DNA of 64,000 bases. It comes from Ulva prolifera. Its lineage: Eukaryota > Chlorophyta > Ulvophyceae > Ulvales > Ulvaceae. Position numbers and translations under genes: made by a program. Where the stretch lies: NCBI GenBank assembly GCA_023078555.1, contig CM041199.1:9181315-9245314 (forward strand), in the 5' to 3' direction. The first letter of the stretch is position 1. Each line of letters begins with the position of its first letter. Below, piece by piece: positions 1-64,000 of the stretch. The notes beneath the pieces were generated by a model. The model had not been told where the DNA came from and did no database searches. It saw nothing but the letters and a program-made list of their open reading frames with translations.

Positions 1-1636
1 GGGCACTATGTAGGAATGGTTCCATGTCCATGCAGTGTGTCGGGCAGTATGTTGGGCACTATGTTGGGCACTATGTAGGCATGGTTCCATGTCCGTGCAG
101 TATGTCGGGCACTACGTCGGGCACTATGTCGGCATGGTTCCATGTCCGTGCAGTATGTTGGGCACTATGTTTGGCACTATGTAGGCATGGTGCCATGTCC
201 GTGCAGCATGCCGGGCACTCTGTCGGGCACTATGTAGGCATGGTTCCATGTCCGTGCGGTATGTCGGGCACTATGTCGGGCACTATGTGGGCATGGTTCC
301 ATGTCCGTGCAGTGTGCCGGGCACTATGTCGGGCACTATGTAGGCATGGTCCCATGTCCGTGCGGTATGCCGGGCAATATGTCGGGCACTATGTAGGAAT
401 GGTTCCATGTCCATGCTGTGTGTCGGGCACTATTTCGGGCACTCTGTCGGGCACTATGTAGGCATGGTTCCATGTCCGTGCAGTATGTCGGGCACTATGC
501 TGGGCACTATGTGGGCATGGTTCCATGTCCGTGCAGTATGCCGGGCAATATGTCGGGCACTATGTAGGAATGGTTCCATGTCCATGCTGTGTGTCGGGCA
601 CTATTTCGGGCACTCTGTCGGGCGCTATGTCGGCATGGTTCCATGTCCATGCAGTATGCCGGGCACTATGCCAGGCACTATGTAGGCATGGTTCCATGTC
701 CGTGCAGTATGCCGGGCACTATGTCGGGCACTATGTCGGCATGGTTCCATGTCCGTGCAGTATGTCGGGCACTATGTCAAGCACTATGTAGGCATGGTTC
801 CATGTCCGTGCAGTATGCCGGGCACTATGTCGGGCACTATGTAGGCATGGTTCCATGTCCGTGCGGTATGTCGGGCACTATGTCAGGCACTATGTTGGGC
901 ACTATGTAGGCATGGTTCCATGTCCGCGCAGTATGCCGGGCACTATGTCGGGCACTATGTCGGGCACTATGTTGGGCACTATGTAGGCATGGTTCCATGT
1001 CCGTGCAGTATGCCGGGCACTATGTCGGGCACTATGTAGGAATGGTTCCATGTCCATGCAGTGTGTCGGGCAGTATGTTGGGCACTATGTTGGGCACTAT
1101 GTAGGCATGGTTCCATGTCCGTGCAGTATGTCGGGCACTACGTCGGGCACTATGTCGGCATGGTTCCATGTCCGTGCAGTATGTTGGGCACTATGTTTGG
1201 CACTATGTAGGCATGGTGCCATGTCCGTGCAGCATGCCGGGCACTCTGTCGGGCACTATGTAGGCATGGTTCCATGTCCGTGCGGTATGTCGGGCACTAT
1301 GTCGGGCACTATGTGGGCATGGTTCCATGTCCGTGCAGTGTGCCGGGCACTATGTCGGGCACTATGTAGGCATGGTCCCATGTCCGTGCGGTATGCCGGG
1401 CAATATGTCGGGCACTATGTAGGAATGGTTCCATGTCCATGCTGTGTGTCGGGCACTATTTCGGGCACTCTGTCGGGCACTATGTAGGCATGGTTCCATG
1501 TCCGTGCAGTATGTCGGGCACTATGCTGGGCACTATGTGGGCATGGTTCCATGTCCGTGCAGTATGCCGGGCAATATGTCGGGCACTATGTAGGAATGGT
1601 TCCATGTCCATGCTGTGTGTCGGGCACTATGTCGGG
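1..1636. repeat. Higher-order duplication, 1,026-bp spacing
   Basis: Bases 1 to about 609 recur at 1027 to about 1635 with the same order of unit variants, including the ACTATTTCGGGCACTCTG block. About 535 bp of it recur again from 4333 (offset 4,332). The first visible difference between the first two copies is ACTATTTCGGG near 601 against ACTATGTCGGG near 1627. Confidence 0.85.
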
Positions 1637-2299
1637 CACTATGTTGGGCACTATGTCGGCATGGTTCCATGTCCATGCAGTGTGTCGGGCAGTATGTTGG
1701 GCACTATGTTGGGCACTATGTAGGCATGGTTCCATGTCCGTGTAGTATGCCGGGCACTATGTCGGGCACTATGTAGGCATGGTTCCATGTCCATGCAGTG
1801 TGTCGGGCACTATGTCGGGCACTATGTCGGGCACTATGTTGGGCACTATGTAGGCATGTTTCCATGTCCGTGCAGTATGCCGGGCACTATGTCGGGCACT
1901 ATGTAGGAATGGTTCCATGTCCATGCAGTGTGTCGGGCAGTATGTTGGGCACTATGTTGGGCACTATGTAGGCATGGTTCCATGTCCGTGCAGTGTGTCG
2001 GGCACTATGTCGGGCACTATGTCGGCATGGTTCCATGTCCGTGAAGTATGTCGGGCACTATGTCGGGCACTATGTTGGGCACTATGTAGGCATGGTTCCA
2101 TGTCCGTGCAGTATGCCGGGCACTATGTCGGGCACTATGTAGGAATGGTTCCATGTCCATGCAGTATGCCGGGCACTATGTCGGGCACTATGTAGGAATG
2201 GTTCCATGTCCATGCAGTGTGTCGGGCAGTATGTTGGGCACTATGTCGGGCACTATGTAGGCATGGTCCCATGTCCGTGCGGTATGCCGGGCAATATGT

Positions 2300-5200
2300 C
2301 GGGCACTATGTAGGAATGGTTCCATGTCCATGCTGTGTGTCGGGCACTATTTCGGGCACTCTGTCGGGCACTATGTAGGCATGGTTCCATGTCCGTGCAG
2401 TATGTCGGGCACTATGCTGGGCACTATGTGGGCATGGTTCCATGTCCGTGCAGTATGCCGGGCACTATGTCGGGCACTATGTAGGCATGGTTCCATGTCC
2501 GTGTAGTATGCCGGGCACTATGTCGGGCACTATGTCGGGCACTATGTTGGGCACTATGTAGGCATGGTTCCATGTCCATGCAGTGTGTCGGGCAGTATGT
2601 TGGGCACTATGTTGGGCACTATGTAGGCATGGTTCCATGTCCATGCAGTATGCCGGGCACTATGCCAGGCACTATGTAGGCATGGTTCCATGTCCGTGCA
2701 GTATGCCGGGCACTATGTCGGGCACTATGTAGGCATGGTTCCATGTCCATGCAGTGTGTCGGGCAGTATGTTGGGCACTATGTTGGGCACTATGTAGGCA
2801 TGGTTCCATGTCCGTGCAGTGTGTCGGGCACTACGTCGGGCACTATGTCGGCATGGTTCCATGTCCGTGTAGTATGCCGGGCACTATGTCGGGCACTATG
2901 TAGGCATGGTTCCATGTCCATGCAGTGTGTCGGGCACTATGTCGGGCACTATGTCGGGCACTATGTTGGGCACTATGTAGGCATGTTTCCATGTCCGTGC
3001 AGTATGCCGGGCACTATGTCGGGCACTATGTAGGGCATGGTTCGATGTCCGTGCAGTATGCCGGGCACTATGTCGGGCACTATGTAGGAATGGTTCCATG
3101 TCCATGCTTTGTGTCGGGCACTATGTCGGGCACTATGTCGGGCACTATGTCGGGCATGGTTCCATGTCCGTGCAGTATGCCGGGCACTATGTCGGGCACT
3201 ATGTAGGAATGGTTCCATGTCCATGCTTTGTGTCGGGCACTATGTCGGGCACTATGTCGGGCACTATGTAGGCATGGTTCCATGTCCGTGCAGTATGTCG
3301 GGCACTATGTTGGGCACTATGTGGGCATGGTTCCATGTCCGTGCAGTATGCCGGGCACTATGTCGGGCACTATGTAGGCATGGTTCCATGTCCGTGTAGT
3401 ATGCCGGGCACTATGTCGGGCACTATGTAGGCATGGTTCCATGTCCATGCAGTGTGTCGGGCACTATGTCGGGCACTATGTCGGGCACTATGTTGGGCAC
3501 TATGTAGGCATGTTTCCATGTCCGTGCAGTATGCCGGGCACTATGTCGGGCACTATGTAGGAATGGTTCCATGTCCATGCAGTGTGTCGGGCAGTATGTT
3601 GGGCACTATGTTGGGCACTATGTAGGCATGGTTCCATGTCCGTGCAGTGTGTCGGGCACTATGTCGGGCACTATGTCGGCATGGTTCCATGTCCGTGAAG
3701 TATGTCGGGCACTATGTCGGGCACTATGTTGGGCGCTATGTCGGCATGGTTCCATGTCCGTGCAGTATGCCGGGCACTATGTCGGGCACTATGTAGGCAT
3801 GGTTCCATGTCCGTGTAGTATGCCGGGCACTATGTCGGGCACTATGTACGCATGGTTCCATGTCCATGCAGTGTGTCGGGCACTATGTCGGGCACTATGT
3901 CGGGCACTATGTTGGGCACTATGTAGGAATGGTTCCATGTCCATGCAGTGTGTCGGGCAGTATGTTGGGCACTATGTTGGGCACTATGTAGGCATGGTTC
4001 CATGTCCGTGCAGTGTGTCGGGCACTATGTCGGGCACTATGTCGGCATGGTTCCATGTCCGTGAAGTATGTCGGGCACTATGTCGGGCACTATGTTGGGC
4101 GCTATGTCGGCATGGTTCCATGTCCGTGCAGTATGTCGGGCACTATGTTGGGCGCTATGTCGGCATGGTTCCATGTCCTTGCAGTATGTCGGGCACTATG
4201 TTGGGCACTATGTCGGGCACTATGTTGGGCACTATGTAGGCATGGTTCCATGTCCGTGCAGTATGCCGGGCACTATGTCGGGCACTATGTAGGAATGGTT
4301 CCATGTCCATGCAGTATGCCGGGCACTATGTCGGGCACTATGTAGGAATGGTTCCATGTCCATGCAGTGTGTCGGGCAGTATGTTGGGCACTATGTTGGG
4401 CACTATGTAGGCATGGTTCCATGTCCGTGCAGTATGTCGGGCACTACGTCGGGCACTATGTCGGCATGGTTCCATGTCCGTGCAGTATGTTGGGCACTAT
4501 GTTTGGCACTATGTAGGCATGGTGCCATGTCCGTGCAGCATGCCGGGCACTCTGTCGGGCACTATGTAGGCATGGTTCCATGTCCGTGCGGTATGTCGGG
4601 CACTATGTCGGGCACTATGTGGGCATGGTTCCATGTCCGTGCAGTGTGCCGGGCACTATGTCGGGCACTATGTAGGCATGGTCCCATGTCCGTGCGGTAT
4701 GCCGGGCAATATGTCGGGCACTATGTAGGAATGGTTCCATGTCCATGCTGTGTGTCGGGCACTATTTCGGGCACTCTGTCGGGCACTATGTAGGCATGGT
4801 TCCATGTCCGTGCAGTATGTCGGGCACTATGCTGGGCACTATGTGGGCATGGTTCCATGTCCGTGCAGTATGCCGGGCACTATGTCGGGCACTATGTAGG
4901 CATGGTTCCATGTCCGTGTAGTATGCCGGGCACTATGTCGGGCACTATGTCGGGCACTATGTTGGGCACTATGTAGGCATGGTTCCATGTCCATGCAGTG
5001 TGTCGGGCAGTATGTTGGGCACTATGTTGGGCACTATGTAGGCATGGTTCCATGTCCATGCAGTATGCCGGGCACTATGCCAGGCACTATGTAGGCATGG
5101 TTCCATGTCCGTGCAGTATGCCGGGCACTATGTCGGGCACTATGTAGGCATGGTTCCATGTCCATGCAGTGTGTCGGGCAGTATGTTGGGCACTATGTTG

Positions 5201-8071
5201 GGCACTATGTAGGCATGGTTCCATGTCCGTGCAGTGTGTCGGGCACTACGTCGGGCACTATGTCGGCATGGTTCCATGTCCGTGTAGTATGCCGGGCACT
5301 ATGTCGGGCACTATGTAGGCATGGTTCCATGTCCATGCAGTGTGTCGGGCACTATGTCGGGCACTATGTCGGGCACTATGTTGGGCACTATGTAGGCATG
5401 TTTCCATGTCCGTGCAGTATGCCGGGCACTATGTCGGGCACTATGTAGGGCATGGTTCGATGTCCGTGCAGTATGCCGGGCACTATGTCGGGCACTATGT
5501 AGGAATGGTTCCATGTCCATGCTTTGTGTCGGGCACTATGTCGGGCACTATGTCGGGCACTATGTCGGGCATGGTTCCATGTCCGTGCAGTATGCCGGGC
5601 ACTATGTCGGGCACTATGTAGGAATGGTTCCATGTCCATGCTTTGTGTCGGGCACTATGTCGGGCACTATGTCGGGCACTATGTCGGGCACTATGTAGGC
5701 ATGGTTCCATGTCCGTGCAGTATGTCGGGCACTATGTTGGGCACTATGTGGGCATGGTTCCATGTCCGTGCAGTATGCCGGGCACTATGTCGGGCACTAT
5801 GTAGGCATGGTTCCATGTCCGTGTAGTATGCCGGGCACTATGTCGGGCACTATGTAGGCATGGTTCCATGTCCATGCAGTGTGTCGGGCACTATGTCGGG
5901 CACTATGTCGGGCACTATGTTGGGCACTATGTAGGCATGTTTCCATGTCCGTGCAGTATGCCGGGCACTATGTCGAGCACTATGTAGGAATGGTTCCATG
6001 TCCATGCAGTGTGTCGGGCAGTATGTTGGGCACTATGTTGGGCACTATGTAGGCATGGTTCCATGTCCGTGCAGTGTGTCGGGCACTATGTCGGGCACTA
6101 TGTCGGCATGGTTCCATGTCCGTGAAGTATGTCGGGCACTATGTCGGGCACTATGTTGGGCGCTATGTCGGCATGGTTCCATGTCCGTGCAGTATGCCGG
6201 GCACTATGTCGGGCACTATGTTGGGCGCTATGTCGGCATGGTTCCATGTCCGTGCAGTATGTCGGGCACTATGTTGGGCGCTATGTCGGCATGGTTCCAT
6301 GTCCTTGCAGTATGTCGGGCACTATGTTGGGCACTATGTCGGGCACTATGTTGGGCACTATGTAGGCATGGTTCCATGTCCGTGCAGTATGCCGGGCACT
6401 ATGTCGGGCACTATGTAGGAATGGTTCCATGTCCATGCAGTATGCCGGGCACTATGTCGGGCACTATGTAGGAATGGTTCCATGTCCATGCAGTGTGTCG
6501 GGCAGTATGTTGGGCACTATGTTGGGCACTATGTAGGCATGGTTCCATGTCCATGCAGTATGCCGGGCACTATGCCAGGCACTATGTAGGCATGGTTCCA
6601 TGTCCGTGCAGTATGCCGGGCACTATGTCGGGCACTATGTAGGCATGGTTCCATGTCCGTGCAGTATGCCGGGCACTATGTCGGGCACTATGTAGGCATG
6701 GTTCCATGTCCATGCAGTGTGTCGGGCACTATGTCGGGCACTATGTCGGGCACTATGTTGGGCACTATGTAGGCATGTTTCCATGTCCGTGCAGTATGCC
6801 GGGCACTATGTCGGGCACTATGTAGGGCATGGTTCCATGTCCGTGTAGTATGCCGGGCACTATGTCGGGCACTATGTACGCATGGTTCCATGTCCATGCA
6901 GTGTGTCGGGCACTATGTCGGGCACTATGTCGGGCACTATGTTGGGCACTATGTAGGAATGGTTCCATGTCCATGCAGTGTGTCGGGCAGTATGTTGGAC
7001 ACTATGTTGGGCACTATGTAGGCATGGTTCCATGTCCGTGCAGTGTGTCGGGCACTACGTCGGGCACTATGTCGGCATGGTTCCATGTCCGTGAAGTATG
7101 TCAGGCACTATGTTGGGCGCTATGTCGGCATGGTTCCATGTCCATGCAGTATGCCGGGCACTATGCCAGGCGCTATGTAGGCATGGTTCCATGTCCGTGC
7201 AGTATGCCGGGCACTATGTCGGGCACTATGTCGGCATGGTTCCATGTCCATGCAGTGTGTCGGGCAGTATGTTGGGCACTATGTTGGGCACTATGTAGGC
7301 ATGGTTCCATGTCCATGCAGTATGCCGGGCACTATGCCAGGCACTATGTAGGCATGGTTCCATGTCCGTGCAGTATGCCGGGCACTATGTCGGGCACTAT
7401 GTAGGCATGGTTCCATGTCCATGCAGTGTGTCGGGCAGTATGTTGGGCACTATGTTGGGCACTATGTAGGCATGGTTCCATGTCCGTGCAGTGTGTCGGG
7501 CACTACGTCGGGCACTATGTCGGCATGGTTCCATGTCCGTGTAGTATGCCGGGCACTATGTCGGGCACTATGTAGGCATGGTTCCATGTCCATGCAGTGT
7601 GTCGGGCACTATGTCGGGCACTATGTCGGGCACTATGTTGGGCACTATGTAGGCATGTTTCCATGTCCGTGCAGTATGCCGGGCACTATGTCGGGCACTA
7701 TGTAGGGCATGGTTCCATGTCCGTGCAGTATGCCGGGCACTATGTCGGGCACTATGTAGGAATGGTTCCATGTCCATGCTTTGTGTCGGGCACTATGTCG
7801 GGCACTATGTCGGGCACTATGTCGGGCATGGTTCCATGTCCGTGCAGTATGCCGGGCACTATGTCGGGCACTATGTAGGAATGGTTCCATGTCCATGCTT
7901 TGTGTCGGGCACTATGTCGGGCACTATGTCGGGCACTATGTAGGCATGGTTCCATGTCCGTGCAGTATGTCGGGCACTATGTTGGGCACTATGTGGGCAT
8001 GGTTCCATGTCCGTGCAGTATGCCGGGCACTATGTCGGGCACTATGTAGGCATGGTTCCATGTCCGTGTAG
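2300..8071. repeat. Higher-order repeat, three copies (2,415 and 2,257 bp apart)
   Basis: The block at 2743-3399 recurs at 5158-5826 and 7415-8071 with the same sequence of unit variants, including the rare TTTCCATG and CATGCTTTGTGTCGGG units. Copy two carries one extra 12-mer near 5685. The first two copies also share the upstream block at 2324-2506 and 4739-4921. Gain of a single 12-mer inside an otherwise matching copy shows that short-unit slippage and long-block duplication both act on the array. Confidence 0.85.
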
Positions 8072-9610
8072 TATGCCGGGCACTATGTCGGGCACTATGT
8101 AGGCATGGTTCCATGTCCATGCAGTGTGTCGGGCACTATGTCGGGCACTATGTCGGGCACTATGTCGGGCACTATGTAGGCATGGTTCCATGTCCGTGCA
8201 GTATGTCGGGCACTATGTTGGGCACTATGTAGGCATGGTTCCATGTCCGTGCAGTGTGTCGGGCAATATGTCGGGCACTATGTCGGCATGGTTCCATGTC
8301 CGTGAAGTATGTCGGGCACTATGTCGGGCACTATGTTGGGCGCTATGTCGGCATGGTTCCATGTCCGTGCAGTATGTCGGGCACTATGTTGGGCGCTATG
8401 TCGGCATGGTTCCATGTCCTTGCAGTATGTCGGGCACTATGTTGGGCGCTATGTCGGCATGGTTCCATGTCCATGCAGTATGCCGGGCACTATGTCGGGC
8501 ACTATGTAGGCATGGTTCCATGTCCGTGCAGTATGTCGGGCACTATGTCGGGCACTATGTTGGGCACTATGTCGGCATGGTTCCATGTCCATGCAGTATG
8601 CCGGGCACTATGCCAGGCACTATGTAGGCATGGTTCCATGTCCGTGTGGTATGTCGGGCACTATGTCAGGCACTATGTTGGGCACTATGTAGGCATGGTT
8701 CCATGTCCGTGCAGTATGTCGGGCACTATGTCGGGCACTATGTTGGGCACTATGTCGGCATGGTTCCATGTCCGTGCAGTATGTCGGGCACTATGTTGGG
8801 CGCTATGTCGGCATGGTTCCATGTCCTTGCAGTATGTCGGGCACTATGTTGGGCGCTATGTCGGCATGGTTCCATGTCCATGCAGTATGCCGGGCACTAT
8901 GTCGGGCACTATGTAGGCATGGTTCCATGTCCGTGCAGTATGTCGGGCACTATGTTGGGCACTATGTTGGGCACTATGTAGGCATGGTTCCATGTCCGTG
9001 CAGTATGCCGGGCACTATGTCGGGCACTATGTAGGCATGGTTCCATGTCCATGCAGTGTGTCGGGCACTATGTCGGGCACTATGTCGGGCACTATGTCGG
9101 CATGGTTCCATGTCCGTGAAGTATGTCGGGCACTATGTCGGGCACTATGTTGGGCGCTATGTCGGCATGGTTCCATGTCCGTGCAGTATGTCGGGCACTA
9201 TGTTGGGCGCTATGTCGGCATGGTTCCATGTCCTTGCAGTATGTCGGGCACTATGTTGGGCGCTATGTCGGCATGGTTCCATGTCCATGCAGTATGCCGG
9301 GCACTATGTCGGGCACTATGTAGGCATGGTTCCATGTCCGTGCAGTATGTCGGGCACTATGTTGGGCACTATGTTGGGCACTATGTAGGCATGGTTCCAT
9401 GTCCGTGCAGTATGCCGGGCACTATGTCGAGCACTATGTCGGCATGGTTCCATGTCCGTGCAGTATGTCGGGCACTATGTCAAGCACAATGTAGGCATGG
9501 TTCCATGTCCGTGCAGTATGCCGGGCACTATGTCGGGCACTATGTAGGCATGGTTCCATGTCCGTGCAGTATGCCGGGCACTATGTCGGGCACTATGTAG
9601 GAATGGTTCC

Positions 9611-10902
9611 ATGTCCGTGCAGTGTGTCGGGCAGTCTGTTGGGCACTATGTTGGGCACTATGTAGGCATGGTTCCATGTCCGTGCAGTGTGTCGGGCACG
9701 ACGTCGGGCACTATGTCGGCATGGTTCCATGTCCGTGAAGTATGTCAGGCACTATGTTGGGCACTATGTCGGCATGGTTCCATGTCCGTGCAGTGTGTCG
9801 GGCACTATGTCGGGCACTATGTCGGGCACTATGTTGGCATGGTTCCATCTCCATGCAGTATGTCGGGCACTATGTCAAGCACTATGTAGGCATGGTTCCA
9901 TGTCCGTGCAGTATGCCGGGCACTATGTTGGGCACTATGTAGGCATGGTTCCATGTCCGTGCAGTATGCCGGGCACTATGTCGGGCACTATGTAGGAATG
10001 GTTCCATGTCCGTGCAGTGTGTCGGGCAGTCTGTTGGGCACTATGTTGGGCACTATGTAGGCATGGTTCCATGTCCGTGCAGTGTGTCGGGCACTACGTC
10101 GGCACTATGTCGGCATGGTTCCATGTCCATGCAGTATGCCGGGCACTATGCCAGGCACTATGTAGGCATGGTTCCATGTCCGTGCAGTATGCCGGGCACT
10201 ATGTCGGGCACTATGTAGGCATGGTTCCATGTCCATGCAGTGTGTCGGGCAGTATGTTGGGCACTATGTTGGGCACTATGTAGGCATGGTTCCATGTCCG
10301 TGCAGTGTGTCGGGCACGACGTCGGGCACTATGTCGGCATGGTTCCATGTCCGTGAAGTATGTCAGGCACTATGTTGGGCACTATGTCGGCATGGTTCCA
10401 TGTCCGTGCAGTGTGTCGGGCACTATGTCGGGCACTATGTCGGGCACTATGTTGGCATGGTTCCATCTCCATGCAGTATGTCGGGCACTATGTCAAGCAC
10501 TATGTAGGCATGGTTCCATGTCCGTGCAGTATGCCGGGCACTATGTTGGGCACTATGTAGGCATGGTTCCATGTCCGTGCAGTATGCCGGGCACTATGTC
10601 GGGCACTATGTAGGAATGGTTCCATGTCCGTGCAGTGTGTCGGGCAGTCTGTTGGGCACTATGTTGGGCACTATGTAGGCATGGTTCCATGTCCGTGCAG
10701 TGTGTCGGGCACGACGTCGGGCACTATGTCGGCATGGTTCCATGTCCGTGAAGTATGTCAGGCACTATGTTGGGCACTATGTCGGCATGGTTCCATGTCC
10801 GTGCAGTGTGTCGGGCACTATGACGGGCACTATGTTGGGCGCTATGTCGGCATGGTTCCATGTCCATGCAGTATGCCGGGCACTATGCCAGGCACTATGT
10901 AG
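9611..10902. repeat. Higher-order duplication, 618-bp spacing
   Basis: The blocks starting at 9687 and 10305 have the same order of variants: CACGACG unit, GTGAAGTATGTCAGGC unit, ACTATGTTGGCATGGTTCCATCTCC unit split as GTTGGCATGG plus TTCCATCTCC, then GTCAAGCAC. The offset is 618 bp. The following units at 10006 and 10624 (GCAGTCTGTTGGG) keep the same offset before the copies diverge. Confidence 0.8.
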
Positions 10903-11437
10903 GCATGGTTCCATGTCCGTGCAGTGTGTCGGGCAGTCTGTTGGGCACTATGTTGGGCACTATGTAGGCATGGTTTCATGTCCATGCACTATGTCGGGCA
11001 CTATGTTGGGCACAATGTAGGCATGGTTCCATGTCCGTGCAGTATGTCGGGCACTATGTCAAGCACTATGTAGGCATGGTTCCATGTCCGTGCAGTATGC
11101 CGGGCACTATGTCGGGCACTATGTCGGCATGGTTCCATGTCCGTGAAGTATGTCAGGCACTATGTTGGGCACTATGTCGGCATGGTTCCATGTCCGTGCA
11201 GTGTGTCGGGCACTATGTCGGGCACTATGTCGGGCACTATGTCGGCATGGTTCCATCTCCATGCAGTATGTCGGGCACTATGTCAAGCACTATGTAGGCA
11301 TGGTTCCATGTCCGTGCAGTATGCCGGGCACTATGTCGGGCACTATGTAGGCATGGTTCCATGTCCGTGCAGTATGCCGGGCACTATGTCGGGCACTATG
11401 TCGGGCACTATGTTGGGCACTATGTAGGCATGGTTCC

Positions 11438-14433
11438 ATGTCCGTGCAGTATGCCGGGCACTATGTCGGGCACTATGTAGGCATGGTTCCATGTCCGTGC
11501 AGTATGTCGGGCGGTATGTCGGGCACTATGACGGGCACTATGTTGGGCGCTATGTCGGCATGGTTCCATGTCCATGCAGTATGCCGGGCACTATGCCAGG
11601 CACTATGTAGGCATGGTTCCATGTCCGTGCAGTATGCCGGGCACTATGTCGGGCACTATGTCGGCATGGTTCCATGTCCGTGCAGTATGTCGGGCACTAT
11701 GTCAAGCACTATGTAGGCATGGTTCCATGTCCGTGCAGTATGCCGGGCACTATGTCGGGCACTATGTAGGCATGGTTCCATGTCCGTGCGGTATGTCGGG
11801 CACTATGTCAGGCACTATGTTGGGCACTATGTAGGCATGGTTCCATGTCCGCGCAGTATGCCGGGCACTATGTCGGGCACTATGTCGGGCACTATGTTGG
11901 GCACTATGTAGGCATGGTTCCATGTCCGAGCAGTATGCCGGGCACTATGTCGGGCACTATGTAGGAATGGTTCCATGTCCATGCAGTGTGTCGGGCAGTC
12001 TGTTGGGCACTATGTTGGGCACTATGTAGGCATGGTTCCATGTCCGTGCAGTGTGTCGGGCACGACGTCGGGCACTATGTCGGCATGGTTCCATGTCCGT
12101 GAAGTATGTCAGGCACTATGTTGGGCACTATGTCGGCAAGGTTCCATGTCCATGCAGTGTGTCGGGCAGTATGTTGGGCACTATGTTGGGCACTATGTAG
12201 GCATGGTTCCATGTCCGTGCAGTGTGTCGGGCACTACGTCGGCACTATGTCGGCATGGTTCCATGTCCATGCAGTATGCCGGGCACTATGCCAGGCACTA
12301 TGTAGGCATGGTTCCATGTCCGTGCAGTATGCCGGGAACTATGTCGGGCACTATGTAGGCATGGTTCCATGTCCATGCAGTGTGTCGGGCAGTCTGTTGG
12401 GCACTATGTTGGGCACTATGTAGGCATGGTTCCATGTCCGTGCAGTGTGTCGGGCACTACGTCGGCACTATGTCGGCATGGTTCCATGTCCATGCAGTAT
12501 GCCGGGCACTATGTTGGGCACTATGTAGGCATGGTTCCATGTCCGTGCAGTATGCCGGGCACTATGTCGGGCACTATGTAGGAATGGTTCCATGTCCATG
12601 CAGTGTGTCGGGCAGTATGTTGGGCACTATGTTGGGCACTATGTAGGCATGGTTCCATGTCCGTGCAGTGTGTCGGGCACTACGTCGGGCACTATGTCGG
12701 CATGGTTCCATGTCCGTGAAGTATGTCAGGCACTATGTCGGGCACTATGTAGGAATGGTTCCATGTCCATGCAGTGTGTCGGGCAGTATGTTGGGCACTA
12801 TGTTGGGCACTATGTAGGCATGGTTCCATGTCCGTGCAGTGTGTCGGGCACTACGTCGGGCACTATGTCGGCATGGTTCCATGTCCGTGAAGTATGTCAG
12901 GCACTATGTTGGGCACTATGTCGGCATGGTTCCATGTCCGTGCAGTGTGTCGGGCACTATGACGGGCTCGAAGTTGGGCACTATGTAGGCATGGTTCCAT
13001 GTCCGTGCAGTGTGTCGGGCACTACGTCGGCACTATGTCGGCATGGTTCCATGTCCGTGCAGTATGTCGGGCACTATGTCAAGCACTATGTAGGCATGGT
13101 TCCATGTCCGTGCAGTATGCCGGGAACTATGTCGGGCACTATGTAGGCATGGTTCCATGTCCGTGCGGTATGTCGGGCACTATGTCAGGCACTATGTTGG
13201 GCACTATGTAGGCATGGTTCCATGTCCGTGCAGTATGCCGGGCACTATGTCGGGCACTATGTAGGAATGGTTCCATGTCCGTGCAGTGTGTCGGGCAGTC
13301 TGTTGGGCACTATGTTGGGCACTATGTAGGCATGGTTCCATGTCCATGCACTATGTCGGGCACTATGTTGGGCACTATGTAGGCATGGTTCCATGTCCGT
13401 GCAGTATGCCGGGCACTATGTCGGGCACTATGTAGGAATGGTTCCATGTCCATGCAGTGTGTCGGGCAGTATGTTGGGCACTATGTTGGGCACTATGTAG
13501 GCATGGTTCCATGTCCGTGCAGTATGCCGGGCACTATGTCGGGCACTATGTAGGCATGGTTCCATGTCCGTGCAGTATGTCGGGCGGTATGTCGGGCACT
13601 ATGACGGGCACTATGTTGGGCGCTATGTCGGCATGGTTCCATGTCCATGCAGTATGCCGGGCACTATGCCAGGCACTATGTAGGCATGGTTCCATGTCCG
13701 TGCAGTATGCCGGGCACTATGTCGGGCACTATGTCGGCATGGTTCCATGTCCGTGCAGTATGTCGGGCACTATGTCAAGCACTATGTAGGCATGGTTCCA
13801 TGTCCGTGCAGTATGCCGGGCACTATGTCGGGCACTATGTAGGCATGGTTCCATGTCCGTGCGGTATGTCGGGCACTATGTCAGGCACTATGTTGGGCAC
13901 TATGTAGGCATGGTTCCATGTCCGCGCAGTATGCCGGGCACTATGTCGGGCACTATGTCGGGCACTATGTTGGGCACTATGTAGGCATGGTTCCATGTCC
14001 GAGCAGTATGCCGGGCACTATGTCGGGCACTATGTAGGAATGGTTCCATGTCCATGCAGTGTGTCGGGCAGTCTGTTGGGCACTATGTTGGGCACTATGT
14101 AGGCATGGTTCCATGTCCGTGCAGTGTGTCGGGCACGACGTCGGGCACTATGTCGGCATGGTTCCATGTCCGTGAAGTATGTCAGGCACTATGTTGGGCA
14201 CTATGTCGGCAAGGTTCCATGTCCATGCAGTGTGTCGGGCAGTATGTTGGGCACTATGTTGGGCACTATGTAGGCATGGTTCCATGTCCGTGCAGTGTGT
14301 CGGGCACTACGTCGGCACTATGTCGGCATGGTTCCATGTCCATGCAGTATGCCGGGCACTATGCCAGGCACTATGTAGGCATGGTTCCATGTCCGTGCAG
14401 TATGCCGGGCACTATGTCGGGCACTATGTAGGC
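11438..14433. repeat. Higher-order duplication, 2,073-bp spacing
   Basis: The segment from about 11438 to 12360 recurs from about 13511 to 14433. The shared markers are a GGGCGGTATG unit (11511 and 13584), a TCCGAGCAG unit and a GGCAAGGTTCC unit. The copies differ at a few single bases, such as GGGAACTATG near 12333 against GGGCACTATG near 14406. Confidence 0.85.
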
Positions 14434-16293
14434 ATGGTTCCATGTCCATGCAGTGTGTCGGGCAGTATGTTGGGCACTATGTTGGGCACTATGTAGGCAT
14501 GGTTCCATGTCCGTGCAGTGTGTCGGGCACGACGTCGGGCACTATGTCGGCATGGTTCCATGTCCGTGAAGTGTGTCGGGCACTATGTCGGGCACTATGT
14601 CGGGCACTATGTCGGCATGGTTCCATCTCCATGCAGTATGTCGGGCACTATGTCAAGCACTATGTAGGCATGGTTCCATGTCCGTGCAGTATGCCGGGCA
14701 CTATGTCGGGCACTATGTAGGCATGGTTCCATGTCCGTGCAGTATGCCGGGCACTATGTCGGGCACTATGTCGGGCACTATGTTGGGCACTATGTAGGCA
14801 TGGTTCCATGTCCGTGCAGTATGCCGGGCACTATGTCGGGCACTATGTAGGAATGGTTCCATGTCCATGCAGTGTGTCGGGCAGTATGTTGGGCACTATG
14901 TTGGGCACTATGTAGGCATGGTTCCATGTCCGTGCAGTGTGTCGGGCACTACGTCGGGCACTAAGTCGGCATGGTTCCATGTCCGTGAAGTATGTCAGGC
15001 ACTATGTCGGGCACTATGTAGGAATGGTTCCATGTCCATGCAGTGTGTCGGGCAGTATGTTGGGCACTATGTTGGGCACTATGTAGGCATGGTTCCATGT
15101 CCGTGCAGTGTGTCGGGCACTACGTCGGGCACTATGTCGGCATGGTTCCATGTCCGTGAAGTATGTCAGGCACTATGTTGGGCACTATGTAGGCATGGTT
15201 CCATGTCCATGCACTATGTCGGGCACTATGTTGGGCACTATGTAGGCATGGTTCCATGTCCGTGCAGTATGCCGGGCACTATGTCGGGCACTATGTAGGA
15301 ATGGTTCCATGTCCATGCAGTGTGTCGGGCAGTATGTTGGGCACTATGTTGGGCACTGTGTAGGCATGGTTCCATGTCCGTGCAGTGTGTCGGGCACTAC
15401 GTCGGGCACTATGTCGGCATGGTTCCATGTCCGTGAAGTATGTCAGGCACTATGTTGGGCACTATGTAGGCATGGTTCCATGTCCATGCACTATGTCGGG
15501 CACTATGTTGGGCACTATGTAGGCATGGTTCCATGTCCGTGCAGTATGCCGGGCACTATGTCGGGCACTATGTAGGAATGGTTCCATGTCCATGCAGTGT
15601 GTCGGGCAGTATGTTGGGCACTATGTTGGGCACTATGTAGGCATGGTTCCATGTCCATGCAGTATGTCGGGCACTATGTCAAGCACTATGTAGGCATGGT
15701 TCCATGTCCGTGCAGTATGCCGGGCACTATGTCGGGCACTATGTAGGCATGGTTCCATGTCCGTGCAGTATGCCGGGCACTATGTCGGGCACTATGTCGG
15801 GCACTATGTTGGGCACTATGTAGGCATGGTTCCATGTCCGTGCAGTATGCCGGGCACTATGTCGGGCACTATGTAGGAATGGTTCCATGTCCATGCAGTG
15901 TGTCGGGCAGTATGTTGGGCACTATGTTGGGCACTACGTAGGCATGGTTCCATGTCCGTGCAGTGTGTCGGGCACTACGTCGGGCACTATGTAGGCATGG
16001 TTCCATGTCCGTGCAGTATGTTGGGCACTATGTTGGGCACTATGTAGGCATGGTTCCATGTCCATGCAGTATGTCGGGCACTATGTCAAGCACTATGTAG
16101 GCATGGTTCCATGTCCGTGCAGTATGCCGGGCACTATGTCGGGCACTATGTAGGCATGGTTCCATGTCCGTGCAGTATGCCGGGCACTATGTCGGGCACT
16201 ATGTCGGGCACTATGTTGGGCACTATGTAGGCATGGTTCCATGTCCGTGCAGTATGCCGGGCACTATGTCGGGCACTATGTAGGAATGGTTCC

Positions 16294-19200
16294 ATGTCCA
16301 TGCAGTGTGTCGGGCAGTATGTTGGGCACTATGTTGGGCACTACGTAGGCATGGTTCCATGTCCGTGCAGTGTGTCGGGCACTACGTCGGGCACTATGTC
16401 GGCATGGTTCCATGTCCGTGAAGTATGTCAGGCACTATGTCGGGCACTATGTAGGAATGGTTCCATGTCCATGCAGTGTGTCGGGCAGTATGTTGGGCAC
16501 TATGTTGGGCTCTATGTAGGCATGGTTCCATGTCCGTGCAGTGTGTCGGGCACTACGTCGGGCACTATGTCGGCATGGTTCCATGTCCGTGAAGTATGTC
16601 AGGCACTATGTTGGGCACTATGTCGGCATGGTTCCATGTCCGTGCAGTGTGTCGGGCACTATGACGGGCTCTAAGTTGGGCGCTATGTCGGCATGGTTCC
16701 ATGTCCATGCAGTATGCCGGGCACTATGCCAGGCGCTATGTAGGCATGGTTCCATGTCCGTGCAGTATGCCGGGCACTATGTCGGGCACTATGTCGGCAT
16801 GGTTCCATGTCCGTGCAGTATGTCGGGCACTATGTCAAGCACTATGTAGGCATGGTTCCATGTCCGTGCAGTATGCCGGGCACTATGTCGGGCACTATGT
16901 AGGCATGGTTCCATGTCCGTGCGGTATGTCGGGCACTATGTCAGGCACTATGTTGGGCACTATGTAGGCATGGTTCCATGTCCGTGCAGCATGCCGGGCA
17001 CTATGTCGGGCACTATGTAGGAATGGTTCCATGTCCGTGCAGTGTGTCGGGCAGTCTGTTGGGCACTATGTTGGGCACTATGTAGGCATGGTTCCATGTC
17101 CATGCACTATGTCGGGCACTATGTTGGGCACTATGTAGGCATGGTTCCATGTCCGTGCAGTATGCCGGGCACTATGTCGGGCACTATGTAGGAATGGTTC
17201 CATGTCCATGCAGTGTGTCGGGCAGTATGTTGGGCACTATGTTGGGCACTATGTAGGCATGGTTCCATGTCCGTGCAGTATGCCGGGCACTATGTCGGGC
17301 ACTATGTAGGAATGGTTCCATGTCCGTGCAGTGTGTCGGGCAGTCTGTTGGGCACTATGTTGGGCACTATGTAGGCATGTTTCCATGTCCGTGCAGTGTG
17401 TCGGGCACTACGTCGGCACTATGTCGGCATGGTTCCATGTCCATGCAGTATGCCGGGCACTATGCCAGGCACTATGTAGGCATGGTTCCATGTCCGTGCA
17501 TCGTGTCGGGCACTATGTCAGGCACTATGTTGGGCACTATGTAGGCATGGTTCCATGTCCGCGCAGTATGCCGGGCACTATGTCGGGCACTATGTAGGAA
17601 TGGTTCCATGTCCGTGCAGTGTGTCGGGTAGTCTGTTGGGCACTATGTTGGGCACTATGTAGGCATGTTTCCATGTCCGTGCAGTATGCCGGGCACTATG
17701 CCAGGCGCTATGTAGGCATGGTTCCATGTCCGTGCAGTATGCCGGGCACTATGTCGGGCACTATGTCGGCATGGTTCCATGTCCGTGCAGTATGTCGGGC
17801 ACTATGTCAAGCACTATGTAGGCATGGTTCCATGTCCGTGCAGTATGCCGGGCACTATGTCGGGCACTATGTAGGCATGGTTCCATGTCCGTGCGGTATG
17901 TCGGGCACTATGTCAGGCACTATGTTGGGCACTATGTAGGCATGGTTCCATGTCCGTGCAGCATGCCGGGCACTATGTCGGGCACTATGTAGGAATGGTT
18001 CCATGTCCGTGCAGTGTGTCGGGCAGTCTGTTGGGCACTATGTTGGGCACTATGTAGGCATGGTTCCATGTCCATGCACTATGTCGGGCACTATGTTGGG
18101 CACTATGTAGGCATGGTTCCATGTCCGTGCAGTATGCCGGGCACTATGTCGGGCACTATGTAGGAATGGTTCCATGTCCATGCAGTGTGTCGGGCAGTAT
18201 GTTGGGCACTATGTTGGGCACTACGTAGGCATGGTTCCATGTCCGTGCAGTGTGTCGGGCACTACGTCGGGCACTATGTCGGCATGGTTCCATGTCCGTG
18301 AAGTATGTCAGGCACTATGTCGGGCACTATGTAGGAATGGTTCCATGTCCATGCAGTGTGTCGGGCAGTATGTTGGGCACTATGTTGGGCACTATGTAGG
18401 CATGGTTCCATGTCCGTGCAGTGTGTCGGGCACTACGTCGGGCACTATGTCGGCATGGTTCCATGTCCGTGAAGTATGTCAGGCACTATGTTGGGCACTA
18501 TGTCGGCATGGTTCCATGTCCGTGCAGTGTGTCGGGCACTATGACGGGCTCTAAGTTGGGCGCTATGTTGGCATGGTTCCATGTCCATGCAGTATGCCGG
18601 GCACTATGCCAGGCGCTATGTAGGCATGGTTCCATGTCCGTGCAGTATGCCGGGCACTATGTCGGGCACTATGTCGGCATGGTTCCATGTCCGTGCAGTA
18701 TGTCGGGCACTATGTCAAGCACTATGTAGGCATGGTTCCATGTCCGTGCAGTATGCCGGGCACTATGTCGGGCACTATGTAGGCATGGTTCCATGTCCGT
18801 GCGGTATGTCGGGCACTATGTCAGGCACTATGTTGGGCACTATGTAGGCATGGTTCCATGTCCGTGCAGCATGCCGGGCACTATGTCGGGCACTATGTAG
18901 GAATGGTTCCATGTCCGTGCAGTGTGTCGGGCAGTCTGTTGGGCACTATGTTGGGCACTATGTAGGCATGGTTCCATGTCCATGCACTATGTCGGGCACT
19001 ATGTTGGGCACTATGTAGGCATGGTTCCATGTCCGTGCAGTATGCCGGGCACTATGTCGGGCACTATGTAGGAATGGTTCCATGTCCATGCAGTGTGTCG
19101 GGCAGTATGTTGGGCACTATGTTGGGCACTATGTAGGCATGGTTCCATGTCCGTGCAGTATGCCGGGCACTATGTCGGGCACTATGTAGGAATGGTTCCA

Positions 19201-19540
19201 TGTCCGTGCAGTGTGTCGGGCAGTCTGTTGGGCACTATGTTGGGCACTATGTAGGCATGTTTCCATGTCCGTGCAGTGTGTCGGGCACTACGTCGGCACT
19301 ATGTCGGCATGGTTCCATGTCCATGCAGTATGCCGGGCACTATGCCAGGCACTATGTAGGCATGGTTCCATGTCCGTGCATCGTGTCGGGCACTATGTCA
19401 GGCACTATGTTGGGCACTATGTAGGCATGGTTCCATGTCCGCGCAGTATGCCGGGCACTATGTCGGGCACTATGTAGGAATGGTTCCATGTCCGTGCAGT
19501 GTGTCGGGTAGTCTGTTGGGCACTATGTTGGGCACTATGT
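16294..19540. repeat. Higher-order duplication, 1,880-bp spacing
   Basis: The segment from about 16294 to 17660 recurs from about 18174 to 19540. Shared rare variants include GGGCTCTAAGTTGGG (16668 and 18548), a CATCGTGTCGGG unit and a GGGTAGTCTG unit. One difference is GGGCTCTATG near 16508 against GGGCACTATG near 18388. The copies separate after the GGGTAGTCTG unit. Confidence 0.85.
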
Positions 19541-20931
19541 AGGCATGGTTCCATGTCCGTGCAGTGTGTCGGGCACTACGTCGGCACTATGTCGGCATGG
19601 TTCCGTGTCCATGCAGTATGCCGGGCACTATGCCAGGCACTATGTAGGCATGGTTCCATGTCCGTGCAGTGTGTTGGGCACTATGTTGGGCACTATGTTG
19701 GGCACTATGTAGGCATGGTTCCATGTCCGTGCAGTATGTCAGGCACTATGTTGGGCACTATGTCGGCATGGTTCCATGTCCGTGCAGTGTGTCGGGCACT
19801 ATGTCGGGCACTATGTTGGGCGCTATGTAGGCATGGTTCCATGTCCGTGCAGTATGCCGGGCACTATGTCGGGCACTATGTAGGCATGGTTCCATGTCCG
19901 TGCAGTATGTCAGGCACTATGTTGGGCACTATGTAGGCATGGTTCGATGTCCGTGCAGTGTGTCGGGCACTACGTCGGGCACTGTGTCGGCATGGTTCCA
20001 TGTCCGTGAAGTGTGTCAGGCACTATGTCGGGCACTATGTAGGAATGGTTCCATGTCCGTGCAGTGTGTCGGGCAGTCTGTTGGGCACTATGTTGGGCAC
20101 TATGTAGGCATGGTTCCATGTCCGTGCAGTGTGTCGGGCACGACGTCGGGCACTATGTCGGCATGGTTCCATGTCCGTGAAGTATGTCAGGCACTATGTT
20201 GGGCACTATGTCGGCATGGTTCCATGTCCATGCAGTGTGTCGGGCAGTATGTTGGGCACTATGTTGGGCACTATGTAGGCATGGTTCCATGTCCGTGCAG
20301 TGTGTCGGGCACGACGTCGGGCACTATGTCGGCATGGTTCCATGTCCGTGAAGTATGTCAGGCACTATGTTGGGCACTATGTCGGCATGGTTCCATGTCC
20401 GTGCAGTGTGTCGGGCACTATGTCGGGCACTATGTCGGGCACTATGTCGGCATGGTTCCATCTCCATGCAGTATGTCGGGCACTATGTCAAGCACTATGT
20501 AGGCATGGTTCCATGTCCGTGCAGTATGCCGGGCACTATGTCGGGCACTATGTAGGCATGGTTCCATGTCCGTGCAGTATGCCGGGCACTATGTCGGGCA
20601 CTATGCCGGGCACTATGTTGGGCACTATGTAGGCATGGTTCCATGTCCGTGCAGTATGCCGGGCACTATGTCGGGCACTATGTAGGAATGGTTCCATGTC
20701 CATGCAGTGTGTCGGGCAGTATGTTGGGCACTATGTTGGGCACTATGTAGGCATGGTTCCATGTCCGTGCAGTATGCCGGGCACTATGTCGGGCACTATG
20801 TAGGAATGGTTCCATGTCCGTGAAGTATGTCAGGCACTATGTTGGGCACTATGTCGGCATGGTTCCATGTCCGTGCAGTGTGTCGGGCACTATGATGGGC
20901 ACTATGTTGGGCGCTATGTCGGCATGGTTCC

Positions 20932-23900
20932 ATGTCCATGCAGTATGCCGGGCACTATGCCAGGCGCTATGTAGGCATGGTTCCATGTCCGTGCAGTATG
21001 CCGGGCACTATGTCGGGCACTATGTCGGCATGGTTCCATGTCCGTGCAGTATGTCGGGCACTATGTCAAGCACTATGTAGGCATGGTTCCATGTCCGTGC
21101 AGTATGCCGGGCACTATGTCGGGCACTATGTAGGCATGGTTCCATGTCCGTGCGGTATGTCGGGCTCTATGTCAGGCACTATGTTGGGCACTATGTAGGC
21201 ATGGTTCCATGTCCGTGCAGTATGCCGGGCACTATGTCGGGCACTATGTAGGAATGGTTCCATGTCCGTGCAGTGTGTCGAGCAGTCTGTTGGGCACTAT
21301 GTTGGGCACTATGTAGGCATGGTTCCATGTCCATGCACTATGTCGGGCACTATGTTGGGCACAATGTAGGCATGGTTCCATGTCCGTGCAGTATGCCGGG
21401 CACTATGTCGGGCACTATGTAGGAATGGTTCCATGTCCATGCAGTGTGTCGGGCAGTATGTTGGGCACTATGTTGGGCACTATGTAGGCATGGTTCCATG
21501 TCCGTGCAGTATGCCGGGCACTATGTCGGGCACTATGTAGGAATGGTTCCATGTCCGTGCAGTGTGTCGGGCAGTCTGTTGGGCACTATGTTGGGCACTA
21601 TGTAGGCATGGTTCCATGTCCGTGCAGTGTGTCGGGCACTACGTCGGCACTATGTCGGCATGGTTCCATGTCCATGCAGTATGCCGGGCACTATGCCAGG
21701 CACTATGTAGGCATGGTTCCATGTCCGTGCAGTGTGTCGGGCACGACGTCGGGCACTATGTCGGCATGGTTCCATGTCCGTGAAGTATGTCAGGCACTAT
21801 GTTGGGCACTATGTCGGCATGGTTCCATGTCCGTGCAGTGTGTCAGGCACTATGTCGGGCACTATGTTGGGCGCTATGTAGGCATGGTTCCATGTCCCAG
21901 CAGTATGCCGGGCACTATGTCGGGCACTATGAAGGAATGGTTCCATGTCCATGCAGTGTGTCGGGCAGTCTGTTGGGCACTATGTTGGGCACTATGTAGG
22001 CATGGTTCCATGTCCGTGCAGTGTGTCGGGCACTACGTCGGGCACTATGTCGGCATGGTTCCATGTCCGTGAAGTATGTCAGGCACTATGTTGGGCACTA
22101 TGTCGGCATGGTTCCATGTCCGTGCAGTGTGTCGGGCACTATGACGGGCACTATGTTGGGCGCTATGTCGGCATGGTTCCATGTCCATGCAGTATGCCGG
22201 GCACTATGCCAGGCACTATGTAGGCATGGTTCCATGTCCGTGCAGTATGCCGGGCACTATGTCGGGCACTATGTCGGCATGGTTCCATGTCCGTGCAGTA
22301 TGTCGGGCACTATGTCAAGCACTATGTAGGCATGGTTCCATGTCCGTGCAGTATGCCGGGCACTATGTCGGGCACTATGTAGGCATGGTTCCATGTCCGT
22401 GCGGTATGTCGGGCCCTATGTCAGGCACTATGTTGGGCACTATGTAGGCATGGTTCCATGTCCGCGCAGTATGCCGGGCACTATGTCGGGCACTATGTCG
22501 GGCACTATGTTGGGCACTATGTAGGCATGGTTCCATGTCCGTGCAGTGTGTCGGGCACGACGTCGGGCACTATGTCGGCATGGTTCCATGTCCGTGAAGT
22601 AGGTCAGGCACTATGTTGGGCACTATGCCGGCATGTTTCCATGTCCATGCAGTGTGTCGGGCAGTATGTTGGGCAGTATGTTGGGCACTATGTAGGCATG
22701 GTTCCATGTCCGTGCAGTATGCCGGGCACTATGTCGGGCACTATGTAGGAATGGTTCCATGTCCGTGCAATGTGTCGGGCAGTCTGTTGAGCACTATGTT
22801 GGGCACTATGTAGGCATGGTTCCATGTCCGTGCAGTGTGTCGGGCACTACGTCGGCACTATGTCGGCATGGTTCCATGTCCATGCAGTGTGTCGGGCAGT
22901 ATGTTGGGCACTATGTCGGCATGGTTCCATGTCCGTGCAGTATGCCGGGCACTATGTCGGGCACTATGTTGGGCGCTATGTCGGCATGGTTCCATGTCCA
23001 TGCAGTATGCCGGGCACTATGCCAGGCGCTATGTAGGCATGGTTCCATGTCCGTGCAGTATGCCGGGCACTATGTCGGGCACTATGTCGGCATGGTTCCA
23101 TGTCCGTGCAGTATGTCGGGCACTATGTCAAGCACTATGTAGGCATGGTTCCATGTCCGTGCAGTATGCCGGGCACTATGTCGGGCACTATGTAGGCATG
23201 GTTCCATGTCCGTGCGGTATGTCGGGCTCTATGTCAGGCACTATGTTGGGCACTATGTAGGCATGGTTCCATGTCCGTGCAGTATGCCGGGCACTATGTC
23301 GGGCACTATGTAGGAATGGTTCCATGTCCGTGCAGTGTGTCGAGCAGTCTGTTGGGCACTATGTTGGGCACTATGTAGGCATGGTTCCATGTCCATGCAC
23401 TATGTCGGGCACTATGTTGGGCACAATGTAGGCATGGTTCCATGTCCGTGCAGTATGCCGGGCACTATGTCGGGCACTATGTAGGAATGGTTCCATGTCC
23501 ATGCAGTGTGTCGGGCAGTATGTTGGGCACTATGTTGGGCACTATGTAGGCATGGTTCCATGTCCGTGCAGTATGCCGGGCACTATGTCGGGCACTATGT
23601 AGGAATGGTTCCATGTCCGTGCAGTGTGTCGGGCAGTCTGTTGGGCACTATGTTGGGCACTATGTAGGCATGGTTCCATGTCCGTGCAGTGTGTCGGGCA
23701 CTACGTCGGCACTATGTCGGCATGGTTCCATGTCCATGCAGTATGCCGGGCACTATGCCAGGCACTATGTAGGCATGGTTCCATGTCCGTGCAGTGTGTC
23801 GGGCACGACGTCGGGCACTATGTCGGCATGGTTCCATGTCCGTGAAGTATGTCAGGCACTATGTTGGGCACTATGTCGGCATGGTTCCATGTCCGTGCAG

Positions 23901-26900
23901 TGTGTCAGGCACTATGTCGGGCACTATGTTGGGCGCTATGTAGGCATGGTTCCATGTCCCAGCAGTATGCCGGGCACTATGTCGGGCACTATGTAGGAAT
24001 GGTTCCATGTCCATGCAGTGTGTCGGGCAGTCTGTTGGGCACTATGTTGGGCACTATGTAGGCATGGTTCCATGTCCGTGCAGTGTGTCGGGCACTACGT
24101 CGGGCACTATGTCGGCATGGTTCCATGTCCGTGAAGTATGTCAGGCACTATGTTGGGCACTATGTCGGCATGGTTCCATGTCCGTGCAGTGTGTCGGGCA
24201 CTATGACGGGCACTATGTTGGGCGCTATGTCGGCATGGTTCCATGTCCATGCAGTATGCCGGGCACTATGCCAGGCACTATGTAGGCATGGTTCCATGTC
24301 CGTGCAGTATGCCGGGCACTATGTCGGGCACTATGTCGGCATGGTTCCATGTCCGTGCAGTATGTCGGGCACTATGTCAAGCACTATGTAGGCATGGTTC
24401 CATGTCCGTGCAGTATGCCGGGCACTATGTCGGGCACTATGTAGGCATGGTTCCATGTCCGTGCGGTATGTCGGGCACTATGTCAGGCACTATGTTGGGC
24501 ACTATGTAGGCATGGTTCCATGTCCGCGCAGTATGCCGGGCACTATGTCGGGCACTATGTCGGGCACTATGTTGGGCACTATGTAGGCATGGTTCCATGT
24601 CCGTGCAGTGTGTCGGGCACGACGTCGGGCACTATGTCGGCATGGTTCCATGTCCGTGAAGTAGGTCAGGCACTATGTTGGGCACTATGCCGGCATGTTT
24701 CCATGTCCATGCAGTGTGTCGGGCAGTATGTTGGGCAGTATGTTGGGCACTATGTAGGCATGGTTCCATGTCCGTGCAGTATGCCGGGCACTATGTCGGG
24801 CACTATGTAGGAATGGTTCCATGTCCGTGCAATGTGTCGGGCAGTCTGTTGAGCACTATGTTGGGCACTATGTAGGCATGGTTCCATGTCCGTGCAGTGT
24901 GTCGGGCACTACGTCGGCACTATGTCGGCATGGTTCCATGTCCATGCAGTGTGTCGGGCAGTATGTTGGGCACTATGTTGGGCACTATGTAGGCATGGTT
25001 CCATGTCCATGCAGTATGCCGGGCACTATGCCAGGCACTATGTAGGCATGGTTCCATGTCCGTGCAGTATGCCGGGCACTATGTCGGGCACTATGTAGGC
25101 ATGGTTCCATGTCCATGCAGTGTGTCGGGCAGTATGTTGGGCACTATGTTGGGCACTATGTAGGCATGGTTCCATGTCCGTGCAGTATGCCGGGCACTAT
25201 GTCGGGCACTATGTAGGAATGGTTCCATGTCCGTGCAATGTGTCGGGCAGTCTGTTGGGCACTATGTTGGGCACTATGTAGGCATGGTTCCATGTCCGTG
25301 CAGTGTGTCGGGCACTACGTCGGCACTATGTCGGCATGGTTCCATGTCCATGCAGTGTGTCGGGCAGTATGTTGGGCACTATGTTGGGCACTATGTAGGC
25401 ATGGTTCCATGTCCATGCAGTATGCCGGGCACTATGCCAGGCACTATGTAGGCATGGTTCCATGTCCGTGCAGTATGCCGGGCACTATGTCGGGCACTAT
25501 GTCGGGCACTATGTTGGGCACTATGTAGGCATGGTTCCATGTCCATGCAGTGTGTCGGGCAGTATGTTGGGCACTATGTTGGGCACTATGTAGGCATGGT
25601 TCCATGTCCATGCAGTATGCCGGGCACTATGCCAGGCACTATGTAGGCATGGTTCCATGTCCGTGCAGTATGCCGGGCACTATGTCGGGCACTATGTAGG
25701 CATGGTTCCATGTCCATGCAGTGTGTCGGGAAGTATGTTTGGCACTATGTTGGGCACTATGTAGGCATGGTTCCATGTCCGTGCAGTGTGTCGGGCACTA
25801 CGTCGGCACTATGTCGGCATGGTTCCATGTCCATGCAGTATGCCGGGCACTATGCCAGGCACTATGTAGGCATGGTTCCATGTCCGTGCAGTGTGTCGGG
25901 CACGACGTCGGGCACTATGTCGGCATGGTTCCATGTCCGTGAAGTATGTCAGGCACTATGTTGGGCACTATGTCGGCATGGTTCCATGTCCGTGCAGTGT
26001 GTCAGGCACTATGTCGGGCACTATGTTGGGCGCTATGTAGGCATGGTTCCATGTCCCAGCAGTATGCCGGGCACTATGTCGGGCACTATGTAGGAATGGT
26101 TCCATGTCCATGCAGTGTGTCGGGCAGTCTGTTGGGCACTATGTTGGGCACTATGTAGGCATGGTTCCATGTCCGTGCAGTGTGTCGGGCACTACGTCGG
26201 GCACTATGTCGGCATGGTTCCATGTCCGTGAAGTATGTCAGGCACTATGTTGGGCACTATGTCGGCATGGTTCCATGTCCGTGCAGTGTGTCGGGCACTA
26301 TGACGGGCACTATGTTGGGCGCTATGTCGGCATGGTTCCATGTCCATGCAGTATGCCGGGCACTATGCCAGGCACTATGTAGGCATGGTTCCATGTCCGT
26401 GCAGTATGCCGGGCACTATGTCGGGCACTATGTCGGCATGGTTCCATGTCCATGCAGTATGTCGGGCACTATGTCAAGCACTATGTAGGCATGGTTCCAT
26501 GTCCGTGCAGTATGCCGGGCACTATGTCGGGCACTATGTAGGCATGGTTCCATGTCCGTGCGGTATGTCGGGCACTATGTCAGGCACTATGTTGGGCACT
26601 ATGTAGGCATGGTTCCATGTCCGCGCAGTATGCCGGGCACTATGTCGGGCACTATGTCGGGCACTATGTTGGGCACTATGTAGGCATGGTTCCATGTCCG
26701 TGCAGTGTGTCGGGCACGACGTCGGGCACTATGTCGGCATGGTTCCATGTCCGTGAAGTAGGTCAGGCACTATGTTGGGCACTATGCCGGCATGTTTCCA
26801 TGTCCATGCAGTGTGTCGGGCAGTATGTTGGGCAGTATGTTGGGCACTATGTAGGCATGGTTCCATGTCCGTGCAGTATGCCGGGCACTATGTCGGGCAC

Positions 26901-27600
26901 TATGTAGGAATGGTTCCATGTCCGTGCAATGTGTCGGGCAGTCTGTTGAGCACTATGTTGGGCACTATGTAGGCATGGTTCCATGTCCGTGCAGTGTGTC
27001 GGGCACTACGTCGGCACTATGTCGGCATGGTTCCATGTCCATGCAGTGTGTCGGGCAGTATGTTGGGCACTATGTTGGGCACTATGTAGGCATGGTTCCA
27101 TGTCCATGCAGTATGCCGGGCACTATGCCAGGCACTATGTAGGCATGGTTCCATGTCCGTGCAGTATGCCGGGCACTATGTCGGGCACTATGTAGGCATG
27201 GTTCCATGTCCATGCAGTGTGTCGGGCAGTATGTTGGGCACTATGTTGGGCACTATGTAGGCATGGTTCCATGTCCGTGCAGTATGCCGGGCACTATGTC
27301 GGGCACTATGTAGGAATGGTTCCATGTCCGTGCAATGTGTCGGGCAGTCTGTTGGGCACTATGTTGGGCACTATGTAGGCATGGTTTCATGTCCGTGCAG
27401 TGTGTCGGGCACTACGTCGGCACTATGTCGGCATGGTTCCATGTCCATGCAGTGTGTCGGGCAGTATGTTGGGCACTATGTTGGGCACTATGTAGGCATG
27501 GTTCCATGTCCATGCAGTATGCCGGGCACTATGCCAGGCACTATGTAGGCATGGTTCCATGTCCGTGCAGTATGCCGGGCACTATGTCGGGCACTATGTA
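20932..27600. repeat. Three-copy higher-order repeat, about 2.06-2.10 kb
   Basis: Blocks at about 20932-22950, 22994-25000 and 25700-27600 repeat in the same order. Offsets are 2,062 bp between copies one and two and 2,097 bp between copies two and three; the two series overlap in the middle. Diagnostic units are TCCCAGCAG (21897, 23959, 26056), GAAGTAGGTCAGG, ACTATGCCGGCATGTTTCC and GTTGAGCAC. It is the clearest multi-copy higher-order repeat in the window. Confidence 0.87.
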
Positions 27601-28696
27601 GGCATGGTTCCATGTCCATGCAGTGTGTCGGGCACTATGTCGGGCACTATGTCGGGCACTATGTTGGCATGGTTCCATGTCCGTGTAGTATGCCGGGCAC
27701 TATGTCGGGCACTATGTAGGCATGGTTCCATGTCCGTGTAGTATGCCGGGCACTATGTCGGGCACTATGTAGGAATGGTTCCATGTCCATGCAGTGTGTC
27801 GGGCAGTATGTTGGGCACTATGTTGGGCACTATGTAGGCATGGTTCCATGTCCGTGCAGTGTGTCGGGCACTATGTCGGGCACTATGTCGGCATGGTTCC
27901 ATGTCCGTGAAGTATGTCGGGCACTATGTCGGGCACTATGTTGGGCGCTATGTCGGCATGGTTCCATGTCCATGCAGTATGCCGGGCACTATGCCAGGCA
28001 CTATGTAGGCATGGTTCAATGTCCGTGCAGTATGTCGGGCACTATGCTGGCCACTATGTAGGCATGGTTCCATGTCCATGCAGTGTGTCGGGCACTATGT
28101 CGGGCACTATGTCGGGCACTATGTTGGGCACTATGTAGGAATGGTTCCATGTCCATGCAGTGTGTCAGGCAGTATGTTGGGCAGTATGTTGGGCACTATG
28201 TAGACATGGTTCCATGTCCGTGCAGTGTGTCAGGCACTATGTCGGGCACTATGTCGGCATGCTTCCATGTCCGTGAAGTATGTCGGGCACTATGTCGGGC
28301 ACTATGCTGGGCGCTATGTCGGCATGGTTCCATGTCCATGCAGTATGCCGGGCAGTATGCTAGGCACTATGTAGGCATGGTTCCATGTCCGTGCAGTATG
28401 CCGGGCACTATGTCGGGCACTATGTTGGGCACTATGTCGGCATGGTTCCATGTCCGTGCAGTATGTCGGGCACTATGTCGGGCACTATGTAGGCATGGTG
28501 CCATGTCCGTGCAGCATGCCGGGCACTCTGTCGGGCACTATGTAGGCATGGTTCCATGTCCGTGCGGTATGTCGGGCACTATGTCGGGCACTATGTAGGA
28601 ATGGTTCCATGTCCATGCAGTGTGTCGGGCACTATGTCGGGCACTGTGTAGGCATGGTTCCATGTCCGTGCAGTATGTTGGACACTATGTTGGGCA

Positions 28697-30850
28697 CTAT
28701 GTAGGCATGGTTCCATGTCCGTGCAGTGTGTCGGGCACTATGTCGGGCACTATGTAGGCATGGTTCCATGTCCGTGCAGTGTGTCGGGCACTATGTCGGG
28801 CACTATGTAGGCATGGTTCCATGTCCGTGCAGTATGCCGGGCAGTACGTCGGGCACTGTGTACGCATGGTTCCATGTTCGTGCGGTATGTCGGGCACTAT
28901 GTCGGGCGGTATGTCCGGCACTATGTCGGGCACTATGTTGGGCACTATGTAGGCATGGTTCCATGTCCGTGCGGTATGCCGGGCACTATGTCGGGCACTA
29001 TGTAGGCATGGTGCCATGTCCGTGCAGCATGCCGGGCACTCTGTCGGGCACTATGTAGGCATGGTTCCATGTCCGTGCGGTATGTCGGGCACTATCTCGG
29101 GCACTATGTCGGGCATGGTTCCATGTCCGTGCAGTATGCCGGGCACTATGTCGGGCACTATGTAGGAATGGTTCCATGTCCATGCTTTGTGTCGGGCACT
29201 ATGTCGGGCACTATGTCGGGCACTATGTGGGCATGGTTCCATGTCCGTGCAGTATGCCGGGCACTATGTCGGGCACTATGTAGGCATGGTTCCATGTCCG
29301 TGCAGTATGTTGGACACTATGTTGGGCACTATGTAGGCATGGTTCCATGTCCGTGCAGTGTGTCGGGCACTATGTCGGGCACTATGTAGGCATGGTTCCA
29401 TGTCCGTGCAGTGTGTCGGGCACTATGTCGGGCACTATGTAGGCATGGTTCCATGTCCGTGCAGTATGCCGGGCAGGACGTCGGGCACTGTGTACGCATG
29501 GTTCCATGTTCGTGCGGTATGTCGGGCACTATGTCGGGCGGTATGTCGGGCACTATGTCGGGCACTATGTTGGGCACTATGTAGGCATGGTTCCATGTCC
29601 GTGCGGTATGCCGGGCACTATGTCGGGCACTATGTAGGCATGGTGCCATGTCCGTGCAGCATGCCGGGCACTCTGTCGGGCACTATGTAGGCATGGTTCC
29701 ATGTCCGTGCGGTATGTCGGGCACTATCTCGGGCACTATGTCGGGCATGGTTCCATGTCCGTGCAGTATGCCGGGCACTATGTCGGGCACTATGTAGGAA
29801 TGGTTCCATGTCCATGCTTTGTGTCGGGCACTATGTCGGGCACTATGTCGGGCACTATGTAGGCATGGTTCCATGTCCGTGCAGTATGTCGGGCACTATG
29901 CTGGGCACTATGTGGGCATGGTTCCATGTCCGTGCAGTATGCCGGGCACTATGTCGGGCACTATGTAGGCATGGTTCCATGTCCGTGCAGTATGCCGGGC
30001 ACTATGTCGGGCACTATGTTGGGCACTATGTCGGCATGGTTCCATGTCCGTGCAGTATGTCGGGCACTATGTCGGGCACTATGTAGGCATGGTGCCATGT
30101 CCGTGCAGCATGCCGGGCACTCTGTCGGGCACTATGTAGGCATGGTTCCATGTCCGTGCAGTATGTTGGACACTATGTTGGGCACTATGTAGGCATGGTT
30201 CCATGTCCGTGCAGTGTGTCGGGCACTATGTCGGGCACTATGTAGGCATGGTTCCATGTCCGTGCAGTGTGTCGGGCACTATGTCGGGCACTATGTAGGC
30301 ATGGTTCCATGTCCGTGCAGTATGCCGGGCAGTACGTCGGGCACTGTGTACGCATGGTTCCATGTTCGTGCGGTATGTCGGGCACTATGTCGGGCGGTAT
30401 GTCGGGCACTATGTCGGGCACTATGTTGGGCACTATGTAGGCATGGTTCCATGTCCGTGCGGTATGCCGGGCACTATGTCGGGCACTATGTAGGCATGGT
30501 GCCATGTCCGTGCAGCATGCCGGGCACTCTGTCGGGCACTATGTAGGCATGGTTCCATGTCCGTGCAGTGTGTCGGGCACTATGCCGGGCACTATGTTGG
30601 GCACTATGTAGGCATGGTTCCATGTCCGTGCAGTGTGTCGGGCACTATGTCGGGCACTATGTAGGCATGGTTCCATGTCCGTGCAGTGTGTCGGGCACTA
30701 TGTCGGGCACTATGTAGGCATGGTTCCATGTCCGTGCAGTATGCCGGGCAGTACGTCGGGCACTGTGTACGCATGGTTCCATGTTCGTGCGGTATGTCGG
30801 GCACTATGTCGGGCGGTATGTCGGGCACTATGTTGGGCACTATGTTAGGA
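28697..30850. repeat. Higher-order repeat, 632, 856 and 419-bp steps
   Basis: A block marked by CACTGTGTACGCATGG, TCCATGTTCGTGCGG and GGGCGGTATGTC starts near 28697 and recurs near 29329, 30185 and, partly, 30604. The first two copies are almost identical; one difference is GGGCAGTACG near 28841 against GGGCAGGACG near 29473. The unequal steps imply internal deletions or unequal exchange between copies. Confidence 0.83.
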
Positions 30851-32119
30851 ACTATGTAGGCATGGTTCCATGTCCGTGCAGTGTGTTGGGCACTATGTTG
30901 GGCACTATGTCGGCATGGTTCCATGTCCGTGCAGTATGTCGGGCACTGTGTCAGGCACTATGTAGGCATGGTTCCATGTCCGTGCAGTATGCCGGGCACT
31001 ATGTCGGGCACTATGTAGGCATGGTTCCATGTCCGTGCAGTATGTTGGGCACTATGTTGGGCACTATGTAGGCATGGTTCCATGTCCGTGCAGTGTGTCG
31101 GGCACTATGTCGGGCACTATGTTGGGCACTATGTCGGCATGGTTCCATGTCCGTGCAGTATGTCGGGCACTATGTCAGGCACTCTGTTGGGCACTATGTC
31201 GGCATGGTTCCATGTCCGTGCAGTATGTCGGGTACTATGTTGGGCGATATGTCGGCATGCTTCCATGTCCGTGCAGTATGCCGGGCACTATGTCGGGCAC
31301 TATGTAGGCATGGTTCCATGTCCGTGCGGTATGTCGGGCACTATGTCAGGCACTATGTAGGCATGGTTCCATGTCCGTGCAGTATGCTGGGCACTATGTC
31401 GGGCACTATGTAGGCATGGTTCCATGTCCGTGCAGTGTGTCGGGCACTATGCCGGGCACTATGTTGGGCACTATGTCGGCATGGTTCCATGTCCATGCAG
31501 TGTGTCGGGCACTATGTCGGGCACTATGTTGGGCACTATGTCGGCATGGTTCCATGTCCGTGCAGTATGTCGGGCACTATGTCAGGCACTCTGTTGGGCA
31601 CTATGTCGGCATGGTTCCATGTCCGTGCAGTATGCCGGGCACTATGTCGGGCACTATGTCGGCATGGTTCCATGTCCGTGAAGTATGTCGGGCACTATGT
31701 TGGGCACTATGTAGGCATGGTTCCATGTCCGTGCAGTGTGTCGGGCACTATGCCGGGCACTATGTTGGGCACTATGTCGGCATGGTTCCATGTCCATGCA
31801 GTGTGTCGGGCACTATGTCGGGCACTATGTTGGGCACTATGTACGCATGGTTCCATGTCCGTGCAGTATGTTGGGCACTATGTTGGGCACTATGTAGGCA
31901 TGGTTCCATGTCCGTGCAGTGTGTTGGGCACTATGTTGGGCACTATGTCGGCATGGTTCCATGTCCGTGCAGTATGTCGGGCACTATGTCAGGCACTTTG
32001 TAGGCATGGTTCCATGTCCGTGCAGTATGCCGGGCACTATGTCGGGCACTATGTAGGCATGGTGCCATGTCCGTGCAGTATGTTGGGCACTATGTTGGGC
32101 ACTATGTAGGCATGGATCC

Positions 32120-34900
32120 ATGTCCGTGCAGTGTGTTGGGCACTATGTTAGGAACTATGTAGGCATGGTTCCACGTCCGTGCAGTATGTCGGGTACTATG
32201 TTGGGCGCTATGTCGGCATGCTTCCATGTCCGTGCAGTATGCCGGGCACTATGTCGGGCACTATGTAGGCATGGTTCCATGTCCGTGCGGTATGTCGGGC
32301 ACTATGTCAGGCACTATGTAGGCATGGTTCCATGTCCGTGCAGTATGCTGGGCACTATGTCGGGCACTATGTAGGCATGGTTCCATGTCCGTGCAGTGTG
32401 TCGGGCACTATGCCGGGCACTATGTTGGGCACTATGTAGGCATGGTTCCATGTCCGTGCAGTGTGTCGGGCACTATGTCGGGCACTATGTTGGGCACTAT
32501 GTCGGCATGGTTCCATGTCCGTGCAGTATGTCGGGCTCTATGTTAGGCACTATGTAGGCATGGTTCCATGTCCGTGCAGTATGCCGGGCACTATGTCGGG
32601 CACTATGTAGGCATGGTTCCATGTCCGTGCAGTATGTTGGGCACTATGTTGGGCACTATGTAGGCATGGTTCCATGTCCGTGCAGTGTGTCGGGCACTAT
32701 GTCGGGCACTATGTTGGGCACTATGTCGGCATGGTTCCATGTCCGTGCAGTATGTCGGGCACTATGTCAGGCACTATGTAGGCATGGTTCCATGTCCGTG
32801 CAGTATGCCGGGCACTATGTCGGGCACTATGTAGGCATGGTTCCATGTCCGTGCAGTATGTTGGGCACTATGTCGGGCACTATGTAGGCATGGATCCATG
32901 TCCGTGCAGTGTGTTGGGCACTATGTTAGGAACTATGTAGGCATGGTTCCACGTCCGTGCAGTATGTCGGGTACTATGTTGGGCGCTATGTCGGCATGCT
33001 TCCATGTCCGTGCAGTATGCCGGGCACTATGTCGGGCACTATGTAGGCATGGTTCCATGTCCGTGCGGTATGTCGGGCACTATGTCAGGCACTATGTAGG
33101 CATGGTTCCATGTCCGTGCAGTATGCTGGGCACTATGTCGGGCACTATGTAGGCATGGTTCCATGTCCGTGCAGTGTGTCGGGCACTATGCCGGGCACTA
33201 TGTTGGGCACTATGTAGGCATGGTTCCATGTCCGTGCAGTGTGTCGGGCACTATGTCGGGCACTATGTTGGGCACTATGTCGGCATGGTTCCATGTCCGT
33301 GCAGTATGTCGGGCTCTATGTTAGGCACTATGTAGGCATGGTTCCATGTCCGTGCAGTATGCCGGGCACTATGTCGGGCACTATGTAGGCATGGTTCCAT
33401 GTCCGTGCAGTATGTTGGGCACTATGTTGGGCACTATGTAGGCATGGTTCCATGTCCGTGCAGTGTGTCGGGCACTATGTCGGGCACTATGTTGGGCACT
33501 ATGTCGGCATGGTTCCATGTCCGTGCAGTATGTCGGGCACTATGTCAGGCACTATGTAGGCATGGTTCCATGTCCGTGCAGTATGCCGGGCACTATGTCG
33601 GGCACTATGTAGGCATGGTTCCATGTCCGTGCAGTATGTTGGGCACTATGTTGGGCACTATGTCGGCATGGTTCCATGTCCGTGCAGTGTGTCGGGCACT
33701 ATGACGGGCACTATGTTGGGCGCTATGTCGGCATGGTTCCATGTCCGTGCAGTGTGTTGGGCACTATGTTGGGCACTATGTCGGCATGGTTCCATGTCCG
33801 TGCAGTATGTTGGGCACTATGTTGGGCACTATGTAGGCATGGTTCCATGTCCGTGCAGTGTGTCGGGCACTATGTCGGGCACTATGTTGGGCACTATGTC
33901 GGCATGGTTCCATGTCCGTGCAGTATGTCGGGCACTATGTCAGGCACTATGTAGGCATGGTTCCATGTCCGTGCAGTATGCCGGGCACTATGTCGGGCAC
34001 TATGTAGGCATGGTTCCATGTCCGTGCAGTATGTTGGGCACTATGTCGGGCACTATGTAGGCATGGATCCATGTCCGTGCAGTGTGTTGGGCACTATGTT
34101 AGGAACTATGTAGGCATGGTTCCACGTCCGTGCAGTATGTCGGGTACTATGTTGGGCGCTATGTCGGCATGCTTCCATGTCCGTGCAGTATGCCGGGCAC
34201 TATGTCGGGCACTATGTAGGCATGGTTCCATGTCCGTGCGGTATGTCGGGCACTATGTCAGGCACTATGTAGGCATGGTTCCATGTCCGTGCAGTATGCT
34301 GGGCACTATGTCGGGCACTATGTAGGCATGGTTCCATGTCCGTGCAGTGTGTCGGGCACTATGCCGGGCACTATGTTGGGCACTATGTAGGCATGGTTCC
34401 ATGTCCGTGCAGTGTGTCGGGCACTATGTCGGGCACTATGTTGGGCACTATGTCGGCATGGTTCCATGTCCGTGCAGTATGTCGGGCTCTATGTTAGGCA
34501 CTATGTAGGCATGGTTCCATGTCCGTGCAGTATGCCGGGCACTATGTCGGGCACTATGTAGGCATGGTTCCATGTCCGTGCAGTATGTTGGGCACTATGT
34601 TGGGCACTATGTAGGCATGGTTCCATGTCCGTGCAGTGTGTCGGGCACTATGTCGGGCACTATGTTGGGCACTATGTCGGCATGGTTCCATGTCCGTGCA
34701 GTATGTCGGGCACTATGTCAGGCACTATGTAGGCATGGTTCCATGTCCGTGCAGTATGCCGGGCACTATGTCGGGCACTATGTAGGCATGGTTCCATGTC
34801 CGTGCAGTATGTTGGGCACTATGTTGGGCACTATGTCGGCATGGTTCCATGTCCGTGCAGTGTGTCGGGCACTATGACGGGCACTATGTTGGGCGCTATG
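32120..34900. repeat. Higher-order repeat, 778 and 1,173-bp steps
   Basis: The block starting at 32120 recurs at 32898 and 34071. Its markers are GCATGGATCCATG, GTTAGGAACTATG, TCCACGTCC and GGGTACTATG. A second marker block at 32621 recurs at 33399 and 34572 with the same steps. The longer second step contains an extra 395-bp stretch. Related but more divergent stretches lie at about 30.9-32.1, 38.0-39.3 and 41.2-42.4 kb. Confidence 0.83.
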
Positions 34901-37900
34901 TCGGCATGGTTCCATGTCCATGCAGTATGCCGGGCACTATGCCAGGCACTACGTAGGCATGGTTCCATGTCCGTGCAGTATGCCGGGCACTATGTCGGGC
35001 ACTATGTCGGCATGGTTCCATGTCCGTGCAGTATGTCGGGCACTATGTCAAGCACTATGTAGGCATGGTTCCATGTCCGTGCAGTATGCCGGGCACTATG
35101 TCGGGCACTATGTAGGCATGGTTCCATGTCCGTGCGGTATGTCGGGCACTATGTCAGGCACTATGTTGGGCACTATGTAGGCATGGTTCCATGTCCGCGC
35201 AGTATGCCGGGCACTATGTCGGGCACTATGTCGGGCACTATGTTGGGCACTATGTCGGCATGGTTCCATGTCCGTGCAGTGTGTCGGGCACGACGTCGGG
35301 CACTATGTCGGCATGGTTCCATGTCCGTGAAGTAGGTCAGGCACTATGTTGGGCACTATGCCGGCATGGTTCCATGTCCATGCAGTGTGTCGGGCAGTAT
35401 GTTGGGCACTATGTTGGGCACTATGTAGGCATGGTTCCATGTCCGTGCAGTATGCCGGGCACTATGTCGGGCACTATGTAGGAATGGTTCCATGTCCGTG
35501 CAATGTGTCGGGCAGTCTGTTGGGCACTATTTTGGGCACTATGTAGGCATGGTTCCATGTCCGTGCAGTGTGTCGGGCACTACGTCGGCACTATGTCGGC
35601 ATGGTTCCATGTCCATGCAGTGTGTCGGGCAGTATGTTGGGCACTATGTTGGGCACTATGTAGGCATGGTTCCATGTCCGTGCAGTATGCCGGGAACTAT
35701 GTCGGGCACTATGTAGGAATGGTTCCATGTCCGTGCAATGTGTCGGGCAGTCTGTTGGGCACTATGTTGGGCACTATGTAGGCATGGTTCCATGTCCGGG
35801 CACTATGCCGGGCTCTATGTTAGGCACTATGTCGGCATGGTTCCATGTCCATGCAGTGTGTCGGGCAGTATGTTGGGCACTATGTTGGGCACTATGTAGG
35901 CATGGTTCCATGTCCGGGCACTATGCCGGGCTCTATGTTAGGCACTATGTCGGCATGGTTCCATGTCCATGCATTGTGTCGGGCACTATGTCGGGCACTA
36001 TGTTGGGCACTATGTACGCATGGTTCCATGTCCGTGCAGTATGTTGGGCACTATGTTGGGCACTATGTAGGCATGGTTCCATGTCCGTGCAGTGTGTTGG
36101 GCACTATGTTGGGCACTATGTCGGCATGGTTCCATGTCCGTGCAGTATGTCGGGCACTATGTCAGGCACTTTGTAGGCATGGTTCCATGTCCGTGCAGTA
36201 TGCCGGGCACTATGTCGGGCACTATGTAGGCATGGTTCCATGTCCGTGCAGTATGTCGGGCACTATGTCGGGCACTATGTAGGCATGGATCCATGTCCGT
36301 GCAGTGTGCCGGGCACTATGTTGGGCACTATGTTGGGCGCTATGTCGGCATGCTTCCATGTCCATGCAGTATGCCGGGCACTATGCCAGGCACTATGTAG
36401 GCATGGTTCCATGTCCGTGCAGTATGTTGGGCACTATGTTGGGCACTATGTAGGCATGGTTCCATGTCCGTGCAATGTGTTGGGCACTATGTTAGGAACT
36501 ATGTAGGCATGGTTCCATGTCCGTGCAGTGTGTCGGGCACTATGTCAAGCACTATGTAGGCATGGTTCCATGTCCGTGCAGTATGCCGGGCACTATGTCG
36601 GGCACTATGTAGGCATGGTTCCATGTCCGTGCGGTATGTCGGGCACTATGTCAGGCACTATGTTGGGCACTATGTAGGCATGGTTCCATGTCCGCGCAGT
36701 ATGCCGGGCACTATGTCGGGCACTATGTCGGGCACTATGTTGGGCACTATGTCGGCATGGTTCCATGTCCGTGCAGTGTGTCGGGCACGACGTCGGGCAC
36801 TATGTCGGCATGGTTCCATGTCCGTGAAGTAGGTCAGGCACTATGTTGGGCACTATGCCGGCATGGTTCCATGTCCATGCAGTGTGTCGGGCAGTATGTT
36901 GGGCACTATGTTGGGCACTATGTAGGCATGGTTCCATGTCCGTGCAGTATGCCGGGCACTATGTCGGGCACTATGTAGGAATGGTTCCATGTCCGTGCAA
37001 TGTGTCGGGCAGTCTGTTGGGCACTATTTTGGGCACTATGTAGGCATGGTTCCATGTCCGTGCAGTGTGTCGGGCACTACGTCGGCACTATGTCGGCATG
37101 GTTCCATGTCCATGCAGTGTGTCGGGCAGTATGTTGGGCACTATGTTGGGCACTATGTAGGCATGGTTCCATGTCCGTGCAGTATGCCGGGAACTATGTC
37201 GGGCACTATGTAGGAATGGTTCCATGTCCGTGCAATGTGTCGGGCAGTCTGTTGGGCACTATGTTGGGCACTATGTAGGCATGGTTCCATGTCCGGGCAC
37301 TATGCCGGGCTCTATGTTAGGCACTATGTCGGCATGGTTCCATGTCCATGCAGTGTGTCGGGCAGTATGTTGGGCACTATGTTGGGCACTATGTAGGCAT
37401 GGTTCCATGTCCGGGCACTATGCCGGGCTCTATGTTAGGCACTATGTCGGCATGGTTCCATGTCCATGCATTGTGTCGGGCACTATGTCGGGCACTATGT
37501 TGGGCACTATGTACGCATGGTTCCATGTCCGTGCAGTATGTTGGGCACTATGTTGGGCACTATGTAGGCATGGTTCCATGTCCGTGCAGTGTGTTGGGCA
37601 CTATGTTGGGCACTATGTCGGCATGGTTCCATGTCCGTGCAGTATGTCGGGCACTATGTCAGGCACTTTGTAGGCATGGTTCCATGTCCGTGCAGTATGC
37701 CGGGCACTATGTCGGGCACTATGTAGGCATGGTTCCATGTCCGTGCAGTATGTCGGGCACTATGTCGGGCACTATGTAGGCATGGATCCATGTCCGTGCA
37801 GTGTGCCGGGCACTATGTTGGGCACTATGTTGGGCGCTATGTCGGCATGCTTCCATGTCCATGCAGTATGCCGGGCACTATGCCAGGCACTATGTAGGCA

Positions 37901-40900
37901 TGGTTCCATGTCCGTGCAGTATGTTGGGCACTATGTTGGGCACTATGTAGGCATGGTTCCATGTCCGTGCAATGTGTTGGGCACTATGTTAGGAACTATG
38001 TAGGCATGGTTCCATGTCCGTGCAGTGTGTTGGGCACTATGTTGGGCACTATGTCGGCATGGTTCCATGTCCGTGCAGTATGTCGGGCACTGTGTCAGGC
38101 ACTATGTAGGCATGGTTCCATGTCCGTGCAGTATGCCGGGCACTATGTCGGGCACTATGTAGGCATGGTTCCATGTCCGTGCAGTATGTTGGGCACTATG
38201 TTGGGCACTGTGTAGGCATGGTTCCATGTCCGCAGTGTGTCGGGCACTATGTCGGGCACTATGTTGGGCACTATGTCGGCATGGTTCCATGTCCGTGCAG
38301 TATGTCGGGCACTATGTCAGGCACTCTGTTGGGCACTATGTCGGCATGGTTCCATGTCCGTGCAGTATGTCGGGTACTATGTTGGGCGATATGTCGGCAT
38401 GCTTCCATGTCCGTGCAGTATGCCGGGCACTATGTCGGGCAATATGTAGGCATGGTTCCATGTCCGTGCGGTATGTCGGGCACTATGTCAGGCACTATGT
38501 AGGCATGGTTCCATGTCCGTGCAGTATGCTGGGCACTATGTCGGGCACTATGTAGGCATGGTTCCATGTCCGTGCAGTGTGTCGGGCACTATGCCGGGCA
38601 CTATGTTGGGCACTATGTCGGCATGGTTCCATGTCCATGCAGTGTGTCGGGCACTATGTCGGGCACTATGTTGGGCACTATGTCGGCATGGTTCCATGTC
38701 CGTGCAGTATGTCGGGCACTATGTTGGGCACTATGTAGGCATGGTTCCATGTCCGTGCAGTGTGTTGGGCACTATGTTGGGCACTATGTCGGCATGGTTC
38801 CATGTCCGTGCAGTGTGTTGGGCACTATGTTAGGAACTATGTAGGCATGGTTCCATGTCCGTGCAGTATGTCGGGTACTATGTTGGGCGCTATGTCGGCA
38901 TGCTTCCATGTCCGTGCAGTATGCCGGGCACTATGTCGGGCACTATGTAGGCATGGTTCCATGTCCGTGCGGTATGTCGGGCACTATGTCAGGCACTATG
39001 TAGGCATGGTTCCATGTCCGTGCAGTATGCTGGGCACTATGTCGGGCACTATGTAGGCATGGTTCCATGTCCGTGCAGTGTGTCGGGCACTATGCCGGGC
39101 ACTATGTTGGGCACTATGTAGGCATGGTTCCATGTCCGTGCAGTGTGTCGGGCACTATGTCGGGCACTATGTTGGGCACTATGTCGGCATGGTTCCATGT
39201 CCGTGCAGTATGTCGGGCACTATGTTAGGCACTATGTAGGCATGGTTCCATGTCCGTGCAGTATGCCGGGCACTATGTCGGGCACTATGTAGGCATGGTT
39301 CCATGTCCGTGCAGTATGTTGGGCACTATGTTGGGCACTATGTAGGCATGGTTCCATGTCCGTGCAGTGTGTCGGGCACTATGTCGGGCACTATGTTGGG
39401 CACTATGTCGGCATGGTTCCATGTCCGTGCAGTATGTCGGGCACTATGTCAGGCACTATGTAGGCATGGTTCCATGTCCGTGCAGTATGCCGGGCACTAT
39501 GTCGGGCACTATGTAGGCATGGTTCCATGTCCGTGCAGTATGTTGGGCACTATGTTGGGCACTATGTCGGCATGGTTCCATGTCCGTGCAGTGTGTCGGG
39601 CACTATGACGGGCACTATGTTGGGCGCTATGTCGGCATGGTTCCATGTCCATGCAGTATGCCGGGCACTATGCCAGGCACTACGTAGGCATGGTTCCATG
39701 TCCGTGCAGTATGCCGGGCACTATGTCGGGCACTATGTCGGCATGGTTCCATGTCCGTGCAGTATGTCGGGCACTATGTCAAGCACTATGTAGGCATGGT
39801 TCCATGTCCGTGCAGTATGCCGGGCACTATGTCGGGCACTATGTAGGCATGGTTCCATGTCCGTGCGGTATGTCGGGCACTATGTCAGGCACTATGTTGG
39901 GCACTATGTAGGCATGGTTCCATGTCCGCGCAGTATGCCGGGCACTATGTCGGGCACTATGTCGGGCACTATGTTGGGCACTATGTCGGCATGGTTCCAT
40001 GTCCGTGCAGTGTGTCGGGCACGACGTCGGGCACTATGTCGGCATGGTTCCATGTCCGTGAAGTAGGTCAGGCACTATGTTGGGCACTATGCCGGCATGG
40101 TTCCATGTCCATGCAGTGTGTCGGGCAGTATGTTGGGCACTATGTTGGGCACTATGTAGGCATGGTTCCATGTCCGTGCAGTATGCCGGGCACTATGTCG
40201 GGCACTATGTAGGAATGGTTCCATGTCCGTGCAATGTGTCGGGCAGTCTGTTGGGCACTATGTTGGGCACTATGTAGGCATGGTTCCATGTCCGTGCAGT
40301 GTGTCGGGCACTACGTCGGCACTATGTCGGCATGGTTCCATGTCCATGCAGTGTGTCGGGCAGTATGTTGGGCACTATGTTGGGCACTATGTAGGCATGG
40401 TTCCATGTCCGTGCAGTATGCCGGGAACTATGTCGGGCACTATGTAGGAATGGTTCCATGTCCGTGCAATGTGTCGGGCAGTCTGTTGGGCACTATGTTG
40501 GGCACTATGTAGGCATGGTTCCATGTCCGTGCAGTGTGTCGGGCACTACGTCGGCACTATGTCGGCATGGTTCCATGTCCATGCAGTGTGTCGGGCAGTA
40601 TGTTGGGCACTATGTTGGGCACTATGTAGGCATGGTTCCATGTCCATGCAGTATGCCGGGCACTATGCCAGGCACTATGTAGGCATGGTTCCATGTCCGT
40701 GCAGTATGCCGGGCACTATGTCGGGCACTATGTCGGGCACTATGTTGGGCACTATGTAGGCATGGTTCCATGTCCATGCAGTGTGTCGGGCAGTATGTTG
40801 GGCACTATGTTGGGCACTATGTAGGCATGGTTCCATGTCCATGCAGTATGCCGGGCACTATGCCAGGCACTATGTAGGCATGGTTCCATGTCCGTGCAGT

Positions 40901-43223
40901 ATGCCGGGCACTATGTCGGGCACTATGTAGGCATGGTTCCATGTCCATGCAGTGTGTCGGGCAGTATGTTGGGCACTATGTTGGGCACTATGTAGGCATG
41001 GTTCCATGTCCGTGCAGAGTGTCGGGCACGACGTCGGGCACTATGTCGGCATGGTTCCATGTCCGTGAAGTATGTCAGGCACTATGTTGGGCACTATGTC
41101 GGCATGGTTCCATGTCCGTGCAGTGTGTCGGGCACTATGTCGGGCACTATGTCGGCATGCTTCCATGTCCGTGCAGTATGCCGGGCACTATGTCGGGCAC
41201 TATGTAGGCATGGTTCCATGTCCGTGCGGTATGTCGGGCACTATGTCAGGCACTATGTAGGCATGGTTCCATGTCCGTGCAGTATGCTGGGCACTATGTC
41301 GGGCACTATGTAGGCATGGTTCCATGTCCGTGCAGTGTGTCGGGCACTATGCCGGGCACTATGTTGGGCACTATGTCGGCATGGTTCCATGTCCATGCAG
41401 TGTGTCGGGCACTATGTCGGGCACTATGTTGGGCACTATGTACGCATGGTTCCATGTCCGTGCAGTATGTTGGGCACTATGTTGGGCACTATGTAGGCAT
41501 GGTTCCATGTCCGTGCTGTGTGTTGGGCACTATGTTGGGCACTATGTAGGCATGGTTCCATGTCCGTGCAGTGTGTTGGGCACTATGTTGGGCACTATGT
41601 CGGCATGGTTCCATGTCCGTGCGGTATGTCGGGCACTATGTCAGGCACTATGTTGGGCACTATGTCGGCATGGTTCCATGTCCGTGCAGTATGCCGGGCA
41701 CTATGTCAGGCACTATGTCGGCATGGTTCCATGTCCGTGAAGTATGTCGGGCACTATGTTGGGCACTATGTAGGCATGGTTCCATGTCCGTGCAGTGTGT
41801 CGGGCACTATGCCGGGCACTATGTTGGGCACTATGTCGGCATGGTTCCATGTCCATGCAGTGTGTCGGGCACTATGTCGGGCACTATGTTGGGCACTATG
41901 TACGCATGGTTCCATGTCCGTGCAGTATGTTGGGCACTATGTTGGGCACTATGTAGGCATGGTTCCATGTCCGTGCAGTGTGTTGGGCACTATGTTGGGC
42001 ACTATGTCGGCATGGTTCCATGTCCGTGCAGTATGTCGGGCACTATGTCAGGCACTTTGTAGGCATGGTTCCATGTCCGTGCAGTATGCCGGGCACTATG
42101 TCGGGCACTATGTAGGCATGGTGCCATGTCCGTGCAGTATGTTGGGCACTATGTTGGGCACTATTTAGGCATGGATCCATGTCCGTGCAGTGTGTTGGGC
42201 ACTATGTTAGGAACTATGTAGGCATGGTTCCATGTCCGTGCAGTGTGTTGGGCACTATGTTGGGCAATTTGTCGGCATGGTTCCATGTCCGTGCAGTATG
42301 TCGGGAACTATGTCAGGCACTATGTAGGCATGGTTCCATGTCCGTGCAGTATGCCGGGCACTATGTCGGGCACTATGTAGGCATGGTTCCATGTCCGTGC
42401 AGTATGTTGGGCACTATGTTGGGCACTATGTAGGCATGGTTCCATGTCCGTGCAGTGTGTCGGGCACTATGTCGGGCACTATGTTGGGCACTATGTCGGC
42501 ATGGTTCCATGTCCGTGCAGTATGTCGGGCACTATGTCAGGCACTATGTAGGCATGGTTCCATGTCCGTGCAGTATGCCGGGCACTATGTCGGGCACTAT
42601 GTAGGCATGGTTCCATGTCCGTGCAGTATGTTGGGCACTATGTTGGGCACTATGTAGGCATGGTTCCATGTCCGTGCAGTGTGTCGGGCAGTATGTCGGG
42701 CACTATGTCAGGCACTATGTCGGCATGGTTCCATGTCCGTGCAGTATGTCGGGCACTATGTCAGGCACTATGTAGGCATGGTTCCATGTCCGTGCAGTAT
42801 GCCGGGCACTATGTCGGGCACTATGTAGGCATGGTTCCATGTCCGTGCAGTATGTTGGGCACTATGTTGGGCACTATGTCGGCATGGTTCCATGTCCGTG
42901 CAGTGTGTCGGGCACTATGACGGGCACTATGTTGGGCGCTATGTCGGCATGGTTCCATGTCCATGCAGTATGCCGGGCACTATGCCAGGCACTACGTAGG
43001 CATGGTTCCATGTCCGTGCAGTATGCCGGGCACTATGTCGGGCACTATGTCGGCATGGTTCCATGTCCGTGCAGTATGTCGGGCACTATGTCAAGCACTA
43101 TGTAGGCATGGTTCCATGTCCGTGCAGTATGCCGGGCACTATGTCGGGCACTATGTAGGCATGGTTCCATGTCCGTGCGGTATGTCGGGCACTATGTCAG
43201 GCACTATGTTGGGCACTATGTAG
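34572..43223. repeat. Dispersed block copies, 4,731 and 3,312 bp apart
   Basis: The block at 34572 to about 35500 recurs at 39303 to about 40230 (offset 4,731), and its core recurs once more near 42615-43223 (offset 3,312). All carry the CACTACGTAGGCATGG unit followed by the GTCAAGCAC unit. Unlike the tandem pairs, these copies are separated by other satellite material. Confidence 0.75.
35126..38003. repeat. Higher-order duplication, 1,497-bp spacing
   Basis: The segment from about 35126 to 36506 recurs from about 36623 to 38003 with apparently the same sequence of variants. This includes two copies each of the unusual unit in which TCCATGTCC is followed directly by GGGCACTATGCCGGGCTC (35796, 35914; 37293, 37411), so the core is shortened in the same way in both. 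Confidence 0.85.
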
Positions 43224-43231
43224 GCATGGTT

Positions 43232-44596
43232 CCATGTCCGCGCAGTATGCCGGGCACTATGTCGGGCACTATGTCGGGCACTATGTTGGGCACTATGTAG
43301 GCATGGTTCCATGTCCGTGCAGTATGCCGGGCACTATGTCGGGCACTATGTAGGAATGGTTCCATGTCCATGCAGTGTGTCGGGCAGTATGTTGGGCACT
43401 ATGTTGGGCACTATGTAGGCATGGTTCCATGTCCGTGCAGTGTGTCGGGCACTACGTCGGGCACTATGTCGGCATGGTTCCATGTCCGTGAAGTATGTCA
43501 GGCACTATGTTGGGCACTATGTCGGCATGGTTCCATGTCCGTGCAGTGTGTCGGGCACTATGACGGGCACTATGTTGGGCACTATGTAGGAATGGTTCCA
43601 TGTCCATGCAGTGTGTCGGGCACTATGTCGGGCACTATGTAGGCATGGTTCCATGTCCGTGCAGTATGTAGGGCACTATGTTGGGCACTGTGTAGGCATG
43701 GTTCCATGTCCGTGCAGTGTGTCGGGCACTATGCCGGGCACTATGCCAGGCACTACGTAGGCATGGTTCCATGTCCGTGCAGTATGCCGGGCACTATGTC
43801 GGGCACTATGTCGGCATGGTTCCATGTCCGTGCAGTATGTCGGGCACTATGTCAAGCACTATGTAGGCATGGTTCCATGTCCGTGCAGTATGCCGGGCAC
43901 TATGTCGGGCACTATGTAGGCATGGTTCCATGTCCGTGCGGTATGTCGGGCACTATGTCAGGCACTATGTTGGGCACTATGTAGGCATGGTTCCATGTCC
44001 GCGCAGTATGCCGGGCACTATGTCGGGCACTATGTCGGGCACTATGTTGGGCACTATGTAGGCATGGTTCCATGTCCGTGCAGTATGCCGGGCACTATGT
44101 CGGGCACTATGTAGGAATGGTTCCATGTCCATGCAGTGTGTCGGGCAGTATGTTGGGCACTATGTTGGGCACTATGTAGGCATGGTTCCATGTCCGTGCA
44201 GTGTGTCGGGCACTACGTCGGGCACTATGTCGGCATGGTTCCATGTCCGTGAAGTATGTCAGGCACTATGTTGGGCACTATGTCGGCATGGTTCCATGTC
44301 CGTGCAGTGTGTCGGGCACTATGACGGGCACTATGTTGGGCACTATGTAGGAATGGTTCCATGTCCATGCAGTGTGTCGGGCACTATGTCGGGCACTATG
44401 TAGGCATGGTTCCATGTCCGTGCAGTATGTAGGGCACTATGTTGGGCACTGTGTAGGCATGGTTCCATGTCCGTGCAGTGTGTCGGGCACTATGACGGGC
44501 ACTATGTTGGGCGCTATGTCGGCATGGTTCCATGTCCATGCAGTATGCCGGGCACTATGTCGGGCACTATGTAGGCATGGTTCCATGTCCGTGTAG
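43232..44596. repeat. Higher-order duplication, 761-bp spacing
   Basis: The block at 43364-43642 recurs at 44125-44403 in the same order of variants, with the TGACGGGCACTATG unit followed by the GTATGTAGGGCAC unit. Shorter related copies start at 44638 and 45269. Confidence 0.8.
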
Positions 44597-45226
44597 TATG
44601 CCGGGCACTATGTCGGGCACTATGTAGGAATGGTTCCATGTCCATGCAGTGTGTCGGGCAGTATGTTGGGCACTATGTTGGGCACTATGTAGGCATGGTT
44701 CCATGTCCGTGCAGTGTGTCGGGCACTACGTCGGGCACTATGTCGGCATGGTTCCATGTCCGTGAAGTATGTCAGGCACTATGTTGGGCACTATGTCGGC
44801 ATGGTTCCATGTCCGTGCAGTGTGTCAGGCACTATGACGGGCACCATGTTGGGCACTATGTAGGAATGGTTCCATGTCCATGCAGTGTGTCGGGCACTAT
44901 GTCGGGCACTATGTAGGCATGGTTCCATGTCCGTGCAGTATGTAGGGCACTATGTTGGGCACTATGTAGGCATGGTTCCATGTCCGTGCAGTGTGTCGGG
45001 CACTATGACGGGCACTATGTTGGGCGCTATGTCGGCATGGTTCCATGTCCATGCAGTATGCCGGGCACTATGTCGGGCACTATGTAGGCATGGTTCCATG
45101 TCTGTGTAGTATGCCGGGCACTATGTCGGGCACTATGTAGGAATGGTTCCATGTCCATGCAGTGTGTCGGGCAGTATGTCGGGCACTATGTTGGGCACTA
45201 TGTAGGCATAGTTCCATGTCCGTGCA

Positions 45227-48200
45227 GTATGCCGGGCACTATGTCGGGCACTATGTAGGAATGGTTCCATGTCCATGCAGTGTGTCGGGCAGTATGTTGG
45301 GCACTATGTTGGGCACTATGTAGGCATGGTTCCATGTCCGTGCAGTGTGTCGGGCACTACGTCGGGCACTATGTCGGCATGGTTCCATGTCCGTGAAGTA
45401 TGTCAGGCACTATGTTGGGCACTATGTCGGCATGGTTCCATGTCCGTGCAGTGTGTCGGGCACTATGACGGGCACTATGTTGGGCACTATGTAGGAATGG
45501 TTCCATGTCCATGCATTGTGTCGGGCACTATGTCGGGCACTATGTAGGCATGGTTCCATGTCCGTGCAGTATGTAGGGCACTATGTTGGGCACTGTGTAG
45601 GCATGGTTCCATGTCCGTGCAGTGTGTCGGGCACTATGACGGGCACTATGTTGGGCGCTATGTCGGCATGGTTCCATGTCCATGCAGTATGCCGGGCACT
45701 ATGCCAGGCACTATGTAGGCATGGTTCCATGTCCGTGCAGTGTGTCGGGCACTACGTCGGGCACTATGTCGGCATGGTTCCATGTCCGTGAAGTATGTCA
45801 GGCACTATGTTGGGCACTATGTCGGCATGGTTCCATGTCCGTGAAGTATGTCAGGCACTATGTTGGGCACTATGTCGGCATGGTTCCATGTCCGTGCAGT
45901 GTGTCGGGCACTATGACGGGCACTATGTTGGGCACTATGTAGGCATGGTTCCATGTCCGTGCAGTGTGTCGGGCACTACGTCGGGCACTATGTCGGCATG
46001 GTTCCATGTCCGTGAAGTATGTCAGGCACTATGTTGGGCACTATGTCGGCATGGTTCCATGTCCGTGCAGTGTGTCGGGCACTATGACGGGCACTATGTT
46101 GGGCACTATGTAGGAATGGTTCCATGTCCATGCATTGTGTCGGGCACTATGTCGGGCACTATGTAGGCATGGTTCCATGTCCGTGCAGTATGTAGGGCAC
46201 TATGTTGGGCACTGTGTAGGCATGGTTCCATGTCCGTGCAGTGTGTCGGGCACTGTGACGGGCACTATGTTGGGCGCTATGTCGGCATGGTTCCATGTCC
46301 ATGCAGTATGCCGGGCACTATGTCGGGCACTATGTAGGCATGGTTCCATGTCCGTGCGGTATGTCGGGCACTATGTCAGGCACTATGTTGGGCACTATGT
46401 AGGCATGGTTCCATGTCCGTGCAGTATGCCGGGCACTATGTCGGGCACTATGTAGGAATGGTTCCATGTCCGTGCAGTGTGTCGGGCAGTCTGTTGGGCA
46501 CTGTGTTGGGCACTATGTAGGCATGGTTCCATGTCCATGCACTATGTCGGGCACTATGTTGGGCACAATGTAGGCATGGTTCCATGTCCGTGCAGTATGC
46601 CGGGCACTATGTCGGGCACTATGTAGGAATGGTTCCATGTCCATGCAGTGTGTCGGGCAGTATGTTGGGCACTATGTAGGCATTGTTCCATGTCCATGCA
46701 GTATGCCGGGCACTATGCCAGGCACTATGTAGGCATGGTTCCATGTCCGTGCAGTATGCCGGGCACTATGTCGGGCACTATGTAGGCATGGTTCCATGTC
46801 CATGCAGTGTGTCGGGCAGTATGTTGGGCACTATGTTGGGCACTATGTAGGCATGGTTCCATGTCCGTGCAGAGTGTCGGGCACGACGTCGGGCACTATG
46901 TCGGCATGGTTCCATGTCCGTGAAGTATGTCAGGCACTATGTTGGGCACTATGTCGGCATGGTTCCATGTCCGTGCAGTGTGTCGGGCACTATGTCGGGC
47001 ACTATGTCGGGCACTATGTCGGCATGGTTCCATCTCCATGCAGTATGTCGGGCACTATGTCCAGCACTATGTAGGCATGGTTCCATGTCCGTGCAGTATG
47101 CCGGGCACTATGTCGGGCACTATGTAGGCATGGTTCCATGTCCGTGCAGTATGCCGGGCACTATGTCGGGCACTATGTCGGGCACTATGTTGGGCACTAT
47201 GTAGGCATAGTTCCATGTCCGTGCAGTATGCCGGGCACTATGTCGGGCACTATGTAGGAATGGTTCCATGTCCATGCAGTGTGTCGGGCAGTATGTTGGG
47301 CACTATGTTGGGCACTATGTAGGCATGGTTCCATGTCCGTGCAGTGTGTCGGGCACTACGTCGGGCACTATGTCGGCATGGTTCCATGTCCGTGAAGTAT
47401 GTCAGGCACTATGTTGGGCACTATGTCGGCATGGTTCCATGTCCGTGCAGTGTGTCGGGCACTATGACGGGCACTATGTTGGGCACTATGTAGGAATGGT
47501 TCCATGTCCATGCATTGTGTCGGGCACTATGTCGGGCACTATGTAGGCATGGTTCCATGTCCGTGCAGTATGTAGGGCACTATGTTGGGCACTGTGTAGG
47601 CATGGTTCCATGTCCGTGCAGTGTGTCGGGCACTATGACGGGCACTATTTTGGGCGCTATGTCGGCATGGTTCCATGTCCATGCAGTATGCCGGGCACTA
47701 TGCCAGGCACTATGTAGGCATGGTTCCATGTCCGTGCAGTGTGTCGGGCACTACGTCGGGCACTATGTCGGCATGGTTCCATGTCCGTGAAGTATGTCAG
47801 GCACTATGTTGGGCACTATGTCGGCATGGTTCCATGTCCGTGAAGTATGTCAGGCACTATGTTGGGCACTATGTCGGCATGGTTCCATGTCCGTGCAGTG
47901 TGTCGGGCACTATGACGGGCACTATGTTGGGCACTATGTAGGCATGGTTCCATGTCCGTGCAGTGTGTCGGGCACTACGTCGGGCACTATGTCGGCATGG
48001 TTCCATGTCCGTGAAGTATGTCAGGCACTATGTTGGGCACTATGTCGGCATGGTTCCATGTCCGTGCAGTGTGTCGGGCACTATGACGGGCACTATGTTG
48101 GGCACTATGTAGGAATGGTTCCATGTCCATGCATTGTGTCGGGCACTATGTCGGGCACTATGTAGGCATGGTTCCATGTCCGTGCAGTATGTAGGGCACT

Positions 48201-48290
48201 ATGTTGGGCACTGTGTAGGCATGGTTCCATGTCCGTGCAGTGTGTCGGGCACTATGACGGGCACTATGTTGGGCGCTATGTCGGCATGGT
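45227..48290. repeat. Higher-order duplication, 1,999-bp spacing
   Basis: The segment from about 45269 to 46270 recurs from about 47268 to 48269. Shared markers are CATTGTGTCGGG, GTATGTAGGGCAC and a doubled GTGAAGTATGTCAGGC unit. Single-base differences are visible, for example CACTATTTTGGGCGC near 47645. Confidence 0.83.
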
Positions 48291-50530
48291 TCCATGTCCA
48301 TGCAGTATGCCGGGCACTATGCAAGGCACTATGTAGGCATGGTTCCATGTCCGTGCAGTGTGTCGGGCACTACGTCGGGCACTATGTCGGCATGGTTCCA
48401 TGTCCGTGAAGTATGTCAGGCACTATGTTGGGCACTATGTCGGCATGGTTCCATGTCCGTGCACTGTGTCGGGCACTATGACGGGCACAATGTTGGGCGC
48501 TATGTCGGCATGGTTCCATGTCCATGCAGTATGCCGGGCACTATGCCAGGCGCTATGTAGGCATGGTTACATGTCCGTGCAGTGTGTCTGGCACTACGTC
48601 CGGCACTATGTCGGCATGGTTCCATGTCCGTGAAGTATGTCAGGCACTATGTCGGGCACTATGTAGGAATGGTTCCATGTCCATGCAGTGTGTCGGGCAG
48701 TATGTAGGGCACTATGTAGGCATGGTTCCATGTCCGTGCGGTATGTCGGGCACTATGTCAGGCACTATGTTGGGCACTATGTAGGCATGGTTCCATGTCC
48801 GCGCAGTATGCCGGGCACTATGTCGGGCACTATGTCGGGCACTATGTTGGGCACTGTGTAGGCATGGTTCCATGTCCGTGCAGTGTGTCGGGCACTATGA
48901 CGGGCACTATGTTGGGCACTATGTCGGCATGGTTCCATGTCCGTGCAGTATGTCGGGCACTATGTCAAGCACTATGTAGGCATGGTTCCATATCCGTGCA
49001 GTATGCCGGGCACTATGTCGGGCACTATGTAGGCATGGTTCCATGTCCGTGCGGTATGTCGGGCACTATGTCAGGCACTATGTAGGAATGGTTCCATGTC
49101 CATGCAGTGTGTCGGGCAGTATGTTGGGCACTATGCCAGGCACTATGTAGGCATGGTTCCATGTCCGTGCAGTGTGTCGGGCACTACGTCGGGCACTATG
49201 TCGGCATGGTTCCATGTCCGTGAAGTATGTCAGGCACTATGTTGGGCACTATGTCGGCATGGTTCCATGTCCGTGAAGTATGTCAGGCACTATGTTGGGC
49301 ACTATGTCGGCATGGTTCCATGTCCGTGCAGTGTGTCGGGCACTATGACGGGCACTATGTTGGGCACTATGTAGGCATGGTTCCATGTCCGTGCAGTGTG
49401 TCGGGCACTACGTCGGGCACTATGTCGGCATGGTTCCATGTCCGTGAAGTATGTCAGGCACTATGTTGGGCACTATGTCGGCATGGTTCCATGTCCGTGC
49501 AGTGTGTCGGGCACTATGACGGGCACTATGTTGGGCACTATGTAGGAATGGTTCCATGTCCATGCATTGTGTCGGGCACTATGTCGGGCACTATGTAGGC
49601 ATGGTTCCATGTCCGTGCAGTATGTAGGGCACTATGTTGGGCACTGTGTAGGCATGGTTCCATGTCCGTGCAGTGTGTCGGGCACTATGACGGGCACTAT
49701 GTTGGGCGCTATGTCGGCATGGTTCCATGTCCATGCAGTATGCCGGGCACTATGCCAGGCACTATGTAGGCATGGTTCCATGTCCGTGCAGTGTGTCGGG
49801 CACTACGTCGGGCACTATGTCGGCATGGTTCCATGTCCGTGAAGTATGTCAGGCACTATGTTGGGCACTATGTCGGCATGGTTCCATGTCCGTGCACTGT
49901 GTTGGGCACTATGACGGGCACAATGTTGGGCGCTATGTCGGCATGGTTCCATGTCCATGCAGTATGCCGGGCACTATGCCAGGCGCTATGTAGGCATGGT
50001 TACATGTCCGTGCAGTGTGTCTGGCACTACGTCCGGCACTATGTCGGCATGGTTCCATGTCCGTGAAGTATGTCAGGCACTATGTCGGGCACTATGTAGG
50101 AATGGTTCCATGTCCATGCAGTGTGTCGGGCAGTATGTAGGGCACTATGTAGGCATGGTTCCATGTCCGTGCGGTATGTCGGGCACTATATCAGGCACTA
50201 TGTTGGGCACTATGTAGGCATGGTTCCATGTCCGCGCAGTATGCCGGGCACTATGTCGGGCACTATGTCGGGCACTATGTTGGGCACTGTGTAGGCATGG
50301 TTCCATGTCCGTGCAGTGTGTCGGGCACTATGACGGGCACTATGTTGGGCACTATGTCGGCATGGTTCCATGTCCGTGCAGTATGTCGGGCACTATGTCA
50401 AGCACTATGTAGGCATGGTTCCATGTCCGTGCAGTATGCCGGGCACTATGTCGGGCACTATGTAGGCATGGTTCCATGTCCGTGCGGTATGTCGGGCACT
50501 ATGTCAGGCACTATGTTGGGCACTATGTAG
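47794..50530. repeat. Higher-order duplication, 1,433-bp spacing
   Basis: The segment from about 47794 to 49050 recurs from about 49227 to 50480. Shared rare variants are GGCACAATGTTGGGC, GGTTACATG, GTGTCTGGC and ACGTCCGGC. This copy pair overlaps the 1,999-bp pair, so the two duplications are nested in time. Confidence 0.85.
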
Positions 50531-53500
50531 GCATGGTTCCATGTCCGCGCAGTATGCCGGGCACTATGTCGGGCACTATGTCGGGCACTATGTTGGGCAC
50601 TATGTAGGCATGGTTCCATGTCCGTGCAGTGTGTCGGGCACGACGTCGGGCACTATGTCGGCATGGTTCCATGTCCGTGAAGTAGGTCAGGCACTATGTT
50701 GGGCACTATGCCGGCATGGTTCCATGTTCATGCAGTGTGTCGGGCAGTATGTTGGGCAGTATGTTGGGCACTATGTAGGCATGGTTCCATGTCCGTGCAG
50801 TGTGTCTGGCACTACGTCGGGCACTATGTCGGCATGGTTCCATGTCCGTGAAGTATGTCAGGCACTATGTCGGGCACTATGTAGGAATGGTTCCATGTCC
50901 ATGCAGTGTGTCGGGCAGTATGTAGGGCACTATGTTGGGCACTATGTAGGCATGGTTCCATGTCCGTGAAGTATGTCAGGCACTATGTCGGGCACTATGT
51001 AGGAATGGTTCTATGTCCATGCAGTGTGTCGGGCAGTATGTAGGGCACTATGTTGGGCACTATGTAGGCATGGTTCCATGTCCGTGCAGTGTGTCGGGCA
51101 CTATGACGGGCACTATGTTGGGCGCTATGTCGGCATGGTTCCATGTCCATGCAGTATGCCGGGCACTATGTCGGGCACTATGTAGGCATGGTTCCATGTC
51201 TGTGTAGTATGCCGGGCACTATGTCGGGCACTATTTAGGAATGGTTCCATGTCCATGCAGTGTGTCGGGCAGTATGTTGGGCACTATGTTGGGCACTATG
51301 TAGGCATTGTTCCATGTCCATGCAGTATGCCGGGCACTATGCCAGGCACTATGTAGGCATGGTTCCATGTCCGTGCAGTATGCCGGGCACTATGTCGGGC
51401 ACTATGTAGGCATGGTTCCATGTCCATGCAGTGTGTCGGGCAGTATGTTGGGCACTATGTTGGGCACTATGTAGGCATGGTTCCATGTCCGTGCAGAGTG
51501 TCGGGCACGACGTCGGGCACTATGTCGGCATGGTTCCATGTCCGTGAAGTATGTCAGGCACTATGTTGGGCACTATGTCGGCATGGTTCCATGTCCGTGC
51601 AGTGTGTCGGGCACTATGTCGGGCACTATGTCGGGCACTATGTCGGCATGGTTCCATCTCCATGCAGTATGTCGGGCACTATGTCCAGCACTATGTAGGC
51701 ATGGTTCCATGTCCGTGCAGTATGCCGGGCACTATGTCGGGCACTATGTAGGCATGGTTCCATGTCCGTGCAGTATGCCGGGCACTATGTCGGGCACTAT
51801 GTTGGGCACTATGTAGGCATGGTTCCATGTCCGTGCAGTATGCCGGGCACTATGTCGGGCACTATGTAGGAATGGTTCCATGTCCATGCAGTGTGTCGGG
51901 CAGTATGTTGGGCACTATGTTGGGCACTATGTAGGCATGGTTCCATGTCCGTGCAGTGTGTCGGGCACTACGTCGGGCACTATGTCGGCATGGTTCCATG
52001 TCCGTGAAGTATGTCAGGCACTATGTTGGGCACTATGTCGGCATGGTTCCATGTCCGTGCAGTGTGTCGGGCACTATGACGGGCACTATGTTGGGCACTA
52101 TGTAGGAATGGTTCCATGTCCATGCAGTGTGTCGGGCACTATGTCGGGCACTATGTAGGCATGGTTCCATGTCCGTGCAGTGTGTCGGGCACGACGTCGG
52201 GCACTATGTCGGCATGGTTCCATGTCCGTGAAGTATGTCAGGCACTATGTTGGGCACTATGTCGGCATGGTTCCATGTCCGTGCAGTGTGTCAGGCACTA
52301 TGTCGGGCACTATGTTGGCATGGTTCCATGTCCGTGAAGTATGTCAGGCACTATGTCGGGCACTATGTAGGAATGGTTCCATGTCCATGCAGTGTGTCGG
52401 GCAGTATGTAGGGCACTATGTAGGCATGGTTCCATGTCCGTGCGGTATGTCGGGCACTATATCAGGCACTATGTTGGGCACTATGTAGGCATGGTTCCAT
52501 GTCCGCGCAGTATGCCGGGCACTATGTCGGGCACTATGTCGGGCACTATGTTGGGCACTGTGTAGGCATGGTTCCATGTCCGTGCAGTGTGTCGGGCACT
52601 ATGACGGGCACTATGTTGGGCACTATGTCGGCATGGTTCCATGTCCGTGCAGTATGTCGGGCACTATGTCAAGCACTATGTAGGCATGGTTCCATGTCCG
52701 TGCAGTATGCCGGGCACTATGTCGGGCACTATGTAGGCATGGTTCCATGTCCGTGCGGTATGTCGGGCACTATGTCAGGCACTATGTTGGGCACTATGTA
52801 GGCATGGTTCCATGTCCGCGCAGTATGCCGGGCACTATGTCGGGCACTATGTCGGGCACTATGTTGGGCACTATGTAGGCATGGTTCCATGTCCGTGCAG
52901 TGTGTCGGGCACGACGTCGGGCACTATGTCGGCATGGTTCCATGTCCGTGAAGTAGGTCAGGCACTATGTTGGGCACTATGCCGGCATGGTTCCATGTTC
53001 ATGCAGTGTGTCGGGCAGTATGTTGGGCAGTATGTTGGGCACTATGTAGGCATGGTTCCATGTCCGTGCAGTGTGTCTGGCACTACGTCGGGCACTATGT
53101 CGGCATGGTTCCATGTCCGTGAAGTATGTCAGGCACTATGTCGGGCACTATGTAGGAATGGTTCCATGTCCATGCAGTGTGTCGGGCAGTATGTAGGGCA
53201 CTATGTTGGGCACTATGTAGGCATGGTTCCATGTCCGTGAAGTATGTCAGGCACTATGTCGGGCACTATGTAGGAATGGTTCTATGTCCATGCAGTGTGT
53301 CGGGCAGTATGTAGGGCACTATGTTGGGCACTATGTAGGCATGGTTCCATGTCCGTGCAGTGTGTCGGGCACTATGACGGGCACTATGTTGGGCGCTATG
53401 TCGGCATGGTTCCATGTCCATGCAGTATGCCGGGCACTATGTCGGGCACTATGTAGGCATGGTTCCATGTCTGTGTAGTATGCCGGGCACTATGTCGGGC

Positions 53501-54690
53501 ACTATTTAGGAATGGTTCCATGTCCATGCAGTGTGTCGGGCAGTATGTTGGGCACTATGTTGGGCACTATGTAGGCATTGTTCCATGTCCATGCAGTATG
53601 CCGGGCACTATGCCAGGCACTATGTAGGCATGGTTCCATGTCCGTGCAGTATGCCGGGCACTATGTCGGGCACTATGTAGGCATGGTTCCATGTCCATGC
53701 AGTGTGTCGGGCAGTATGTTGGGCACTATGTTGGGCACTATGTAGGCATGGTTCCATGTCCGTGCAGAGTGTCGGGCACGACGTCGGGCACTATGTCGGC
53801 ATGGTTCCATGTCCGTGAAGTATGTCAGGCACTATGTTGGGCACTATGTCGGCATGGTTCCATGTCCGTGCAGTGTGTCGGGCACTATGTCGGGCACTAT
53901 GTCGGGCACTATGTCGGCATGGTTCCATCTCCATGCAGTATGTCGGGCACTATGTCCAGCACTATGTAGGCATGGTTCCATGTCCGTGCAGTATGCCGGG
54001 CACTATGTCGGGCACTATGTAGGCATGGTTCCATGTCCGTGCAGTATGCCGGGCACTATGTCGGGCACTATGTTGGGCACTATGTAGGCATGGTTCCATG
54101 TCCGTGCAGTATGCCGGGCACTATGTCGGGCACTATGTAGGAATGGTTCCATGTCCATGCAGTGTGTCGGGCAGTATGTTGGGCACTATGTTGGGCACTA
54201 TGTAGGCATGGTTCCATGTCCGTGCAGTGTGTCGGGCACTACGTCGGGCACTATGTCGGCATGGTTCCATGTCCGTGAAGTATGTCAGGCACTATGTTGG
54301 GCACTATGTCGGCATGGTTCCATGTCCGTGCAGTGTGTCGGGCACTATGACGGGCACTATGTTGGGCACTATGTAGGAATGGTTCCATGTCCATGCAGTG
54401 TGTCGGGCACTATGTCGGGCACTATGTAGGCATGGTTCCATGTCCGTGCAGTGTGTCGGGCACGACGTCGGGCACTATGTCGGCATGGTTCCATGTCCGT
54501 GAAGTATGTCAGGCACTATGTTGGGCACTATGTCGGCATGGTTCCATGTCCGTGCAGTGTGTCAGGCACTATGTCGGGCACTATGTTGGCATGGTTCCAT
54601 GTCCGTGAAGTATGTCAGGCACTATGTCGGGCACTATGTAGGAATGGTTCCATGTCCATGCAGTGTGTCGGGCAGTATGTAGGGCACTAT
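50046..54690. repeat. Near-identical tandem duplication, 2,271 bp
   Basis: Two adjacent copies, about 50046-52415 and 52317-54686, follow the same order of variants at a constant 2,271-bp offset. This includes the private markers ACTATATCAGGC, TCCATGTTCATG, GGTTCTATGTCC and ACTATTTAGG. The right edge is where copy two gains an extra 12-mer (near 54682). The shared private variants make it probably the most recent large duplication here. Confidence 0.88.
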
Positions 54691-55060
54691 GTTGGGCACT
54701 ATGTAGGCATGGTTCCATGTCCGTGCAGAGTGTCGGGCACGACGTCGGGCACTATGTCGGCATGGTTCCATGTCCGTGAAGTATGTCAGGCACTATGTTG
54801 GGCACTATGTCGGCATGGTTCCATGTCCGTGCAGTGTGTCGGGCACTATGTCGGGCACTATGTCGGGCACTATGTCGGCATGGTTCCATCTCCATGCAGT
54901 ATGTCGGGCACTATGTCCAGCACTATGTAGGCATGGTTCCATGTCCGTGCAGTATGCCGGGCACTATGTCGGGCACTATGTAGGCATGGTTCCATGTCCG
55001 TGCAGTATGCCGGGCACTATGTCGGGCACTATGTCGGGCACTATGTTGGGCACTATGTAG
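53691..55060. repeat. Higher-order duplication, 961-bp spacing
   Basis: The block at about 53745-54050 (GCAGAGTGTCGGG, CACGACG, TTCCATCTCC, GTCCAGCAC) recurs at about 54706-55010. The right copy leads directly into the unit that the transposon interrupts, so this pair supplies a nearby uninterrupted version of the target at about 54114. Confidence 0.8.
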
Positions 55061-55086
55061 GCATGGTTCCATGTCCGTGCAGTATG

Positions 55087-55089
55087 CCG
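55087..55089. repeat. Target site duplication, left (CCG)
   Basis: The three bases CCG just before CACTACAAG equal the three bases after the right terminus (62683-62685). In the satellite this trinucleotide normally occurs once, in GTATGCCGGGCACTATG, so the second copy arose on insertion. Confidence 0.95.
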
Positions 55090-55114
55090 CACTACAAGAA
55101 ACCTGACTGGCCCA
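55090..55114 (+). repeat. Terminal inverted repeat, left
   Basis: It reads CACTACAAGAAACCTGAC, then T, then GGCCCA. It is the reverse complement of the right end except for the base after the first 18 (T here, C at the right end). Similarity stops after GGCCCA. Confidence 0.97.
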
Positions 55115-55240
55115 GACTTACAGAAGGGGCACATTGTGAGGCGCACTTGGTGCAGTTGGATGAGTCCGAGTGTAGCTCTGGGGGCACATTTGCCTGAACT
55201 CTGGGGCTGACATTGGCAAGGGGCTGAAGCCGGCTGCGGT
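55115..55240. other. Left subterminal region with GGGGCAC motifs
   Basis: GGGGCACATTG lies at 55126-55136 and GGGGCACATT at 55181-55190, followed by a TGGGGCTGACATTGGCA stretch at 55202-55218. CACTA elements usually carry clustered short motifs within ~200-300 bp of each end that bind the element's accessory DNA-binding protein. These motifs are candidates for that role by position only. No gene is seen here. Confidence 0.5.
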
Positions 55241-55993
55241 CGTGAGTGGCGTTATTCTGTACAGAAACAAGATCCATTCAATACATCAAGTACATGAAAC
55301 GTAACAGGTCCGTTAGTGGTGGCAAGCGGCGACTCTGGCGTGCAGCGATCGCTTCGGATCATACAGAGCCTAGCTCCGTGGGGCAATAACTATATGGTTA
55401 GCCGGTCTACGCGCAATGCTTATAACGCATAAATGATGCGAAAGCAGTGGGCGATGTAGGTAGTTGCGTAAGTATATGCAGCGTTGTGTGGTGTACGGGA
55501 TTTCGGCACTGGACGGCTGGATGCATGCTTGGAAGTCGCCGAAGTGGGTGGTGTTTGTCGTGGCGGGATCGAGCTGGAAGTCTTCCACCTATGCAGTAAA
55601 TCGTGGCAAACGTGTCAACCAAACATTGGTGTAATTTGAGTTCCTTGTGACTATAAGATGGTGCTTCAGGGCATAGAAGTAGGCAGAAGGAGGCTGTGGC
55701 ACATCACCATGATTCTGCTCCTATGTGAGCACAGAAGTGACCCTTACCACCAAGGGGCTGGAAGTGCCCTTGGCCCAATGGCAGTTTCTCGGGTATCAGG
55801 GCCAATTATTATAAGCTGGTGGCAGAATCTGCCACTGATGCAATTAGGGTCACATTCCTCTGCATTGCTAGGAGGAGATCATGGTGGTGCTTCCAGAGCT
55901 CGAAAACATGTAGCATGCAGCCGTACAGTACTGATAAGCGACCTACTGTTCTCATATGGCTTGTGAAGGTTACAATCTGTAGGCTGGAGGCAG
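55241..55993. other. Element interior, no recognisable gene
   Basis: This is unique sequence between the left subterminal region and the minus-strand gene-like region. Short open frames occur on both strands (the longest about 100 codons on the plus strand at 55658-55966), but none has a motif, a supporting start context or continuity with neighbours. A 3' exon or untranslated region of the minus-strand gene could lie here. I found no clear polyadenylation signal for that strand. Confidence 0.5.
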
Positions 55994-56380
55994 CTAATAC
56001 CCGTCCCTCATTCCTATGACACCTGGTCGCCATTGCACAAGCCACTGCAGGGTGAGAGGGGGCTGCACTATCACAACAACACATGAATCAGCAAGCAACA
56101 CAAAACGGTCCAAAACAAAATCTTCAAATGTGCTGCAGCCTCTCTCTGGAGCTGTGGTCTTGTTCTGCACCTCTGCATCTAGCCTCAATACTTCTTCGAC
56201 CTCTGCCGCCCTGACGTCCTCTTCCTCTGCATGAAATGCCAAATCAGAACTCATTGCTGCTGGCATATAGTTGTGTGCAACAGAGCTGGACCGCCGTAGC
56301 AGAAAGATGTGGCCAGGGAAGGATACACCAACAAATGCCATAATTGCAATGGAAACCAGAAATGCGACATAGAGAGTGCC
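55994..56380 (-). CDS. Possible exon: membrane segment plus acidic stretch, unrecognised
   Basis: The frame is open on the minus strand from just after a TGA at 56381-56383 to the stop at 55994. The first ~26 residues are strongly hydrophobic (core LYVAFLVSIAIMAFVGV, then GHIFLL) and are followed by RR, as in a single membrane-spanning helix with a positive flank. After a short linker comes an acidic run (FHAEEEDVRAAEVEEVL, then LDAEVQNKT) typical of coding sequence. The last ~40 residues are low quality and may be intron or untranslated. An AG before the GCACTCTC at about 56380 could be the acceptor. It is in a different frame from the coding-like block upstream at 56736-58067, so a joining intron would be needed if both belong to one gene. 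I cannot assign a family or function. Confidence 0.3.
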   Translation of the reverse strand, partial: GTLYVAFLVSIAIMAFVGVSFPGHIFLLRRSSSVAHNYMPAAMSSDLAFHAEEEDVRAAEVEEVLRLDAEVQNKTTAPERGCSTFEDFVLDRFVLLADSCVVVIVQPPLTLQWLVQWRPGVIGMRDGY

Positions 56381-56735
56381 TCACGACTACGTACAGCATC
56401 TATTGACAGTGAGCAAACCTGGATATGGTTAAAACTGCGAATTCAATGCGAGCAAGCATGCTCATTGCGCTCCCCGACTGCCTTATGCTGCAAGGCAGGG
56501 AGTGGGGACATGCAACGTTTGGTGACACACCTTGGCACATGGCAAGCTTAGCTGTGGGTCTGCGTTGCACTGTTCTGTGTTGGATTCTATGTCAGCACCT
56601 GCACATCGAAGCATGTCATCTTGGGTACAAACATGGCGCCACGTGCACTAGGCTGCTGCTAGGGCAAGAACAGCACACACGCCGCAGTGGCCGTACCCAT
56701 GGCAGCTAGACTGTATGCTGTTGATACAGCTGCTG

Positions 56736-58067
56736 TCAAATGAAGCCTTGAACTGCACTCCGAAGGTGCCCGGGAGGGGGCCCCCTCCTGTCAACTTGGA
56801 TGCACTTGGGTGTGTACCGAGTGCTTCTTTCTCTCCAATAGACAGTAAAAAGTCCATCAGACAAGCTGCTCTGGATCTCGAGCGCATGTTCTCTAGAGAT
56901 CTGTGGCCCTACATAGGCATATTCGTAATCAGAGGACATAATCGTGACATTGGCGAAGGATACCGACATGGAAAGGGCAAAGATGTCATACTTGGACAGC
57001 ACTTTCAAATGCAGCTTTTTCGTCTGATAATCAAGATGCTTTGTGGCCAAATCGCGCCGCATTGCCTCGCCATATGAGGCGAGCGCCAGCAACTTCTGGA
57101 AGCCAACGATGGCGTCTTCTTCAATGTTCTGCAAGGAGTGGCACCTGACATTTGCAATCCATTGCATCCTAAAGTTGATTGTTCAGAGATCACCTGAGTA
57201 CTGCTCATGTAAATTCTGTGGAATACAGCGAAGGCAGACTAGGGTGAGGACCTCGATAAACAGTTCAGAGCTCAGCTTGGCCCGCAGCCCAAGCCTGGCA
57301 ACAGGCATTCCCGGTAGCCACCATCGGTCTTCTGGTCCCCAGAATGTTACTGCCTTTGGCAGAAACTTGACCTTGACGCGATATTCGGGATCGGCCTTCA
57401 ATGCTGCATTGAGAGCTACCTTGGACAGGCTTGATGGCATGTACGCTATAGTTGCCAGCCCAGCTTCCCTCCTTGCTGGATTCTGCACGTTGAATATGGG
57501 GCACTGTTAACCATTCATTACGAGAGACCCAACGGTTAGACGGCGCGGAATGCGACTGTCGACCACTCGCGAGTGCGCGCCCAATATTGAACGTGAAACG
57601 CGCTTGGTGCAAATGCCAGCTTTAAAGTGGCTGCGTACCTCGTACTTGGCCTGCTGCGCATCGACCTTTGGTCTGCTTTTGCCGCGACCTTTCTTCTTCG
57701 TCGTCAGACGTAATTCGTAGTGGCCCTAAATCTGGGTAGTGTTCTGCAGTCGCGTGAGCGCCTCGTGCACCGGCTCGGCTGCCTCGAGTCTCATGGCGTA
57801 GATTCGTTCCATGATCTTCCGAAGACTAAATTGTTTCTTCTCCAAGCTGCCTTCCACGCTGAACTCCTTCGACCCTGCCCTGCCGACATCGCTCAATATA
57901 GTCAAGATTACTTCCTCAGCGTGGCTGCGGCAATCTGCTGGCACCCCTAGTGGCTTGCTCGTATACGTATCGGCTGTCACGAGGAGTTTGCCATCTGAGT
58001 AAATGTCAATCACCTTAATAGACAGTGTATACGGCCGGAGCCCGGGAGCGTCTTGGCCGGCTTGCAT
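56736..58067 (-). pseudogene. Gene-like minus-strand frame with in-frame stops, possibly 3n introns; unrecognised
   Basis: An ATG at 58067 in a strong eukaryotic context (GCCACCATGC) opens a frame that stays protein-like for 443 codons without any frameshift. It is broken only by TAG (57726-57728), TAA (57507-57509) and TGA (57183-57185), and ends at TGA 56736-56738. Coding-like stretches include KVIDIYSDGKLLVTADTY, VTFWGPEDRWWLPGMPVARL and LHLKVLSKYDIFALSMSVSF. Two stops fall inside possible GT-AG introns whose lengths are multiples of three. One is 57504-57638 (135 nt, donor GAG/GTACGC, branch-like CTAAC, acceptor AACAG). The other is 57129-57251 (123 nt, weak donor GTCCTC, acceptor CTCCTTGCAG). 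The TAG has no convincing intron: a 45-nt one (57726-57770) is too short, while a 267-nt one (57504-57770) would remove both TAG and TAA. It is either a spliced gene carried by the transposon or a decayed one. No transposase motif and no family is recognised. Confidence 0.4.
56773..56788. other. Perfect 16-bp palindrome
   Basis: GGAGGGGGCCCCCTCC reads the same on both strands. It lies near the 3' end of the minus-strand gene-like frame, where it encodes a proline-rich turn (RRGPPPG). It could be a protein-binding site, a hairpin or chance in GC-rich sequence. Confidence 0.6.
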
Positions 58068-59007
58068 GGTGGCAAATCTGGGAGTAACTCACACTCGACG
58101 AGTAGACGGTCAAACCACAATGCTGCGGAGATGCGCTCGCTTGTGACCGGATTCCGTCGCCAGATTCAGTGACGTTCGCTGGGCGTGACAAAGTTCTCCA
58201 GGCGCGTTGCCGCCGCGTGCGTGTGGCGTAGGGGGAGGATACCCCACAGCGATGGCGTAGGCAGCACCAGACCCCAGCTCCGCCATCCAGTCGCGACGGT
58301 CCATGTCTGCCGTCACATCATCGTGCTGAAGTCAAAGGTCAACGTCGACGCCATCATAAAGATGGCACGAGCGGTATGGTGGCTGCTCCTTTTATGTGTC
58401 TGTGATTGCTGCCCTTTAGCACTCGACAATGACACGACCTGTGTCTCGCCACAGCTAACCTGAAAAAGTCAAGAGGCTGTAATTATAATGTATTGTGGCT
58501 GTGTTTGCAGGCGCCAGGTGCATCCGAGCATGATATAAATCTGAAATGGTGAAAACCCAACTCTCTGTCCATTCGCCGAGGGGCAAAATCGATGCCATTT
58601 CCCATTCGTCAGGTCTCAAATTAAGAGGGAAGCGGGGAGTAAGGTTGCCTCCACGAATATTAGTTTTTCAAGCATTGGGGACATCAGCCTTGCTGATGCT
58701 TACCTCGAAAGCTAGCAAGTCAGAAATGTATGTGGGAATTAAATCAGCTTGACGCGGTGTTTCACACCAAATCATACTTCGATAAAGTTTTCTAGCTCAG
58801 AATAAAGAGTCGTGGATGTAAACTGCATCAAATCCAAACGTGTCGCGACTCGTGACACTGATCTGTACAGATTTGCCTTTTCTACAGGCATGGACTCCTC
58901 TCCACTGTCCACCTGCCATACGCAGAGTTCACTTTCATGTCCACAAACCACACGTCCCACCATTCCCTGGGTGCAAATGTACATGTTACGCATGGCAGCT
59001 GTTACAA
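58068..59007. other. Element interior, no confident gene
   Basis: This is unique sequence between the minus-strand frame and the minisatellite. The minus strand is open at 58110-58316 in the same frame as the downstream block, with a coding-like start (DWMAELGSGAAYAIAVGY) that could be a 5' exon. A strong donor-like GTGAGT lies at about 58096, shortly upstream of the ATG at 58067. The plus strand has AATAAA at 58801-58806, a possible polyadenylation signal with no convincing gene in front of it. Confidence 0.4.
58389..58396 (-). promoter_or_regulatory. Weak TATA-like box upstream of the minus-strand frame
   Basis: On the minus strand the sequence reads CACATAAAAGGAGCAG, a TATA-like CATAAAAG about 320 bp upstream of the ATG at 58067. 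A start site ~30 bp downstream would leave several short upstream ATGs before 58067, which argues for an upstream exon or against this box. Position and motif are the only support. Confidence 0.2.
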
Positions 59008-61205
59008 GCATGCTGGATTTTTTGAGAAGGAGCTGAGGCAGCCACTGGCAAACCTGAGCTGCATATTCATTCATCAACTCACATGTGCAGTGAACTGTGC
59101 AGTTTGAACTCCAGCAGCTCAAGGTTGGGTTTGGTGCTGGCTGCTTGCGGCGCACGTGCATGCTGATTTCCCGCTTCTGTGTACATGCTGGATTTTTTTT
59201 GAAGAAGCTGAGGCTGCCACTGGCACACCTGAGCTGCAAATCCATTCGGCAACTCACATGTGCAGTGAACTGTGCAGTTTGAGCTCCAGCAGCCCAAGGC
59301 TGGGTTTGGTGCTGGCTGCATACGTCGCACGTGCATGCTGGTTTCCCGCTTCTGTGAACATGCTGATTTTTTTGTGAAGGAGCTGAGGCAGCCACTGACA
59401 CACCTGAGCTGCAAATCCATTCGGCAACTCACATGTGCAGTGAACTGTGCAGTTTGAACTCCAGCAGCTCAAGGTTGGGTTTGGTGCTGGCTGCATACGT
59501 CGCACGTGCATGCTGGTTTCCCGCTTCTGTGAGCATGCTGAATTTTTTGTGAAGGAGCTGAGGCTGCCACTGGCACACCTGAGCTGCAAATCCATTCGGC
59601 AACTCACATGTGCAGTGAACTGTGCAGTTTGAGCTCCAGCAGCCCAAGGCTGGGTTGGGTGCTGGCTGCATACGTCGCACGTGCATGCTGGTTTCCCGCT
59701 TCTGTGAGCATGCTGACTTTTTTGTGAAGGAGCTGAGGCTGCCACTGGCGCGCCTGAGCTGCATATTCATTCATCAACTCACATGTGCAGTGAACTGTGC
59801 AGTTTGAGCTCCAGCAGCCCAAGGCTGGGTTGGGTGCTGGCTGCATACGTCGCACGTGCATGCTGGTTTCCCGCTTCTGTGAGCATGCTGAATTTTTTGT
59901 GAAGGAGCTGAGGCAGCCACTGGCACACCTGAGCTGCAAATCCATTCGGCAACTCACATGTGCAGTGAACTGTGCAGTTTGAGCTCCAGCAGCCCAAGGC
60001 TGGGTTGGGTGCTGGCTGCATACGTCGCACGTGCATGCTGGTTTCCCGCTCTGTGAGCATGCTGAATTTTTTTTGTGAAGGAGCTGAGGCTGCCACTGGC
60101 ACACCTGAGCTGCAAATCCATTCGGCAACTCACATGTGCAGTGAACTGTGCAGTTTGAGCTCCAGCAGCCCAAGGCTGGGTTGGGTGCTGGCTGCATACG
60201 TCGCACGTGCATGCTGGTTTCCCGCTCTGTGAGCATGCTGAATTTTTTGTGAAGGAGCTGAGGCTGCCACTGGCACACCTGAGCTGCAAATCCATTCGGC
60301 AACTCACATGTGCAGTGAACTGTGCAGTTTGAGCTCCAGCAGCCCAAGGCTGGGTTTGGTGCTGGCTGCATACGTCGCACGTGCATGCTGGTTTCCCGCT
60401 TCTGTGAGCATGCTGACTTTTTTGTGAAGGAGCTGAGGCTGCCACTGGCGCGCCTGAGCTGCATATTCATTCATCAACTCACATGTGCAGTGAACTGTGC
60501 AGTTTGAGCTCCAGCAGCCCAAGGCTGGGTTGGGTGCTGGCTGCATACGTCGCACGTGCATGCTGGTTTCCCGCTTCTGTGAGCATGCTGAATTTTTTGT
60601 GAAGGAGCTGAGGCAGCCACTGGCACACCTGAGCTGCAAATCCATTCGGCAACTCACATGTGCAGTGAACTGTGCAGTTTGAGCTCCAGCAGCCCAAGGC
60701 TGGGTTGGGTGCTGGCTGCATACGTCGCACGTGCATGCTGGTTTCCCGCTCTGTGAGCATGCTGAATTTTTTGTGAAGGAGCTGAGGCTGCCACTGGCAC
60801 ACCTGAGCTGCAAATCCATTCGGCAACTCACATGTGCAGTGAACTGTGCAGTTTGAGCTCCAGCAGCCCAAGGCTGGGTTGGGTGCTGGCTGCATACGTC
60901 GCACGTGCATGCTGGTTTCCCGCTTCTGTGAGCATGCTGACTTTTTTGTGAAGGAGCTGAGGCTGCCACTGGCGCGCCTGAGCTGCATATTCATTCATCA
61001 ACTCACATGTGCAGTGAACTGTGCAGTTTGAGCTCCAGCAGCCCAAGGCTGGGTTGGGTGCTGGCTGCATACGTCGCACGTGCATGCTGGTTTCCCGCTT
61101 CTGTGAGCATGCTGAATTTTTTGTGAAGGAGCTGAGGCAGCCACTGGCACACCTGAGCTGCAAATCCATTCGGCAACTCACATGTGCAGTGAACTGTGCA
61201 GTTTT
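59008..61205. repeat. Internal minisatellite, 175-bp unit, about 12.5 copies
   Basis: The anchor AACTCACATGTGCAGTGAAC occurs at 59076, 59251, 59426, 59601, 59776, 59951, 60127, 60301, 60476, 60651, 60825, 61000 and 61175, that is every 174-176 bp. The 1-bp changes come from T-run length and CGCTTCTG/CGCTCTG. Two unit types alternate: B (GCATATTCATTCATC before the anchor) and A (GCAAATCCATTCGGC). The order is B A A A, B A A A, B A A, B A, so a 700-bp B-A-A-A super-unit is present. Every complete unit contains CACATGTG and GCACGTGC palindromes. Long open frames across it (up to 288 codons on the minus strand) arise because the unit lacks stops in several frames. I regard them as non-coding. Internal tandem repeats are common in CACTA elements. 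Confidence 0.96.
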
Positions 61206-62499
61206 TCATTCCCACTTTGAAGCTGTCAACCTTCGGTTGAAAAGTTACGACCATGTAACACCATAGGTACTTGTGCTGATAATGCGGCTTACCCGAGCTG
61301 GACGAAGTTTATGAGTCGAGACAGCAACACGTGATTTCTATAGAGGTCCATGCTTATCGCACAGATCACCTACAACCAACAGGAATGAAGCACCTACATG
61401 AGCAGCCAGCACATGGTGTTCAAAGCATTTTGCTGTATCACTTGGACACGACACGAGTTCCATGCCCTAGCTAGACATAGCATCTCCACACATCAAGAAT
61501 TCAGCGTGGATACTCACAGATAATACTTGCCAGCAGCCTACCTCATCGTTAATGGGCTATCCACTGCACCGTAAACTACACCTTCAGTAGCTTGTGATCA
61601 AGTAGCTTCTACTGCTGCCATAATCATGATGTCTTGGGCTAGGTGGAGTGTAGCAGCAAACTGCCGCTGCAACACTGATCACGATACACCGAAGGAATAC
61701 GTCAGTGGAGCATCATCACCTGCATGTCAGTGTAAGAATCGTTTTCATTGTTTACACCTCAAATGGCGTTTTGCTACAGGCGCCATCATGGAACACCAGT
61801 CACGAGCAACTGTGGCGCAACACACAAGCCAAGGCAGATGAAGCATGAGCATGTAGCCTACCGGAACGTACTACATTGCTTCGGATATTGGCGTCTGGCA
61901 GCCACTGGGGAAGCACGCTGGTCACTAATTGATTCACTCGCAGCATCGCGAAATCCACGCCGACTAATCAAGTCCGTTCTCCGCGCATGAAGAAGACTAG
62001 GGGCACATAAGCCATCCGTTGGATCACCTGACTGAGCACACGCACCGGTGGGAACGTGATCACAGTGCAGGCCTGCGCGAGTCGATAATCATGTCGAGCC
62101 CAAAGCCGCATCCGCGTTAGCTGCATGCATCGGCTACAAACGCTGCTGGCTCCCTCCGGGCGGCCGCAAGGATCGCCACGAAAGCCGACATCAAGCAAAG
62201 CATGACCAGGATTTACGCACTCATGAATCTGTACAGCCGACCCATCACACCACCCACGGGACACCTGCTCAATGTCCGTGCGTCGATGTACCAAACCGCC
62301 AGAAACAGTCATCAGCACCCACGGTGCACAGTTCGCACATTCAATCGATTATGTGCCTTATCTGTCAAGATAGTAATATTCAATGCGACCCGATTGTCCA
62401 TAGCAGGGCATCGCACCGTTTCACCAATGTGCCATGGCATGGTGGCACAAATACGGCCCCTTATGGAGCAGCTTGGTGAATGCCCAAGCAAACACCCCC
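61206..62499. other. Element interior, no recognisable gene
   Basis: This is unique sequence between the minisatellite and the right subterminal region. Open frames of about 116 codons (minus, 61968-62318) and 130 codons (plus, 62202-62594) overlap each other and show no recognisable motif, start context or repeat of known families. The plus one runs into the subterminal motifs. I see no RNA gene or transposase remnant. Confidence 0.5.
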
Positions 62500-62657
62500 T
62501 CATCGTGGGGCCCATATGTGCCCCTGACTTTCAAAGTGACCCTGGAGCCGGAACCCCCCCCAGCTGCCGAATCCTGAAACCGCCCCTGAACTAGCATGGG
62601 GCACTACAGCCCTCTGCCAACGAGCCCCCAAGTCATAAGGGGCACCTTGTCCTTCCT
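62500..62657. other. Right subterminal region with GGGGCAC motifs
   Basis: GTGCCCC occurs at 62518-62524, GGGGCACTACA at 62598-62608 and GGGGCACCTTG at 62639-62649. The stretch at 62607-62630, read on the minus strand, resembles the left TGGGGCTGACATTGGCA segment (TGGGGGCTCGTTGGCA), so part of it forms a diverged extension of the inverted ends. The motifs occur in both orientations, as expected for CACTA subterminal binding sites. Confidence 0.5.
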
Positions 62658-62682
62658 TGGGCCGGTCAGGTTTCTTGTAGTG
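62658..62682 (-). repeat. Terminal inverted repeat, right
   Basis: On the minus strand it reads CACTACAAGAAACCTGAC, then C, then GGCCCA, matching the left end at 24 of 25 bases. The outermost base pairs with the left terminal C, and CCG follows directly. Confidence 0.97.
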
Positions 62683-62685
62683 CCG
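62683..62685. repeat. Target site duplication, right (CCG)
   Basis: This is the partner of 55087-55089. It is followed by GGCACTATGTCGGGC, the exact continuation of the unit interrupted on the left. Confidence 0.95.
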
Positions 62686-64000
62686 GGCACTATGTCGGGC
62701 ACTATGTAGGAATGGTTCCATGTCCATGCAGTGTGTCGGGCAGTATGTTGGGCACTATGTTGGGCACTATGTAGGCATGGTTCCATGTCCGTGCAGTGTG
62801 TCGGGCACTACGTCGGGCACTATGTCGGCATGGTTCCATGTCCGTGAAGTATGTCAGGCACTATGTTGGGCACTATGTCGGCATGGTTCCATGTCCGTGC
62901 AGTGTGTCGGGCACTATGTCGGGCACTATGTAGGCATGGTTCCATGTCCGTGCAGTATGTAGGGCACTATGTTGGGCACTATGTTGGGCACTATGTAGGC
63001 ATGGTTCCATGTCTGTGCAGTATGCCGGGCACTATGTCGGGCACTATGTAGGAATGGTTCCATGTCCGTGAAGTATGTCAGGCACTATGTTGGGCACTAT
63101 GTCGGCATGGTTCCATGTCCGTGCACTGTGTCGGGCACTATGACGGGCACAATGTTGGGCGCTATGTCGGCATGGTTCCATGTCCATGCAGTATGCCGGG
63201 CACTATGCCAGGCGCTATGTAGGCATGGTTCCATGTCCGTGCAGTATGCCGGGCACTATGTCGGGCACTATGTAGGCATGGTTCCATGTCCGTGCGGTAT
63301 GTCGGGCACTATGTCAGGCACTATGTTGGGCACTATGTAGGCATGGTTCCATGTCTGTGCAGTATGCCGGGCACTATGTCGGGCACTATGTAGGAATGGT
63401 TCCATGTCCGTGCAGTGTGTCGGGCAGTCTGTTGGGCACTATGTTGGGCACTATGTAGGCATGGTTCCATGTCCATGCACTATGTCGGGCACTATGTTGG
63501 GCACAATGTAGGCATGGTTCCATGTCCGTGCAGTATGCCGGGCACTATGTCGGGCACTATGTAGGAATGGTTCCATGTCCATGCAGTGTGTCGGGCAGTA
63601 TGTTGGGCACTATGTTGGGCACTATGTAGGCATGGTTCCATGTCCGTGCAGTATGCCGGGCACTATGTCGGGCACTATGTAGGAATGGTTCCATGTCCGT
63701 GCAGTGTGTCGGGCAGTCTGTTGGGCACTATGTTGGGCACTATGTAGGCATGGTTCCATGTCCGTGCAGTGTGTCGGGCACTACGTCGGCACTATGTCGG
63801 CATGGTTCCATGTCCATGCAGTATGCCGGGCACTATGCCAGGCACTATGTAGGCATGGTTCCATGTCCGTGCAGTGTGTCGGGCACGACGTCGGGCACTA
63901 TGTCGGCATGGTTCCATGTCCGTGAAGTATGTCAGGCACTATGTTGGGCACTATGTCGGCATGGTTCCATGTCCGTGTAGTGTGTCAGGCACTATGTCGG
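62683..64000. repeat. Satellite array, 53-bp family (right block)
   Basis: The same satellite resumes immediately after the transposon and runs to the window end. The first ~375 bp match the local family left of the insertion, including the GTATGTAGGGCAC variant at about 62957 that otherwise marks 43-50 kb. From about 63.4 kb the order of variants instead matches the 21.2-21.9 kb and 23.3-23.9 kb segments, including the CACTATG-after-CCATG unit, the GGGCACAATGTAGG unit and the 11-base 12-mer CTACGTCGGCACTATG. Domain families therefore recur about 40 kb apart. Confidence 0.97.

Follow-up and report, generated by a model that had tools for sequence, protein, structure and literature searches.

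We identified a complete CACTA element of 7593 bp, from 55090 to 62682, in a 64,000-nucleotide stretch of the Ulva prolifera genome (the window). This copy (E1) is a member of a typical non-autonomous deletion-derivative family for which a gene-bearing sister (E5) was found elsewhere in the genome. We consider it very probable that E1, as a non-autonomous CACTA (En/Spm-type) transposon, arose by deletion from a larger two-gene element and was moved in trans. The features of E1 are summarized in Table 1.

Table 1. Features of the window copy and its insertion site (positions in the window).
Feature	Position	Strand	Basis or remark
5' target-site duplication, CCG	55087..55089		read from sequence
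Left terminal inverted repeat, CACTACAAGAAACCTGACTGGCCCA	55090..55114	+	24 of 25 bases match the right repeat
Left subterminal region with GGGGCAC motifs	55115..55414		motif count
Deletion junction A, common GCT	56705..56707		E5 about 2.5 kb longer here, including minus-strand frames of 378 and 257 aa
Remnant of the element's second gene	56739..57506	-	protein search of the genome
Internal tandem array, 175-bp unit, 12.6 copies	59007..61204		repeat analysis
Deletion junction B, 7-bp microhomology GCAGTTT	61198..61204		array joined to the 3' end of the transposase gene
Last 13 codons of the transposase gene and stop (QFFIPTLKLSTFG, then stop)	61199..61240	+	comparison with E5
3' region and right subterminal region	61241..62657		comparison of copies
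Right terminal inverted repeat, end ...CTTGTAGTG	62658..62682	-	one mismatch in 25 to the left repeat
3' target-site duplication, CCG	62683..62685		read from sequence

CACTA elements are defined by the termini CACTA/G...T/CAGTG within short inverted repeats of <50 bp, according to the available text of PMC10741241. The termini of E1 are CACTACAAGAAA...TTTCTTGTAGTG, which are of this type, and its right terminus reads CACTACAAGAAACCTGACCGGCCCA in inverted orientation. The same ends are flanked by perfect 3-bp target-site duplications, as expected for the superfamily, in all 12 two-ended copies of the family. The duplications are twelve different trinucleotides (CCG, CCC, CGG, CAT, TAT, ATG, TAC, ACA, GTC, CAA, GGC and TCT), and a chance origin of the E1 ends is thus excluded. 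Because the termini and the duplications agree, the membership of the element in CACTA is secure. The first-pass annotation had made the same assignment, and the borders and the CCG duplication that it gave are correct to the base.

It had also proposed that joining the flanks restores a satellite unit. This was confirmed, as the 40-base join of the E1 flanks has 171 exact occurrences in the window and the 70-base join has 44. The remainder of the window is satellite with a 53-bp period and higher periods of 118 and 171 bp, and E1 lies inside this satellite on C4. The satellite itself (window 1-55089 and 62683-64000) is possibly confined to a single locus. A 39-bp exact variant of its unit, the one variant searched, occurs 75 times, always within C4:9180118-9255351 and always on one strand. 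The unit includes the palindrome CATGG-TT-CCATG.

The motif GGGGCAC was found five times in the two 300-bp subterminal regions (600 bp) of E1, against twice in the 6943-bp interior. None of 5000 simulations reached five, but the motif was picked from the same data, and a motif-free test gave 63 of 1000 shuffles. The Rfam search of window 55000-62800 returned no family at the gathering score.

The genome (88.9 Mb in 44 contigs) was searched with each end of E1, as the first-pass annotation had suggested, and the resulting copy counts are lower bounds. Chlorophyll a/b-binding genes are also present in this genome, but their matches did not tell green algae apart from land plants. With the right end of E1, 14 matches reached 99-100% and a further 15 only 69-75%; with the left end, 12 matches were nearly complete (94-100%), and two others are fragments of a single broken copy. 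Together they define at least 12 two-ended copies (E1-E6, E8-E11, E13 and E14) of 5831-17,887 bp, with identical borders in all 12, and three one-ended copies, namely E7 and E12 (right end) and the broken left end at C2:10.58 Mb. The 15 weaker matches of the right end belong to related families. A CACTACAAGAAA-type terminus, with no more than one mismatch, is seen at 13 of these loci (L023-L037), L031 and L033 being the exceptions.

The two-ended copies have in common a left arm of about 3.9 kb and a right arm of about 1.48 kb, which are colinear but for minor gaps and for inserts carried by E5 and E8. Over the left arm, E1 differs from E6, E2 and E8 at only 5, 6 and 9 of 3917 sites, respectively, and eight further aligned copies (E5 aside) are 0.9-1.9% from E1. 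The 5-9 differences indicate that the family moved recently, and this recent spread implies mobilisation.

Family copies are clustered at C2:6.11-6.28 Mb, C2:10.30-10.58 Mb and C1:3.76-3.90 Mb. Among 15 insertion places, six pairs lie within 250 kb, against a random mean of 0.56, and 2 of 20,000 simulations reach six. Local hopping was considered as the cause and set aside, because neighbours are not consistently mutual closest relatives; a regional preference is as likely. Two copies have particular surroundings or contents. E8 (L047/L048) contains a nested insertion of about 4.06 kb (element positions about 3297-7355). A fragment of a reverse transcriptase lies on the minus strand of this insertion (RVT_1, E 6.8e-5, sub-threshold), which looks like a decayed LTR retrotransposon. 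E12 (L052/L053, C8:6109372-6126939) adjoins an assembly N close to the end of contig C8; beyond this N lies a different satellite of about 62 bp, which also comes after the E12 right end.

The annotation had suggested that an autonomous partner may lie elsewhere, and E5 (C2:10302845-10320731, 17.9 kb) is a fuller relative with open transposase exons. It carries two extra segments that are absent from the other copies, at element positions 1653-4140 and 11181-16396. The right segment holds the transposase exons on the plus strand, and their frame ends in ...STRDEQFFIPTLKLSTFG and a stop, while in E1 the residues QFFIPTLKLSTFG and the stop follow directly after the array. Apart from E5, every copy spanning junctions A and B has them (12 of 12), and E3, E9 and E11 show a nearby substitution. 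Since both junctions are common to all spanning copies, each deletion most likely arose a single time and preceded amplification. The family thus has the form of deletion derivatives, with both ends kept and the transposase lost internally, as seen from the common junctions and the retained transposase tail. With 5.8% divergence from E1 (227 of 3903 sites), E5 is the parent's sister and not the parent itself.

The direction of change could in principle be reversed. The short form would then be ancestral and E5 would be a composite, into which the transposase and second-gene segments were inserted later. E5 does have a nested insertion, as its array contains a short retrotransposon-like unit, and the 3-bp overlap at junction A could be an insertion duplication; junction A taken singly may indeed reflect an insertion into E5 instead of a deletion. 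However, E5 and the related element L061 on C3 contain further exons of the transposase gene from which the short copies retain the last 13 codons and the stop, the divergent two-gene order recurs at eight related places, and a segment running from the middle of the array to 13 codons before a stop is unlike a transposon insertion. We therefore regard the composite origin of E5 as highly improbable and retain internal deletion as the explanation.

The first-pass annotation had seen no transposase-like frame in E1. Our six-frame hmmscan agrees for the parts scanned (55090-59006 and 61030-62682), where none of the 12 frames matched a Pfam family at E<=0.1. Neither of the two outcomes that the annotation had named as refuting was seen, as these parts gave no transposase-domain hit and all 12 two-ended copies agree in their borders. 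For E5, the plus-strand frames align in pieces with L061, the right end of which is also of CACTA type. The transposase gene appears to be split by introns, and its exon borders are putative. At least 120 matches to one exon were found in the genome, the exon itself included and with several per locus (119 of 267 candidates were scored); among the matches listed, 96 of the 120 are free of internal stops and 24 are not. The long open frame L060 (1821 aa) was rejected as a candidate, as it is partly a run of N. In four exon pieces compared between E5 and L061, dN was 0.08-0.33 and dS was 1.6-2.6, which is near saturation. Such low dN against near-saturated dS indicates that the transposase protein has been under selection.

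DUF4218 was the top Pfam match in all five C-terminal pieces (E 0.066, 0.1, 0.0069, 0.0044 and 0.0021), below the curated cut-off in each case, and the matches cover overlapping stretches of the profile. In plant CACTA proteins DUF4218 accompanies Transposase_21, as described in the available text of PMC8978399. Unrelated families score alike in the same scans, such as Prenylcys_lyase (0.011, in an 86-aa piece) and DUF6248 (0.0048, in a second-gene frame). The other transposase exons scanned with Pfam gave no transposase family, Transposase_21 included, and no Pfam match to the transposase exceeded the curated cut-off. A genome search with Transposase_21 (PF02992) had no match, but its controls were silent too, hence this search is uninformative. 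The weak DUF4218 matches suggest that the transposase probably belongs to the Tnp2 type.

The minus strand of E1 carries a gene-like frame at 56736-58088. A conventional gene was considered here and rejected: the frame has no Pfam match, and the question was resolved by a protein search of the genome. For the part of the frame at 56739-57506, this search found nine non-family relatives with identities of 34-42%. A transposase match in divergent orientation is present at a distance of 4.6-22 kb from eight of them (seven within 7.3 kb and one at 22 kb), where the two match lists were compared by eye and the transposase list comprises the matches listed only. The inner frame is thus most likely the element's own second gene. 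The ninth relative (C4:6507736-6507993) has no transposase nearby among the matches listed, and is possibly another deletion derivative or a host gene. The second-gene frame contains one TGA in E1, and all 13 family matches covering this place, E5 included, also count one TGA; its exact place was seen in E1 and E5. This TGA may therefore lie in an intron, and the remaining frame may still be partly coding.

The 378-aa minus-strand frame in the left segment of E5 has a weak relative at C4:3147084 (E 1.7e-5, 31% identity), in the same neighbourhood as a transposase/second-gene pair. The span of the related element there was inferred from the gene positions and the right end. Its left end was not found in the 2001 bases searched, and a terminus-pattern search for that related family gave nine matches, none of which is its left end.

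These results bear on the suggestion of the first-pass annotation that E1 belongs to a cargo-carrying family, that is, a Pack-CACTA-like element with a captured host gene fragment. The gene-like frame itself speaks for such a capture, and so does some codon-position bias between E1 and E5, in which the 99 substitutions over element positions 1619-3250 are distributed as 43, 21 and 35 by position modulo 3. Against it, the 12 frames outside the array contain no Pfam family, the left interior of E1 as DNA matches only copies of the same family in the genome, and eight of the nine outside protein relatives are near transposase matches. A host gene or gene fragment, which characterizes Pack-CACTA elements, was not found inside E1. 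The cargo reading is largely refuted, and we assign it a very small probability. The annotation had noted that E1 is larger than most deletion derivatives. This size is explained by the long retained arms and about 2.2 kb of 175-bp repeats, in a family whose gene-bearing copy reaches 17.9 kb. Size alone is no sign of cargo.

The 175-bp array is the main source of length variation among the copies, with about 2.6-54 units. We counted 12.6 units in E1, 23.6 in E2, 5.6 in E3, 24.6 in E4, 53.6 in E6, 5.6 in the one-ended E7, 19.6 in E8, 14.6 in E9, 2.6 in E10, 14.6 in E11, 35.6 in E13 and 9.6 in E14; the array of E5 is in two parts of 2.2 and 23.1 units. The 238 units in 13 arrays comprise 105 distinct sequences. 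The nearest neighbour of a unit lies in its own array in 204 of the 238 cases (ties scored as own), in its own subgroup in 23 and in another subgroup in 11, and mean unit identity is 96.3% within subgroups and 94.7% between them. A search of the genome with two units gave 148 matches (a lower bound), all but one in family copies with an end or arm; the sole exception is a remnant at C2:10558975-10559188, beside the old broken copy. Inside the array of E5 (L041/L042, element positions about 6825-7141) lies a unit of about 315 bp, which has direct repeats of about 90 bp (TGTCATGATG...CCTGACA) at both ends and GGCAC on each side. We take this unit to resemble a miniature terminal-repeat retrotransposon.

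The length differences could be assembly artefacts, in which repeats were collapsed or expanded. Near-identical tandem units are error-prone in assembly, and E12, as mentioned above, adjoins an N. However, the order of units differs among copies in patterned blocks with private variants. The array of E2 corresponds to an E1-like array in which 11 units have been duplicated. When each unit i was compared with unit i+11, 9 of the 12 pairs showed no difference (the remainder being 99.4, 97.1 and 92.0% identical), whereas adjacent units average 95.2%. The arrays would also be shorter than typical long reads, which counts if long reads were used. We consider an artefact unlikely. Block duplications together with near-identical arms indicate that the array gains and loses blocks far faster than the arms collect substitutions.

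Our guess is that the array changes during post-excision repair, and ordinary unequal exchange may be an alternative cause. A broader reading, which we offer tentatively and hold to be rather doubtful as a whole, is that transposition itself drives the array: excision would be repaired from a sister copy across the array, so that each jump would tend to add or drop blocks; the family would produce long tandem arrays as it propagates itself; and the array would also serve as a spacer, possibly a promoter or protein-binding region, between two divergent genes. If true, the spacer role would explain why some of the array is retained in every spanning copy.

The history that fits these data can be outlined as follows. 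In the simplest reading, the parent would have had two genes pointing apart with the 175-bp array between them. One deletion would have removed part of the second gene, and another would have begun within the array and reached the 13th-last transposase codon. Both probably happened once, in a founder copy. The bases common to the breakpoints, GCT and GCAGTTT, would be consistent with end-joining or interrupted gap repair as the cause. As the founder would have retained both ends, transposase made elsewhere could excise it and paste it in trans with 3-bp duplications, and one such paste would have reached the C4 satellite. In E1, part of the second gene, the array and the final 13 transposase codons would thereby have been kept.

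Neither this family nor an algal CACTA element with an internal array was found described in the titles and abstract openings of the papers listed. Its interest lies in the deletion series with a gene-bearing sister and in the fast block-wise change of the array. The series is one of deletion derivatives in a green-lineage genome, with exact borders, common breakpoints showing microhomology, and array-length changes among copies only 5-9 sites apart over 3.9 kb. One small genome thereby allows a test of whether satellite DNA is seeded and enlarged by DNA transposons.

CACTA (En/Spm) elements, for example maize En/Spm and Chenopodium Jozin, have CACTA...TAGTG termini, short inverted repeats, 3-bp duplications, large size and two open frames in the full element, and their internally deleted copies are mobilised in trans (PMC10741241 and PMC8978399, in their available text). 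As far as these texts describe the group, the family here has the same termini, short inverted repeats, 3-bp duplications and large size, and it likewise has two open frames in the fuller element together with internally deleted copies. It differs in that its transposase shows only sub-threshold similarity to DUF4218, with no Transposase_21 match, and in that the genes of E5 appear to be divergent with a repeat array between them.

The closest precedent in the accessible parts of these sources is a group of CACTA elements with 171-bp internal arrays in Chenopodium quinoa. There, a 16.5-kb CACTA element, present in several copies, contains 32.5 tandem copies of an internal 171-bp unit, with the array placed past the coding sequence and close to the 3' end (PMC8978399, available text). 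The unit length and array size are similar to those found here. In contrast, the array of E5 lies between two gene regions, and in our family the deletion derivatives carry the array.

The birth of a satellite from a CACTA interior has been described for Chenopodium Jozin/CficCl-61-40, and Arabidopsis Atenspm is cited in the same context (PMC7320549, available text). Going by that text, both cases tie a CACTA interior to tandem arrays and involve deletion derivatives; unlike the Chenopodium satellite, the 175-bp array was not seen outside its family among the 148 matches (a lower bound), the one match apart from copies with an end or arm being a remnant by an old broken copy. As the quinoa 171-bp arrays and the Chenopodium satellite birth are already published in these sources, the family described here is a new family of an already known kind.
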